64,000 nucleotides of DNA, taken from the NCBI GenBank assembly GCA_037349105.1, contig JAYJMM010000078.1, positions 558,001 through 622,000 on the forward strand, in the 5' to 3' direction. Shown here piece after piece: positions 1-64,000 of this stretch. Under the pieces are notes generated by a model that saw only the letters and a program-made list of their open reading frames with translations, made no database searches and was not told the DNA's origin. This DNA is from Limnomonas spitsbergensis (lineage: Eukaryota; Chlorophyta; Chlorophyceae; Chlamydomonadales). The translations under genes were made by a program, and so were the position numbers. How positions within the stretch are numbered: the first letter of the stretch is position 1; every line of letters begins with the position of its first letter.

Positions 1-330
1 CTAGATCAGCTGAGGCTGAGCTAGTCTTGACTCGGGTTGAGGTACTGACTTATATGAAAGCTGCTGGTCTCGTAGACTGCCGGTGCTTGTTACAAATAGA
101 GGTCTGTCCTTTAGAAAGGGACGAAGTAACTAGCCAAGGCAATTGCCGGGATACAGGGACCCGGCAGGCCCAATACAGAGTACGGTAGAACCTGTCAAAC
201 TTATCCTGCGTAAGCGGGTTTCTAGGTCTCAGTTCAAATCCGGAGGCTCCGCAGAGAAGCTGCGGAGTCACCGAGGCCGCTAACTGCGGTCTAAACGGTT
301 CTGTCACGTATACGGTAATATACCGTGACA
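1..330 (-). repeat. Repeat A2 of element 1 (partial, cut by window start)
   Basis: It matches 17945-18274 (A1) over its whole visible length and ends at the same ...CCGTGACA. Unlike A1, which abuts foreign sequence there, this copy is followed by GC and then repeat B1. It contains two strong hairpins (CTCCGCAG/CTGCGGAG near 246-266 and TGCCGGG/CCCGGCA near 144-166) and one arm of the 23-nt inverted repeat near 106-128. Confidence 0.9.
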
Positions 331-336
331 GCTGTC
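327..336. promoter_or_regulatory. 10-bp palindrome GACAGCTGTC at the A2-B1 junction; candidate integrase recognition site
   Basis: A perfect palindrome spans the end of A2 (GACA), two bases (GC) and the start of B1 (TGTC). The same ten bases stand at the equivalent junction of elements 2, 3 and 4. The outer ends of inserted element 3 are exactly the two halves (TGTC and GACA) without the central GC, as expected if an integrase removes two bases and joins CA ends. The role is inferred. Confidence 0.6.
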
Positions 337-562
337 GCACCATAAAGCAGTAAACGTGCTAATATGGTAAATACCGTAAACTCCGGTCAGGACACCTTAG
401 AGAGGTGTCCTCTACTCACAAATACGGTACATCACCGTACACTCATGCTCCTTGTACTACATACAAGAGCTTGTTAACAAGATAACTGTAACTGGAAGTC
501 CCTAACTGGATATCTCTGCCTGGAAGTCTCCGCCTCTTGGGTACCGCCCCTACTACTTTACT
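333..562 (-). repeat. Repeat B1 of element 1 (230 bp)
   Basis: It starts TGTCGCACC and ends TACTACTTTACT on the plus strand. It is the same as both B copies of element 3 (42107-42336 and 42971-43200). In transcript direction it lies between a purine-rich tract and A2, where U3 of a normal 3' LTR would begin. It contains a perfect 8-bp stem (AGGACACC/GGTGTCCT) and other short inverted repeats. Confidence 0.88.
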
Positions 563-1233
563 CGCCCCCCGCTCCCCAGCGTTAAGCCCTCCAGGCGTGC
601 GCGGGGAGCCGGAAAAGGGGTGGTACTGAAATAAACTTCTGGAAAAATATGTACGTAGAAGCTTAAATCATCTGCCGTAAATCTGCCTGGTTCAGGCTTT
701 CTGCAAATCTGCCTGGTTCAGGCCTTCCTCAAACAGAACTTGAAAAGAAAAAAACCACCGAGTTTCGGCTGAAGCGCAATGCGCGGCATCCTACAAATTC
801 AAGCTGTTCAGCCCACTACTGGCTAGCAAACAGGGAAATTTCAAAGTTATCAGGTCAAGCTAAGAACAACCGCTGCTCTCGCCCCACTGCGCCATAGCCG
901 CCTGGTCTTCCATGGCCACAGGAATTGTGCGTTGTAGCAGCGTGATCCGCCTCCTACTGTGCTATCATTGCCCGAGTTGACTAATTCTCCTCGCTCATCA
1001 TTGTCATAACATATGTACTACCGTAGCCTTGCTGCTATGGTGTTGGGAGGAACAAAATTTTCCCTATGCTGCTGTGATAGCTTTAACTCCACTCCTGCAT
1101 CTTCCGTCTTTGGTCCGCTGGCTGCCGGCCCACTGCCTGCTGGGTACTAGGACAAGCCGCGCTGCGTCTGCATTCCTGCTCTGTAGGCGCCTGCCCGCTC
1201 CTTGCCAGTTACGGCGTGGGTGACGTCACGTGC
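563..1233 (-). other. 3' untranslated region of element 1 with polypurine tract at its end
   Basis: There are about 670 bp between the end of the polyprotein and B1 and no convincing gene. Bases 563-577 read, on the transcript strand, as a G-rich purine tract (GGGGAGCGGGGGGCG) directly before B1, the expected place of the plus-strand primer. A near-exact tandem duplication of AAATCTGCCTGGTTCAGGC lies near 696-742. The sequence is nearly identical to 43201-43871 in element 3. Confidence 0.65.
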
Positions 1234-2478
1234 TCAGGTCTCGGTAAGCTCCTCAAGGGCTGACTCCTCTTCCTCCCTTGCTGCTTCTTTGGCCACCTTA
1301 GCCCTTCTTGTAACTGCTCTCGGGGTGACATTGGCCTCTCCCCGGCCAGTGGTGTACGAGATGTCGTACAATCCGTTCACCATTGGTCTTGCGATGCCCC
1401 GCTCCATTTGCCTTGTTGCTGGGTTGGTGGCCATGACTTCCACCTCAGGCCTGTCCATGACGTTGGCCTCCTGAGCTGTCCTGGCAGCCGCTCTGGCTGC
1501 TGGGCTCGGCCGCCCCTGGACCTGCAGACTGCGATCTTCTGCAGCGGATCCTGGCCTTGCCGCTGGCTTAACTCCCTTGTCATCAGGCGCGCAAGTTGGG
1601 CACAACCACTCGCCCTCAGGCACCTCTTCGAGTACTGGTACCAAGCAATCCATGTGCCAACCTGTATTGCAGGCATCACACAAAAGCATCACCTCTCCGC
1701 GGTCGGGCAGCTGGCACACCTCGCATGACAGGCTGTTATTGGGTCTGGTTCCACTGAAATCAACCACTCCCGTGAGGTTGGGCAAGTGGCATGGAGAACA
1801 ATTGACTGCATTCTCTGTAACTGTGAGGCCATCTGCCCCCTCCAACACCATGGTTCCCGTTGCCCCCAGTGTTTTTACCCTGAGGATCTCAGGCCTGGCC
1901 TTGGGATCGAGGCTGCGTCGCTCTGATGAATACTTCACATACACGTAATCTCCCTCTGCAAAACGCCTGACCTGGGGAACATACCCTCCCCCACGAATGC
2001 GTGCATATCGCAGCTTGTCGCGGTGCTGCGCAATCTTTAGATGCTCACCCGCGACTGGCAGAGCCTCTTTGATCCTGGCCACTCTGGCCAAGAGCAGGTC
2101 TGCTGCCTCCTCTGCTGAGGCCACCTTGGCTGTGCTCCAGAGGTCCGCCCCCACCCTGGAGGGGAAGGTGGGTCTCTGCCCGAACAGCACCTCGTACGGC
2201 GCCATGCGCGTGGCCTGCTGCGGCGAGCATCGGAAGCCTAGGGCTACCCAGGGCACCATCTTGTCCCCGGACTCGTCGCTGCTGCCCTCCTTGCAGCACT
2301 TGCGCAGGCCTGCCTTGAGGGTCTGGACAGCCCTCTCTGATAGCCCGTCTGCCTGGGGGTGGTTGGCAGAAGTGGTGCGGTGGTCAATGAAGCAGTCCAA
2401 CAACATGTCCTGAAATTCACCCTGGAACTCTGTCCCCTGGTCTGTTACCACTTCTGCGCATCCCCCGAATCGCGCCAC
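1234..2478 (-). CDS. Integrase core and C-terminal part plus PHD finger (element 1 Pol fragment)
   Basis: This is the C-terminal part of Pol. It opens with the second catalytic Asp (VVTDQGTEF, residues about 8-16) and then shows the catalytic Glu in DGLSERAVQ near residue 48. A typical gypsy integrase tail follows (FAEGDYVYV). At residues about 245-300 lies a PHD finger with C-x2-C, CDAC, WH.DC and CPTC, a Cys4-His-Cys3 pattern. PHD fingers bind histone H3 tails, so this one may steer integration or methylation to particular chromatin, in the place many gypsy elements carry a chromodomain. The frame breaks upstream at about 2490, where one base is missing relative to element 3, separating it from the first catalytic Asp. 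Confidence 0.85.
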   Translation of the reverse strand: MARFGGCAEVVTDQGTEFQGEFQDMLLDCFIDHRTTSANHPQADGLSERAVQTLKAGLRKCCKEGSSDESGDKMVPWVALGFRCSPQQATRMAPYEVLFGQRPTFPSRVGADLWSTAKVASAEEAADLLLARVARIKEALPVAGEHLKIAQHRDKLRYARIRGGGYVPQVRRFAEGDYVYVKYSSERRSLDPKARPEILRVKTLGATGTMVLEGADGLTVTENAVNCSPCHLPNLTGVVDFSGTRPNNSLSCEVCQLPDRGEVMLLCDACNTGWHMDCLVPVLEEVPEGEWLCPTCAPDDKGVKPAARPGSAAEDRSLQVQGRPSPAARAAARTAQEANVMDRPEVEVMATNPATRQMERGIARPMVNGLYDISYTTGRGEANVTPRAVTRRAKVAKEAAREEEESALEELTET

Positions 2479-2495
2479 AACATTTTGAAAGAACG

Positions 2496-3275
2496 CTAAG
2501 CCGGCACATCAGACGCCTTGCTTGGAATGGGGATCAACTCCACCCACTTGGAGTAATGCTCCACACAAACCATCACAAACCGATTGCCCCTGGAAGTGGT
2601 CGTAAATGGTCCACACAGGTCCACTCCCCACCGGAAAAACAACCCCTCAATGGGTAGTGGGTGCAGGTTGGGCTGTATATGATTGAATGTGGACGCCCTG
2701 GCCCTGTCACACACACCACATTCCTGCACTGCCTTCTTGACTGCTGCTCTGAGTCCCCGCCACCAATGCTGCTGCATGACCATGAAGGCCGTGCGGTGGC
2801 TGCCAAAATGGCCTGTACCGGCATGGGCTGTCTGGATCACTGCAAGCCTGTCCTCTGGCCTGGGCACCACACAACGTCTACCGTCGGGCATGAGTCTCAT
2901 CAGTACTCCTCCCCTCTCTGATTCCCACTGGAATGGCGCAGCTCTGCGCTGTATTCTGGTCTGTTCTCCTAGCTCTGTTCCCGGGACAAATGCCTTCTCA
3001 CGGAGAAACCTCAATACAGGTTCATCTGCCCACACATCAACCCTGACCGATGGTCCTGCATGGCATCCTGGCGGGTCCTTCTCACCCTCCGTGTCTCTGG
3101 TCACCATGATTTCAACCTCAACTTGTTCCTCAGGCGTGTTCCCACCTGGTTCTTGTGCCGCGTCGGCCCAGTCTGCCGCAGCCGATTCTCCCAGGCACTG
3201 CCTGTATGACGCGGCCACTTCTCCGCTGCCCGAGCATGCGTTTCCTGCAGTAGCAAGGGCATAGTGGCTGGACAT
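2496..3275 (-). CDS. Integrase N-terminal zinc domain and first part of catalytic core (element 1 Pol fragment)
   Basis: The HHCC zinc module is visible as GTGHFGSHRT followed by ECGVCDRA (about residues 155-200), then the start of the RNase-H-fold core with WGVDLCGPF carrying the first catalytic Asp. The upstream 100 residues link to the methyltransferase. The apparent start is not real: the codon before it is TAA where element 3 has TTA, so this piece is joined to the preceding frame in the intact protein. The 3' end is truncated by a one-base loss near 2490. Confidence 0.83.
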   Translation of the reverse strand: MSSHYALATAGNACSGSGEVAASYRQCLGESAAADWADAAQEPGGNTPEEQVEVEIMVTRDTEGEKDPPGCHAGPSVRVDVWADEPVLRFLREKAFVPGTELGEQTRIQRRAAPFQWESERGGVLMRLMPDGRRCVVPRPEDRLAVIQTAHAGTGHFGSHRTAFMVMQQHWWRGLRAAVKKAVQECGVCDRARASTFNHIQPNLHPLPIEGLFFRWGVDLCGPFTTTSRGNRFVMVCVEHYSKWVELIPIPSKASDVPA

Positions 3276-6200
3276 TTAAGTTGCACCCATCACCGGGTCC
3301 TTGTCCGGGCCTGGCAGCCTTGCCCTGCGTTTCAATTCTTCTGGCATGATTTTAGCACACTCAAGTGCCACATTGAGCCATGCACCCAGTGCCCATGAAT
3401 CCATGCACCTGCCCAAGGCTGCCCTCCTGGCTGCCTCTGGGAAATCTGGGCGCGGCAATGTGGACCCCACAGCGTACCCCATAGCTCGCTCACGCTCGTT
3501 TGCATTGGGCTCCTGCAAGTCCCCCATGGGCCTGTACACCATCCCATTTTGCCCGTTCCTAAAAGAATATGATGAGGGCGTGGCCATCAGACATGGCAGC
3601 ACCTTCCTGGGCTGGCCTGTTACGTTGATGCGGTACCCCCCATTGTCCGGACACGAGACTACCTGGGCCTTGCTGCCCTTGTCCAGAATGTCGTCTACTA
3701 TCCCCTCGTGGGGTCTGGTCGACGCACGAATCACAAACTCAATATCTGCTGCAGGGGCGATATTCCCCCAATAGTTGCGGGTGCGGTGGGCGTAAGACCC
3801 CACCTGCGCTGCGTCAAACAACGCCGGTGTCCCCAGAATCCTGCACACCTCCTGAAAAGCCTCAACACTGGCCTTCACACTCTTTTGATTCAATTGCATT
3901 GCCACATTCTCAATCAGGTACGCTGGCGGCTTAGACCCCTGCAGGAACTGTAGTGTACCCAACAGCTTGACTAATGGGAAGAAAGACTTGCTTCTCTCTC
4001 CCTCGAGCCCCCGCCCCTTGCCTCCTGACGACAGGTCCTGGCACTCCCAGCCTGCTACCATGAACCACTGGCGCCCATCCTGGGCGCCCGCCTCCTTGAG
4101 GTGCTCCGCCGTAATGGCGTACACATCTTGGGGCAACGCTCTGAAAGCCTTATCAAACGCTTTGACTGGAAGTAACTGAGGGTATCTCCTGTGTAACTGC
4201 AACAGGCGACCCCCTGCGATCTCTCTGACTTCCTCACTGATATCAGCATACAAGTACTGCACCACTGGGATACCCGCCCTGAGCACCATTTCCAGTCCTG
4301 AGCACATACCTCCAAAGGGCTCGAAAAGGACGACTCCCTTGGTTTCCATGGCCCTCACCGCCCCACTCTCCAGGCAAGCTGTGTCCAGGCCTGCGTGTGA
4401 ATGAGGGGGTGTTGCCCTAGGCAGGTCAGCAAGAACATCACTGATCATTGTCTTGGCCCGCTTCCTGTTGCTGAATGCCTGTTCTGCTGTGCTGACAGGC
4501 TGCGCTTGCTCATCATCGTCAGTGGCGGCAGAGGATATCTCCTGCCCCACCTGTGCTGTCACGCAAGCTGCCTCTGCAGCTCGCAACACCTGTACTCTCC
4601 TTCTGCCCTCCTGCGCCATGCGCACTATCTGGTCTGCATGCCACTGGTTCACTCTGCCCAACCCCGTGAGCAAAGCTACTTGTTTCCCACCTGCCTCCTT
4701 CTGGACTGCTGGCTCGGGAGCGGCTGTGTCGAGCCTGGCCCCTGTGCGGTCAGCTGAGGATGGGAGCGGCGACCTGGACGGGATGTCCGCATTCTGGTGG
4801 CATGCCCCTGAGCGGTGGACAATGGTAATGTCGAGCTCTTGAAGCATGAGAGCCCACCTAGCATGCTGGCCCACCAACGTCTGATTGTCCATGAGGTAAG
4901 TGAGCGGCTCATGGTCAGTGATGAGATGCACCTTGCACCCAAACAGCATGTGGCGGTATGTGCGTGCTGCATACACTGCAGCCAGCATCTCCCCCTGGAA
5001 CGAGGAATAGTTCCTCTCGCTCTTGTTCAGGGATCTGGACGTGCATGCCACCATATATTCCCTCCCGCTGTCGTCACACTGTCCTAGCACGGCGCCTATG
5101 CCCTGCTTAGAGAAATCTGTGTACAACAAGAACGGCCTTGGCGGCCCCTTGCCGTCTGGCCCTGTCCCGCTGTAATCTGGTCTGCGCAGGACTCTTCCGC
5201 CCTCGCACATCTCTGTTTTGATCAACTGGAACGCCTGCGACTGCTCTGGCCCCCACACAAACGGGATCCCCTTGACCAGCAATGCATTGATGCATGCTGC
5301 CTTTTTCGAGAAGTCCGGGACGTAGCACCGGTAGAAATTCAAGAATCCCATGACCTCCTGAATGTTTTTCACCGATGTGGGCTCTGGCAGCGCCATAACT
5401 GCTGCTATCTTGGCTGCGTGGGGCGTGAGCCCCTGGGCCGACACATTGTGACCCAGGTACTCTACTGTTGCACACCCAAACAGGGACTTGTCGGGGTGCG
5501 CCCTTAATCCTACACTGTGGAGCATGTCCAACATCAGCTCCACATGCCTGATGTGTTCTGCCGGCGTGTCACTGTACACTAGCAGATCGTCAATGAATGC
5601 CACGCAGAACGCACTCAGGCCTGCCCTGGCAATCTCCTCTTCCATCATACGCTGAAAGAAGGGAGGCCCATTGCGCAACCCGAAGTTGAGCTTTGTGTAC
5701 ATCCAAAGCTCAGGTCCCATCCAGAAAGCTGTCTTAGGCTGGTCCTCGACCTTTATAGGGATCTGCATGAACCCCGACCGGAGATCAACCTTGCTGAATA
5801 TCTTGGCAGTTCCCAGGTTCTGAAAAATAGTCTCCATCCTGGGGATTGCAAACTCCTGCTTAGCCGTACGCAGGTTTAACCTGCGCATATCGTGCGCTAT
5901 CCTGTGGTCAGTCCACTCCCCAGTTTCAGCGCTCTTCTTGGCTGCTACTACTGAATTGGCCGCAAACTTGATAGGCCCCCCCTGGGGCACCTTGACTATG
6001 ATGCCTGCCTCAATCATCGGCTGACACTTTTCCTTAAAAATCGCCGCCTTAGGCGGTGGCATATCCCTGGACTTCTGAAAGCACGAACTGACCTCGTCTT
6101 CTAAAGCCAGCGTAAACTCACCCTGCGAGCCGCAGTAGCCTGGTAGATCCTCCATGGAGTAAGCGAACGCTCCTTGGCGATCCCGGAGGCTCTGCTCCAG

Positions 6201-7370
6201 GCTCTCCTGCTGCTCCGCAGTGAAGTCGGGGTGCTGGCCCAGCAGCCACCCCTCCTTGGTCTTGACGTACTCCGCGGGCGGCTCCACTACTCCCCCCGGC
6301 TGGAACATGTCGATCATCTCAGCCGCCTGCGGGTCGTCCTCCGCGGGCGGCTCTTCCCTGCCAGTGGTGTTGCCGCTGTGCCAGCTCTCCTGCTGGCTGC
6401 AGGCACCCCTCCTGCTGGCACCCCCCGTGGGAATGACTGCTGGCGGGCGCAACCATCCAGACGACAGCTTCGCTGCTGCCTCTTGTCCCGACACGAAAGC
6501 CCCTTGGCCTGCTGTAAATCCTCCTCCTCGCACCCCCTGCTCGGTGGCTCGCGCCCCCGGCACACACACCGACAGCAGGAGCCACACCAGTATCAGCTGG
6601 AGCGTCCCCGTAAGGATCCCCTTAAATGCTGTACAGGTGAGGAGTCTTCTGCAAGCTGGCATCTTCCTCGTGGGTTGCTGCTGTAGGTGCTCTGTGGGCT
6701 GTACGCATGGTTCTGCACTCTGCGCTGGCCTCTGCTGCCCTCTGGCCCATGTGATCTCCAGGTCTACCTGGCTGATCCTGAGTGGCAGGACTGGGCAGTC
6801 CATTCCTGGCCTGCTGCCGCGGTTCCTGTCCTCGGCTGCCCTCTGCGCCTTTCCTGCGCGCCGCCTAGCCTTCTTTGACTTTTTTCCCCGCAGGTCGGCA
6901 GTGTCAGCCCAAACCGCACCGGCCCTCTCTGGCCCTGCTCCTGGGATCTGTCCTGTGCTGCCCTGTGCCAGCCGCTCCTGCCTGTGAGTAGCGCGCTGCA
7001 CAGCCTTGCTGCTGCCTGCGCCTGCAGGCTCTCCTGGCCCACGGCCCTGTCGCATGATTTCCTGCGCGCTGTCGGCCTGCCTAAGGTCCGTCCCCTTGCT
7101 GGTTCGGTATTGGCTGCTGCGACTCATTGACGGCTGCTGGGCGGTCACTCCCTGTGCCTCCATCGTTTTGAGGGCTGAAACTCTCTCCGTCAGCTCCTCC
7201 TGTAGCTCCCTGACTGCCCTGCTGTAACCTCCCATCCTGGGGTTCGGATCGGGCTGTGGCAGCATTCTGAGTCGGAACAGCAGGCTAGCCTCCTGGCTTG
7301 CCTCTTGCTGCCCCATTTCCTGCCTTCTTAGCACGTCCAGTTGATCCACAAAGTTCCTGAGCACTGCCAC
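3276..7370 (-). CDS. Pol: hydrophobic segment, reverse transcriptase, RNase H, DNMT3-like cytosine methyltransferase (element 1)
   Basis: About 1,360 residues. A Lys/Arg-rich patch (KKSKKARRR) precedes a hydrophobic stretch at about 243-275 (ILTGTLQLILVWLLLSVCVP). RT follows at about 440-720, with KVDLRSGF, FIDDLLVYSD (an F-I-D-D form of YxDD) and EYLGH. RNase H is at about 745-865 (LLYTDFSKQGIGA, TDHEPL). From about 1008 to 1340 a cytosine-C5 methyltransferase shows motif I FEPFGGMCSGLE, motif IV GWECQDLS, motif VI IENV, motif VIII AHRTRNYWGN and a C-terminal helix RERAMGY. The order and the RNYWGN motif resemble DNMT3. The usual Pro before the catalytic Cys is Glu. This copy alone reads SSGGKGRG where the others have SSAGK. 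The upstream frame is cut by TGA near 7374; the downstream end is a TAA nonsense codon. Confidence 0.9.
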   Translation of the reverse strand: MAVLRNFVDQLDVLRRQEMGQQEASQEASLLFRLRMLPQPDPNPRMGGYSRAVRELQEELTERVSALKTMEAQGVTAQQPSMSRSSQYRTSKGTDLRQADSAQEIMRQGRGPGEPAGAGSSKAVQRATHRQERLAQGSTGQIPGAGPERAGAVWADTADLRGKKSKKARRRAGKAQRAAEDRNRGSRPGMDCPVLPLRISQVDLEITWARGQQRPAQSAEPCVQPTEHLQQQPTRKMPACRRLLTCTAFKGILTGTLQLILVWLLLSVCVPGARATEQGVRGGGFTAGQGAFVSGQEAAAKLSSGWLRPPAVIPTGGASRRGACSQQESWHSGNTTGREEPPAEDDPQAAEMIDMFQPGGVVEPPAEYVKTKEGWLLGQHPDFTAEQQESLEQSLRDRQGAFAYSMEDLPGYCGSQGEFTLALEDEVSSCFQKSRDMPPPKAAIFKEKCQPMIEAGIIVKVPQGGPIKFAANSVVAAKKSAETGEWTDHRIAHDMRRLNLRTAKQEFAIPRMETIFQNLGTAKIFSKVDLRSGFMQIPIKVEDQPKTAFWMGPELWMYTKLNFGLRNGPPFFQRMMEEEIARAGLSAFCVAFIDDLLVYSDTPAEHIRHVELMLDMLHSVGLRAHPDKSLFGCATVEYLGHNVSAQGLTPHAAKIAAVMALPEPTSVKNIQEVMGFLNFYRCYVPDFSKKAACINALLVKGIPFVWGPEQSQAFQLIKTEMCEGGRVLRRPDYSGTGPDGKGPPRPFLLYTDFSKQGIGAVLGQCDDSGREYMVACTSRSLNKSERNYSSFQGEMLAAVYAARTYRHMLFGCKVHLITDHEPLTYLMDNQTLVGQHARWALMLQELDITIVHRSGACHQNADIPSRSPLPSSADRTGARLDTAAPEPAVQKEAGGKQVALLTGLGRVNQWHADQIVRMAQEGRRRVQVLRAAEAACVTAQVGQEISSAATDDDEQAQPVSTAEQAFSNRKRAKTMISDVLADLPRATPPHSHAGLDTACLESGAVRAMETKGVVLFEPFGGMCSGLEMVLRAGIPVVQYLYADISEEVREIAGGRLLQLHRRYPQLLPVKAFDKAFRALPQDVYAITAEHLKEAGAQDGRQWFMVAGWECQDLSSGGKGRGLEGERSKSFFPLVKLLGTLQFLQGSKPPAYLIENVAMQLNQKSVKASVEAFQEVCRILGTPALFDAAQVGSYAHRTRNYWGNIAPAADIEFVIRASTRPHEGIVDDILDKGSKAQVVSCPDNGGYRINVTGQPRKVLPCLMATPSSYSFRNGQNGMVYRPMGDLQEPNANERERAMGYAVGSTLPRPDFPEAARRAALGRCMDSWALGAWLNVALECAKIMPEELKRRARLPGPDKDPVMGAT

Positions 7371-7376
7371 CCAGCG

Positions 7377-8132
7377 TCATGTGCTATATGCTGCCGGGTC
7401 ACCCCAGGGCTCCTTTGCTGCCTGTGCTGGTGGGCTGATCTGGACGCCCCCTGGGCGCCTGCTGCTTACCTCGCCTGCTGCTGCTCCATGGAGATTGCAA
7501 GCGTGCTGGTCCGCTGCCTGCCGCGGGCTGACCCCCACTGCAACCTGGTGTGCCTTCTCTTCCAGGGTGATCACGTTACTGAGCTCTATAGCGGCCCGCC
7601 TGCTTCTGCGCTCCTGCATTGCTGCTTGCTCCTGAAGGACGCTGCGCATCCGCGCTCGCCGCAGCTGTGGCAGCTCTTCCACCAGGTCGTACCTTGGGCT
7701 CCCTGGTCCCGGGTCGCTGTTGGAAGGCATATAATTGTCCTCTGTATCTCGAGCCTCTGCTCTGGCGACGCTATCCTGGTCCGGGGGCATGGCTCCTCCC
7801 TCGTACCACTCCTCATCTGACTCAGTGATCTCTACCAGCGGTGGTGGACCCTCCGACAAGTTGTCGCTGAACTCCGGGTTTCTGCTGTCCACGTCCTCCG
7901 TGAGCTGGTTGCTGGCATTGTCTTGGGGTGCCCGGGGCTCTGCCCGTCCCCTAGGCTCAGCTTCCAGTGCTGACGGCTCCAAGGCGTCCACGGGCTCCAG
8001 CAATTCCCATGAGGATGCAGCTGCCCCGAATGTGGTGACGAATGCTGCTTGGGTCCATGCTGGCTCCTCTTCCAGGATAGGGCCGTCGGTGGCAGCCGTG
8101 GGTTCCTCCAAGACGGGACTGCGCCTGCCCAC
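7377..8132 (-). CDS. Linker between domain X and the hydrophobic segment (element 1 polyprotein fragment)
   Basis: About 250 residues, low complexity and acidic, with a predicted helical stretch near ELPQLRRARMRSVLQEQAAMQER. It aligns by eye with the middle of the 25343-28549 frame of element 2 (AAFVTTLGATASSWEWLEP is the shared anchor). The terminal TGA is a single change from the GGA seen in element 3 (STGRW). The start is set only by an upstream frameshift near 8150. No enzymatic motif was seen. Confidence 0.7.
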   Translation of the reverse strand: MGRRSPVLEEPTAATDGPILEEEPAWTQAAFVTTFGAAASSWELLEPVDALEPSALEAEPRGRAEPRAPQDNASNQLTEDVDSRNPEFSDNLSEGPPPLVEITESDEEWYEGGAMPPDQDSVARAEARDTEDNYMPSNSDPGPGSPRYDLVEELPQLRRARMRSVLQEQAAMQERRSRRAAIELSNVITLEEKAHQVAVGVSPRQAADQHACNLHGAAAGEVSSRRPGGVQISPPAQAAKEPWGDPAAYST

Positions 8133-8143
8133 CAGCCCGCGTC

Positions 8144-8821
8144 CTAACCTTGGTTGGTTCCCAGGGCTGCCAATTCCTCCTCAATGCCGGCCTCCCCTGC
8201 TCCTCTGAACAGGGGATGCAACGTGCGCACCCCTGCCGGATGCGCTTGTCTCCACAACTGCACTGTGATGACGTCTGCTTGCCAATAGGGTAGCATGCTG
8301 CTTGCCCTATTGTCGTGCCACGCTCTCCTCTCCTGACGCACCCACTGGAGCACGCATGCTTCCAGCTGTTCCACTGCGAACGGTGAGCGCGCAAGTTCCT
8401 CCTCTCCTTCCCACATGGCTCCCGACGCTGGCGTCCTTAGTGGCCCGTAAGGCCAGGTGGGACAGGCTGTTATGGCAAGAGGGGCCCACTGCCCTTCTAC
8501 GCCCCACACGTGCTGCATGGCCGCTGACAGCTGTCCTGGGAGCAGGGCTCGCTGCAGCGCCAGAAGCATGAGTGTCCACGCTGTAGGATCTGCACCCCTG
8601 GCGTGTGTGTAGGCATGGAACTCTGCCTCATCCACCGATGCGCATTTAGTGATTGCCACGTCGCCTTGGTGCCTTGCAAACAGGTAGACGGGCCTGTCGT
8701 CCTGATGTGGATCCATGCTGCTGACGCAGGTAGCTCCCCCTCTTCCACCTCCTCGTAGTAGTAAGTTACTAGCTGTTGGACCGGGATGGCCGACCTGGCC
8801 TCCCCGGGTGCCGCCCCCCAT
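8144..8821 (-). CDS. C-terminal part of unknown domain X (element 1 polyprotein fragment, frameshifted)
   Basis: The real coding part starts at about 8710, where the frame jumps from the long Gag frame. From there it reads DDRPVYLFARHQGDVAITKC and continues through a Trp-rich, well conserved stretch (WAPLAITACPTWPYG, LEACVLQWVRQERRAWHDN, LWRQAHPAGVRTLHPLFRG). The same block is in one frame in elements 2 and 4. I do not recognise the fold. It lies after the last CCHC knuckle and before Pol. A second frameshift near 8150 ends it. Confidence 0.7.
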   Translation of the reverse strand: MGGGTRGGQVGHPGPTASNLLLRGGGRGGATCVSSMDPHQDDRPVYLFARHQGDVAITKCASVDEAEFHAYTHARGADPTAWTLMLLALQRALLPGQLSAAMQHVWGVEGQWAPLAITACPTWPYGPLRTPASGAMWEGEEELARSPFAVEQLEACVLQWVRQERRAWHDNRASSMLPYWQADVITVQLWRQAHPAGVRTLHPLFRGAGEAGIEEELAALGTNQG

Positions 8822-11800
8822 GGCACGGCCTGTCCTGCGACCATCCTGGGAATGACGATGGACGCCTCAATGGTCGCCTCGCACCGCCTTGGCCTGCCAG
8901 GATGGCACAGCCCTTCCTCGGCTGGGGCTGGCACTGCTGTTCCCTCTGACCCTGCGTACTCGCCCATGGCTTGCACTGGCACATAGAATGCGCGGTCTCT
9001 GAGAGCCACGCTCCCCATCAGCTGACGCACGCAGTCCTGCGCCCATGGTGATTGCATGAACCCGGGCTGCGCGCCCTGCCACAGCCCTTCTGTGCGCGCG
9101 CTGTTGGGCATGTCTGGGTGCTCCCTGGCTGCCGCCTCCACCGCCGTGATGCCCTCTGCGACTGCCAGAGCCACCATTTCATGTACGCAGCTTGCATAGA
9201 TGGGGTGCCGCCCCCATCTGCGCTCCATGTAACTGGGCATGTTTGTGCTGGGCCGTATGTACCCTTTGAGTGCTGCCAACAGTAACACCGCAGTCACTGC
9301 ATCCCCCGGGAAGATCATCCGGGCTACCGCCTGGCTGGCTGCCCGCCTGTTTGTGCACATCTGCACGCCGCCTTCCCGGAGCCTGTGGTTTTGCACCCTA
9401 CACAGCCCGTCCAAGCAATCTGCTGGCATGGTGAGCATGGCCATGGAGGTGGACGCCTCTGGCATCTCTTCCCCCAGGCGGTAATACTGCACAAAGGGCT
9501 CGCTCTCTGGTGGAGCTGGCGGATACGGCTCTATGTGGGTTCGTTCTCTGCTGTAAGATCTCTCTCTGCTGAAGGGCTGGTCAAGCTGGCTGTTCCCGCC
9601 CCTTGCGCCAGACCTCCCTCCCCTCTCACTGCTGTGCTGCGTCTCTTCGTCCTTGTCTACTCCTCCCCAAGCGTTGCACCTGGAGGTAGTGCTTTTGTGG
9701 GTCCTAACGGGCCCCGCCAGATCGTCCCGCTGGCTCCCTGCTGCAGCCCCTCTGGCTGCTGGGCCTCGGTACACCATGCTGGTCGGCTCCATGGTCCCGG
9801 CGGCTGCTCCCGCTACCCCTCTGCCTGTGCCTTGCTTGCCCTCCGGTGTACCTGGACATAACATGGCAAACTCTGCCTCACGCAATGGTGACGGTTCTCT
9901 AGGTTCATATCTGCCTGCTGACAAGATGGAACCGGAATCGGTCTCCCACCCTTCTTCACTGTGCTGGGGTACCGCCTCCCGCTCGCGTCTCTCAAACTCA
10001 TCCCACTGTGCATCATACTTGTCACATTCCCTGTCTAGGAACCTCTGCATCAGATTTGGCCATCCTACACACGGAGCTGGGCACCCCCTCCTCTGGAGAT
10101 CCCTCAAGAATTCCATCGCATGTGTTACGGATCTGGCCGACCCTGCAGGCATAGTCCCATAATGGTTCATGGCCAACGCTTCTACAGCCATCGCCCAGTG
10201 GTTGACCTGACTGGCTACCTGCCCTTCTGGCACCCTCTGGGGAGCCACCTGAACTGGTCCTGCATGACTGACCTCAGCCTGGTAGGCACCCCTGTCCTGG
10301 CTAATTTCCATGTGGCCTGTCATGAAGCACGTGTGGCCTCCTGTCCCATCCCACCTTGGCTGCTCGCCCTGTTCTGGTGGTTCCAGTTGCGCTGGCGGTC
10401 CTGGCCACGCGCTTGGGCCTGCTGCTGCCTGCTGGAAGTCCCCTGCGCGGGGAGTCCCCATGGCTGTCTCGAAGTTCCTGCGCCGGCTCCCTATGGGTAC
10501 CCCCTGGCCCCTGCCTGGTCCCCAGGCTCCATAGCTCCGCGCCGGGCCTGCAGGTGCCCCTGGCCTGTCGCTTGTCGGCACGGCCTGCTCCGGGTTGGTG
10601 CACTCGTTGGCAAAGTGCCCAGGCTGGCCGCACTTGAAGCACAATCCACCATGGCGTGGTCCTAGGTTACGCCGAGGCTCTGCCACCCCGCTACCCCCTG
10701 CCAGGGCTCTGTCTGTCGGACTGGGGCCTGGGCCTCGCTGGTGCTCCTGCCCCTGCCTGTAAGGCCTGGCAAACTCCTCAGGGCGCCGTTCCCTGGATCT
10801 GCCCCTGGGCTGGTCCCTGCTGGGTGACCGCTGCCTGCGGTCCCTGCTCCTCTCCTCACTGTTGCTGCGCTGCGCCGCGCCTTGCCGCTGGGTCCTGGCT
10901 GCCGGCGTTGGCACCGTCCCGTGGCGCTCCTCACTGATGGCCCTTTGCGCGCTTCTGCTGCGCTGTCGGAGTCTTCTGTTCCCTGAGCCGCTCTCGTCGC
11001 TGCTAGAAGAACCGCGCTGCTGCTGTTCTCCCTGCGGCTCCCCCATGCCGGAAGGCTCGATCTCCATGTCTGGTAACGGGGACGGGGTCTCCATCATTTC
11101 CCTGAAGTCCTTCGCCATTGCTGGGTCCAATTCAACTGGGAGCGGCTGCCCGTGGTTTGGCAACCCCCCCAAGTGTTGTGTTCCCAGGGTCTCCTGCAGC
11201 TTGACCAGCTCATCTGCCCGCAGGATGTACTGCCGATGAACCTCTGCCATGGCCTGCTGAGCATCTTGGATGCTCTTCCACCCCGCCAGCTGGCCTTTCA
11301 GGTAATCCACGATTCCCGCTGCCTGCTTCCACATCTGATGTTCTCTCCACCTGAGAGCTTTTTTCAGCCCGTCAACTTGCCCGGTCAGCCTGCCGATGTG
11401 CCCGTCTTGCGGGCTGGTCCCTGGCTCTGGAACCTTTTCTACGCTGCACTCCTCTTCCTCCTCTTCTTCCTGCGCTTCGTCATTGCTGCTGCTTGCTGGT
11501 TGCGCAGGAGGCCTTGCTGCCCTTGGCTGCCCCTGCAGCTGCCGCTGTTGCGCCTGCCTACCCTCGCCGTCGCTGGCCTGTTGCACACTAGGCCCTGCCA
11601 CCTGCGGGTCCTTTCTCAGCTGCTGCTGCTGCTGCTGTTGCGCCTGCCTGCCAGTGCCGTCGCTGGCCTGTTGCACACTAGGCCCTGCCACCTGCGGGTC
11701 CTTTCTCAGCTGCTGCTGCTGCTGCTGTTGCGCCTGCCTGCCAGTGCCGTCGCTGGCCTGTTGCACCCTAGGCCCTGCCACCTGCGGTTGCCTTTGCAGC

Positions 11801-14800
11801 TGCTGCTGCTGCTGCTGCTGCTCTCCCCTGCTGCGCACCGAATTTGACTGTGCAGCTCTGTCGGCTGCAGCTGTGCCAAATCTCCTCTGCTGCGCTGCAG
11901 GCGGCACTGCCTGCACTGCAGGCGCTGTCTCAGGGGTCCGCGAAAGGACTTGAATCCTCCTCTCACACTCCTCCGCCGAGTGCACATCTGGCTTTCCGCA
12001 CAAGGCGCACGGGTGGCTGGGGCATGCTGGCATGAAGCCCCTGATGATCTCTCTCCCATTGTCGGAGATTCCCGTGGCTCTGCGCGCTCTTGTCACCTCC
12101 TCTGAGGTTGCTGCGGCGGCCTCTGCCACTGTTGCCTCGATTGGCACCAGCCTGTGTCTTTGTAGCCTGGGGTGTACCTGGTTGCTGGGTCCTGCGTCCT
12201 GTCCAGCTCTCATAGCGGCACCTGCGTGTGTGGCCATGGAATGCTGTAAGAGCGGTTCGTGCTCTGTTTCGACTGTTGCAGCTGGCCACCCCTCTCTTTC
12301 TGCGAATCCACACTGAATTCCTGCCCATGCCATTGCTGCTGCCTGGTACCCCCCTGCTGGAGATGCCCGCATTAGTGGCAGCGTAAGGTCCCTGACCCCT
12401 TGCGCTCTCTGTGGGCCCTCTCTGGGTCGTAAGGTCAGCCTTCCTGCTGCCTCTAAGACCCCGTTATACTTGAGGAACTCCGGGTTCCCTACCAAGTGCT
12501 CATATGCGTCCGGTGGTGTCTTAACGACTCTGACCACCGTGGGCTCCATAATGGCATTGGGCCCTCCGTATCCGTACACCACATAAATGAACAGTACTCC
12601 ATACAGATCTGCCCCTGCATTGTCTGTGGTACGTATCTTTTCATCCGTACGCACCAGCTCCGCCCCCATGGCAACTAATTGCTCTGCAATATTGACAGTG
12701 ATGACATGGCACGTGCATGCGGAGTCCATGAGTGCTTTCTGAGCCACCAGGACCTTCCCTTTGACCATAAGTCCCACACACTGCTCCAGGTTGCTTCTGT
12801 CATTTTTGAAATACTGCAGCTTGGGTGCAGCTGTCACCGTTCTACCCTCTGGCCTGGTGTTACTGGTCTCACCCTTGTAGTCGTAGTTGTCTGCTCCCAT
12901 GGGCATCGTGGTGAAAGACAGCGCTGAGAGCCTCTCGTTCAGCTTGAACACCTGTAGGCGGATGTCGGACATATCGTCAGCTAGTTTACTCAATACCAGC
13001 CTCTTTGCCCCCTTCCTGGAGGAAGGTTCCACGCATCCTGGCACTGGTTCCTCCTCCTGAAAAGGTTCTGGCATAAACGACTTAGGACGGGCGTTATGAA
13101 CCGCCTGTTTGAAACCCGCAGGCTTGGGTACCAGCCCAACCTGCGTCATGAGTGCTACGGACTCGCTGAGCATCTCTGCCATGGTCTGGTGCCAGCCTTC
13201 TGGCTCAGCCTGCACCGTTGCATTGCTGAGATGCGACACGTGGGCTGCCTGCTGCGCCTGACCTCCCTGGCCAGGTCCAGGCCTAGGATACTGCCTGTTG
13301 TTCTGATTCCTGTCATACGGCCGGCCTGCAGCCTGTCCCTGCTGCGGCCTTGGCGGTAGGGGGTACTGCTGTTGCTGCGGATACTGCTGTTGCGGCTGTC
13401 TGGCCGGTCCAGGAGTGATGTCTGTAACCAGGGGCATAGGCCTGCGCTCATCCCTTGCCCTGGGCGTCCTGCAATCCCTGGCTAGGTGCGTCGTGCTACC
13501 ACACTGGTAGCATGCTTTGGCTGCGCCTGAGGCCCCCTCAGCGTTGTAATGTGCCGTCCCCGTTTGGTCCGCCCAGGTAACTCCTCTGGGTTTACCATCC
13601 ATCCGTGACTGTGGTACTGCTGCTGAGCCTGCGGGGTGCACAATTCCATCAAGGCGTGTCCGCATCTCCCACTGTCCTGCTCTCTCTTTTCTTCCCCTGT
13701 TGGGTTGTGCCTCTCCCTGGCCAGGCCCGCTGTTGGTTATCTGCCTGAAGCCGGTTCCTCCCAGGTCACCCATTTCCAGGGCAAACCTCTCCCACAGCAC
13801 CACCTGCTGCGTGAGTACTGCGATCTGGTCTTCATCGCTCATGCTGAGGTACCCTGGCACCGTCATTACGAACTTGCTCAGCTTGGCTCTAGCAACCGCT
13901 GGGAGTCCGTCATGGAACATGCGGGAGACCGAGTGGCTTCTGCCGAAGTGATCTACTGCATCCCTTGAGATCTGCAGCAACTCTGCCGTTGTCAGCACTC
14001 TGTGAGCAAATGCTTCCACCGTCTCCTCTGGCTTGACGTCCGGGTCTAGAGTAGTCTTTACTCCTAGCCTGAGGTTGGTGATGGCCGTCCTCTCCTCTGA
14101 AGTTGGCTTTCCCACCTCCTCCTGGACCACCCTGATCCACAAAGTGAGTAGCGAAGCTTCGCAACCCTGCTCCTCTGCTGGGGCTATCCACAGCTGCCCG
14201 ATCCGCTCCACCTCTCTGGCAATTCTGTTTCCTGCGTGGGGCGCTGCCCTGATGGCTGCCATCAGCGGCCTCATGCTGGCCGGCTTGCTGTCCCACAGCT
14301 TGACCAGCGACTTGATCAGCAACGTCATAGCTGACGGCGACTGGCACGATCCAGCTATTTCACCTGCCACCACAGCCAATGCTGGCTGGTCATCCGACAT
14401 TGCTAACCTGTTGTGTGATCCCCAGTATCCACACGCCTGGCAATACTTCTTGGCTGCAACTGCGCCTGGGTGTGACATATCCAGGACTGGTACGTTGCCT
14501 TGGATGGCTGGGATCTTGGCTACCTTGGCTACCCCTGCCAACTGCAGTACCATCTGCTGCTGCAGCTGCAGGTTCACCCTCGCCTGCTCCCGATCGAGCC
14601 TTTTCATTTCCTGGTCGCTGGACTCCTGTCTGGCCCCCGGCCTGCGTCTGTCCGCTCCTCCTGGTCCCGAATCTACTGACTCTGACCGTGACCCAGGTCC
14701 TCCACTGCCGCCCCTCGATGGGTTGCGGCCTGAATGATACCTGTCATGTCTGTTATAATCCTCATCCTGATCGTGAGCGTCTCGTGATGGCTGTCTGCCC

Positions 14801-16941
14801 GCTCTGCCTGCCGAGCTTCTACTTTCTTCAGGTGGCGGTCGTTCTGATTCGCTTCTGCCTGGTCTGCTGTCAGATCCAGGCCTCCAAGACTGTGCTCTAC
14901 CGGGCTCTGCCTGTCCCCTGGGCAGTTCCTGGTCTTGCCATTCCTGCCGCACTCCTCTGCTGTGTTCCGCTGGTCCCCTGGATTGCTCCTGGCTCTGCTG
15001 GCTTGGCTGTTCCCTGCCCTCTGCCCATCCTCTGGGCGGCTCTTGGCTATGCTGGTGAGGCTGTTCCCTGGAGTATGCCTGCCCCCTGGGCGGCTCCTGG
15101 CTCTGCCGACCTGGCTGCGTCCCGCCTGTGTAATTCCTGGCATAGGAATCAGACTGTGTTTCCTCTCTGGCCTCCTGTATTTTTGGACCACTGCTCCGTG
15201 CGCTGCCTGCAGGATCATTCCTCCTGGCTCCCCTTGCTGTGCCTGACCGCCTGTTCCTCAGGAATTCCTTGATGTAATCCACCTGGGTTTCCTGGTATGC
15301 GTTCTCTTTGTCCTCGACTATGCGTAGCAACTCATAAGACTCTTGCCTGCTTGCTCTGCGTGTTGCTGTGCTTTGCTCTGCCATCCTAGCGAGTGATCGG
15401 TTAGTCAATTCCGCCCTTTCACTGGCGGCTGGACTGCTGGCTCTGGGCGCTTCCCTGCCCCTTGGCCGTCCTCTGAGGCTGGGCTCGCTGCTGACCTCGA
15501 AAGCTGCAGATCTGAGTGTTGGTGTTGGCGCGGCTCCCGCCTGCTGCTGCCACCTTTGCACCTCCCTGAGCCCCTCAGGCCGCTGCACCTCTGTTTCAAA
15601 TCCTTCCCACGCCTGGCCCTCCTCATCCTCTGGCTCTGATCCAGGTTCCTCCTGGTCTCCTGTGACCTCGTTGCACCATTCATCTGCGAAGGCTTTAACA
15701 GCCCTGGCTGCTTCGCGTCCCGCCCTTCCCTTGGATACCTGTCCAAGGGCGGCTAACAGTATCGCCCTGTCCAACCCTGTGTGGGGAATACCCAACATGG
15801 CCTTTGTTGCCCATCCCCGCAGATGATGGGCCTTGAACTCCTCAATGGCTGTGACCTGGTCCTGGAAATGCAAGAACGTCATGGAGCAAACTTGCTTCCA
15901 CAGGTCTGTTGCCCACTGCAAAATTCCTGCCCAACCGATCGGCCCTTCTGACTCCTCATCGCCGCACACTACTCCCACTGTCTTGGAGCGTTCTGGCTCT
16001 CTTTGCATCTGGCTGCTAGCTCCCTCCATGGATTTCTGCACAGGTCTGTTCACGCTGGGTGGAAAACTGGACAGCGGTGTGCCGAAGACTGTGGATCCAG
16101 CTCCTCTTCTAACCAGTGCCTTGCGCGGCTGCAGCTGCTGCACGGTACGCAGTCCTGCTGTAGTCTGCTGCCCCTGCTTTTCCTGAACTGGGTCTGGCTG
16201 TTCTTCCTCGGATATTAGGTCAGCCCAAGGCTTCCCTACCGGCTCAGCTGGTTTCTCCCTTTCCTTGCCTGCCTGCGAGCTCTGTCTGCCCGCTGCTGGC
16301 TGGGGCTCAGCTTCCTCGTGCTTGACCCCTGCAGGCACATTCCTGGCCCCATCTTCCTCTGTCTTTATTCGAGGTTTGTCTGTGCAGGTTTTATCACAGC
16401 CTGCAAACTTGTCTGAAGCTGCGGCTACCTTGGCCCTTAGATCCGATTGGCTGGGCTCTTTTTCAACCCGCTGTGCAACAATTGCCACCCTGGGCAGGCT
16501 CTGCTGCGGCTCGGCCTCAGGTTCACTGCTCTGTCGCGTGTCACAGCTCTGGGATGCTTCCGTTGCTTGATCCGAGATCAGCTCTGGGGTTCCCGCTTGA
16601 GTCTGCCCCTGCTCGAAATTCAAACTGCTGTCTGAACCAGCGGGCAATGGACCCCCTCGACCAATGCCTTTTCGTGTTACTAGTACTGCACCATCTGCCT
16701 GCGCCCCTGCCCCTCTGGGTGGTACGCGGCCCGGCTCAGGTACCCTGCAGTCCTCTGCAGGCGGTTCCACTGGCCCTGCCAGCTTTTCCGCCATCAACAG
16801 GGCCTCTGCCACAATCTCAGCACTAGCATTTTTTAGGTCTACACCCGGCTCCAGCCCCCTCAGACGCCCACTCTTCCGTTGGACGTCAGGGTGCTGGTGC
16901 CTATCGGGGTTCAGATCTACGCCTGTCATCTCCACAGGCAT
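8497..16941 (-). CDS. Gag-protease-X polyprotein (element 1)
   Basis: The first ATG that fits is at 16941 (MPVEMTGVDLNPD); upstream codons in frame are not ATG. Residues 1-800 are Pro/Glu/Arg/Gln-rich and probably disordered. Residues about 830-1060 are helical and capsid-like (WGSHNR, TVEAFAHRVLTTAELLQI). CCHC knuckle 1 (CYQCGSTTHLARDC) is near 1142; a retropepsin-like site (ALMDSACTCHVI) near 1402 has DSA in place of the usual D(S/T)G. A CCHC-like CALCGKPDVHSAEEC is near 1645, Gln-rich tandem repeats at about 1704-1790, a coiled coil at about 1847-1920, an SR-rich stretch at about 1984-2060 and CCHC knuckle 3 (CFKCGQPGHFANEC) near 2100. The N-terminal half of unknown domain X follows. Correct coding ends near 8710, where a frameshift adds about 70 unrelated residues. 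Confidence 0.85.
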   Translation of the reverse strand: MPVEMTGVDLNPDRHQHPDVQRKSGRLRGLEPGVDLKNASAEIVAEALLMAEKLAGPVEPPAEDCRVPEPGRVPPRGAGAQADGAVLVTRKGIGRGGPLPAGSDSSLNFEQGQTQAGTPELISDQATEASQSCDTRQSSEPEAEPQQSLPRVAIVAQRVEKEPSQSDLRAKVAAASDKFAGCDKTCTDKPRIKTEEDGARNVPAGVKHEEAEPQPAAGRQSSQAGKEREKPAEPVGKPWADLISEEEQPDPVQEKQGQQTTAGLRTVQQLQPRKALVRRGAGSTVFGTPLSSFPPSVNRPVQKSMEGASSQMQREPERSKTVGVVCGDEESEGPIGWAGILQWATDLWKQVCSMTFLHFQDQVTAIEEFKAHHLRGWATKAMLGIPHTGLDRAILLAALGQVSKGRAGREAARAVKAFADEWCNEVTGDQEEPGSEPEDEEGQAWEGFETEVQRPEGLREVQRWQQQAGAAPTPTLRSAAFEVSSEPSLRGRPRGREAPRASSPAASERAELTNRSLARMAEQSTATRRASRQESYELLRIVEDKENAYQETQVDYIKEFLRNRRSGTARGARRNDPAGSARSSGPKIQEAREETQSDSYARNYTGGTQPGRQSQEPPRGQAYSREQPHQHSQEPPRGWAEGREQPSQQSQEQSRGPAEHSRGVRQEWQDQELPRGQAEPGRAQSWRPGSDSRPGRSESERPPPEESRSSAGRAGRQPSRDAHDQDEDYNRHDRYHSGRNPSRGGSGGPGSRSESVDSGPGGADRRRPGARQESSDQEMKRLDREQARVNLQLQQQMVLQLAGVAKVAKIPAIQGNVPVLDMSHPGAVAAKKYCQACGYWGSHNRLAMSDDQPALAVVAGEIAGSCQSPSAMTLLIKSLVKLWDSKPASMRPLMAAIRAAPHAGNRIAREVERIGQLWIAPAEEQGCEASLLTLWIRVVQEEVGKPTSEERTAITNLRLGVKTTLDPDVKPEETVEAFAHRVLTTAELLQISRDAVDHFGRSHSVSRMFHDGLPAVARAKLSKFVMTVPGYLSMSDEDQIAVLTQQVVLWERFALEMGDLGGTGFRQITNSGPGQGEAQPNRGRKERAGQWEMRTRLDGIVHPAGSAAVPQSRMDGKPRGVTWADQTGTAHYNAEGASGAAKACYQCGSTTHLARDCRTPRARDERRPMPLVTDITPGPARQPQQQYPQQQQYPLPPRPQQGQAAGRPYDRNQNNRQYPRPGPGQGGQAQQAAHVSHLSNATVQAEPEGWHQTMAEMLSESVALMTQVGLVPKPAGFKQAVHNARPKSFMPEPFQEEEPVPGCVEPSSRKGAKRLVLSKLADDMSDIRLQVFKLNERLSALSFTTMPMGADNYDYKGETSNTRPEGRTVTAAPKLQYFKNDRSNLEQCVGLMVKGKVLVAQKALMDSACTCHVITVNIAEQLVAMGAELVRTDEKIRTTDNAGADLYGVLFIYVVYGYGGPNAIMEPTVVRVVKTPPDAYEHLVGNPEFLKYNGVLEAAGRLTLRPREGPQRAQGVRDLTLPLMRASPAGGYQAAAMAWAGIQCGFAEREGWPAATVETEHEPLLQHSMATHAGAAMRAGQDAGPSNQVHPRLQRHRLVPIEATVAEAAAATSEEVTRARRATGISDNGREIIRGFMPACPSHPCALCGKPDVHSAEECERRIQVLSRTPETAPAVQAVPPAAQQRRFGTAAADRAAQSNSVRSRGEQQQQQQQLQRQPQVAGPRVQQASDGTGRQAQQQQQQQLRKDPQVAGPSVQQASDGTGRQAQQQQQQQLRKDPQVAGPSVQQASDGEGRQAQQRQLQGQPRAARPPAQPASSSNDEAQEEEEEEECSVEKVPEPGTSPQDGHIGRLTGQVDGLKKALRWREHQMWKQAAGIVDYLKGQLAGWKSIQDAQQAMAEVHRQYILRADELVKLQETLGTQHLGGLPNHGQPLPVELDPAMAKDFREMMETPSPLPDMEIEPSGMGEPQGEQQQRGSSSSDESGSGNRRLRQRSRSAQRAISEERHGTVPTPAARTQRQGAAQRSNSEERSRDRRQRSPSRDQPRGRSRERRPEEFARPYRQGQEHQRGPGPSPTDRALAGGSGVAEPRRNLGPRHGGLCFKCGQPGHFANECTNPEQAVPTSDRPGAPAGPARSYGAWGPGRGQGVPIGSRRRNFETAMGTPRAGDFQQAAAGPSAWPGPPAQLEPPEQGEQPRWDGTGGHTCFMTGHMEISQDRGAYQAEVSHAGPVQVAPQRVPEGQVASQVNHWAMAVEALAMNHYGTMPAGSARSVTHAMEFLRDLQRRGCPAPCVGWPNLMQRFLDRECDKYDAQWDEFERREREAVPQHSEEGWETDSGSILSAGRYEPREPSPLREAEFAMLCPGTPEGKQGTGRGVAGAAAGTMEPTSMVYRGPAARGAAAGSQRDDLAGPVRTHKSTTSRCNAWGGVDKDEETQHSSERGGRSGARGGNSQLDQPFSRERSYSRERTHIEPYPPAPPESEPFVQYYRLGEEMPEASTSMAMLTMPADCLDGLCRVQNHRLREGGVQMCTNRRAASQAVARMIFPGDAVTAVLLLAALKGYIRPSTNMPSYMERRWGRHPIYASCVHEMVALAVAEGITAVEAAAREHPDMPNSARTEGLWQGAQPGFMQSPWAQDCVRQLMGSVALRDRAFYVPVQAMGEYAGSEGTAVPAPAEEGLCHPGRPRRCEATIEASIVIPRMVAGQAVPWGAAPGEARSAIPVQQLVTYYYEEVEEGELPASAAWIHIRTTGPSTCLQGTKATWQSLNAHRWMRQSSMPTHTPGVQILQRGHSCFWRCSEPCSQDSCQRPCSTCGA
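11570..11835 (-). repeat. Three 90-bp tandem repeats encoding Gln-rich 30-residue units (element 1)
   Basis: The landmark TTGCACNCTA recurs at 11581, 11671 and 11761, a 90-bp spacing. Each unit has a (CTG)n run on the plus strand, read as polyglutamine followed by LRKDPQVAGPSVQQASDGTG. The unit is a whole number of codons, so copy number can change without breaking the frame. Confidence 0.85.
12222..12872 (-). other. Intron-like 651-bp segment carrying the protease (element 1)
   Basis: On the transcript strand it begins G|GTGAGACC and ends CACGCAG|G. Element 3 lacks exactly this segment (junction near 51905), joined as if spliced. In element 2 the same sites (GGTGAGG and CGCAGG) bound 22850-23500, again 651 bp. 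The segment is open in frame in element 1 and encodes the DSAC protease motif. It may be a facultative intron. The four-base GGTG repeat at its ends also allows simple microhomology deletion. Confidence 0.55.
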
Positions 16942-17620
16942 TTTACGAACCGCACTGTCCTGCAGGTGTGCTGTTGACACCCCCTACAAAACCTGCTAAC
17001 GTTAGGCTTCTGCCCCTTATCCCTACTGCAATCTGGTGAGGATCTGCTAGTCAAGGCCGGACGGCAGGTACAGCAATTTCGCAGGATAGGCCTTGCCCTC
17101 TGCTGTTATGCTCACTAAACTTTTAATCTGGCGGAATCCTCCTTCGCCCTTTAGTCCCTCCCACCTTTGCTAGCTGGGCTGCCTCTAGCTGGCACACGTC
17201 CCTTGCGGATGTCTCGCCTCCGGGCGGATATATCCTCTTGCGCTGTGTCAGTTCCTCTCTGACGTCCTGCGGGGATCCTTTGGTACACCACAAAATTTTA
17301 AACTTGGATGATCTATCAACAAGTTCACTTCTGTCAATGATGAACGATTGGATCCACCTGATCACAATCTGCAGTCACACAGGAATTATCTGCTGGGTGT
17401 ATAAATCCACAGCCAGATCCTCAAGCCTCTCCTGGACTCAACACTAAGTTGCCACTCTCAGTGATTCTCAGGGTTTAACTTGGCACTCTCTATGGAGATT
17501 ACCACAGCAAAGTGCAGTTCAAATGCTGTCCAAGGTCGTTTGCATACAAATAAATTTCCAATTTCGCTGCACAAGCACCTTTAGCAGGAATTGGCAAATT
17601 AAGCTGATCAGGCTAAATCC
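16942..17620 (-). other. 5' leader of element 1
   Basis: About 680 bp between the primer-site-like inverted repeat and the Gag start, with no supported gene. The plus-strand and minus-strand short open frames here are not shared in a coding-like way. Element 2 preserves part of it (18279-18640, with TGGATCCAAC and CATTGACAGAAGT as anchors), and element 3 has a near-identical copy at 55976-56654. Confidence 0.65.
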
Positions 17621-17643
17621 ACTTCGTCCCTTTCTAAAGGACA
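17621..17643 (-). promoter_or_regulatory. Putative self-priming primer-binding site: 23-nt inverted repeat arm next to A1
   Basis: These 23 bases lie directly after A1 in transcript direction, where a primer-binding site is expected. They are a perfect reverse complement of 18049-18071 inside A1. No tRNA-type TGG begins the site. In element 3 the pair is 56655-56677 with 57085-57107 (one mismatch). This resembles the principle of Tf1-type self-priming, where the RNA 5' region pairs with the primer site. The function is inferred. Confidence 0.5.
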
Positions 17644-18274
17644 CGCGATGTGCGCTTCAGGTCCGTGGCGGACTTCTTTCCTCACGGCAGTGACGGACGC
17701 CTACGGGCAGGCTCAGTGACTATTCACTGGCTGCGAGTGCTCAGCGAGTTAAGCGGCTAGCTGGTTATTTGTTTGTATAGCAATTGACTTAGGGAGCACA
17801 GGCCTTCTGGCCGTCTGGGCGCGATCCAGCTGGGCTATGTTAAGGTGCACTTACCGCGTGACACGCGGTGAGGGTGACGGGACGTAGACTGCGTACTTCT
17901 TCTTCAGCAGGGTCTCGGTTCTCTACTGGGGTACTTGTTTCCAGCTAGATCAGCTGAGGCTGAGCTAGTCTTGACTCGGGTTGAGGTACTGACTTATATG
18001 AAAGCTGCTGGTCTCGTAGACTGCCGGTGCTTGTTACAAATAGAGGTCTGTCCTTTAGAAAGGGACGAAGTAACTAGCCAAGGCAATTGCCGGGATACAG
18101 GGACCCGGCAGGCCCAATACAGAGTACGGTAGAACCTGTCAAACTTATCCTGCGTAAGCGGGTTTCTAGGTCTCAGTTCAAATCCGGAGGCTCCGCAGAG
18201 AAGCTGCGGAGTCACCGAGGCCGCTAACTGCGGTCTAAACGGTTCTGTCACGTATACGGTAATATACCGTGACA
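17644..18274 (-). repeat. Repeat A1 of element 1 (5' end, 631 bp)
   Basis: It runs from CGCGATGTGC to ...CCGTGACA on the plus strand and abuts element 2 sequence at 18275 with no B repeat beyond it. The matching A1 of element 3 (56678-57308) has the same length and the same outer base. Its last 29 bases form an imperfect palindrome (TGTCACG...CGTGACA). A TATA-like CATATAAG on the transcript strand lies near 17992-17999 but is not kept in subfamily II. Confidence 0.88.
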
Positions 18275-18690
18275 AAGATTGTGATTGAGGTGGATCCAAC
18301 CCGCCAAGCATTGACAGAAGTAAACCCGAAGGATCAAGGATCCGAGTTTAAAATCAGTGGTCCAAGGCTGTGTGCAGGGCCACGAAGCTGAGCGGACAAC
18401 ACGCAAGAAGCTGCAACCGCGCAAGGCGCGCGACTACGTGAGCTGCCCAGCAGAGGTGGGAGGTGCTGAAGGCGAGGGAAAATTCCGCCATACCTGAAAT
18501 TATTTAGCAAGAAAAAGCAGGAAGGCGAGGCCTGTCCTGCAAATTGCTGTACCTGCCATCCGAACCTGACTTGCAGACCCTCACCAGGCCGCAGTAGGAA
18601 CAAGAGGCAGAAGCCTGACGTTAGCAGATTCTGTAGTTGGTGTTGCCAGCACAACTGCAGGACCGTGTGGTTCGTAAATTGCCTGTAGGA
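18275..18690 (+). other. Remnant of the 5' leader of element 2
   Basis: It aligns by eye with the reverse complement of 16942-17390 (GATTGTGAT...GGTGGATCCAA, CATTGACAGAAGT). No gene was seen. The ATG used in elements 1 and 3 has become TTG here (TTGCCTGTAGGAATG), so the first usable Met is at 18691. Confidence 0.65.
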
Positions 18691-18933
18691 ATGACAGACG
18701 TAGATCTGAATCCTGATCGGCACCAGCATTCTGAAGCCCAACGGAGGAGTGGGCGTCTGAGGGGGCTGGAGCCAGGTGTAGACCTGATGGATGCTAGCGA
18801 TGAGCTCATTGCGGAAGCCCTAATAGTGGCGGAGAAGCTAGCAGGGCTAGTGGAGCCATCTGCAAGGGACTGCAAGGTGCCAGAGCCTGACCGCTCCCTG
18901 CCCAGAGGGGCAGCGATGGCTCAGTGTGTGTGA
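18691..18933 (+). pseudogene. Gag N-terminus fragment (element 2)
   Basis: It starts MTDVDLNPDRHQH and matches the Gag N-terminus of element 1 (MTGVDLNPDRHQH). It ends at TGA after a frameshift near 18915; the same Gag sequence continues in the frame beginning 18924. Confidence 0.75.
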
Positions 18934-20759
18934 CACGTAAAGACATCGGTCGAGGGGGTCCAGTGCCCGCTGATTCCAAGACCAGCCTGGAATTTGAGCA
19001 GTGGCCGACTCAAGCGGGAACTCCAGAGCTGATCTTGGATCAGGCGGCGGAAATGTCCCAGAGCAGTGACATACGGCGGGACTGTGGTCCTGAAGCCGCA
19101 CCGCAGCAGAATCCGCCCAGGGTGGCAAGGGTTGCGCAGCGGGTCAAAGAAGAGCCCAGCCATCCTGATCAAAGGGCAGAGGTCGCCGCAGCCCCTGGGG
19201 GGTTAGCAGGCCGTGATAGAACCTGTCCAGACAAACCGCAGATAGGAGCAGAGGAAATGGAGGGCAGGAGTGCGCCTGCAGTGGTCAAACGCGAGGGGGC
19301 TGAGATCCAGCCAGCGGTGACCAGGCAGGTCTCGCAGAACAGCAAGGAACCGCGGGAAAAGTCAGCTGTGCCGGTGGGAAAGCCTTGGGCTGACCTAATA
19401 TCCGAGGAAGAGCTGTCAGACCCAGTCCAGGAAGAGAAGGGGCGGCAGCCCAAGGCAGGGCTGCGTCCAAGGCAGCAGCTGCGACCGCGCAGAGTGCTGG
19501 TTAGAAGAGGGGCAGGATATACAGTCTACGGGACGCCGCTGTCCAGGTTTCCGCCCAGTGTGGGCAGACCTGTGCAGAAATCCAAGGAGGGATCTAGCAG
19601 CCAGATGCAAAGAGGCGACAGCCACAAGGAAACCCTGCGCGGATTTTTTCACGATCCATCATGGGCGCAGGATACCAGCCCTAGAGAGCCAGAGCGCTCC
19701 GGGGCAGTGGAAGTGGTGGACGTCGAAGAGGAGTCAGAGGGGCAGATGCAGCCAATCGGTTGGGCAGGAATTTTGCAATGGGCGACAAACCTGTGGAAGC
19801 AACTTTGCTCCATGACGTTCTCGCATTTCCAGGACCGAGTCACAGCCATTGAGGAGTTCAAGGCCCATCATCTGCGGGGATGGGCTACAAAGGCCATGAT
19901 GGGTATTCCCCACACAGGGCAGGACATGGCGACGCTGTTCGCCGCCCTTGGACAGATGTCCAAGGGAGGGGCGGGACGCGAAGCAGCCCCGGCTGTTAAG
20001 GCCTTCGCAGATGAATGGTGCAACGAGGTAACAAGAAACCAGGTGGAACCTGGATCCGAACCAGAAGATGAGGAGGACCAGGCATGGGAGGGATTTGAAA
20101 CAGCAGTGCAGCGGCCGGAGGAGCTCAGGGAGGTCCAAAGGTGGCAGCAGCAGGCAAGGGCCGCGCCAACCCCAACACTCAGATCTGAGGTTTTCGAGGT
20201 CAGCAGCGAGCCAAGCCTCAGGGGGCGGCCAAGGGGCAGGGAAGCGCCTAGGGCCAGTAGCCCAGCCGCCAGCGAGAGGGCGGAGTTGACTAGCCGATCG
20301 CTGGCCAGGATGGCAGAGCAAGGCGTAGCAACACGCAGTGCAAACAGGCAAGAGTCTTATGCACTGCTGCGCATAGTCGAGGACAAAGAGAACACATGCC
20401 AGGAAACCCAGGTGGATTACATCGAGGAATTCCTGAGGAACGGGCAAGCGTGCACAGCAAGAGGAACCAGGCAGGATGAGCCTGGAGGCAGTGTGCGAAG
20501 CAGTGGACCAAGAAGACAGGAAGCCAGAGAGGAAGCGCAGTCTGATTCCTACGCCAGGAATTACACAGGAGGGACGCAGCCAGGCTGGCAGAGCCAAGGA
20601 CCGCCCAGGGGGCAGGCAAACGGCGAAGAACAGCCGCATTGGCAAAGCCAGGAGCTGCCCAGGGGGCAGGCATACAGCAGAGAACAGCCAAGCTGGTACA
20701 GCCAGGAGCCGCCCAGGGGGCATGCAGATGGCAGGGAACAACCAAGCCGGCAAAGCTAG
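18924..20759 (+). pseudogene. Gag N-terminal disordered region (element 2)
   Basis: 611 residues matching residues about 100-700 of element 1 Gag (TRKDIGRGG, KPWADLISEEE, WAGILQWATNLWKQ, SYALLRIVEDKEN). It is rich in Arg, Gln, Pro and Glu, with repeated QSQEPPRGQA-like units at the end. It has one insertion of about 20 residues relative to element 1, near HKETLRGFFHDPSW. The terminal TAG follows GGCAAAGC and is an internal nonsense codon; the same frame stays Gag-like to about 21040, where another frameshift occurs. Confidence 0.8.
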
Positions 20760-21139
20760 GAGCCGCCCAGGGGGCCAGCTGAATACAGCGGGGGGACGCA
20801 GCAAGATCGGCAAAGCCATGAGCCGCCCAGGGGACAGGCAGAACCTAGCAGAGCGCAGCCTTGGAGGTCCGGCCCTGACGACAGACCAAGCAGAAGTGAG
20901 TCTGGGCGGCCGCCACCTGATGGGAGTAGAAGCTCCGCAGGCAGAGCAGGCAGACAGCCGTCACGAGAAGATCATGCTCAAGAGGAAGATGATAACAGAC
21001 ATGACATATACCATCCAGGTCGCAGCCCATCGGGGGGCGCGGAGGTGGATCTGGGTCACGCTCAGAATCAGTAGATTCAGGACCAGGGGGAGCGGACAGA
21101 CGCAGGCCATGGGCCAGGCAGGAGTCCAGTGACCAGGAA

Positions 21140-21484
21140 ATGAAAAGGCTCGATAGGGAGCAGGCAAGGGTGAACCTGCAGCTGCAGCAGCAGATGGTCC
21201 CGCAACTGGCAGGGGTGGCCAAATCCACCAAAATCCCAGCTATCCAAGGCAACGTGCCGGTGTTGGATATGTCACACCCAGGCGCGGTTGCAGCCAGGAA
21301 ATATTGCCAGGCGTGTGGCTATTGGGGATCGCACAACAGGCTGGCGCTGTCAGATGACCCGCCAGCGCTGGCTGTGGTGGCTGGAGAAATAGCTGGATCG
21401 TGCCAGTCGCCATCGGCTATGACAATGCTGGTAAATCGCTGGTCAAGCTATGGGACAGCAAGCCTGCTAGCGTGGGGCCGCTGA
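21140..21484 (+). pseudogene. Gag fragment: start of capsid-like region (element 2)
   Basis: It begins MKRLDREQARVNLQLQQQM and runs through the CQACGYWGSHNR motif to SCQSPSAMT, matching residues about 785-880 of element 1 Gag. A small indel near 21425 throws the rest (VNRWSSYG...) out of frame; the correct frame resumes in the segment starting 21400. Confidence 0.78.
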
Positions 21485-22134
21485 TGGTAGCCATCAGGGC
21501 AGCGCCCCATGCAGGAGACAGGGCTGCAAGAGAAGTGGAAAGGATCAGGGGGCTGTGGATTGCCCCAGCAAGGGAGCAGTGCTGCGAGGCCTCGCTGCTA
21601 ACCTTGTGGATCAAGGTGGTTCAAACGGAGGTGGGGAAGCCAACCTTAGATGAGAGGACAGCAATCTCCAACCTCATGTTAGGGGTGAAGACCACCCTCG
21701 ACCCTGACGTTAAGCCTGAGGAGACAGTGGAAGCATTTGCTCACAGAGTGCTGTCGACAGCAGAGTTGCTGCAGATCTCAAGGGATGCAGTGGACCACTT
21801 CGGCAGACGGCACTCTGTCTCGCACCTGTTCCATGACGGATTGCCAGCGGTTGCTAAAGCCAAGCTGAGCAAGTTCGTTATGACAGTGCCCGGGTACCTC
21901 AGCATGACGGATGAAGACCAGATTGCCGTACTGACACAGCAGGTGGTGCTGTGGGAGAAGTTTGCCCTGGAAATGGGGGACCTGGGAGGTGCAAGCCTCA
22001 AGCAGATGGCCAACAGCGGGCCTAGCCAGGGGGAGGCGCAGTCCAACAGGGGAAGAAGAGAGAGAACTGGACAGTGGGAGATGCGGACGCGCCTTGAAGG
22101 GGCAGGGATCCCCGCAGGCTCAGCCGCTGTCTAG
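21400..22134 (+). pseudogene. Gag capsid-like region (element 2)
   Basis: It contains KSLVKLWDSKPASVGPLM, LGVKTTLDPDVKPEETVEAFAHRV split across helices, and LTQQVVLWEKFALEMGDLGG. This is the best conserved part of Gag between subfamilies and probably the capsid that packs the particle. It ends at an in-frame TAG at 22132; the same frame reads on as Gag (IDGKPRGVTWADQ). Confidence 0.8.
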
Positions 22135-22278
22135 CAACTGCGGATTGATGGCAAACCCAGAGGAGTTACCTGGGCAGACCAATCTGGAGCACCAAATTAC
22201 AGCGCGGAAGGCGCTACGGGGGCTGCCAAGGCGTGCTACCAGTGTGGTTGCACGACGCATCTGGCTAGGGACTGCAGG

Positions 22279-23625
22279 GTGCCCAGGACCAGGGATGAGC
22301 GCATGCCTGCGCCACTGGCTACGGACATCACATCTGGGCAGGCCAGGCCGCCGCCGCAGCAGTATCCTCTACCGCCAAGGCCGCAGCAGGGGCAGGCTGC
22401 AGGCAGGCCGTACGAGCGGAATCAGAATAACAGGCAGTACCAAAGGCCTGGGCCTGGCCAGGGGGGTCAGGCCCAGCAGGCGGCACACATGTCGCACCTC
22501 AGCAGCCCAACAGGGCAAGCTGAGCCAGAAGGCTGGCACCAGACTATGGCTGAGATGCTCAGCGAGTCTGTGGCACTAATGATGCAGGTTGGGCTGGTGC
22601 CCAAGCCTGCGGGATTCAAACAGGCGGCTCACAACGCCCGCCCTAGGTCGTTTCTGCCTGAACCTTGCCAGGAGGAGGAACCTGAGCGCAGGCTCATGGA
22701 ACCTGCCTCCAGGAAGGGAGCAAAGAGGCTGGTTTTGAGTAAATTGGCTGATGATATGTCTGACATCCGCCTGCAGGTGTTCAGGCTGAACGAGAGGCTG
22801 ACATCGTTGTCATTCACTACAATGCCCATGGGTTCAGACGACCACCGGGGTGAGGCCAGTAGGGGCAGACAGGAGAGACCAGCTGCGACAGCTGCGCCCA
22901 AGCTGCAGTATTTTCAGAACGACAGAAGCAATCTGGAGCAATGCGTGGGACTCATGGTCAAAAGCAAAGTTCTGGTGGCTCAGAAAGCCCTCATGGACTC
23001 AGCATGCTCGTGCCATGTTATCACTGTCAACATCGCTGAACAGTTAGTCGCCATGGGGGCTGAGCTGATCCGTACGGATGAGAAAATTCGTACCACAGAC
23101 AATCAAGGGACAGATCTGTATGGTGTGCTATTCATTTACGTGCTGTACGGATACGGTGGGCCCAACGCCATTATGGAGCCCACGGTGGTCAGGGTCGTTA
23201 AGACGCCACCCGATGCGTACGAACACTTGGTAGGGAACCCGGAGTTCCTCAAGTACAGCTGGGTGTTGGAGGCAGCAGGAAGGCTGACCTTACGCCCCAG
23301 AGAGGGTACCCAGAAGACACGGGGGTTCAGGGACCTCACGCTGCCGCTAGTGCTGGCATCTCCAGAAGGGGGGTACCAGGCAGCCGCGGTGGCCCGGGCA
23401 GGAATCCAGTGTGGATTTGCGAAGCAAGAGGGGTGGCCTGCGGCCAGTATTGAAGAAGAACATGAACCACTCTTACAGCATGCCATGGCAAAACGCGCAG
23501 GTGTCGCCATGAGGGCTGGACAAGAGGTGGGACAGAGCCGCGGGAGAGCCGCAGATGCAGGCGGGAGCAGCCGTGGGGGTCCACAGGAGGCGCCCTCAAG
23601 ACCACACCGGCGCAGGCAGATGTAG
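22279..23625 (+). pseudogene. Gag C-terminal linker and retropepsin-like protease (element 2)
   Basis: The same frame as the previous piece continues from about 22135, with the CCHC knuckle CYQCGCTTHLARDC just upstream of this start (about 22234-22275). The protease active-site motif ALMDSACSCHVI lies near residue 240, followed by a conserved beta-rich stretch (LYGVLFIYVLYGYGGPNAIM). As in element 1 the motif is DSA, not DSG or DTG. A frameshift near 23530 ends the real coding. Confidence 0.78.
22850..23500 (+). other. Conserved 651-bp GT-AG segment carrying the protease (element 2)
   Basis: It is bounded by G|GTGAGGCC and GCGCAG|GTG, the same sites and exactly the same length as the segment 12222-12872 of element 1 that is missing from element 3. 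Conservation of both boundaries in a diverged subfamily supports real splice sites, although ordinary coding constraint could also keep them. Confidence 0.5.
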
Positions 23626-23766
23626 GCAGGGGCCGCAACAGCCACGCCTGGAGAAGGCAAGGAGGCAGCACAGGCTGCCGCATCACAGCAAAGCAGAGCA
23701 GCAACAGGGGCAGAGATCGACGCTGCAGTATCAGATGATACGAAGAGGGCACTCAAGGCAGCGAAA

Positions 23767-24216
23767 ATGCCCGCATCAGAGAAGGCAATTATCAGGAGAT
23801 GCTTGGCGGCAAGTCCAGGCCACCCATGTGTCCTGTGCGGGACGCCAAGCCAGCACTCACCAGAGGCGTGTGAGCTGAGGATACTAGAGCTGACGCAGCA
23901 CAGGGACCGTGAGGAGGCTCAGGTGGCCGCGCCGGCAGCAACGCAGAGGGTGGCATTCGGCGCAACTGCAGCAGGAAGAGCTGCACTCTCGGGACCAACG
24001 CTGCGCTCGGAGGTGCGAGTGCCCAGCAGGGGCGAGAGGGCTCATGAGGAGCAGCTGCCAGGGCCGCCGCAAGAGACCAACCAACGCAGGAGCACTGCGG
24101 AGACACCGCCAGCTGTGGCAGGGCCCAGCGCACAAACACAGGAGGACAAGGGGGGCGATGGGGGAGACGCCCCAGACGCAGAAGGCAAAGCGGGGCGTAA
24201 CAGAGCAGCGCGGTAA
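23767..24216 (+). pseudogene. Gag second CCHC-like knuckle and Gln/Ala-rich linker (element 2)
   Basis: HPCVLCGTPSQHSPEACELRI matches the CALCGKPDVHSAEEC motif of element 1 Gag. The polyglutamine tandem repeats of subfamily I are absent here, replaced by a shorter acidic and Ala-rich stretch. The end is out of frame; the same Gag continues in the frame open at 23909-25297 from about 24200. Confidence 0.68.
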
Positions 24217-25297
24217 CGCAAACCGCGGCCAGGGGGAGCCTGGCAGCGAGGACGAGGAGGAAGAGGCAGAGGATCGCGATGAGGAAGAGGCCCAGGAGGC
24301 GAGGCCCAGCAGAAAATCGAGGGAAGCGGACAGGCTGCGCAGCCAGGTGCAGGTGCTGCAAAAAGACCTCAAGTGGAAAGAAGAACAGCTGTACCGCCAG
24401 GCGGTAGCTTCAGTCGAATACCTGCGCATGCAGCAGGTCAGGTGGACGCGCATCCAGGATGCCAACGAGCGGCTCGCTGAGGTGCAGCAACAGTACATCT
24501 TGCGCGCAGATCAGCTGCGTGAGATGTACAACGTTCTCGGAGACCAGCAGGCGGAGCAGCCGCTGAACCAGGGGAAGCCGCTCCCGGTTCCCATAGACCC
24601 GGAGCTGGCAGAATGCATCCAAGCAATGTTCCGTCCCGCATTCCCGTGGGAGTACACAGACGAAGAGAATGATAATCCCGGCCAGAGGGAGCCGCAAGGA
24701 GAAGAGGAAAAGGCACCTGGTCAGAAAGGACCAGGGGGCAACGACAGGGCCAGGGAGGCCAATGCGGAGGCGCGCACGCAACACGTGGGGACAGCTCCAG
24801 CGACTGCAAGGGGCCAGGGGCCCAGAGAGCGCAGCAGGAGCGCACAAAGGACCCACAACGGAGAACGCCACGGGGTGGTGCCTACGCCTGAGGCTAGGAC
24901 CCAACGGCCGGACCACGCTGCCCGATACAACCCGCCTGACGAACAGGGCAGGGGCAGGAGGCAGCGGTCACTCAGCAGGGAACGCAGGAGCCAGACCAGG
25001 GGCAGGTCCCAGGAGCGTGGTCCAGGGGGTCAAGCCAGAACATACAGGCGGGAGGAGAAAGAGCAGGACAAGAGGAGAGCCTCCGGCCAGAGTCCGCCGG
25101 GCAGGGCCCATGCAGGGCGAAGTTGGATGGGAGGACAGAAGAGCGTCTTAGGACCCCACGATGGGGGAGTCTGCTTCAATTGCTTGAAGCCAGGGCACTA
25201 CGCAAATGCGTGCCCAGAGCAGGGGGAGGCCTTGCAGGCAGGCGAGAGCAGCCGCTTCGACAAGCTGCGAGCACCAGCAGGCCCAGAACGGGGCTAG
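23909..25297 (+). pseudogene. Coiled coil, SR-rich stretch and CCHC knuckle 3 (element 2)
   Basis: Real coding starts near 24200 (NANRGQGEPGSEDEEEE). A heptad-like coiled coil (SQVQVLQKDLKWKEEQLYRQ through LAEVQQQYILRADQLREMY) is followed by Arg/Ser-rich repeats (RSRSAQR, RRQRSLSRERRSQ) and the knuckle CFNCLKPGHYANAC. SR-rich tails beside zinc knuckles suggest RNA binding and packaging. It ends at TAG 25295; the same frame continues at 25298. Confidence 0.75.
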
Positions 25298-25342
25298 GGA
25301 GTCAGGGGGCCGGGCAGAAGCCAAGAGGCCTCAGAAGACAGC

Positions 25343-28300
25343 ATGCGGCAGGCCTATGAGGCTGCCCATGGGATCTCATACGCGGACTGGAGGGAACAAC
25401 AGACTGCAGCGGGATCAAGTACGCTGCCAGGCCCGCCAGGATGGCCGGGGCCAGCAGGGCAGTCAGAAGATCCCAGGTGGGCAGGCCAAGAGAGGCACAT
25501 TTGCCTGATGTCTATCCACGGGAGATATGGCCTGGACACAGGCACGGCCCAGGTTGAGGGCAACCAGGCGGCAGAAGTGCCTGTGGCTTTCCGGGTGGTG
25601 CCAGAGGGGCAGGTGGCCCAGCAAAAACACCATTGGAAGATGGCAGTGGAATCCCTGGCAATGAACCATTACGGTACTATGCCAGCAGGTTCAGCCAGAT
25701 CCATGGCACATGCAGTGGAGTTCCTGAGGGACCTCCAACAGAGGGGGTGCCCGGCCCCGTGTGAGGGGTGGCCAGGCATGTTCCAGACATTTCTGACCAA
25801 AGAATGGGACAACTACGACGCCCATATGGATGAGTATGAGAGAATAGCGCGGGAGGCATTGCACCAACGCAGAGTAGAAGAGTGGGAAGCTAGTTCCAGT
25901 GGGAACGGCTCCGGTCCCTCGGATGGAGACTCAGAGCCTCATGGCCATTTGCCAATGCATGAGGAGGAGTCTGCCCTGTTCTATCCAGGTACCCCGGAGG
26001 GCCAGCACGACACAGAAGGCGAGGCAGCAGGAGCAGCCGCCAGGACCCTGGATCCGCTCAGCGTGCGGGTTCGCCACCCACGGGTCAGGGGGGCCGCAGC
26101 TATGAGTCAAGAGGGGGACACAGCGGGGCCCGTCAGGACCTATCATAGTACCACCTCTAGGTACAATCCTGGAGGATGGGAAGAGGCGGACAGAGGGCCG
26201 CAGCGCAGCCGCGGCATGGACGGGAGGTCCGCTGCGTGGAGCGAGGATTCCCAGTTCGACCAGGCTGGTGAGGACCGCCGTGAAAGGTCTAGCAGAAGAG
26301 AGCACATTCGCCCCAGGCCAGGACCGCATAGCCCGCCAGAGAGCAGGAGCTTTGTGCAATGGTACCGCCCGGGGGAAGAGATGCCAGCAGAGTCGACTAC
26401 GGAGGCCATGATCACGCTGCCAGCAGATCACAAGGACGGGCTGTGTAGGTTGCAAAACCACAGGCTCCTGGCAGGCAGGGCGCAGACGTGCGTAAACATA
26501 CGGGCTGCCATGCAGGCAGTGGCCAGGCTGATGTTCCCGTGGGACGTTCCCGTGGTAACGGCGGTGCTGCTGAGTGCAGCACTCAAGGGGTACATCCGGC
26601 CCGACACGGTGATGGCAGATTACATGCAGAGGGGGTGGGCACAGCACCCCATCTACGCATACTGCGTCAGTGAGCTGGTGGGCCTGGTGATCAAAGAAGG
26701 TATCACAGCAGTGGATGCAGCCGACAGGGCGCGCCCAGAGGTACCTGACAGCGCGCGCACAGAGGGAATGTGGCAGGGCGCGCTGCCAAGGTTCATGCGC
26801 ACGCCGTGGGCGGTGGACTGCGTCCATCAGTTGATGGAGTATCCCGACCTGCGAGACCGCGCCTTCTACGTGCCTGTGCAGGCCATGGCCGCAGGAGGGC
26901 GCAGCAGGGGCTATGGGTCAGCAGTGGGAATCTACGACAGCGCAGGGCTGTGCCACTACGGCAGGCCCAGGCGATGTGAGGCCACAATCGAGGCAGCCAT
27001 CTTCATTCCCAGGGTGGTCGCAGGCCAAGCTGTTCCATGGGGAGTGGCTCATGGCGAGGCCAGGGCAGCCATTCCGGTACAGCAGCTGGTATCTTACTAC
27101 TACGAGGAGCTGCAGCAGGGAGAAATGCCCGTTTCAGCGGCATGGATCCACATGCACGCATCTCGAGATGACCAGCCGTTCTTCCTGTTCGCAAGGAGCG
27201 AAGGGAATGTAGCAGTTACCCAGTGCACGTCGGTTGAGGTGGCAGAGTTCCACGCACACACGCATGCCAGGGGAGCAGACCCAGCAACGTGGGCAATCAT
27301 GTTGCTGGTGCTGCAAAGGGTCTTGCTACCAGGACAGCTGTCAGCGGCCATGGGGCATGTGTGGGGAGTAGATGATCAGTGGGCACCTGTGGAGATGGCG
27401 GAATGCCCCACATGGCCATATGGGACCCAGCGGTCACCAGCGGATGGGTCCATGTGGGAAGGAGAAGAGGAGCTAGCGCGCTCACCGTTCGCACTAGAAC
27501 GGTTGGAAGCATGCGTGCACCAATGGGTGCGTTGGGAGAGAAGAGCTTGGCACAACAACAGGGCCAGCAGCGTTGCGCCTTATTGGCAGGCGGACGTCGT
27601 GACAGTGGAGCTGTGGAGGCAGGCGCACCCAGCAGGGGTGCGCACGCTGCATCCCTTGTTCAGAGGAACAGGATCAGACACCTACGAGGAGGAGCTGGAA
27701 GAACTGAAGACCCAACCTGAGCTGGGTCGATGGATAGTGGGCAGACATGGATCCCGCTGGTGGGACCCCACTGCCGACAGCGACGGACCGTCCCAGGAAA
27801 CGTTCGAGCTGCCGGAACCGTTCCATGCAGCATTTGTCACCACACTCGGGGCAACAGCGTCCTCATGGGAATGGCTTGAACCCATGGAAGAGATGGAGGT
27901 GTCAGCGCTGGAGACTGAGCCCAGGGATCGGGCGGAGCCCCAGACACCCTCGGACAGTACCAGCAAGCCAATTGCAGGGGACCTGGACCGCGGGAACCCA
28001 GGGTTCCGCGAGGGGTTTCACTCCAGCCATGAGGGCACGAGTCTTCTAGGAGGGGAGTGCGAAGACCCTTCGGAGGTACCGCCACCACTGGTGGAGAATT
28101 CGGAGTCAGAGGAGGAGTGGTACGCTAGCGGAGCTCCGTCCCCAGAGCGGGTCGGCATCACCAGGGCAGAGGCTCGGGATGCAGTCAGGTTGGAGTTGCC
28201 AGACGACACAGGCCCAGGACCAGGGAGTCCAGGGCGGAACCTCGAGGAGGAGTTGGAACAACTGCGACAGGAGTGGATGACCAAGGTCGATCAGGAGAGG

Positions 28301-28549
28301 ACCGCGCACAAGGAAACTGAACGCTGCCGCATGAGGGAGCTTGAGGATGGGGCGCGCCAGGCCGTTGTGGGGGTGAACCCGCGGCAGGCAGCAGCCCCAC
28401 CAACCTCATCTCCAGGGGAGGCAGCAGCCGTGGGGCAGGCAGTGACCGCCCAGGGGATGCCCAGCCCAGCACGCCGGTGCCGGCAAAGGCAAGGGAACCC
28501 TGGGGTGACCCAGCATCGTACAGTACGGGGTGCTGGACAGCAGTGCTAA
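25343..28549 (+). pseudogene. Unknown conserved domain X and linker (element 2)
   Basis: The longest open piece of element 2 (1,068 residues) and the only copy where both halves of domain X are uninterrupted. Block 1 (about 90-200) holds ALAMNHYGTMPAGSARSMAH and a Trp-rich helix region. Block 2 (about 350-790) holds DGLCRLQNHRLLAGRAQTC, LKGYIRPDTVMADYMQRGW, RTEGMWQGALPRFMRTPW, RPRRCEATIEAAI, YYYEEL and LRRQAHPAGVRTLHPLF-like sequence. I recognise no family. The rest is acidic low complexity. It ends at a frameshift just before VLKNFVDQ. Confidence 0.72.
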
Positions 28550-28873
28550 AAAACTTTGTAGATCAGCTGGGCGAGCAGAGAAGGCAGGACATGGGCCTGC
28601 AGGAAGCAGGTTAGGAGTCCAGCCTGCTTTTCCAGCTGAGAGCATTGCCAGAGCCCGATACGGACCCAAGGATGGGAGGGTACAACCAGGCGCTCAGGGA
28701 TCTACAAGAGGAGTTGGCTGGAAAAATATCAGCTCTCGGGAAAAGGGGAGCCGAGGGGGTCGCCACCCAACAGCCGGCAGGCAGCCGCTGCAGCCAGGCC
28801 CCAGGAAGGCAGCAGCCCAGGCCAGTGGGCCGGGCTGGAGGAGCAGCCACACTGGAGGACAGCCAAACCTGGT

Positions 28874-30337
28874 GTGGCCGGTCAAGCTAGGCAGTTTGCC
28901 AACGCTAGGAGAGGCATGAGACAGTGCGTAGGACCAGAAGGGTCCGCGTGCGCAGGCAGCAGCGGGGCTGCGCCGCGCTCCACTCACAGGCAGGGGCAGC
29001 AGGCACAAGGCAGCATGAGACAGACTCCAGGGGCGTGGCCAGAGAGGGCCGGTACAGCTTGGGCTGACACAGCCGAGTTACGGGGAAAGAAGTCGAAGAA
29101 GGCTAGGCGACGCGCACGGAAGGCGCAGAGGAAGGCCGTGGACAGGGACCGCGGCAGCAGGCCGGGAGTGGACTGCCCAGTCCAACCGTTCAGGATCAGC
29201 CAGGTGGACCTGGAGATCACGTGGGCCAGAGGGCAGCAGAGGCCAGAGCAGAGTGCGGAGCCACACGTACAGCCCACAGCACACCAGCCGCAGGAAACCG
29301 CGCGGCGGCTGCCAGCATGCAGAGGACTCCTCACTTGTACAGCATTTAAGGGGATCCTTACGGGGACACTCCAGCTGATACTGGTGTGGCTCCTGCTGTC
29401 GGTGTGCGTCCCGGGTGCGCGAGCCACCGGGCAAGGAGTGCGAGGTGGAGGATTCACGGCAAGCCAGGGGGCTTTTGTGTCCGGTCGAGAAGCAGCAGCG
29501 AAGCTTACATCTGGCTGGTTGCGCCCGCCAGCTGTCATCCCTATGGGGGGTGCCAGCAGGGCTAGGGGTGCCTACAGCCAGCATGAGGACTGGCAACGCA
29601 GCAACAGCACTGGCGAGGAAGCGCCGCCCGCGGAGGACGATCCGCAGGCGGCGGAGATGATCGACATGTTCCAGCCGGGGGGAGTGGTGGAACCACCCTC
29701 GGAGTACGTCAAAACAAAGGAGGGGTGGCTGCTGGGCAAGCACCCTGACTTCACTGCGGAACAGCAGGAGAGCCTTGAGCAGAGCCTCAGGGACCGCCAA
29801 GGGGCATTCGCTTACTCCATGGAGGATCTACCCGGCTACTGCGGCACGCAGGGTGAGTTTACGCTGGCTTTGGAAGACGAGGTCAGTTCGTGCTTTCAGA
29901 AGTCCAGGGACATGCCACCTCCCAAGGCAGCCATCTTTAAGGAAAAGTGCCAACCAATGATACAGGCAGGTATCATCGTCAAGGTGCCCCAGGGGGGGCC
30001 TATCAAGTTTGCAGCCAACTCAGTGGTTGCAGCCAAAAAGACTGCTGAGACGGGCGAGTGGACTGACCACCGCATAGCGCACGATATGCGCAAGTTGAAC
30101 ATGCGTACGGCTAAGCAGGAGTTTGGCATCCCCAGGATGGAGACTGTTTTTCAGAACCTGGGAACGGCCAAGATATTCAGCAAGGTAGATCTTAGGTCGG
30201 GGTTCATGCAGATCCCTATCAAGGCTGAGGACCAGCCAAAGACAGCTTTCTGGATGGGTCGGTGGGTCCTGAGCTTTGGATGTACACCAAGCTCAACTTC
30301 GGGCTGCGCAATGGGCCTCCCTTCTTCCAGCGTATGA
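28874..30337 (+). pseudogene. Pol N-terminus: hydrophobic segment and first half of RT (element 2)
   Basis: The basic patch KKSKKARRRARKAQ is followed at residues about 155-185 by ILTGTLQLILVWLLLSVCVP, then RT fingers and palm with AHDMRKLNMRTAKQEF and FSKVDLRSGFMQIP. The nucleotides around the hydrophobic segment (29331-29420) are almost unchanged from subfamily I. An 8-base insertion at about 30258 (GGTCGGTGGGTCC) breaks the frame after KTAFWMG. Between 28550 and 28873 the expected linker is present but frameshifted. Confidence 0.8.
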
Positions 30338-31467
30338 TGGAAGAAGAGATTGCCAGGGCAGGCCTGAGTGCTTTCTGTGTGGCATTCATTGATGACCTGC
30401 TGGTGTACAGTGATACACCGGCAGAACACATCAGGCATGTGGAGCTGATGTTGGACATGCTCCACAATGTCGGGTTGAGGGCACACCCCGACAAGTCCCT
30501 GTTTGGGTGTGCAACGGTAGAGTACCTGGGTCACAATGTGTCGGCCCAGGGGCTCACGCCGCACGCAGCTAAGATAGCAGCGGTTATGGCGTTGCCAGAG
30601 CCCGCATCGGTGAAAAACATCCAGGAAGTCATGGGATTCTTGAATTTCTACCGGTGCTACATCCCGGACTTCTCGAAAAAGGCGGCATGCATCAATGCAT
30701 TGCTGGTCAAGGGGGTCCCGTTTGTGTGGGGGCCAGAGCAGTCGCAGGCGTTCCAGCTGATCAAAACGGAGATGTGTGAGGGCGGTAGAGTCCTGCGCAG
30801 ACCGGATTACAGTGGGACAGGGCCAGATGGCCGGGGGCCGCCAAGGCCCTTCTTGTTGTACACTGATTTCTCTAAGCAAGGCATTGGCGCCGTGCTAGGA
30901 CAGTGTGACGACAGCGGGCGGGAATATATGGTAGCATGCACATCCAGATCCCTGAACAAGAGCGAGAAGAACTATTCCTCGTTCCAGGGGGAGATGATGG
31001 CTGCAGTGTATGCGGCTCGCACGTACCGCCACATGCTGTTTGGGTGCAAGGTGCACCTCATCACTGACCATGAGCCGCTCACCTACCTCATGGACAACCA
31101 GACGTTGGTGGGCCAGCACGCTCGGTGGGCTCTCATGCTCCAAGAGCTGGACATTACCATTGTCCACCGCTCAGGAGCATGCCACCAGAACGCGGACATA
31201 CCGTTCAGGTCGCCGCTCCCATCCTCAGCTGATCGCACGGGGGCCAGGCTTGATACAGCAGCCTCCGAGCCAGTGGTCACTCAGAGGGGAAGCGAGTGGG
31301 AGGCAGGTAGCCATGCTCACAGGGTTGGACAGGGTGAACCAGTGGCATGCAGACCAGGTGGTGCGCATGGCGCAGGAAGGAAGAAGGAGAGTACACTTGC
31401 TGCGGGCTGCAGAGGCAGCTTGCGTGACAGCTTCGGTGGGGCAGGAGATATCCTCCGCCGCCACTGA
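30262..31467 (+). pseudogene. RT palm/thumb and RNase H (element 2)
   Basis: It begins MGPELWMYTKLNFGLRNGPP and carries FIDDLLVYSD, EYLGH and the thumb. RNase H follows with LLYTDFSKQGIGA, the catalytic-Glu region FQGEMMAAVYAA and LITDHEPLTYL. All catalytic acidic residues seen in element 3 are still present. Coding is lost by a frameshift near 31285; the frame that continues Pol is the one ending at 32641. Confidence 0.82.
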
Positions 31468-32641
31468 GGATGACGAGCAGGCACAGCCTGTCAGTACGGC
31501 AGAGCAGGCGTTCGGCAACCGGGAACGAGCCAGGAATATGATCAGTGATGCACTGTCTAACCTGCCTCGGGTGACGCCACCCCACTTACATGCAAGAGTG
31601 GATACAATGTGCCTACTACCGGTCCAGGCTGTTCGGGCCATGGAGGCAGAGGGAGTGGTCCTTTTCGAGCCTTTTGGAGGTATGTGCTCAGGACTGGAAA
31701 TGGTACTCAGGGCAGGTATCCCAGTGGTGCGGTACCTGTATGCGGATATCAGTGAGGGAGTGAGGGAGATAGCTGGGGGTCGCCTGGTGCAGTTGCACAA
31801 GCGGTATCCCCAGTTGCTCCCAGTCAAAGCGTTTGATGAGGCGTTCAGAGCGCTGCCCCAAGATGTGTATGCCATTACGGCGGAGCACCTCCAGGGGGCA
31901 GGCGCCCAGGACGGGCGCCAGTGGTTCATGGTGGCAGGCTGGGAGTGCCAGGATCTCTCATCAGCAGGCAAGGTGTGTGGGCTCGCGGGGGAAAGAAGCA
32001 AGTCTTTCTTCCCGTTAGTCAAGCTGTTGGGCACATTGCAGATCCTGCAGAGGCCTAGGCCGCCCGCATACCTGATTGAAAATGTAGCGATGCAGTTAAA
32101 TCAGAGGAGTGCGAAGGCCAGTGTGGATGCTTTTCATGAGGTGTGCAGGGTCCTGGGGACACCTGCATTGTTTGATGCGGCACATGTGGGGTCTTACGCC
32201 CACCGCACACGAAACAATTGGGAAAATATCGCCCCGGCAGCGGATATTGAGTATGTGATTTGTGCTTCGGAAAGGCCCCACGAGGGGGTCGTAGACGACA
32301 TTCTGGACAAGGGCAGCAGGGCCCAGGTGGTTGCATGCCCAGACAATGGGGGGTATCGCATCAATGTGACAGGACAGCCCAGGAGGGTGCTGCCCTGCTT
32401 GATGGCGACCCCCGCATCATATTCTTTCAGGAACGGGCAAAATGGGATGGTGTACAGACCCATGGGGGACCTGCAGGAGCCCAATGCAAATGAACGTGAA
32501 CGTGCCATGGGGTACGCTGTGGGGTCCACGATGCCACGCCCAGACTTCCCAGAGGCTGCCAGGAGGGCAGCCCTGGGCAGGTGCATGGATTCACTCATGG
32601 GCACTAGGAGCATGGCTCAATGTAGCGCTCGAGTGTGCTAA
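31010..32641 (+). pseudogene. DNMT3-like cytosine methyltransferase (element 2)
   Basis: Real coding starts near 31290 (VAMLTGLDRVNQWHADQ). The methyltransferase spans about 31640-32590: FEPFGGMCSGLE (AdoMet loop), GWECQDLSSAGK (catalytic Cys loop, with Glu before Cys), LIENVAMQ (ENV) and AHRTRNNWENI, here with the aromatic of RNYWGN lost. GRG after the catalytic loop has become VCG. The end is out of frame because of a 4-base insertion (CATGGATTCACTCATGG) also present in element 4. Confidence 0.83.
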
Positions 32642-32657
32642 AATCATACCATAGGAG

Positions 32658-33509
32658 TTGATGCGCAGAGCACGGCTGCCGGGTCCGGACAGGGATCCTG
32701 CGCTTGGTGCAACTTTAATGTCCAGCCACTACGCCCTTGCTACCGCAGGAGATGCTTGCTCTGGCAGTGGGGAAGTGGCCGCGTCGTACAGGCAGTGCCT
32801 GGGAGAATCTGCTGCGGCAGATTGGGCCGACGCATCACAAGAACCAGGTGGGAACGCGCTTGTGGCAAAAGCAGATGCTGGCAGCGATGTGAACGGGGAC
32901 AAAGGGGGTGAGAGAGACCCTCCAGGATGTCCTGCAGGACCGTCGGCCAGGGTGGATGTGTGGTCAGATGAGCCTGTGTTGCGGTATCTCCGCGAGAAAA
33001 CACATGCTCCGGGAACAGAGCTAGGAGAGCAGACCAGGGTACAGCGCAGGGCCGCTCCATTCCAGTGGGAATCAGAGAGGGGAGGAGTGCTGATGAGACT
33101 CATGCCCGACGGTAGACGTTGCGTGGTGCCCAGGCCAGAGGACAGGCTAGCAGTGATCCAGGAGGCCCATGCTGGTACGGGCCATTTTGACAGCCACCGC
33201 ACGGCTTTCATGGTCATGCAGCAACACTGGTGGCGGGGGCTCAGAGCAGCAGTCAAGAAGTTGGTGCATGAATGTGGTGTGTGTGACAGGGCCAGTGCGT
33301 CCACATTCAATCACACACAGCCCGACCTGCACCCGCTACCCATTGAAGGGTTGTTTTTTCAATGGGGAGTGGACCTGTGTGGGCCATTCACGACCACTCC
33401 CAGGGGCAATCGGTTTGTGATGGTGTGTGTGGAGCATTACTCCAAATGGGTGGAGTTGATCCCCATTCCAAGCAAGGCGTCAGATGTGACGGCCTTGGCT
33501 TTCTTTTAA
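32658..33509 (+). pseudogene. Integrase zinc domain and first part of core (element 2)
   Basis: The HHCC residues are visible in GTGHFDSHRT and ECGVCDRASAS, and the first catalytic Asp in WGVDLCGPF. The frame is +1 relative to the methyltransferase, owing to the shared 4-base insertion. It ends at TAA 33507, where element 3 has CAA (FFQNVV). Confidence 0.8.
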
Positions 33510-33542
33510 AATGTAGTCGCAAGATTCGGGGGCTGCGCAAAG

Positions 33543-33755
33543 GTGGTGACAGACCAGGGAACAGAGTTCCAGGGAGAGTTCCAAGACATGTTGCTGGACT
33601 GCTTCATTGATCACCGCACCACCTCTGCCAACCACCCCAGGCGGACGGGCTGTCCTAGAGGGCTGTCCAGACCCTCAAGGCAGGCCTGCGCAAGTGCTGC
33701 GAGGAGGGCAGCAGCGACGAGTCCTGGGACAAAATGGTGCCTTATGTGGCCCTAG
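33543..33755 (+). pseudogene. Integrase core, second Asp region (element 2 fragment)
   Basis: VTDQGTEFQGEFQDMLLDCF holds the second catalytic Asp. Coding leaves the frame near 33645 (HPRRTGC in place of HPQADGLSE), so the catalytic Glu is no longer encoded in line. The following piece resumes in another frame, with an in-frame TAG near 33800. Confidence 0.7.
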
Positions 33756-33838
33756 GCTTCAGCTGCTCGCCGCAGCAGGCCACGCGCATGGCGCCGTACT
33801 AGGTTCTGTTCGGGCAGAGACCCACCTTCCCCTCCAGA

Positions 33839-34258
33839 GTGGGGGCGGACCTGTGGAACACAGCCAAGGTGGCAACGGCAGAGGAAGCGGCAGACCTGCT
33901 CTTGGCCAGAGTGGCCAGGATCAAGGAGGCACTGCCAGTCGCGGGTGAGCATCTGAAAATTGCGCAGCACCGTGACAAGCTGCGGTATGCACGCATCCGT
34001 GGGGTAGGTTATGTCCCCCAGTTCAGGCGTTTCGCAGAGGGAGATTACGTGTATGTGAGGTACTCATCAGAGCGCCGCAACCTCGATCCCAAGGCTAGGC
34101 CTGAGATTCTAAGGGTGAAGAAGCTGGGGGCGACGGGAACCTTGGTTCTGGAGGGGGCTGATGGCCTCACAGTGACAGAGAATGCTGTCAACTGTTCTCC
34201 GTGCCACTTGCCCAACCTCAGGGGAGTGGTTGATTTCAGTGTAACCAGGCCCAATTAA
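33839..34258 (+). pseudogene. Integrase C-terminal domain (element 2)
   Basis: It matches the integrase tail of element 3 from GADLW to the FSGTRPN region, including [16 protein letters not shown] and [14 protein letters not shown]. It ends at TAA where element 3 reads Asn-Asn-Ser. Confidence 0.75.
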
Positions 34259-34300
34259 AGCCTGTCTTGCGAGGTGTGCCAGCTGCCTGATCGCTGAGAA

Positions 34301-34759
34301 GTGATGCTTTTGTGCGATGTCTGCAACGCAGGTTGGCACATGGATTGCTTGGTACCGGCACTCGAAGAGGTGCCTGGGGGCGAGTGGTTGTGCCCAAGAT
34401 GCACACCTGAAGACGAAGGAGATGGGCCCGCTGCGATAGCAGAGCCCACTACGGAGGACCACAGTGTGGTGGTCCAGGGGCGGCCTAGCCCAGCAGCCAG
34501 AGCGGCGGCCAGAGCGGCTCCGGAGGCCAATGTCATGGACAAGCCTGAGGTGGAAGTTATGGCCACCAACCCAGCAACAAGGCAAATGGAGCGGGGCATC
34601 GCAAGACCAATGGCGAACGGGTTGTACGACATCTCGTACACCACTGGCAGGGGAGAGGCCAATGTCACCCCGAGGGCAGTTGCGGGAAGGGCTAAGGTGG
34701 TCAAGGAAGCAGCAAGGGAGGAAGAGGAGTCAGCACTTGAAGGGTTTGCTGAGACCTGA
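34301..34759 (+). pseudogene. PHD finger and acidic tail (element 2)
   Basis: The first PHD cysteines (CEVCQLPDR) lie just upstream at about 34266-34293 and are separated by a TGA at about 34294; this piece carries CDVCNAGWHMDC and CPRC. The tail ([21 protein letters not shown]) is strongly conserved in all four copies. Coding ends at 34759. Confidence 0.75.
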
Positions 34760-35441
34760 TACTCAGGGAAGGCCGAGCCCAGAGCGGCAAGGCCGCTGAG
34801 CACGTGACGATACCCGCGCCGTAACCGGCAAGGAGCGGGCAGGCGCCTGCATAGCAGAAGATGCCTTCAGACGCAGCGCGGCTTGTCCTAAGTACCCAGC
34901 AGGCAGTGGGCCGGCAGCCAGCGGGCCGAAGGCGGGAAATGCAAGATTGGGACTAGGCTATGACAGCGACGTAGTGCAAATTTGTTTCTCAAGAACCGTA
35001 GCAGCAAGGCTGCGGTAGTACATATGCTGGGGAGATGATGGATGAAGATAATAAGTCAATTCGTGTGATGATAACACAGCGGGGGGTAGATCCCGCTGCT
35101 ACGGCGCACATTTCCTGTGGCCTTGAAGACCAGGTGTCTATGGCGCAGTGGGGCGAGAGCAGCGGTTATTCTTAGCCTGGCCTGATGACTTCGCAGAAAA
35201 CTCTGTTTGCTAGCCAGTAGTGGGCTGAACAGCTAGGATTGGTAGGATTCCGCGCAATAATTGCGCATCAGCAGCTGAGACTCTGTGGAATTTTTTCTTT
35301 GGAAGAAGGCCTGAATTAGGCAGATTTGCTGAGACGATTTAAGCTTCTACGTACATATTTTCCAGAAGTTTCTTTCAGTACCACCCCTTTTCCGGCTCCC
35401 CGCGCATGCCTGGAGTGCTTAACGCTGGGGAGCGGGGGGCG
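34760..35441 (+). other. 3' UTR and polypurine tract of element 2
   Basis: About 680 bp with no supported gene. It ends in GGGGAGCGGGGGGCG (35427-35441) directly before B1, the same purine tract as in the other copies. Confidence 0.6.
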
Positions 35442-35683
35442 AGTAAAGTAGTAGGGGCGGTACCCACGAGACAGGGACACCCAGACAGGCCCTAGACAGG
35501 AAGACTCTCCTACTAGGGCTGGGCCTTACAGTTATCATGTTAACAGCTCTTGTATGTAGTACAAGGAGCCTGAGTGTACGACGCTGTACCGTATTTGTGA
35601 GTAGAGGACGCCTCTCTAAGGCATCCTGACCGGAGTTCACGGTATTTACCATAGTATTGCAGTTACTGCTTTATGGTGCGACA
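35442..35683 (+). repeat. Repeat B1 of element 2
   Basis: It begins AGTAAAGTAG and ends GGTGCGACA. It differs from the partial B2 at 36322-36519 by a single base. The B hairpin reads GGACGCC...GGCATCC, a changed version of the subfamily I stem. Confidence 0.87.
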
Positions 35684-35689
35684 GCTGTC
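35680..35689. promoter_or_regulatory. Palindrome GACAGCTGTC at the B1-A2 junction of element 2
   Basis: The same ten bases as at 327-336, 37085-37094 and 42965-42974, although the flanking B and A sequences have diverged. Candidate integrase site. Confidence 0.58.
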
Positions 35690-36319
35690 ACAGTATATTA
35701 CCGTATACGTGACAGAACCGTTTGAGCCGCTGTTAGCGGCCACGGAGCCTCCGCAGCTTCTCTGCGGAGTCTCCTGATTTGAACTGAGACCTATAAACCA
35801 GCTTACGCAGGGTGAATTAGCATAATCCGTACTCTGAATTGGGCCTGCCGGGTCCCTGTATCCCGGCAATTGCCTAAACTAGTTACTTCGTCCCTTTCTA
35901 AAGGACAGACCTCTATTTGTAACAAGCACCGGCCGTCATCTGTGAATGAGACCTTCTGCGTTCCCATAAGTCAGTACCTTTACTCAAGTCAAGCCTATAC
36001 AGCCTCCGCTGGTATAGCAGGAGATAGAATCCTCAGTTGAGGACCGAGACCACTGCCGAAGAAGAAGTACGCAGTCCACGTCCCGGCAACCTCACCGCGT
36101 GACGCGCGGCAAGTGCCCCTTTACATAGCCCAGCTGGATCGCGCCCAGACGGCCAGAAGGCCTACGCTCCCAAAGCTATTTGCTAGTCATACATCAACCA
36201 GCTTCGCAGCTTAACTCGCTGAGCACTCGCAGCCAGTGAGTAGTCACTGAGCCTGCCCGTAGGCGTCCATCACTGTTGTGAGGAAATAAGTCCGCCACGG
36301 ACCCGAAGCGCACATCGCG
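35686..36319 (+). repeat. Repeat A2 of element 2 (634 bp)
   Basis: It runs from TGTCACAG to CACATCGCG, in reverse orientation relative to the A repeats of the minus-strand copies. The inner arm of the 23-nt inverted repeat is conserved at about 35883-35905. It is followed by two bases (TG) and then B2. Confidence 0.87.
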
Positions 36320-36321
36320 TG

Positions 36322-36519
36322 AGTGAAGTAGTAGGGGCGGTACCCACGAGACAGGGACACCCAGACAGGCCCTAGACAGGAAGACTCTCCTACTAGGGCT
36401 GGGCCTTACAGTTATCATGTTAACAGCTCTTGTATGTAGTACAAGGAGCCTGAGTGTACGACGCTGTACCGTATTTGTGAGTAGAGGACGCCTCTCTAAG
36501 GCATCCTGACCGGAGTTCA
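36322..36519 (+). repeat. Truncated repeat B2 of element 2
   Basis: It matches the first 198 bases of B1 and then stops at GGAGTTCA, where A2 of element 4 begins. About 44 bases of B2 and any target duplication have been lost at this junction. Confidence 0.85.
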
Positions 36520-37088
36520 GGCTCAGTGACTCTTCACTGGCTGCGAGTGCTCAGCGAGTTAAGCAGCTGAGCTGGATATTTGTATGTATAGCAATAGACT
36601 AAGGTAGCGTAGGCCTTCTGGCCGTCTGGGCGCGATCCAGCAGGGCTATGTTAAGGGCACTTACCGCGCGACACGCGGTGAGGTAGCCGGGACGTAGACT
36701 GCGTACTTCTTCTTCTGCAGGGTCTCGGTTCTCTACTGGGGTGCTTGTCTCTAGCTAGTTCAGCTGAGGCTGAGCTAGACTTGACTCGGATTAAGGTACT
36801 GACTTATGTGAAAGCTGCAGGTCTCATACGCGGATGACGGCCGGTGCTTGTTACAATACAGGTCTGTCCTTTAGAAAGGGACGAAGTAGCTAGTTTTGGC
36901 AATTGCCGGGATACAGGGACCCGGCAGGCCCAATTCAGAGTACGGTAGATTATGCACTTTACCCTGCGTAAGCGGGTTTCTAGGTCTCAGGTCAAATCAG
37001 GAGACTCCACAGAGAAGCTGCGGAGGCTCCGTGGCCGCTAGCGGCGGTTCAAACGGTTCTGTCACGTATACGGTAATATACTGTGACA
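36520..37088 (-). repeat. Repeat A2 of element 4 (first ~65 bases missing)
   Basis: It starts inside A at GGCTCAGTGAC, which lies about 66 bases into the complete A2 of element 3. B2 of element 4 is missing. It has the inner arm of the 23-nt inverted repeat near 36865-36887. Confidence 0.85.
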
Positions 37089-37094
37089 GCTGTC
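37085..37094. promoter_or_regulatory. Palindrome GACAGCTGTC at the A2-B1 junction of element 4
   Basis: Conserved ten-base palindrome joining A2 (GACA) and B1 (TGTC) through GC. Confidence 0.58.
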
Positions 37095-37331
37095 GCACCA
37101 TAAAGCAGTAACTGCAATACTATGGTAAATACCGTGAACTCCGGTCAGGACGTCTTAGAGAGGCGTCCTCTACTCACAAATACGGGTCAGCGCCGTACAC
37201 TCATGCTCCTTGTACTACATACAAGAGCTGGTTAACAAGATAAGAAAGGCACAGCCCTAGTAGGAGAGTCTTCCTGTCTAGGGCCTGTCTGGGTGTCCCT
37301 GTCTCGTGGGTACCGCCCCTACTACTTTACT
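37091..37331 (-). repeat. Repeat B1 of element 4 (241 bp)
   Basis: It runs from TGTCGCACC to TACTTTACT. The B hairpin here reads AGGACGTC...GGCGTCCT: the A-T pair of subfamily I is replaced by a G-C pair, a compensatory change. Confidence 0.86.
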
Positions 37332-37912
37332 CGCCCCCCGCTCCCCAGCGTTAAGCCCTCCAGGCATGCGCTGGGAGCCGGAAAAGGGGTGGTACTGAAA
37401 GAAACTTCTGGAAAATATGTATGTAGAAGCTCACACCGTTTTAGCAAATCTGCCTGGTTCAGGCCTTCTTCAAAAAGAAAAATTCCACTGAGTTCAGCTG
37501 CTGATGCGCACATGTGCGGAATCCTACAAATTCTAACTGTTCAGCCCACTACCGGCTAGCAAACAGAGTTCTCTTCAAATTCATCAGGGCAGGCTAAGAA
37601 TAACCGCTGCTCTCGCCCCACTGCGCCATAGACACCTGGTCTTAAAGGCCACAGGAAATGTGCGCCGTAGCAGCGGGGTCTGCCCCCCGCTGTGTTATCA
37701 ACACACGACCTGACTAATTATCTTCATCCATCATCATATCCAGCATATGTACTACTGCAGCTTTGCTGCTACATGTATTTTGAGAAACAAATTCCAGACA
37801 GGCTGTGCTGCGTCTGGATGTCTCTTCTGCTACACAGACGCCTGCCCGCTCCTTGCCGTTAACGCTCCATGCTAAGCGGCCTTGCCGCTCTGGGCTCAGC
37901 CCTCCCTGAGGG
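37332..37912 (-). other. 3' UTR and polypurine tract of element 4
   Basis: About 580 bp without a supported gene. The G-rich purine tract on the transcript strand lies at 37332-37346. It is similar to 34760-35441 of element 2 read in reverse. Confidence 0.6.
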
Positions 37913-38938
37913 TCAGGTCTCAGTAGACCCCTCAAATGCTGACTCTTCCTCCTCCTTTGCTGCTTCCTTGGCCACCTTAGCTCTTCTGGCTACTGCCCTC
38001 GGGGTGACATTGGCCTCTCCCCTGCCAGTGGTGTACGAGATGTCGTACAACCCGTTCGCCATTGGCCTTGCGATGCCCCGCTCCATTTGCCTTGTTGCTG
38101 GGTTGGTGGCCATAACTTCCACCTCAGGTTTGTCCATGACATTGGCCTCTGGAGCAGCTCTGGCAGCCGCTCTGGCTGCTGGGCTAGGCCGCCCCTGGCC
38201 CCCCACACTGTGGTCTTCCGTAGCGGGCCCTGCTATCGCAGCGGGCCCAGCTCCCTTGTCTTCAGGCGTGCACCTTGGGCACACCCACTCGCCTTCAGGC
38301 ACCTCTTCGAGTGCCGGTACCAAGCAATCCATGTGCCACCCTGTGTTGCAGGCATCGCACAAAAGCATTACTTCCCCGCGATCAGGCAGCTGGCACACCT
38401 CGCAGGACAGGCTGTTATTGGGCCTGGTTCCACTGAAGTCAACCACCCCCCTGAGATTGGGCAAGTGGCATGGAGAACAATTGACAGCATTCTCTGTTAC
38501 TGTGAGGCCATCTGCCCCCTCCAGAACCAAGGTTCCCGTTGCCCCCATCTTCTTCACCCTGAGAATCTCAGGCCTAGCCTTGGGATCGAGGCTGCGGCGT
38601 TCAGATGAATACCTCACATACACATAATCTCCCTCTGCGAATCGCCTGACCTGGGGGACATACCCTCCCCCACGGATGCGCGCATACCGCAGCTTGTCGC
38701 GGTGCTGCGCAATTTTCAGATGCTCACCCGCGACTGGCAGTGCCTCCTTGATCCTGGCCACTCTGGCCAAGAGCAGGTCTGCCGCCTCCTCTGCTGTTGC
38801 CACCTTGGCTGTGTTCCACAGGTCCGCCCCCACTCTGGAGGGAAAGGTGGGTCTCTGCCCGAACAGCACCTCGTACGGTGCCATGCGCGTGGCCTGCTGC
38901 GGCGAGCAGCGGAAGCCTAGAGCCACCCAAGGCACCAT
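37913..38938 (-). CDS. Integrase C-terminal region and PHD finger (element 4 fragment)
   Basis: 341 residues from [19 protein letters not shown] to an acidic tail. It holds the integrase tail ([11 protein letters not shown]) and a complete PHD finger: [25 protein letters not shown] and CPRC at residues about 175-225. The start is only the first Met after a one-base deletion near 39015 that separates it from the catalytic Glu region. Unlike element 2, this PHD is unbroken. Confidence 0.82.
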
Positions 38939-39060
38939 TTTGTCCCAGGATTCGTCGCTGCTGCCTTCCTCGCAGCACTTGCGCAGGCCTGCTTTGAGGG
39001 TCTGGACAGCTTTTCTGACAGTCCGTCTGCCTGGGGATGGTTGGCAGAGGTGGTGCGGTG

Positions 39061-39325
39061 AAGTTTTGTGAAGTTTTTACAGTCCAACGGGGCATCACAT
39101 TTGATGCATGGGACTTGTGCCCGTAAACCGGTACAGGCACTAAATATGCTAGGACAGCGAGCGAAAACCAATGACCCCCCTGGGCAAGCAACCAACACTC
39201 AACCACCGAGCAGTAGCGTGGGAATGAACCCCATAGTGCAGCAGATTAGCCCCAGCCATAAAACATGACGTGGGTGCAAAAGAGTTCGGTTGGACGCCTC
39301 CTAGGAAAGACAGGTGAGTGCTCAA
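39061..39325. mobile_element. 265-bp insertion of unknown type in the element 4 integrase gene, with 7-bp target duplication
   Basis: It interrupts the integrase between the histidine of DHR and the TTSANHP region; elements 1-3 lack it. The flanks carry TGCGGTG at 39054-39060 and 39326-39332. The insert starts AAGTTTTGTGAAGTTTTTACAG with a short internal direct repeat and ends GTGAGTGCTCAA. I see no terminal inverted repeats, poly(A) or coding capacity. It could be a SINE-like or small nonautonomous element. Confidence 0.65.
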
Positions 39326-40502
39326 TGCGGTGATCAATGAAGCAGTCCAGCAACATGTCTTGGAATTCACCCTGGAATTCTGTTCCCTGGTCTGTCACGA
39401 CCTCTGCGCAACCCCCGAATCTTGCGACTACATTTTGAAAGAAAGCCAAGGCTGTCACATCTGACGCCTTGCTTGGAATGGGGATCAACTCCACCCATTT
39501 GGAGTAATGCTCCACACAAACCATCACAAACCGATTGCCCCTGGAAGTGGTCGTGAATGGACCAAACAGATCAACTCCCCATCGGAAAAACAACCCTTCG
39601 ATGGGTAGCGGGTGCAGGTCGGGCTGCGTGTGATTGAACGTGGACGCACTGGCCCTGTCACACACACCACATTCCTGCACCAACTTCTTGACTGCTGCTC
39701 TGAGTCCCCGCCACCAGTGTTGCTGCATGACCATGAAAGCCGTGCGATGGCTGCCAAAATGGCCCGTACCAGCATGGGCTTCCTGGATCACTGCTAGCCT
39801 GTCCTCTGGCCTGGGCACCACGCAACGTCTACCGTCAGGCATGAGTCTCATCAGTACTCCTCCCCTCTCTGGTTCCCACTGGAATGGAGCGGCTCTGCGC
39901 TGTACCCTGGTCTGCTCTCCTGTCTCTGCTCCTGGAGCATGCGTCTTTTCGCGGAGAAACCGCAACACGGGCTCATCTGCCCATACATCCACCCTGGCCG
40001 ATGGCCCTGCAGGACATCCGGGAGGGTCTCTCTCACCCCCTTTGTCCCCTGTCACAATGCTGCAAGCCTCTGCCTTTGCCACAGGCTCGTTCCCACCCGG
40101 TTCTTGTGCTGCGTCGGCCCAATCTGCCGCAGCAGATTCTCCCAGGCACTGCCTGTACGACGCGGCCACCTCCCCACTGCCAGAGCACGCGTTTCCTGCG
40201 GTGGCAAGGGCGTAGTGGCTGGACATTAAAGTTGCACCAAGCGCAGGATCCCTGTCTGGACCCTGCAGCTGTGCTCTGCGCTTCAACTCCCCTGGTATGA
40301 TTTTAGCACACGCGAGCGCGACATTGAGCCATGCTCCAAGTGCCCATGAGTGAATCCATGCACCTGCCCAGGGCTGCCCTTCTGGCAGCCTCTGGAAAGT
40401 CTGGGCGGGGCAATGTGGATCCCACAGCGTACCCCATGGCACGTTAACGCTCATTTGCATTGGGCTCCTGCAGGTCTCCCATGGATCTGAATAACATCCC
40501 AT
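39246..40502 (-). CDS. Integrase zinc domain and core up to the insertion (element 4 fragment)
   Basis: Genuine coding spans about 40345 down to 39333. It includes GTGHFGSHRT and ECGVCDRASAS (HHCC), GVDLFGPF with the first Asp (Phe replaces the usual Cys) and VTDQGTEFQ with the second Asp. The last residues after DHR come from the 265-bp insertion. The first ~50 residues are methyltransferase sequence read partly out of frame, because of the 4-base insertion shared with element 2. Confidence 0.78.
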   Translation of the reverse strand: MGCYSDPWETCRSPMQMSVNVPWGTLWDPHCPAQTFQRLPEGQPWAGAWIHSWALGAWLNVALACAKIIPGELKRRAQLQGPDRDPALGATLMSSHYALATAGNACSGSGEVAASYRQCLGESAAADWADAAQEPGGNEPVAKAEACSIVTGDKGGERDPPGCPAGPSARVDVWADEPVLRFLREKTHAPGAETGEQTRVQRRAAPFQWEPERGGVLMRLMPDGRRCVVPRPEDRLAVIQEAHAGTGHFGSHRTAFMVMQQHWWRGLRAAVKKLVQECGVCDRASASTFNHTQPDLHPLPIEGLFFRWGVDLFGPFTTTSRGNRFVMVCVEHYSKWVELIPIPSKASDVTALAFFQNVVARFGGCAEVVTDQGTEFQGEFQDMLLDCFIDHRIEHSPVFPRRRPTELFCTHVMFYGWG

Positions 40503-42106
40503 TCTGCCCGTTCCTGAAAGAATATGATGCGGGAGTTGCCATTAAGCAGGGCAGCACCCTCCTGGGCTGCCCTGTAACATTGATGCGATACCCCCCGTTG
40601 TCTGGGCATGCGACCACTTGGGCCTTGCTGCCCTTGTCCAGAATGTCGTCTACGACTCCCTTGTGGGGCCTTTCCGATGCACAAATCACATATTCAATAT
40701 CTGCTGCTGGGGCGATATTCCCCCAGTAATTGCGCGTGCGGTGGGCGTAAGACCCCACCTGTGCCGCATCAAACAGTGCAGGTGTCCCCAGGACCCTGCA
40801 CACCTCATGAAAAGCATCCACACTTGCCTTTGCACTCTTCTGATTTAACTGCATCGCCACGTTTTCAATCAGGTATGCTGGTGGCCGAGGCCTCTGCAGA
40901 ATCTGCAATGTGCCCAACAACTTGACTAACGGGAAGAAAGACTTGCTTCTTTCCCCCGCGAGTCCACGCCCCTTGCCTGCTGACGAGAGATCCTGGCACT
41001 CCCAGCCTGCTACCATGAACCACTGGCGCCCATCCTGGGCGCCTGCCCCCTGGAGGTGCTCTGCCGTAATGGCATACACATCTTGGGGCAGCGCTCTGAA
41101 TGCTTCTTCAAATGCTTTGACTGGGAGCAACTGGGGATATTGCTTGTGCAACTGCACCAGGCGACCCCCAGCGATCTCCCTCACTTCCTCACTGATATCC
41201 GCATACAGGTACCGCACCACTGGGATACCTGCCTTGAGCACCATTTCCAAACCCGAGCACATACCTCCAAAGGGCTCGAAAAGGACTACTCCCTCCGCCT
41301 CCATGGCCTGCACAGCCTGGACCGGTAGGCACATTGTGTCCACTCCTGCATGTGAGTGAGGTGGCGTCGCGCGGGGCAGGTCAGACAGGACATCACTGAT
41401 CATATTCCTGGCTCGTTCCCGGTTGCTGAACGCCTGCTCTGCCGTGCTGACAGGCTGCGCCTGCTCATCGTCCTCAGTAGCGGCGGATGATATCTCCTGC
41501 CCCACCGAGGCTGTTACGCAAGCTGCCTCTGCAGCTCGCAACATCTGTACTCTCCTTCTGCCCTCCTGCGCCATGCGCACCATCTGGTCTGCATGCCACT
41601 GGTTCACTCTGCCCAACCCCGTGAGCAAAGCTACCTGCTTCCCACTTGCCTCCTCATTGACTGCTGGCTCGGGGGCGGCTGTATCAAGCCTGGCCCCCGT
41701 GCGATCAGCTGCGGATGGGAGTGGCGACCTGGACGGGATGTCTGCATTCTGGTGGCATGCTCCTGAGCGGTGGACAATGGTAATGTCCAGCTCTTGGAGC
41801 ATGAGGGCCCACCTAGCGTGCTGGCCCACCAACGTCTGATTGTCCATGAGATAAGTGAGCGGCTCATGATCAGTGATGAGATGCACCTTGCACCCAAATA
41901 GCATGTGGCGATACGTGCGTGCTGCATACACTGCAGCCAGCATCCCCCCCTGGAATGAGGAGTAGTTCTTCTCGCTCATGTTCAGGGATCTGGATGTGCA
42001 TGCCACCATATATTCCCGCCCGCTGTCGTCACACTGCCCTAGCACTGCGCCGATGCCCTGCTTAGAGAAATCTGTGTACAACAAGAAGGGCCTTGGCGGC
42101 CCTCTG
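40444..42106 (-). CDS. RNase H and DNMT3-like methyltransferase (element 4 fragment)
   Basis: It starts inside the link before RNase H (GPPRPFLLYTDFSKQ) because element 3 splits the gene. RNase H lies in the first ~120 residues (LLYTDF, TDHEPL, HRSGACHQNAD). The methyltransferase shows FEPFGGMCSGLE, GWECQDLSSAGKGRGL, LIENVAMQ and AHRTRNYWGN, all catalytic motifs intact. It ends at TAA after NANER, a GAA-to-TAA change in the last motif region; the next codons (RAMGYAVGS) remain readable. Confidence 0.84.
42103..42106. repeat. Target-site duplication TCTG, left copy (element 3)
   Basis: The partner is at 57309-57312. Removing element 3 and one TCTG restores the 24-base stretch of element 4 at the same length as in elements 1 and 2, with a continuous GPDGRGPP frame. 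Confidence 0.85.
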
Positions 42107-42336
42107 TGTCGCACCATAAAGCAGTAAACGTGCTAATATGGTAAATACCGTAAACTCCGGTCAGGACACCTTAGAGAGGTGTCCTCTACTCACAAATACG
42201 GTACATCACCGTACACTCATGCTCCTTGTACTACATACAAGAGCTTGTTAACAAGATAACTGTAACTGGAAGTCCCTAACTGGATATCTCTGCCTGGAAG
42301 TCTCCGCCTCTTGGGTACCGCCCCTACTACTTTACT
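42107..42336 (-). repeat. Repeat B2 of element 3 (outer 3' end)
   Basis: 230 bp, identical by eye to B1 at 42971-43200. It abuts host TCTG at its outer end; its inner end is joined to A2 through a single T (42337), where element 2 has two different bases. Confidence 0.9.
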
Positions 42337-42337
42337 T

Positions 42338-42968
42338 CGCGATGTGCGCTTCAGGTCCGTGGCGGACTTCTTTCCTCACGGCAGTGACGGACGCCTACGG
42401 GCAGGCTCAGTGACTATTCACTGGCTGCGAGTGCTCAGCGAGTTAAGCGGCTAGCTGGTTATTTGTTTGTATAGCAATTGACTTAGGGAGCACAGGCCTT
42501 CTGGCCGTCTGGGCGCGATCCAGCTGGGCTATGTTAAGGTGCACTTACCGCGTGACACGCGGTGAGGGTGACGGGACGTAGACTGCGTACTTCTTCTTCA
42601 GCAGGGTCTCGGTTCTCTACTGGGGTACTTGTTTCCAGCTAGATCAGCTGAGGCTGAGCTAGTCTTGACTCGGGTTGAGGTACTGACTTATATGAAAGCT
42701 GCTGGTCTCGTAGACTGCCGGTGCTTGTTACAAATAGAGGTCTGTCCTTAAGAAAGGGACGAAGTAACTAGCCAAGGCAATTGCCGGGATACAGGGACCC
42801 GGCAGGCCCAATACAGAGTACGGTAGAACCTGTCAAACTTATCCTGCGTAAGCGGGTTTCTAGGTCTCAGTTCAAATCCGGAGGCTCCGCAGAGAAGCTG
42901 CGGAGTCACCGAGGCCGCTAACTGCGGTCTAAACGGTTCTGTCACGTGTACGGTAATATACTGTGACA
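42338..42968 (-). repeat. Repeat A2 of element 3 (631 bp)
   Basis: The same length as A1 (56678-57308), with about four differences, including one inside the inverted-repeat arm (CCTTAAG for CCTTTAG near 42748). It lies between B2 and B1. Confidence 0.9.
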
Positions 42969-42974
42969 GCTGTC
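42965..42974. promoter_or_regulatory. Palindrome GACAGCTGTC at the A2-B1 junction of element 3
   Basis: Kept intact although the neighbouring bases of A2 have changed (CTGTGACA against CCGTGACA in A1). Its two halves equal the outer ends of the inserted element. Confidence 0.6.
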
Positions 42975-43200
42975 GCACCATAAAGCAGTAAACGTGCTAA
43001 TATGGTAAATACCGTAAACTCCGGTCAGGACACCTTAGAGAGGTGTCCTCTACTCACAAATACGGTACATCACCGTACACTCATGCTCCTTGTACTACAT
43101 ACAAGAGCTTGTTAACAAGATAACTGTAACTGGAAGTCCCTAACTGGATATCTCTGCCTGGAAGTCTCCGCCTCTTGGGTACCGCCCCTACTACTTTACT
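42971..43200 (-). repeat. Repeat B1 of element 3 (inner copy)
   Basis: 230 bp, identical by eye to B2. It is followed on the plus strand by CGCCCCCCGCTCCCC, the polypurine tract on the transcript strand. Confidence 0.9.
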
Positions 43201-43871
43201 CGCCCCCCGCTCCCCAGCGTTAAGCCCTCCAGGCGTGCGCGGGGAGCCGGAAAAGGGGTGGTACTGAAATAAACTTCTGGAAAAATATGTACGTAGAAGC
43301 TTAAATCATCTGCCGTAAATCTGCCTGGTTCAGGCTTTCTGCAAATCTGCCTGGTTCAGGCCTTCTTCAAACAGAACTTGAAAAGAAAAAAACCACCGAG
43401 TTTCGGCTGAAGCGCAATGCGCGGCATCCTACAAATTCAAGCTGTTCAGCCCACTACTGGCTAGCAAACAGGGAAATTTCAAAGTTATCAGGTCAAGCTA
43501 AGAACAACCGCTGCTCTCGCCCCACTGCGCCATAGCCGCCTGGTCTTCCATGGCCACAGGAATTGTGCGCCGTAGCAGCGTGATCCGCCTCCTACTGTGC
43601 TATCATTGCCCGAGTTGACTAATTCTCCTCGCTCATCATTGTCATAACATATGTACTACCGTAGCCTTGCTGCTATGGTGTTGGGAGGAACAAAATTTTC
43701 CCTATGCTGCTGTGATAGCTTTAACTCCACTCCTGCATCTTCCGTCTTTGGTCCGCTGGCTGCCGGCCCACTGCCGGCTGGGTACTAGGACAAGCCGCGC
43801 TGCGTCTGCATTCCTGCTCTGTAGGCGCCTGCCCGCTCCTTGCCAGTTACGGCGTGGGTGACGTCACGTGC
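43201..43871 (-). other. 3' UTR and polypurine tract of element 3
   Basis: Nearly identical to 563-1233 of element 1, including the tandem AAATCTGCCTGGTTCAGGC units near 43315-43365. No supported gene. Confidence 0.65.
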
Positions 43872-46800
43872 TCAGGTCTCGGTAAGCTCCTCAAGGGCTG
43901 ACTCCTCTTCCTCCCTTGCTGCTTCTTTGGCCACCTTAGCCCTTCTTGTAACTGCTCTCGGGGTGACATTGGCCTCTCCCCGGCCAGTGGTGTACGAGAT
44001 GTCGTACAATCCGTTCGCCATTGGTCTTGCGATGCCCCGCTCCATTTGCCTTGTTGCTGGGTTGGTGGCCATGACTTCCACCTCAGGCCTGTCCATGACG
44101 TTGGCCTCCTGAGCTGTCCTGGCAGCCGCTCTGGCTGCTGGGCTCGGCCGCCCCTGGACCTGCAGACTGCGATCTTCTGCAGCGGATCCTGGCCTTGCCG
44201 CTGGCTCAACTCCCTTGTCATCAGGCGCGCAAGTTGGGCACAACCACTCGCCCTCAGGCACCTCTTCGAGTACTGGTACCAAGCAATCCATGTGCCAACC
44301 TGTATTGCAGGCATCACACAAAAGCATCACCTCTCCGCGGTCGGGCAGCTGGCACACCTCGCATGACAGGCTGTTATTGGGTCTGGTTCCACTGAAATCA
44401 ACCACTCCCGTGAGGTTGGGCAAGTGGCATGGAGAACAATTGACTGCATTCTCTGTAACTGTGAGGCCATCTGCCCCCTCCAACACCACGGTTCCCGTTG
44501 CCCCCAGTGTTTTTACCCTGAGGATCTCAGGCCTGGCCTTGGGATCGAGGCTGCGTCGCTCTGATGAATACTTCACATACACGTAATCTCCCTCTGCAAA
44601 ACGCCTGACCTGGGGAACATACCCTCCCCCACGAATGCGTGCATATCGCAGCTTGTCGCGGTGCTGCGCAATCTTTAGATGCTCACCCGCGACTGGCAGA
44701 GCCTCTTTGATCCTGGCCACTCTGGCCAAGAGCAGGTCTGCTGCCTCCTCTGCTGAGGCCACCTTGGCTGTGCTCCAGAGGTCCGCCCCCACCCTGGAGG
44801 GGAAGGTGGGTCTCTGCCCGAACAACACCTCGTACGGCGCCATGCGCGTGGCCTGCTGCGGCGAGCATCGGAAGCCTAGGGCTACCCAGGGCACCATCTT
44901 GTCCCAGGACTCGTCGCTGCTGCCCTCCTTGCAGCACTTGCGCAGGCCTGCCTTGAGGGTCTGGACAGCCCTCTCTGATAGCCCGTCTGCCTGGGGGTGG
45001 TTGGCAGAAGTGGTGCGGTGGTCAATGAAGCAGTCCAACAACATGTCCTGAAATTCACCCTGGAACTCTGTCCCCTGGTCTGTCACCACTTCTGCGCATC
45101 CCCCGAATCGCGCCACAACATTTTGAAAGAACGCTAAGGCCGTCACATCAGACGCCTTGCTTGGAATGGGGATCAACTCCACCCACTTGGAGTAATGCTC
45201 CGCACAAACCATCACAAACCGATTGCCCCTGGAAGTGGTCGTAAATGGTCCACACAGGTCCACTCCCCACCGGAAAAACAACCCCTCAATGGGTAGTGGG
45301 TGCAGGTTGGGCTGTATATGATTGAATGTGGACGCCCTGGCCCTGTCACACACACCACATTCCTGCACTGCCTTCTTGACTGCTGCTCTGAGTCCCCGCC
45401 ACCAATGCTGCTGCATGACCATGAAGGCCGTGCGGTGGCTGCCAAAATGGCCTGTACCGGCATGGGCTGTCTGGATCACTGCAAGCCTGTCCTCTGGCCT
45501 GGGCACCACACAACGTCTACCGTCGGGCATGAGTCTCATCAGTACTCCTCCCCTCTCTGATTCCCACTGGAATGGCGCAGCTCTGCGCTGTATTCTGGTC
45601 TGTTCTCCTAGCTCTGTTCCCGGGACAAATGCCTTCTCACGGAGAAACCTCAATACAGGTTCATCTGCCCACACATCAACCCTGACCGATGGTCCTGCAT
45701 GGCATCCTGGCGGGTCCTTCTCACCCTCCGTGTCTGTGGTCACCATGATTTCAACCTCAACTTGTTCCTCAGGCGTGTTCCCACCTGGTTCTTGTGCCGC
45801 GTCGGCCCAGTCTGCCGCAGCCGATTCTCCCAGGCACTGCCTGTATGACGCGGCCACTTCTCCGCTGCCCGAGCATGCGTTTCCTGCAGTAGCAAGGGCA
45901 TAGTGGCTGGACATTAAAGTTGCACCCATCACCGGGTCCTTGTCCGGGCCTGGCAGCCTTGCCCTGCGTTTCAATTCTTCTGGCATGATTTTAGCACACT
46001 CAAGTGCCACATTGAGCCATGCACCCAGTGCCCATGAATCCATGCACCTGCCCAAGGCTGCCCTCCTGGCTGCCTCTGGGAAATCTGGGCGCGGCAATGT
46101 GGACCCCACAGCGTACCCCATAGCTCGCTCACGCTCGTTTGCATTGGGCTCCTGCAAGTCCCCCATGGGCCTGTACACCATCCCATTTTGCCCGTTCCTA
46201 AAAGAATATGATGAGGGCGTGGCCATCAGACATGGCAGCACCTTCCTGGGCTGGCCTGTTACGTTGATGCGGTACCCCCCATTGTCCGGACACGAGACTA
46301 CCTGGGCCTTGCTGCCCTTGTCCAGAATGTCGTGTACTATCCCCTCGTGGGGTCTGGTCGACGCACGAATCACAAACTCAATATCTGCTGCAGGGGCGAT
46401 ATTCCCCCAATAGTTGCGGGTGCGGTGGGCGTAAGACCCCACCTGCGCTGCGTCAAACAACGCCGGTGTCCCCAGAATCCTGCACACCTCCTGAAAAGCC
46501 TCAACACTGGCCTTCACACTCTTTTGATTCAATTGCATTGCCACATTCTCAATCAGGTACGCTGGCGGCTTAGACCCCTGCAGGAACTGTAGTGTACCCA
46601 ACAGCTTGACTAATGGGAAGAAAGACTTGCTTCTCTCTCCCTCGAGCCCCCGCCCCTTGCCTGCTGACGAGAGGTCCTGGCACTCCCAGCCTGCTACCAT
46701 GAACCACTGGCGCCCATCCTGGGCGCCCGCCTCCTTGAGGTGCTCCGCCGTAATGGCGTACACATCTTGGGGCAACGCTCTGAAAGCCTTATCAAACGCT

Positions 46801-49800
46801 TTGACTGGAAGTAACTGAGGGTATCTCCTGTGTAACTGCAACAGGCGACCCCCTGCGATCTCTCTGACTTCCTCACTGATATCAGCATACAAGTACTGCA
46901 CCACTGGGATACCCGCCCTGAGCACCATTTCCAGTCCTGAGCACATACCTCCAAAGGGCTCGAAAAGGACGACTCCCTTGGTTTCCATGGCCCTCACCGC
47001 CCCACTCTCCAGGCAAGCTGTGTCCAGGCCTGCGTGTGAATGAGGGGGTGTTGCCCTAGGCAGGTCAGCAAGAACATCACTGATCATTGTCCTGGCCCGC
47101 TTCCTGTTGCTGAATGCCTGTTCTGCTGTGCTGACAGGCTGCGCTTGCTCATCATCGTCAGTGGCGGCAGAGGATATCTCCTGCCCCACCTGTGCTGTCA
47201 CGCAAGCTGCCTCTGCAGCTCGCAACACCTGTACTCTCCTTCTGCCCTCCTGCGCCATGCGCACTATCTGGTCTGCATGCCACTGGTTCACTCTGCCCAA
47301 CCCCGTGAGCAAAGCTACTTGTTTCCCACCTGCCTCCTTCTGGACTGCTGGCTCGGGAGCGGCTGTGTCGAGCCTGGCCCCTGTGCGGTCAGCTGAGGAT
47401 GGGAGCGGCGACCTGGACGGGATGTCCGCATTCTGGTGGCATGCCCCTGAGCGGTGGACAATGGTAATGTCGAGCTCTTGAAGCATGAGAGCCCACCTAG
47501 CATGCTGGCCCACCAACGTCTGATTGTCCATGAGGTAAGTGAGCGGCTCATGGTCAGTGATGAGATGCACCTTGCACCCAAACAGCATGTGGCGGTATGT
47601 GCGTGCTGCATACACTGCAGCCAGCATCTCCCCCTGGAACGAGGAATAGTTCCTCTCGCTCATGTTCAGGGATCTGGACGTGCATGCCACCATATATTCC
47701 CTCCCGCTGTCGTCACACTGTCCTAGCACGGCGCCTATGCCCTGCTTAGAGAAATCTGTGTACAACAAGAACGGCCTTGGCGGCCCCTTGCCGTCTGGCC
47801 CTGTCCCGCTGTAATCTGGTCTGCGCAGGACTCTTCCGCCCTCGCACATCTCTGTTTTGATCAACTGGAACGCCTGCGACTGCTCTGGCCCCCACACAAA
47901 CGGGATCCCCTTGACCAGCAATGCATTGATGCATGCTGCCTTTTTCGAGAAGTCCGGGACGTAGCACCGGTAGAAATTCAAGAATCCCATGACCTCCTGA
48001 ATGTTTTTCACCGATGTGGGCTCTGGCAGCGCCATAACTGCTGCTATCTTGGCTGCGTGCGGCGTGAGCCCCTGGGCCGACACATTGTGACCCAGGTACT
48101 CTACTGTTGCACACCCAAACAGGGACTTGTCGGGGTGCGCCCTTAATCCTACACTGTGGAGCATGTCCAACATCAGCTCCACATGCCTGATGTGTTCTGC
48201 TGGCGTATCACTGTACACTAGCAGATCGTCAATGAATGCCACGCAGAACGCACTCAGGCCTGCCCTGGCAATCTCCTCTTCCATCATACGCTGAAAGAAA
48301 AGAGGCCCATTGCGCAACCCGAAGTTGAGCTTTGTGTACATCCAAAGCTCAGGTCCCATCCAGAAAGCTGTCTTAGGCTGGTCCTCGACCTTTATAGGGA
48401 TCTGCATGAACCCTGACCGGAGATCAACCTTGCTGAATATCTTGGCAGTTCCCAGGTTCTGAAAAATAGTCTCCATCCTGGGGATTGCAAACTCCTGCTT
48501 AGCCGTATGCAGGTTTAACCTGCGCATATCGTGCGCTATCCTGTGGTCAGTCCACTCCCCAGTTTCAGCGCTCTTCTTGGCTGCTACTACTGAATTGGCC
48601 GCAAACTTGATAGGCCCCCCCTGGGGCACCTTGACTATGATGCCTGCCTCAATCATCGGCTGACACTTTTCCTTAAAAATCGCCGCCTTAGGCGGTGGCA
48701 TATCCCTGGACTTCTGAAAGCACGAACTGACCTCGTCTTCTAAAGCCAGCGTAAACTCACCCTGCGAGCCGCAGTAGCCTGGTAGATCCTCCATGGAGTA
48801 AGCGAACGCTCCTTGGCGATCCCGGAGGCTCTGCTCCAGGCTCTCCTGCTGCTCCGCAGTGAAGTGGGGGTGCTGGCCCAGCAGCCACCCCTCCTTGGTC
48901 TTGACGTACTCCGCGGGCGGCTCCACTACTCCCCCCGGCTGGAACATGTCGATCATCTCAGCCGCCTGCGGGTCGTCCTCCGCGGGCGGCTCTTCCCTGC
49001 CAGTGGTGTTGCCGCTGTGCCAGCTCTCCTGCTGGCTGCAGGCACCCCTCCTGCTGGCACCCCCCGTGGGAATGACTGCTGGCGGGCGCAACCATCCAGA
49101 CGACAGCTTCGCTGCTGCCTCTTGTCCCGACACGAAAGCCCCTTGGCCTGCTGTAAATCCTCCTCCTCGCACCCCCTGCTCGGTGGCTCGCGCCCCCGGC
49201 ACACACACCGACAGCAGGAGCCACACCAGTATCAGCTGGAGCGTCCCCGTAAGGATCCCCTTAAATGCTGTACAGGTGAGGAGTCCTCTGCAAGCTGGCA
49301 TCTTCCTCGTGGGTTGCTGCTGTAGGTGCTCTGTGGGCTGTACGCATGGTTCTGCACTCTGCGCTGGCCTCTGCTGCCCTCTGTCCCATGTGATCTCCAG
49401 GTCTACCTGGCTGATCCTGAGTGGCAGGACTGGGCAGTCCATTCCTGGCCTGCTGCCGCGGTTCCTGTCCTCGGCTGCCCTCTGCGCCTTTCCTGCGCGC
49501 CGCCTAGCCTTCTTTGACTTTTTTCCCCGCAGGTCGGCTGTGTCAGCCCAAACCGCACCGGCCCTCTCTGGCCCTGCTCCTGGGATCTGTCCTGTGCTGC
49601 CCTGTGCCAGCCGCTCCTGCCTGTGAGTAGCGCGTTGCACAGCCTTGCTGCTGCCTGCGCCTGCAGGCTCTCCTGGCCCACGGCCCTGTCGCATGATTTC
49701 CTGCGCGCTGTCGGCCTGCCTAAGGTCCGTCCCCTTGCTGGTTCGGTATTGGCTGCTGCGACTCATTGACGGCTGCTGGGCGGTCACTCCCTGTGCCTCC

Positions 49801-50327
49801 ATCGTTTTGAGGGCTGAAACTCTCTCCGTCAGCTCCTCCTGTAGCTCCCTGACTGCCCTGCTGTAACCTCCCATCCTGGGGTTCGGATCGGGCTGTGGCA
49901 GCATTCTGAGTCGGAACAGCAGGCTAGCCTCCTGGCTTGCCTCTTGCTGCCCCATTTCCTGCCTTCTTAGCACGTCTAGTTGATCCACAAAGTTCCTGAG
50001 CACTGCCATCCAGCGTCCTGTGCTATATGCTGCCGGGTCACCCCAGGGCTCCTTTGCTGCCTGTGCTGGTGGGCTGATCTGGACGCCCCCTGGGCGCCTG
50101 CTGCTTACCTCGCATGCTGGAAGTCCCCTGCGCGGGGAGTCCCCATGGCTGTCTTGAAGTTCCTGCGCCGGCTCCCTATGGGTACCCCCTGGCCCCTGCC
50201 TGGTCCCCAGGCTCCATAGCTCCGCGCCGGGCCTGCAGGTGCCCCTGGCCTGTCGCTTGTCGGCACGGCCTGCTCCGGGTTGGTGCACTCGTTGGCAAAG
50301 TGCCCAGGCTGGCCGCACTTGAAGCAC
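43872..50327 (-). CDS. Intact Pol: hydrophobic segment, RT, RNase H, DNMT3-like methyltransferase, integrase, PHD (element 3)
   Basis: 2,151 codons without a stop. The first ~70 residues, upstream of the deletion joint near 50114, are Gag sequence in another frame, so the true start is uncertain. Landmarks by residue: hydrophobic segment 350-380; RT about 545-820 with FIDDLLVYSD near 698; RNase H about 853-968; methyltransferase about 1114-1440 with FEPFGG, GWECQDLSSAGKGRG near 1213, IENV near 1258 and HRTRNYWGN near 1300; integrase HHCC about 1620-1660; Asp in VDLCG near 1687, Asp in VTDQG near 1748 and Glu in LSERA near 1782; PHD about 1985-2031. The frame is -1 relative to Gag, with about 220 bp overlap. 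This is the best template for the family's enzymes. Confidence 0.92.
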   Translation of the reverse strand: MLQVRPAWALCQRVHQPGAGRADKRQARGTCRPGAELWSLGTRQGPGGTHREPAQELQDSHGDSPRRGLPACEVSSRRPGGVQISPPAQAAKEPWGDPAAYSTGRWMAVLRNFVDQLDVLRRQEMGQQEASQEASLLFRLRMLPQPDPNPRMGGYSRAVRELQEELTERVSALKTMEAQGVTAQQPSMSRSSQYRTSKGTDLRQADSAQEIMRQGRGPGEPAGAGSSKAVQRATHRQERLAQGSTGQIPGAGPERAGAVWADTADLRGKKSKKARRRAGKAQRAAEDRNRGSRPGMDCPVLPLRISQVDLEITWDRGQQRPAQSAEPCVQPTEHLQQQPTRKMPACRGLLTCTAFKGILTGTLQLILVWLLLSVCVPGARATEQGVRGGGFTAGQGAFVSGQEAAAKLSSGWLRPPAVIPTGGASRRGACSQQESWHSGNTTGREEPPAEDDPQAAEMIDMFQPGGVVEPPAEYVKTKEGWLLGQHPHFTAEQQESLEQSLRDRQGAFAYSMEDLPGYCGSQGEFTLALEDEVSSCFQKSRDMPPPKAAIFKEKCQPMIEAGIIVKVPQGGPIKFAANSVVAAKKSAETGEWTDHRIAHDMRRLNLHTAKQEFAIPRMETIFQNLGTAKIFSKVDLRSGFMQIPIKVEDQPKTAFWMGPELWMYTKLNFGLRNGPLFFQRMMEEEIARAGLSAFCVAFIDDLLVYSDTPAEHIRHVELMLDMLHSVGLRAHPDKSLFGCATVEYLGHNVSAQGLTPHAAKIAAVMALPEPTSVKNIQEVMGFLNFYRCYVPDFSKKAACINALLVKGIPFVWGPEQSQAFQLIKTEMCEGGRVLRRPDYSGTGPDGKGPPRPFLLYTDFSKQGIGAVLGQCDDSGREYMVACTSRSLNMSERNYSSFQGEMLAAVYAARTYRHMLFGCKVHLITDHEPLTYLMDNQTLVGQHARWALMLQELDITIVHRSGACHQNADIPSRSPLPSSADRTGARLDTAAPEPAVQKEAGGKQVALLTGLGRVNQWHADQIVRMAQEGRRRVQVLRAAEAACVTAQVGQEISSAATDDDEQAQPVSTAEQAFSNRKRARTMISDVLADLPRATPPHSHAGLDTACLESGAVRAMETKGVVLFEPFGGMCSGLEMVLRAGIPVVQYLYADISEEVREIAGGRLLQLHRRYPQLLPVKAFDKAFRALPQDVYAITAEHLKEAGAQDGRQWFMVAGWECQDLSSAGKGRGLEGERSKSFFPLVKLLGTLQFLQGSKPPAYLIENVAMQLNQKSVKASVEAFQEVCRILGTPALFDAAQVGSYAHRTRNYWGNIAPAADIEFVIRASTRPHEGIVHDILDKGSKAQVVSCPDNGGYRINVTGQPRKVLPCLMATPSSYSFRNGQNGMVYRPMGDLQEPNANERERAMGYAVGSTLPRPDFPEAARRAALGRCMDSWALGAWLNVALECAKIMPEELKRRARLPGPDKDPVMGATLMSSHYALATAGNACSGSGEVAASYRQCLGESAAADWADAAQEPGGNTPEEQVEVEIMVTTDTEGEKDPPGCHAGPSVRVDVWADEPVLRFLREKAFVPGTELGEQTRIQRRAAPFQWESERGGVLMRLMPDGRRCVVPRPEDRLAVIQTAHAGTGHFGSHRTAFMVMQQHWWRGLRAAVKKAVQECGVCDRARASTFNHIQPNLHPLPIEGLFFRWGVDLCGPFTTTSRGNRFVMVCAEHYSKWVELIPIPSKASDVTALAFFQNVVARFGGCAEVVTDQGTEFQGEFQDMLLDCFIDHRTTSANHPQADGLSERAVQTLKAGLRKCCKEGSSDESWDKMVPWVALGFRCSPQQATRMAPYEVLFGQRPTFPSRVGADLWSTAKVASAEEAADLLLARVARIKEALPVAGEHLKIAQHRDKLRYARIRGGGYVPQVRRFAEGDYVYVKYSSERRSLDPKARPEILRVKTLGATGTVVLEGADGLTVTENAVNCSPCHLPNLTGVVDFSGTRPNNSLSCEVCQLPDRGEVMLLCDACNTGWHMDCLVPVLEEVPEGEWLCPTCAPDDKGVEPAARPGSAAEDRSLQVQGRPSPAARAAARTAQEANVMDRPEVEVMATNPATRQMERGIARPMANGLYDISYTTGRGEANVTPRAVTRRAKVAKEAAREEEESALEELTET

Positions 50328-53300
50328 AATCCACCATGGCGTGGTCCTAGGTTACGCCGAGGCTCTGCCACCCCGCTGCCCCCTGCCAGGGCTCTGTCTG
50401 TCGGACTGGGGCATGGGCCTCGCTGGTGCTCCTGCCCCTGCCTGTAAGGCCTGGCAAACTCCTCAGGGCGCCGTTCCCTGGATCTGCCCCTGGGCTGGTC
50501 CCTGCTGGGTGACCGCTGCCTGCGGTCCCTGCTCCTCTCCTCACTGTTGCTGCGCTGCGCCGCGCCTTGCCGCTGGGTCCTGGCTGCCGGCGTTGGCACC
50601 GTCCCGTGGCGCTCCTCACTGATGGCCCTTTGCGCGCTTCTGCTGCGCTGTCGGAGTCTTCTGTTCCCTGAGCCGCTCTCGTCGCTGCTAGAAGAACCGC
50701 GCTGCTGCTGTTCTCCCTGCGGCTCCCCCATGCCGGAAGGCTCGATCTCCATGTCTGGTAACGGGGACGGGGTCTCCATCATTTCCCTGAAGTCCTTCGC
50801 CATTGCTGGGTCCAATTCAACTGGGAGCGGCTGCCCGTGGTTTGGCAACCCCCCCAAGTGTTGTGTTCCCAGGGTCTCCTGCAGCTTGACCAGCTCATCT
50901 GCCCGCAGGATGTACTGCCGATGAACCTCTGCCATGGCCTGCTGAGCATCCTGGATGCTCTTCCACCCCGCCAGCTGGCCTTTCAGGTAATCCACGATTC
51001 CCGCTGCCTGCTTCCACATCTGATGTTCTCTCCACCTGAGAGCTTTTTTCAGCCCGTCAACTTGCCCGGTCAGCCTGCCGATGTGCCCGTCTTGCGGGCT
51101 GGTCCCTGGCTCTGGAACCTTTTCTACGCTGCACTCCTCTTCCTCCTCTTCTTCCTGCGCTTCGTCATTGCTGCTGCTTGCTGGTTGCGCAGGAGGCCTT
51201 GCTGCCCTTGGCTGCCCCTGCAGCTGCCGCTGTTGCGCCTGCCTACCCTCGCCGTCGCTGGCATGTTGCACACTAGGCCCTGCCACCTGCGGGTCCTTTC
51301 TCAGCTGCTGCTGCTGCTGCTGTTGCGCCTGCCTGCCAGTGCCGTCGCTGGCCTGTTGCACACTAGGCCCTGCCACCTGCGGGTCCTTTCTCAGCTGCTG
51401 CTGCTGCTGCTGTTGCGCCTGCCTGCCAGTGCCGTCGCTGGCCTGTTGCACCCTAGGCCCTGCCACCTGCGGTTGCCTTTGCAGCTTCTGCTGCTGCTGC
51501 TGCTGCTCTCCCCTGTTGCGCGCCGAATTTGACTGTGCAGCTCTGTCGGCTGCAGCTGTGCCAAATCTCCTCTGCTGCGCTGCAGGCGGCACTGCCTGCA
51601 CTGCAGGCGCTGTCTCAGGGGTCCGCGAAAGGACTTGAATCCTCCTCTCACACTCCTCCGCCGAGTGCACATCTGGCTTTCCGCACAAGGCGCACGGGTG
51701 GCTGGGGCATGCTGGCATGAAGCCCCTGATGATCTCTCTCCCATTGTCGGAGATTCCCGTGGCTCTGCGCGCTCTTGTCACCTCCTCTGAGGTTGCTGCG
51801 GCGGCCTCTGCCACTGTTGCCTCGATTGGCACCAGCCTGTGTCTTTGTAGCCTGGGGTGTACCTGGTTGCTGGGTCCTGCGTCCTGTCCAGCTCTCATAG
51901 CGGCACCCTTGTAGTCGTAGTTGTCTGCTCCCATGGGCATCGTGGTGAAAGACAGCGCTGAGAGCCTCTCGTTCAGCTTGAACACCTGTAGGCGGATGTC
52001 GGACATATCGTCAGCTAGTTTACTCAATACCAGCCTCTTTGCCCCCTTCCTGGAGGAAGGTTCCACGCATCCTGACACTGGTTCCTCCTCCTGAAAAGGT
52101 TCTGGCATAAACGACTTAGGACGGGCGTTATGAACCGCCTGTTTGAAACCCGCAGGCTTGGGTACCAGCCCAACCTGCGTCATGAGTGCTACGGACTCGC
52201 TGAGCATCTCTGCCATGGTCTGGTGCCAGCCTTCTGGCTCAGCCTGCACCGTTGCATTGCTGAGATGCGACACGTGGGCTGCCTGCTGCGCCTGACCTCC
52301 CTGGCCAGGTCCAGGCCTAGGATACTGCCTGTTGTTCTGATTCCTGTCATACGGCCGGCCTGCAGCCTGTCCCTGCTGCGGCCTTGGCGGTAGGGGGTAC
52401 TGCTGTTGCTGCGGATACTGCTGTTGCGGCTGTCTGGCCGGTCCAGGAGTGATGTCTGTAACCAGGGGCATAGGCCTGCGCTCATCCCTTGCCCTGGGCG
52501 TCCTGCAATCCCTGGCTAGGTGCGTCGTGCTACCACACTGGTAGCATGCTTTGGCTGCGCCTGAGGCCCCCTCAGCGTTGTAATGTGCCGTCCCCGTTTG
52601 GTCCGCCCATGTAACTCCTCTGGGTTTACCATCCATCCGTGACTGTGGTACTGCTGCTGAGCCTGCGGGGTGCACAATTCCATCAAGGCGTGTCCGCATC
52701 TCCCACTGTCCTGCTCTCTCTTTTCTGCCCCTGTTGGGTTGTGCCTCTCCCTGGCCAGGCCCGCTGTTGGTTATCTGCCTGAAGCCGGTTCCTCCCAGGT
52801 CACCCATTTCCAGGGCAAACCTCTCCCACAGCACCACCTGCTGCGTGAGTACTGCGATCTGGTCTTCATCGCTCATGCTGAGGTACCCTGGCACCGTCAT
52901 TACGAACTTGCTCAGCTTGGCTCTAGCAACCGCTGGGAGTCCGTCATGGAACATGCGCGAGACCGAGTGGCTTCTGCCGAAGTGATCTACTGCATCCCTT
53001 GAGATCTGCAGCAACTCTGCCGTTGTCAGCACTCTGTGAGCAAATGCTTCCACCGTCTCCTCTGGCTTGACGTCCGGGTCTAGAGTAGTCTTTACTCCTA
53101 GCCTGAGGTTGGTGATGGCCGTCCTCTCCTCTGAAGTTGGCTTTCCCACCTCCTCCTGGACCACCCTGATCCACAAAGTGAGTAGCGAAGCTTCGCAACC
53201 CTGCTCCTCTGCTGGGGCTATCCACAGCTGCCCGATCCGCTCCACCTCTTTGGCAATTCTGTTTCCTGCGTGGGGCGCTGCCCTGATGGCTGCCATCAGC

Positions 53301-55975
53301 GGCCTCATGCTGGCCGGCTTGCTGTCCCACAGCTTGACCAGCGACTTGATCAGCAACGTCATAGCTGACGGCGACTGGCACGATCCAGCTATTTCACCTG
53401 CCACCACAGCCAATGCTGGCTGGTCATCCGACATTGCTAACCTGTTGTGTGATCCCCAGTATCCACACGCCTGGCAATACTTCCTGGCTGCAACTGCGCC
53501 TGGGTGTGACATATCCAGGACTGGTACGTTGCCTTGGATGGCTGGGATCTTGGCTACCTTGGCTACCCCTGCCAACTGCAGTACCATCTGCTGCTGCAGC
53601 TGCAGGTTCACCCTCGCCTGCTCCCGATCGAGCCTTTTCATTTCCTGGTCGCTGGACTCCTGTCTGGCCCCCGGCCTGCGTCTGTCCGCTCCTCCTGGTC
53701 CCGAATCTACTGACTCTGACCGTGACCCAGGTCCTCCACTGCCGCCCCTCGATGGGCTGCGGCCTGAATGATACCTGTCATGTCTGTTATAATCCTCATC
53801 CTGATCGTGAGCGTCTCGTGATGGCTGTCTGCCCGCTCTGCCTGCCGAGCTTCTACTTCCTTCAAGTGGCGGTCGTTCTGATTCGCTTCTGCCTGGTCTG
53901 CTGTCAGATCCAGGCCTCCAAGACTGTGCTCTACCGGGCTCTGCCTGTCCCCTGGGCAGTTCCTGGTCTTGCCATTCCTGCCGCACTCCTCTGCTGTGTT
54001 CCGCTGGTCCCCTGGATTGCTCCTGGCTCTGCTGGCTTGGCTGTTCCCTGCCCTCTGCCTGTCCTCTGGGCGGCTCTTGGCTATGCTGGTGAGGCTGTTC
54101 CCTGGAGTATGCCTGCCCCCTGGGCGGCTCCTGGCTCTGCCGACCTGGCTGCGTCCCGCCTGTGTAATTCCTGGCATAGGAATCAGACTGTGTTTCCTCT
54201 CTGGCCTCCTGTATTTTTGGACCACTGCTCCGTGCGCTGCCTGCAGGATCATTCCTCCTGGCTCCCCTTGCTGTGCCTGACTGCCTGTTCCTCAGGAATT
54301 CCTTGATGTAATCCACCTGGGTTTCCTGGTATGCGTTCTCTTTGTCCTCGACTATGCGTAGCAACTCATAAGACTCTTGCCTGCTTGCTCTGCGTGTTGC
54401 TGTGCTTTGCTCTGCCATCCTAGCGAGTGATCGGCTAGTCAATTCCGCCCTTTCACTGGCGGCTGGACTGCTGGCTCTGGGCGCTTCCCTGCCCCTTGGC
54501 CGTCCTCTGAGGCTGGGCTCGCTGCTGACCTCGAAAGCTGCAGATCTGAGTGTTGGTGTTGGCGCGGCTCCCGTCTGCTGCTGCCACCTTTGCACCTCCC
54601 TGAGCCCCTCAGGCCGCTGCACCTCTGTTTCAAATCCTTCCCACGCCTGGCCCTCCTCATCCTCTGGCTCTGATCCAGGTTCCTCCTGGTCTCCTGTGAC
54701 CTCGTTGCACCATTCATCTGCGAAGGCTTTAACAGCCCTGGCTGCTTCGCGTCCCGCCCTTCCCTTGGATACCTGTCCAAGGGCGGCTAACAGTATCGCC
54801 CTGTCCAACCCTGTGTGGGGAATACCCAACATGGCCTTTGTTGCCCATCCCCGCAGATGATGGGCCTTGAACTCCTCAATGGCTGTGACCTGGTCCTGGA
54901 AATGCAAGAACGTCCTGGAGCAAACTTGCTTCCACAGGTCTGTTGCCCACTGCAAAATTCCTGCCCAACCGATCGGCCCTTCTGACTCCTCATCGCCGCA
55001 CACTACTCCCACTGTCTTGGAGCGTTCTGGCTCTCTTTGCATCTGGCTGCTAGCTCCCTCCATGGATTTCTGCACAGGTCTGTTCACGCTGGGTGGAAAA
55101 CTGGACAGCGGTGTGCCGAAGACTGTGGATCCAGCTCCTCTTCTAACCAGTGCCTTGTGCGGCTGCAGCTGCTGCACGGTACGCAGTCCTGCTGTAGTCT
55201 GCTGCCCCTGCTTTTCCTGAACTGGGTCTGGCTGTTCTTCCTCGGATATTAGGTCAGCCCAAGGCTTCCCTACCGGCTTAGCTGGTTTCTCCCTTTCCTT
55301 GCCTGCCTGCGAGCTCTGTCTGCCCGCTGCTGGCTGGGGCTCAGCTTCCTCGTGCTTGACCCCTGCAGGCACATTCCTGGCCCCATCTTCCTCTGTCTTT
55401 ATTCGAGGTTTGTCTGTGCAGGTTTTATCACAGCCTGCAAACTTGTCTGAAGCTGCGGCTACCTTGGCCCTTAGATCCGATTGGCTGGGCTCTTTTTCAA
55501 CCCGCTGTGCAACACTTGCCACCCTGGGCAGGCTCTGCTGCGGCTCGGCCTCAGGTTCACTGCTCTGTCGCGTGTCACAGCTCTGGGATGCTTCCGTTGC
55601 TTGATCCGAGATCAGCTCTGGGGTTCCCGCTTGAGTCTGCCCCTGCTCGAAATTCAAACTGCTGTCTGAGCCAGCGGGCAATGGACCCCCTCGACCAATG
55701 CCTTTTCGTGTTACTAGTACTGCACCATCTGCCTGCGCCCCTGCCCCTCTGGGTGGTACGCGGCCCGGCTCAGGTACCCTGCAGTCCTCTGCAGGCGGTT
55801 CCACTGGCCCTGCCAGCTTTTCCGCCATCAACAGGGCCTCTGCCACAATCTCAGCACTAGCATTTTTTAGGTCTACACCCGGCTCCAGCCCCCTCAGACG
55901 CCCACTCTTCCGTTGGACGTCAGGGTGCTGGTGCCTATCGGGGTTCAGATCTACGCCTGTCATCTCCACAGGCAT
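50105..55975 (-). CDS. Gag lacking protease and domain X (element 3)
   Basis: ATG at 55975 (MPVEMTGVDLNPD), about 1,956 codons, all open. Disordered N-terminus, capsid-like helices at about 830-1060, CCHC knuckle 1 near 1142, then a direct join MGADNYDYKG-AAMRAGQD at about 51905, where the protease segment is missing. Then follow the CCHC-like CALCGKPDVHSAEEC, three Gln-rich repeats, coiled coil, SR-rich stretch and knuckle 3 (CFKCGQPGHFANEC). It ends ...GDFQHAR just past the 2.95-kb deletion joint, whose out-of-frame sequence supplies the stop. Confidence 0.88.
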   Translation of the reverse strand: MPVEMTGVDLNPDRHQHPDVQRKSGRLRGLEPGVDLKNASAEIVAEALLMAEKLAGPVEPPAEDCRVPEPGRVPPRGAGAQADGAVLVTRKGIGRGGPLPAGSDSSLNFEQGQTQAGTPELISDQATEASQSCDTRQSSEPEAEPQQSLPRVASVAQRVEKEPSQSDLRAKVAAASDKFAGCDKTCTDKPRIKTEEDGARNVPAGVKHEEAEPQPAAGRQSSQAGKEREKPAKPVGKPWADLISEEEQPDPVQEKQGQQTTAGLRTVQQLQPHKALVRRGAGSTVFGTPLSSFPPSVNRPVQKSMEGASSQMQREPERSKTVGVVCGDEESEGPIGWAGILQWATDLWKQVCSRTFLHFQDQVTAIEEFKAHHLRGWATKAMLGIPHTGLDRAILLAALGQVSKGRAGREAARAVKAFADEWCNEVTGDQEEPGSEPEDEEGQAWEGFETEVQRPEGLREVQRWQQQTGAAPTPTLRSAAFEVSSEPSLRGRPRGREAPRASSPAASERAELTSRSLARMAEQSTATRRASRQESYELLRIVEDKENAYQETQVDYIKEFLRNRQSGTARGARRNDPAGSARSSGPKIQEAREETQSDSYARNYTGGTQPGRQSQEPPRGQAYSREQPHQHSQEPPRGQAEGREQPSQQSQEQSRGPAEHSRGVRQEWQDQELPRGQAEPGRAQSWRPGSDSRPGRSESERPPLEGSRSSAGRAGRQPSRDAHDQDEDYNRHDRYHSGRSPSRGGSGGPGSRSESVDSGPGGADRRRPGARQESSDQEMKRLDREQARVNLQLQQQMVLQLAGVAKVAKIPAIQGNVPVLDMSHPGAVAARKYCQACGYWGSHNRLAMSDDQPALAVVAGEIAGSCQSPSAMTLLIKSLVKLWDSKPASMRPLMAAIRAAPHAGNRIAKEVERIGQLWIAPAEEQGCEASLLTLWIRVVQEEVGKPTSEERTAITNLRLGVKTTLDPDVKPEETVEAFAHRVLTTAELLQISRDAVDHFGRSHSVSRMFHDGLPAVARAKLSKFVMTVPGYLSMSDEDQIAVLTQQVVLWERFALEMGDLGGTGFRQITNSGPGQGEAQPNRGRKERAGQWEMRTRLDGIVHPAGSAAVPQSRMDGKPRGVTWADQTGTAHYNAEGASGAAKACYQCGSTTHLARDCRTPRARDERRPMPLVTDITPGPARQPQQQYPQQQQYPLPPRPQQGQAAGRPYDRNQNNRQYPRPGPGQGGQAQQAAHVSHLSNATVQAEPEGWHQTMAEMLSESVALMTQVGLVPKPAGFKQAVHNARPKSFMPEPFQEEEPVSGCVEPSSRKGAKRLVLSKLADDMSDIRLQVFKLNERLSALSFTTMPMGADNYDYKGAAMRAGQDAGPSNQVHPRLQRHRLVPIEATVAEAAAATSEEVTRARRATGISDNGREIIRGFMPACPSHPCALCGKPDVHSAEECERRIQVLSRTPETAPAVQAVPPAAQQRRFGTAAADRAAQSNSARNRGEQQQQQQKLQRQPQVAGPRVQQASDGTGRQAQQQQQQQLRKDPQVAGPSVQQASDGTGRQAQQQQQQQLRKDPQVAGPSVQHASDGEGRQAQQRQLQGQPRAARPPAQPASSSNDEAQEEEEEEECSVEKVPEPGTSPQDGHIGRLTGQVDGLKKALRWREHQMWKQAAGIVDYLKGQLAGWKSIQDAQQAMAEVHRQYILRADELVKLQETLGTQHLGGLPNHGQPLPVELDPAMAKDFREMMETPSPLPDMEIEPSGMGEPQGEQQQRGSSSSDESGSGNRRLRQRSRSAQRAISEERHGTVPTPAARTQRQGAAQRSNSEERSRDRRQRSPSRDQPRGRSRERRPEEFARPYRQGQEHQRGPCPSPTDRALAGGSGVAEPRRNLGPRHGGLCFKCGQPGHFANECTNPEQAVPTSDRPGAPAGPARSYGAWGPGRGQGVPIGSRRRNFKTAMGTPRAGDFQHAR
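51255..51515 (-). repeat. 90-bp tandem repeats encoding Gln-rich units (element 3)
   Basis: The landmark TTGCACNCTA recurs at 51265, 51355 and 51445. Same unit and copy number as 11570-11835 in element 1. Confidence 0.85.
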
Positions 55976-56654
55976 TTTACGAACCGCACTGTCCTGCAGG
56001 TGTGCTGGCGACACCCCCTACAAAACCTGCTAACGTTAGGCTTCTGCCCCTTATCCCTACTGCAATCTGGTGAGGATCTGCTAGTCAAGGCCGGACGGCA
56101 GGTACAGCAATTTCGCAGGATAGGCCTTGCCCTCTGCTGTTATGCTCACTTAACTTTTAATCTGGCGGAATCCTCCTTCGCCCTTTAGTCCCTCCCACCT
56201 TTGCTGGCTGGGCTGCCTCTAGCTGGCACACGTCCCTTGCGGATGTCTCGCCTCCGGGCGGATATATCCTCTTGCGCTGTGTCAGTTCCTCTCTGACGTC
56301 CTGCGGGGATCCTTTGGTACACCACAAAATTTTAAACTTGGATGATCTATCAACAAGTTCACTTCTGTCAATGATGAACGATTGGATCCACCTGATCACA
56401 ATCTGCAGTCACACAGGAATTATCTGCTGGGTGTATAAATCCACAGCCAGATCCTCAAGCCTCTCCTGGACTCAACACTAAGTTGCCACTCTCAGTGATT
56501 CTCAGGGTTTAACTTGGCACTCTCTATGGAGATTACCACAGCAAAGTGCAGTTCAAATGCTGTCCAAGGTCGTTTGTATACAAATAAATTTCCAATTTCG
56601 CTGCACAAGCACCTTTAGCAGGAATTGGCAAATTAAGCTGATCAGGCTAAATCC
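55976..56654 (-). other. 5' leader of element 3
   Basis: About 680 bp, almost identical to 16942-17620. No supported gene. Confidence 0.65.
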
Positions 56655-56677
56655 ACTTCGTCCCTTCCTAAAGGACA
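56655..56677 (-). promoter_or_regulatory. Putative self-priming primer-binding site (element 3)
   Basis: It lies directly next to A1. It is the reverse complement of 57085-57107 inside A1 except for one base (CTTCCTAA against CTTTCTAA in element 1), which would give a G-U or mismatched pair in RNA. Confidence 0.48.
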
Positions 56678-57308
56678 CGCGATGTGCGCTTCAGGTCCGT
56701 GGCGGACTTCTTTCCTCACGGCAGTGACGGACGCCTACGGGCAGGCTCAGTGACTATTCACTGGCTGCGAGTGCTCAGCGAGTTAAGCGGCTAGCTGGTT
56801 ATTTGTTTGTATAGCAATTGACTTAGGGAGCACAGGCCTTCTGGCCGTCTGGGCGCGATCCAGCTGGGCTATGTTAAGGTGCACTTACCGCGTGACACGC
56901 GGTGAGGGTGACGGGACGTAGACTGCGTACTTCTTCTTCTGCAGGGTCTCGGTTCTCTACTGGGGTACTTGTTTCCAGCTAGATCAGCTGAGGCTGAGCT
57001 AGTCTTGACTCGGGTTGAGGTACTGACTTATATGAAAGCTGCTGGTCTCGTAGACTGCCGGTGCTTGTTACAAATAGAGGTCTGTCCTTTAGAAAGGGAC
57101 GAAGTAACTAGCCAAGGCAATTGCCGGGATACAGGGACCCGGCAGGCCCAATACAGAGTACGGTAGAACCTGTCAAACTTATCCTGCGTAAGCGGGTTTC
57201 TAGGTCTCAGTTCAAATCCGGAGGCTCCGCAGAGAAGCTGCGGAGTCACCGAGGCCGCTAACTGCGGTCTAAACGGTTCTGTCACGTATACGGTAATATA
57301 CCGTGACA
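56678..57308 (-). repeat. Repeat A1 of element 3 (outer 5' end, 631 bp)
   Basis: It ends ...CCGTGACA directly against TCTG of element 4; there is no B repeat on this side. This asymmetry is the main evidence for split direct repeats. Confidence 0.9.
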
Positions 57309-57312
57309 TCTG
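57309..57312. repeat. Target-site duplication TCTG, right copy (element 3)
   Basis: It directly follows the ...CCGTGACA end of A1 and is the partner of 42103-42106. Confidence 0.85.
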
Positions 57313-60300
57313 CCATCGGGCCCTGTCCCACTGTAATCTGGTCTGCGCAGGACTCTACCGCCCTCACACATCTCCGTTTTGATCAGCTGGAACGCCTGCG
57401 ACTGCTCTGGCCCCCACACAAACGGGACCCCCTTGACCAGCAATGCGTTGATGCATGCCGCCTTTTTCGAGAAGTCTGGGATGTAGCACCGGTAGAAATT
57501 CAAGAATCCCATGACCTCCTGAATGTTCTTAACTGATGCGGGCTCTGGCAACGCCATAACCGCTGCTATCTTAGCTGCGTGCGGCGTGAGCCCCTGGGCC
57601 GACACATTGTGACCCAGGTACTCTACCGTTGCACACCCAAACAGGGACTTGTCGGGGTGTGCCCTCAACCCGACACTGTGGAGCATGTCCAACATCAGCT
57701 CCACATGCCTGATGTGTTCTGCCGGTGTATCACTGTACACTAGCAGATCATCAATGAATGCCACGCAGAACGCACTCAGGCATGCCCTGGCAATCTCCTC
57801 TTCCATCATACGCTGAAAGAAGGGAGGCCCATTGCGCAAACCGAAGTTGAGCTTTGTGTACATCCACAGCTCAGGCCCCATCCAGAAAGCTGTCTTAGGC
57901 TGGTCCTCAGCCTTGATCGGGATCTGCATGAATCCCGACCTAAGATCAACCTTGCTGAATATCTTGGCCGTACCCAGGTTCTGAAAAATAGTCTCCATCC
58001 TGGGGATGGCAAACTCCTGCTTAGCCGTACGCAGGTTTAACCTGCGCATATCGTGCGCTATGCGGTGGTCAGTCCACTCGCCCGTCTCAGCACTCTTTTT
58101 GGCTGCTACCACTGAGTTGGCTGCAAACTTGATAGGCCCCCCCTGTGGCACCTTGACGATGATACCTGCCTGTATCATTGGCTGACATTTTTCCTTAAAA
58201 ATGGCTGCCTTGGGAGGCGGCATGTCCCTGGACTTCTGTAAGCACGAACTGACCTCGTCTTCTAAAGCCAGCGTAAACTCACCATGCGTGCCGCAGTAGC
58301 CTGGTAGATCCTCCATGGAGTAAGCGAACGCTCCTTGGCGATCCCTGAGGCTCTGCTCAAGGCTCTCCTGCTGGTCCGCCGTGAAGTCGGGGTGCTTGCC
58401 CAGCAGCCACCCCTCCTTGGTTTTGACGTACTCCGAGGGCGGTTCCACCACTCCCCCCGGCTGGAACATGTCGATCATCTCAGCCGCCTGCGGGTCGTCC
58501 TCCGCGGGCGGCTCTTCCCTGCCAGTGCTGTTGCTGCGTTGCCAGTCCTCATGCTGGCTGTAGGCACCCCTGGTCCTGCTGGCACCCCCCATGGGGATGA
58601 CTGCTGGCGGGCGCAACCATCCCGATGACAGCTTCGCTGCTGCCTCTTGACCGGACACAAAAGCCCCCTGGCTTGCTGTAAATCCTCCTCCTCGTACTCC
58701 CTGCTCGGTGGCTCGCGCCCCTGGTACACACACCGACAGCAGGAGCCACACCAGTATCAGCTGGAGCGTCCCCGTAAGGATCCCCTTAAATGCTGTGCAG
58801 GTCAGGAGTCCTCTGCAAGCTGGCAGCTGCCGCGTGTGTTCCTGCGGCTGGTGCGCTGTGGGCTGTACGCATGGCTCTGCACTCTGCGCTGGCCTCTGCT
58901 GCCCTCTGGCCCACGTGATCTCCAGGTCTACCTGGCTGATCCTGAGTGGTAGGACTGGGCAGTCCATTCCCGGCCTGCTGCCGCAGTCCCTGTCCGCGGC
59001 TGCCCTCTGCGCCTTGCTTGCACGTTGCCTAGCCTTCTTTGACTTTTTCCCCCGCAACTTGGCTGCGTCAGCCCAAGCCATACCGGCCCTTTCTGGCCCT
59101 GCTCCTGGGTTCTGTCTTGTGCTGCCTTGTGCCAGCCGCTCCTGCCTGTGAGTAGCGCGCTGCGCAGCCTTGCTGCTGCCTGCACCCGCGGGCTCCTCTG
59201 GCCCACAGCCCTGTCGCATGGCTTCCCGAGCGCTGGCACCCCGCCTTGCTGGGTCCTCCACCCTGCTGGTTCGGGCTTGGCTGCCCTCCCAGGTGGCTGC
59301 GTCCCCAGCCCGGCCCGTTGGCCTGGACTGCTGCCATCCTGGGGCCTGGCTGCTGCGACTGTCTGACGGCTGTTGGGTGGCTACTCCCTTTGCTCCCATC
59401 GTTCCTAGGGCTGATATTTTCCCCGCCAACTCCTCTTGCAGATCCCTGAGCGCCCGGTTGTACCCTCCCAATCCTGGGTCCGTATCGGGTGCCGGCAGCG
59501 CTCTCAGCTGGAACCGCAGGCTGGACTCTTGGCCTGCTTCCTGCAGGCCTATGTCCTGCCTCCTCTGCTCGTCCAGCTGATCTACGAAGGTCTTCAGCAC
59601 AGCTGTCCAGCATCCTGTACTGTACGCTGCTGGGTCACCCCATGGTTCCCTTGCCTGTGCTGACACTAGCGTGCTGGAATGGGCACCCCCTGGGCGGTCA
59701 CTGCCTGCTCCACAGGCTGCTGTAACTTCTGAGTCTGAGGTGTGTGGGGCTGCTGCCTGCCGCGGGTTGACCCCCACTGCGGCCTGGCGCGCCCCAACCT
59801 CCAGCTCCCTCCTGCTGCTGCTGTCCTTATCACGCGCAGCCTTCTCCTGACTAATGCTGCTCATCCACTCTTGCCGTAGCTGTAACAACTCCTCCTCGAG
59901 GCCCCACCCTGGACTCCCTGGTCCTGGGCCTGCGTCGGTTGGCTCTTCCATCCCCTCCGCATCCCCGGCATCTGCTCTTGTGATGCTGATCCTTTCCGGG
60001 AACGGGGTTCCGTCAGCGCCCCACTCCTCTTCTGACTCTGAATCCTGCACCAGTGATGGTGGCCCTTCCGAAGGGTCTTCGTTCTCCCCTCCTAGCAGTC
60101 CCGTGCCCTCTTGGCGGGGGTGAAGCTCATCGCTGGACCTTGGATCCCTGCTGTCCAGGTCTCCTGCAAGTGGTCTGCTGGTACTGTCCGGGGGTGTCTG
60201 GGGCTCCGCCCAATCCCCGGGCTCCGTATCCCGGGCTGACTCCTCCATCTCCTCCATGGGCTCCAGCCATTCCCAAGAGGATGCCGTTGCCCCGAGTGTG

Positions 60301-60989
60301 GTGACAAAAGCTACATGGGCCCGCTCTGGCGGCTCGTACGTATCCTGGATCGGTCCGTCGCTGTCAGCAGCGGGGTCCCAATAGTGGGAACCATGTCTGC
60401 CCACTATCCAGCGTCCCAGCACGGGCTGAGTCCTCAGCTCTTCCAGCTCCTCCATGTAGGTATCCGATCCTGCTCCTCTGAACAAGGGGTGCAGCGTGCG
60501 CACCCCTGCCGGGTGCGCCTGCCTCCACAGCTGTACTGTCATGACGTTTGCTTGCCAATAAGGCACCACGCTGCTGGCCCTGTTGTCGCGCCACGCTCTT
60601 CTCTCCCAGCGCACCCACTGGTGCACGCACGCTTCCAACCGCTCCACTGCGAACGGCGAGCGCGCGAACTCCTCTTCGTCTTCCCACATGGGCCCATCTG
60701 CTGGCGACCTCTGGGTCCCATATGGCCATGTGGGGCAGTCTGTCGTTTCCAGCGGCGCCCACTGATCATCCACGCCCCACACATGCCGCATGGCTGCTGA
60801 CAGCTGGCCCGGTAGCAGAACCCGTTGCAACGCCATGAGCATGACTGCCCATGTCGCTGGGTCTGCTCCCCTGGCGTGCGTGTGCGCGTGGAATTCTGCC
60901 TCGTCGACTGATGCGCACTTGGTGATCACCACGTTCCCTTCGCTCCTTGCGAACAGGAAGACTGGCATGTCATCCCGCGACGCATGCAT
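57309..60989 (-). CDS. Domain X C-terminal half, linker, hydrophobic segment and RT (element 4 fragment)
   Basis: It begins MHASRDDMPVFLFARSEGN directly after a TAG two codons upstream (SEA*IHM, where elements 1 and 2 have Trp), so the start is not a true one. Residues about 1-190 are the Trp-rich second half of domain X; then an acidic linker, the basic patch KKSKKARQR, the hydrophobic segment at about 727-760 and RT from about 925, with KVDLRSGF and FIDDLLVYSD near 1080, EYLGH and the thumb. It is cut after GPDGR by element 3. The unbroken frame from X into RT shows that the family encodes a single Gag-X-Pol polyprotein. Confidence 0.85.
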
Positions 60990-60995
60990 GTGGAT

Positions 60996-63900
60996 CTATG
61001 CCTCTGAAACGGGCATTTCTCCCTCTTCCAGCTCCTCGTAGTAGTAAGTTACCAGCTGCTGAACTGGGATGGCTGCCCTGGCTTCCCCAGGAGCCACTCC
61101 CCACGGTACAGCTTGACCTGCGACCATCCTGGGGATGGTGACTGACGCCTCAACGGTGGCCTCACACCGCCTTGGCCTGCCGGAATGGCACAGCCCTGCC
61201 CCATCGTAGGTTCCCTCCGCTGACCCGTCTCCTCCTCCATGCTCTCCTATGGCCTGCACGGGCACGTAGAAAGCGCGGTCTCTGAGAGCGGGATGCTCCA
61301 TCAACTGATGGACGCAGTCCTCCGCCCATGGCGTGCGCATGAACCCGGGCTGCGCGCCCTGCCACACCCCCTCAGTGCGTGCGCTGTCTGGCATGTCTGG
61401 GTGCGCCCTGTCGGTTGCCTCCACCGCTGTGATGCCTTCTTTGATGGCCAGGTCCACCATCTCGTGAACGCAGTATGCGTAGATGGGGTGCCGTGACCAC
61501 CTCCTCTGCATATAATCCGCCATCCTTGTGCTGGGCTGTATGAATCCCTTGAGTGCTGCGCCCAGCAGGACCGCGGTCACTGCGTCCCACGGGAAAATCA
61601 ATCTAGCCACGGCTTGCATGGCTGCCGCTCTGTTTACGCACGTCTGCGTCCTGCCTTCCAGGAGCCTGTGGTTCTGCAACCTACATAGCCCGTCCTTGGA
61701 CTGTGCTGGCAGAGTGATCATAGCCTCTGAAGACGACGCCTCTGGCATCTCTTCCCCCAGGCGGTACCACTGCACGAAGCACCTGCTCTCTGGCGGTCTC
61801 GGCGGGTCTGGCCCGGGGCGAACACGCCCTCTGCTGCCCGACCTGTCCCGGCGGCCTTCACCGTCCTGGTTGAACCAGGAATCCTCATGGCATGCAGCGG
61901 GCCTCTCGCCCCTGCTGCGGCTGCGCTGCAGCCCTCTGTCCGCCTCTTCCCATCTTTCAGGGTTGGCCTGAGAGGTGGTGCTGTGATGGGTCCTAACGGG
62001 CCCCGCCGTATTGTCCTCTTGACTCATAGCTGCTGCCCCCCTGGCCCCTGGGTGGTGAACCTGCACGCTGAGCCAATCCCGGGTCCTGGTGGCTGCTCCC
62101 GCTACCTCGCCGCCTGTGTCGTTGTTGCCCTCCGGGGTACTTGGGCAGAGCATGGCAGCTTCCTCCTCACGTACTGTTAAAGGAGCTTGAGGCTCATAGC
62201 CTTCCTCCGAGACGCTGGAGCCGTCCCCACTGGCACTGGTCTCCCATTCGTCTACCCTGTGCTGGAGTCCTGCCTCCCGCTCTAGCCTCTCAAACTCATC
62301 CATCTGGGCATCGTAGATGTCCCATTCTTTGGTGAGAAACTGCTGGAACATGCCAGGCCATCCCTCACACGGGGCCGGGCACCCCCTCTGCTGGAGGTTC
62401 CTGAGAAAATCCACTGCATGCACCATGGATCTAGCTGACCCTGCGGGCCGGGTACCATAGTGATTCATGGCCAGGGCCTCTACCGCCATCTGCCAGTGGT
62501 GCCTTTGCTGGGCCACCTGCCCCTCTGGCACCACCTGGAATGTTACAGGCATCGCTGCGGCCTGGTGGCCCCCAATGTGTGTTGCTGCGTTCTGCTCAAA
62601 TCCCTCGTGGACAGACATCAGACAAGTGTGCCTCTCTTGGCTGACCCACCTGGAATTGTATGACTGCCCTGCTGGCCCCTGCCGTCCCGGCGGGCCTGGC
62701 AGCTCACTCGGGCCAGCTGCCTCCTGCTGTTTTCTCCAGTCCTCATAGGAGACCACCTTGGCAGCCTCATAAGCCTGCCTCATGCTGTCTTCTGAGGCCT
62801 CTTGGCTCCTGCCAGGTCCCCTGACTCCCCAGCTCCGTTCTGGGCCTGCTGCTGCTCGCAACCGGTCAAACCGGTTGCTATCGCCTGGCTGCAAGGCCTC
62901 CCCCTGCTCTGGGCACGCATTAGCGTAGTGCCCCGGCTTCAAACAATTGAAGCAGACTCCCCCATCATGGGGTCCAAGGACGCTTCTTTGTCCACCCATC
63001 CAATTGCGCCCTGCCTGGGCCCTGCCCGGCGGACTCTGGCCGGAGGTTCCTCTTTTATCCTGCACTCTCCCCTCCAGCTGGTATGCCCTGGCTTGACTAC
63101 CTGCGCCTCGCTCCTGCGACCTGCCCCTGGGCTGGCTCCCTCGGTCCCTGCTGGGTGACCGCTGCCTTCTGCCTCTAGGCTGGTCGTATTTATCAGTGCG
63201 GTCCGGCCGCTGGGCTCGAGCCTCAGGTGTAGGCACCACCCCGTGGCGTTCTACGCTGTGGGCCCTCTGCGCGCTCCTGCTGCGCTCCCTGGTCCCCTTG
63301 TTCTTTGCAGCATCTGGAGTTGTCCCCCTGTGCTGCGCGCGCTCCTCCACTCTGGCTTCCCTGGCCCTGCCACTGCCCCCTGGTCCTTGCTGACCAGTGG
63401 CCTGTTGCTTCTGTTCCTGCGGCTCCTCCTGGCCAAGACCCTCGTCCTCATCTGTGAGCGAGGTTGCGGGCAGAAGCATTTGTCTTATGTGTCCTGCCAG
63501 CTCCGGGTCTCCTGGGACTGTGTACTGCGGCGGCTCTCCTGCCTGCTGGTTCCCAAGGTTGGTGTACAGCTCTCGCAGCTGGTCTGCGCGCAAGATGTAC
63601 TGCTGCTGTACCTCCGTGAGCCGTATATTGTCATCTTGGAGGCCTGTCCACCTGACCTGCTGCAATCGCAGGTATTCAATTGTTGCTGCAGCCTGGCGGT
63701 ATAGCAGCTCCTCTCTTGCCCTGACGTCTTGCTGCAGCAACGTTACTTGGTGCTGCAGCCTCAGTACATGCATGTACTTCTGACTGGGCCCCTTTTCATG
63801 GGCCTCTTCCTCCTCTGACTCCTCTGGTTCTTCACTCTCCTCCTTGCTGCCAGGCTCCTCCTGGCCGCGGTTTGCTGTTACCCCCCGTGTTCTGTCCGCT

Positions 63901-64000
63901 GCTTCTGGGGCGTCTTCCCTAACGCCCCCATCAGTCTCACAGGCCCTCTCGTCCCTGCCGGGTACTCGCACCTCCGAGCGCCTGACTGATCCCGCTGGTG
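60996..64000 (-). CDS. Gag C-terminal half and domain X N-terminal half (element 4, 5' end beyond window)
   Basis: Open to the window edge; codons right of 63971 still read as Gag (RRSEVRVPGRDERA), so it continues beyond. Acidic stretch, coiled coil (LQHQVTLLQQDVRAREELLY to QQQYILRADQLRELY), SR-rich part (RRQRSPSRDRGSQ) and knuckle CFNCLKPGHYANAC near 62912-62953, then domain X: MNHYGTRPAGSARSMVHAVD, DGLCRLQNHRLLEGR, LKGFIQPSTRMADYMQRRW and GRPRRCEATVEASV. It ends at TAG 60996, probably TGG-to-TAG. Confidence 0.83.
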   Translation of the reverse strand, partial: PAGSVRRSEVRVPGRDERACETDGGVREDAPEAADRTRGVTANRGQEEPGSKEESEEPEESEEEEAHEKGPSQKYMHVLRLQHQVTLLQQDVRAREELLYRQAAATIEYLRLQQVRWTGLQDDNIRLTEVQQQYILRADQLRELYTNLGNQQAGEPPQYTVPGDPELAGHIRQMLLPATSLTDEDEGLGQEEPQEQKQQATGQQGPGGSGRAREARVEERAQHRGTTPDAAKNKGTRERSRSAQRAHSVERHGVVPTPEARAQRPDRTDKYDQPRGRRQRSPSRDRGSQPRGRSQERGAGSQARAYQLEGRVQDKRGTSGQSPPGRAQAGRNWMGGQRSVLGPHDGGVCFNCLKPGHYANACPEQGEALQPGDSNRFDRLRAAAGPERSWGVRGPGRSQEASEDSMRQAYEAAKVVSYEDWRKQQEAAGPSELPGPPGRQGPAGQSYNSRWVSQERHTCLMSVHEGFEQNAATHIGGHQAAAMPVTFQVVPEGQVAQQRHHWQMAVEALAMNHYGTRPAGSARSMVHAVDFLRNLQQRGCPAPCEGWPGMFQQFLTKEWDIYDAQMDEFERLEREAGLQHRVDEWETSASGDGSSVSEEGYEPQAPLTVREEEAAMLCPSTPEGNNDTGGEVAGAATRTRDWLSVQVHHPGARGAAAMSQEDNTAGPVRTHHSTTSQANPERWEEADRGLQRSRSRGERPAACHEDSWFNQDGEGRRDRSGSRGRVRPGPDPPRPPESRCFVQWYRLGEEMPEASSSEAMITLPAQSKDGLCRLQNHRLLEGRTQTCVNRAAAMQAVARLIFPWDAVTAVLLGAALKGFIQPSTRMADYMQRRWSRHPIYAYCVHEMVDLAIKEGITAVEATDRAHPDMPDSARTEGVWQGAQPGFMRTPWAEDCVHQLMEHPALRDRAFYVPVQAIGEHGGGDGSAEGTYDGAGLCHSGRPRRCEATVEASVTIPRMVAGQAVPWGVAPGEARAAIPVQQLVTYYYEELEEGEMPVSEA

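Follow-up and report, generated by a model that had tools for sequence, protein, structure and literature searches.

Elements in the window

The window (the whole stretch of 64,000 nucleotides analysed here) contains nested retroelements, numbered 1 to 4. Element 3 lies at 42107-57308 on the minus strand, and its joints were confirmed base by base and by self-comparison of the window. Read in its own orientation, on the minus strand, it has the order 5'-CAGA-A1(631)-internal-B1(230)-GC-A2(631)-A-B2(230)-CAGA-3'; A1 and A2 differ at 4 of 631 positions, B1 and B2 at none of 230. An earlier note on this DNA had placed A at the 5' end of element 3, B-A-B at its 3' end and a TCTG duplication around it, and every one of these coordinates checks. 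The features of element 3 and its neighbours are as follows (window positions; basis in parentheses):

42103..42106, no strand: 4-bp target duplication, 3' side, TCTG on the plus strand, CAGA in the orientation of the element (sequence)
42107..42336, minus: B2, 230 bp, terminating in ...GACA (sequence)
42337..42337, minus: x, an extra base A at the A2-B2 joint, which varies among copies (sequence)
42338..42968, minus: A2, 631 bp, beginning TGTC (sequence)
42969-42970, minus: spacer GC separating B1 from A2 (sequence)
42965..42974, no strand: 10-bp palindrome GACAGCTGTC (GACA-GC-TGTC) at the B1-A2 joint (sequence)
42971..43200, minus: B1, 230 bp (sequence)
43201..43215, minus: polypurine tract (PPT) GGGGAGCGGGGGGCG, adjoining the start of B1 (role suggested by position)
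43872..50351, minus: Pol open frame of element 3, 2159 aa (reading frame)
44229..44363, minus: PHD finger at the Pol C-terminus (profile match 9.3e-11)
44973..45269, minus: integrase catalytic core with D1698, D1758 and E1793 (profile match to rve and alignment)
45333..45494, minus: integrase HHCC zinc domain (profile match and alignment)
46038..46961, minus: C5 DNA methylase region, DNMT3A-like, with the Cys in ECQ (profile match 1.2e-5; outer limits as read from the conserved block)
47475..47894, minus: RNase H (profile match)
48081..48533, minus: reverse transcriptase RVT_1 (profile match 9.2e-23)
50105..56017, minus: Gag-like open frame with CCHC knuckles (reading frame and profile search)
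56655..56677, minus: putative primer-binding stretch (PBS), adjoining the end of A1 and complementary to A(204-226) (sequence)
56678..57308, minus: A1, 631 bp, beginning TGTC (sequence)
57083..57105, minus: segment of A1 pairing with the primer-binding stretch, a putative self-primer (sequence complementarity)
57309..57312, no strand: 4-bp target duplication, 5' side, TCTG on the plus strand (sequence)
1..18274, minus: element 1, of the same family, with A1 at 17644-18274 and its 3' end beyond the window (window self-comparison)
35442..36519, plus: element 2, B1-A2-x(TG)-B2, its B2 being cut short with 199 of about 230 bp present
36518..37332, minus: element 4, a remnant consisting of B1-A2, into which element 3 is inserted (sequence)
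4852-5451: uninterrupted counterpart of the element 3 target, in element 1 (ungapped alignment)
30531-31130: uninterrupted counterpart, in element 2 (ungapped alignment)
47491-48090: uninterrupted counterpart, within element 3 itself (ungapped alignment)

Element 3 is inserted within element 4. Its insertion-free target aligns without gaps over 600 bp (93.5-94.7%) at the three other places in the window given above. Since element 3 is without about 2.95 kb and 0.65 kb that element 1 carries (window self-comparison), it is an internally shortened copy. Element 1, which the earlier note had ending with A alone at 18274, does so; the rest of its 3' end is beyond the window, B2-A2-B1 spanning the left edge (C78:557470 onward), and its target duplication is TCTT. 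It appears to be inserted in element 2, whose A1 appears to lie just left of the window, at C78:556584. The order B1-A2-B2 that had been claimed for element 2 stands, but its B2 is incomplete, and for this reason the target duplication of element 2 is unreadable.

Pol proteins and recombinase searches

The best PDB match of Pol is Ty3 Gag-Pol, and the integrase of element 3 aligns with the PFV and Ty3 integrases; H1630, H1635, C1665, C1668, D1698, D1758, and E1793 are invariant in all nine aligned Pols. By PDB match the methylase region resembles DNMT3A; its Pfam match is weak but over threshold and covers only residues 1217-1314. Among the 120 homologue matches listed, all those with an organism in the source name come from green algae (Haematococcus, Monoraphidium, Pleodorina, Chlamydomonas eustigma, Chromochloris, and Chara), which points to a probable chlorophyte host; no Klebsormidium protein is named among them. 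Viral contigs scanned with the Pol alignment gave 47 pattern stretches and no relative.

Profile searches agree with the first reading of Pol as carrying a D,D,E integrase with HHCC and no visible tyrosine recombinase, at Pfam-level sensitivity, which diverged DIRS-type recombinases could escape. A genome-wide search for Phage_integrase (PF00589) gave no match at E<=0.001, the control being positive in 14/14 genomes. Neither the 19 frames of at least 150 aa lying wholly inside element 3 nor three frames of element 1 match it at E<=1, and nine frames of elements 1, 2 and 4 have no match at E<=0.01. A tyrosine recombinase gene in full-length copies, the finding that the earlier note had set against its own reading, was thus not seen in the PF00589 searches. 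A tyrosine recombinase encoded elsewhere in the genome was considered and rejected, there being no PF00589 match at E<=0.001.

Recurrence of the repeat order in the genome

The genome searched comprises 260 Mb in 124 contigs, and each DNA search scored the best 40 of about 1700-2300 candidates. The exact A-PBS joint occurs 328 times (reversed-pattern control, 0) and the exact B-A joint 1000 times, tandem arrays included (control, 4); given these counts and the duplications described below, the repeat order is not due to chance. All 40 five-prime ends (the best 40 of 2297 candidates) read flank-TGTC...A1-PBS with no B upstream, and all 41 three-prime loci, which were located with a B-A query, read B-A-B, one of them with a deletion inside A2. 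Two identical full BA or AB LTRs, named earlier as the other possible refutation, were accordingly not the rule in these copies, with A-only ends in 40/40.

Two ends counted as a pair if they shared contig and strand and were separated by 15-19 kb. This gave 20 pairs and left 20 of the 40 five-prime ends without a partner among the three-prime ends retrieved. Exact 4-bp repeats flank 19 of the 20 pairs, in 19 different sequences (the exception is on C109), and they bracket the whole A1-I-B1-A2-B2 unit. A D,D,E integrase, which makes staggered cuts in its target, produces flanking repeats of this copy-specific kind. The proposal that split direct repeats occur here together with a D,D,E integrase and 4-bp duplications is thereby supported, the duplications being present in 19 of 20 paired copies.

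A query without A was also used. Among the best 40 PPT-B1 ends, 17 were already known to continue into A2; 20 of the 23 new ends were examined, of which 17 continue into A2, two stop cleanly in the flank, and one is truncated. Both clean ends were traced to their 5' end and read A-PBS-I-PPT-B, with duplications CAAC and TTAA; recombination between B1 and B2 may yield the same structure.

Within copies, mean divergence over the 20 pairs is 0.29% for A1/A2 and 0.24% for B1/B2, against 4.07% (A) and 3.51% (B) between copies. This contrast suggests that, at insertion, A1 and A2 start out alike, as do B1 and B2. When the single nearest other copy is taken as reference, within-copy divergence is the lower of the two in just 11/20 (A) and 7/20 (B), the weakness of this second contrast being due to the many near-identical copies.

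Two definitions of the LTR

Directly 3' of A1 lies TGTCCTTTAGAAAGGGACGAAG, the reverse complement of about A(203-226). In 36 of 40 copies the stretch after A1 is perfectly complementary to the copy's own A1 over at least 23 nt; the other four have 20, 13, and 10 complementary bases and none found, respectively. The copy with 10 is element 3, in which a G at position 11 (a G-U pair in RNA) ends the perfect match. The pairing is present in the predicted fold of element 1. A PPT-like tract before B1 accompanies the PBS-like stretch after A1 in the copies examined, and by sequence and position the two probably act as priming sites.

In LTR reverse transcription the minus strand starts at the PBS side and the plus strand at the PPT. 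With a putative PBS after A1 and a PPT before B1, the minus strand would start at the A end and the plus strand at the start of B; the LTR made by reverse transcription would then be B-A, and its product BA-I-BA. The integrated element runs instead from the start of A (TGTC) to the end of B (GACA), and these integrated ends meet inside the B-A LTR as GACA-GC-TGTC, a perfect 10-bp palindrome. Cuts after each CA in GACAGCTGTC would leave CA-3'OH ends with 2-nt 5' overhangs, the same form as processed retroviral ends. The best explanation of this arrangement is that the LTR made by reverse transcription (B-A) is permuted relative to the ends that the integrase would define. In 41 of the 42 joints parsed, B1 and A2 are separated by GC; the exception is L027, in which the start of A2 is deleted. 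Neither the B-A LTR implied by PBS and PPT nor the copy-to-copy variation of the A2-B2 joint had been seen in the earlier note.

The variable A2-B2 joint

The 42 parsed A2-B2 joints are B-A-B by construction, their loci having been located with a B-A query; L068, which has an internal deletion in A2, was left out because the parsing requires a whole A. Thirty-two are exact, five have an extra T, two A, one TG, one TGTCCTTTAG, and one a filler of 13 nt. Exact patterns in the whole genome gave 165 joints without an extra base, 34 with one (18 T, 13 A, 3 G, and 0 C; two of the T sites stand 864 bp apart in one array), and 11 with two (10 TG and 1 CG). T, TG, and TGTCCTTTAG (a 10-mer, in one copy) are the first bases of the PBS, as though parts of the primer had been copied, while G and CG correspond to the end of the PPT; TG could equally be read as T plus G. 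The joints with A (13/34) match neither and may be untemplated. Losses of 1-7 bases were matched at one genome site, against 210 for the extra-base and exact patterns, a comparison that is not strict since the loss pattern has longer exact flanks than the extra-base patterns.

Copies may differ in x and have no substitution between them in B1A2 (gaps not counted): L023 has T and L022 no extra base; L025 has TG and L020 none. At least in those copies, x was therefore made anew. To judge by its sequence, A2-B2 looks like a retroviral two-LTR joint, and a U5-U3-type joint with primer and PPT remnants, as expected of two-LTR-circle integration, is what we find.

One-sidedness of the product

A two-LTR circle contains two palindromes: opened at the one next to the PBS it yields the observed A-I-BA-x-B, opened at the other it yields the mirror product A-x-BA-I-B. 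With a random choice between them, half of the insertions should be of the mirror type. Among 100 A-PBS sites listed (328 in total), 51 are followed by an A-B joint at a distance of 8-25 kb downstream, none is immediately preceded by one, and no BA stands upstream of A1 at any of the 40 five-prime ends. The absence of the mirror product from these sites and ends excludes random opening of a two-LTR circle, which we rejected, and the opening would accordingly be ordered. These comparisons cover A-B places on contigs C3-C39, and B-A places on C3-C17 minus the C15 array. On contigs C3-C17 an exact B-A joint lies 560-700 bp upstream of 16 of the 18 A-B joints and is missing at two. The only one of the 26 A-PBS sites on these contigs with B-A just upstream, C9:3187494, was considered as a mirror product and rejected: a PPT precedes its B, and we therefore read it as two bodies sharing one LTR.

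Proposed mechanism and alternatives

We propose that these are Ty3/gypsy-type elements with a permuted LTR, in which the ends made by reverse transcription are joined and the integrase opens an internal palindrome (probability about 0.7). Reverse transcription would be self-primed at the PBS after A1, and the plus strand would be primed at the PPT before B1, giving the linear product BA-I-BA. Its U5 end (A) and U3 end (B) would be joined as in a two-LTR circle, forming A-x-B, presumably before or during integration. The D,D,E integrase, to which we would assign the cutting of the palindrome from the sequence of the ends, would bypass the ends made by reverse transcription, open GACA-GC-TGTC at the B-A joint of the PBS-side LTR, and insert the opened ends with a 4-bp duplication, yielding A1-I-B1-A2-x-B2. 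The PBS-side palindrome would be cut first, with the other still single-stranded and awaiting plus-strand synthesis across the 13-17 kb interior; in the order that we infer, it would be preferred because it becomes double-stranded first. Ordered cutting predicts a minor product, A-I-B, from cuts made before strand displacement. Several observations count against the model: the mirror product is absent from the sites and ends examined, for which the proposed order of opening would have to account; the extra A (13/34) is not templated by PBS or PPT; most joints (32/42), having no extra base, bear no sign of fresh formation; and within-copy divergence stands out poorly against that to the nearest other copy. 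Moreover, the precedent of the PFV integrase is specific to PFV's own palindrome, and the model for the present family is drawn from sequence.

Cutting might precede joining. The integrase would then cut the palindrome of the 5' LTR in linear cDNA and hold both ends, with no free circle, and ligation or host end-joining, perhaps only once insertion has taken place, would attach the freed B piece to the far A end. We give this version appreciable weight, though well short of an even chance; it is a sub-case that our preferred explanation allows, since either order, joining before cutting (through a free circle) or after it, may fit. It accounts for the one-sidedness and, as premature cuts, for the two rare A-I-B copies with duplications CAAC and TTAA, and the 13-nt filler in one A2-B2 joint resembles end-joining. 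Yet the A-I-B copies may equally stem from B1xB2 recombination, and the short losses that are usual after chromosome-break repair hardly occur at this joint (one match to the loss pattern). Replication as in DIRS/PAT elements is a more distant and, in our judgement, unlikely alternative: the RNA would extend from A1 to B2, B1A2 would template closure, A2-B2 would be inherited, and a D,D,E integrase would have replaced the tyrosine recombinase. The repeat order, as in PAT, Ngaro, and VIPER-like elements (PMC6681497), and the constancy of B1-A2 (GC in 41/42) agree with such replication, but x differs among copies without B1A2 substitution and matches primer-site and PPT remnants, and the PBS-like and PPT-like stretches are placed as in LTR elements.

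The repeat order is also the only point in favour of mobility by a tyrosine recombinase in the manner of DIRS-type elements, TCTG then serving as a common crossover core and not as a duplication. We rejected TCTG as a core, for no two of the 19 pairs with a 4-bp repeat have the same one and TCTG/CAGA is absent from the B1-A2 joint sequence; with PF00589 also without a match in the genome (E<=0.001) or in the element frames tested, mobility of this kind is extremely improbable. Hardly any probability attaches either to an ordinary Gypsy element with an A-x-B LTR and a truncated 5' LTR, or to an assembly or recombination artefact. TG...CA ends with 4-bp duplications are indeed usual in Gypsy elements, but the 40/40 five-prime ends reading A-PBS without B before A, the 41/41 three-prime loci reading B-A-B (B-A query), and the 17 of 20 further PPT-B1 ends that continue into A2 when the query is without A all argue against both, as do the duplications flanking the entire unit.

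Relation to known elements

Judged by its proteins and duplications the family is Gypsy and not DIRS, and its terminal anatomy fails the ordinary definition of an LTR element. Like Ty3/gypsy LTR elements (Metaviridae) it has the order RT-RNaseH-integrase (HHCC, D,D,E), TG...CA ends with a duplication in the 4-6 bp class (here 4 bp), and, by sequence and position, a PBS-like stretch after the 5' repeat and a PPT-like one before the 3' repeat. Unlike them it has no equal LTR pair, A standing at the 5' end and B-A-x-B at the 3' end, and its integrated ends lie inside the LTR defined by reverse transcription. To our knowledge, DIRS/PAT-type elements (e.g. kangaroo of Volvox) move by a tyrosine recombinase and make no target duplication, whereas a duplication is present here in 19/20 pairs. 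The order A1-internal-B1-A2-B2, which our elements share, is described in PMC6681497 for the PAT, Ngaro, and VIPER-like tyrosine-recombinase retrotransposons; those encode a tyrosine recombinase, in place of which the present family has a D,D,E integrase, and its insertions carry 4-bp duplications.

The combination of split repeats with a D,D,E integrase had been taken to be unreported, but it has a predecessor in KnitGypsy-Dnmt3 of the charophyte Klebsormidium nitens, for which the legend to Fig. 4c of de Mendoza 2018 (PMC5890265) gives a DIRS repeat structure with Gypsy domains. By that description the two share a Gypsy-type Pol, a Dnmt3-type methylase, and DIRS-type repeats, whereas the present host is a chlorophyte; the text around the legend gives no duplications, PBS/PPT, joint, or mechanism for KnitGypsy-Dnmt3. 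This legend is the only report of split repeats with a D,D,E integrase found in a literature search mostly without subscription papers, and the same search found no integrase element with permuted LTRs as defined by reverse transcription and by integrase. New here is the reading of the mechanism as a permuted LTR, for which we met no published counterpart; the bare combination of Gypsy-Dnmt3 and DIRS-type repeats has already been noted once.

Putative self-priming recalls the Tf1-type elements, in which, as described in PMC7175516, the PBS pairs with an upstream part of the element's own RNA and not with a tRNA; their complementarity is 11 nt, unlike the 23-27 nt of most copies here (at least 23 nt in 36/40, and seen in the element 1 fold). 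Integration from a two-LTR circle was proposed in 1984 (Panganiban and Temin; spleen necrosis virus) and doubted from 1987 on, according to the account in PMC11054761. In retroviruses linear DNA is regarded as the precursor and its termini as the integrase ends. In vitro, PFV integrase cleaves both strands of its own two-LTR palindrome after CA and leaves the HIV-1 and MLV palindromes uncut (PMC1180852); HIV-1 integrase is described as cutting its own palindrome (PMC1905944). As in the two-LTR circle model, we propose that integration ends form at a palindrome opened within joined DNA. Unlike in that model, the palindrome would lie inside each LTR made by reverse transcription and the U5-U3 joint would be kept in the insertion, and, against its expectation, mirror products are absent (0 of 100 sites listed, 0/40 ends).

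Implications

Standard models have the integrase act on the ends made by reverse transcription. Here the two kinds of ends appear uncoupled: those of reverse transcription joined and buried, and the integrase site 230 and 631 bp inside. We consider it slightly more probable than the opposite that integration by the D,D,E integrase proceeds obligatorily from end-joined DNA of the two-LTR-circle type via the internal palindrome, so that the Panganiban-Temin route would exist in nature. The old question of joined viral DNA as an integration precursor then becomes directly testable in a natural system. If our reading is true, split direct repeats would be the general footprint of any LTR-type cDNA whose two ends are joined and which is then opened again within the LTR, arising alike with a tyrosine recombinase or a D,D,E integrase, and this would be one possible explanation of why unrelated recombinases occur with the same odd repeat order.

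Terminal repeats in the window and across the genome

Repeat A of the split terminal repeats opens with an inverted repeat, TGTCACG...CGTGACA (window 57279-57308 in element 3, and the equivalent position in A2), that is predicted to fold into a hairpin in element 1, and that may form part of a putative integrase-binding end. Tail-to-tail contact of elements 2 and 4, each with its terminus truncated, is seen at window 36518-36520: B2 of element 2 breaks off where A2 of element 4 does.

Elsewhere in the 260-Mb genome the repeats occur in several other arrangements. Head-to-tail B-A units of about 885 bp make up long arrays on two contigs (C15:1173900-1215548 and C18:10351-21009), where the LTR has turned into a satellite; short arrays of the form (BA)n-B are found at C109:3597698-3600531 and C22:250684-252651. 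At C9:3186600-3188350 the order, with spacing taken from exact-pattern positions, is polypurine tract, B, A, primer-binding stretch, about 0.6 kb, B, A: a single LTR is common to two bodies, one of them very short. A/B joints that lack an exact B/A joint 560-700 bp upstream (C4:1879127 and C15:427148) are candidate solo A-x-B remnants, or their B/A joints may have mutated.

Element proteins

The Gag-like frame contains a tandem repeat with a 90-bp period in element 1 (window 11533-11821) and element 3 (51218-51506). Domains of element 3 Pol include:

46038-46961, minus strand: DNMT3-like C5 methylase domain, flanked by RNase H and integrase
44229-44363, minus strand: PHD finger, at the C-terminus, downstream of the integrase

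C5 methylases usually have the motif PCQ, where the Pol domain has ECQ, unchanged across the nine aligned Pols. The PHD finger is also present in many homologues among the matches listed, and is a possible targeting module that reads chromatin.
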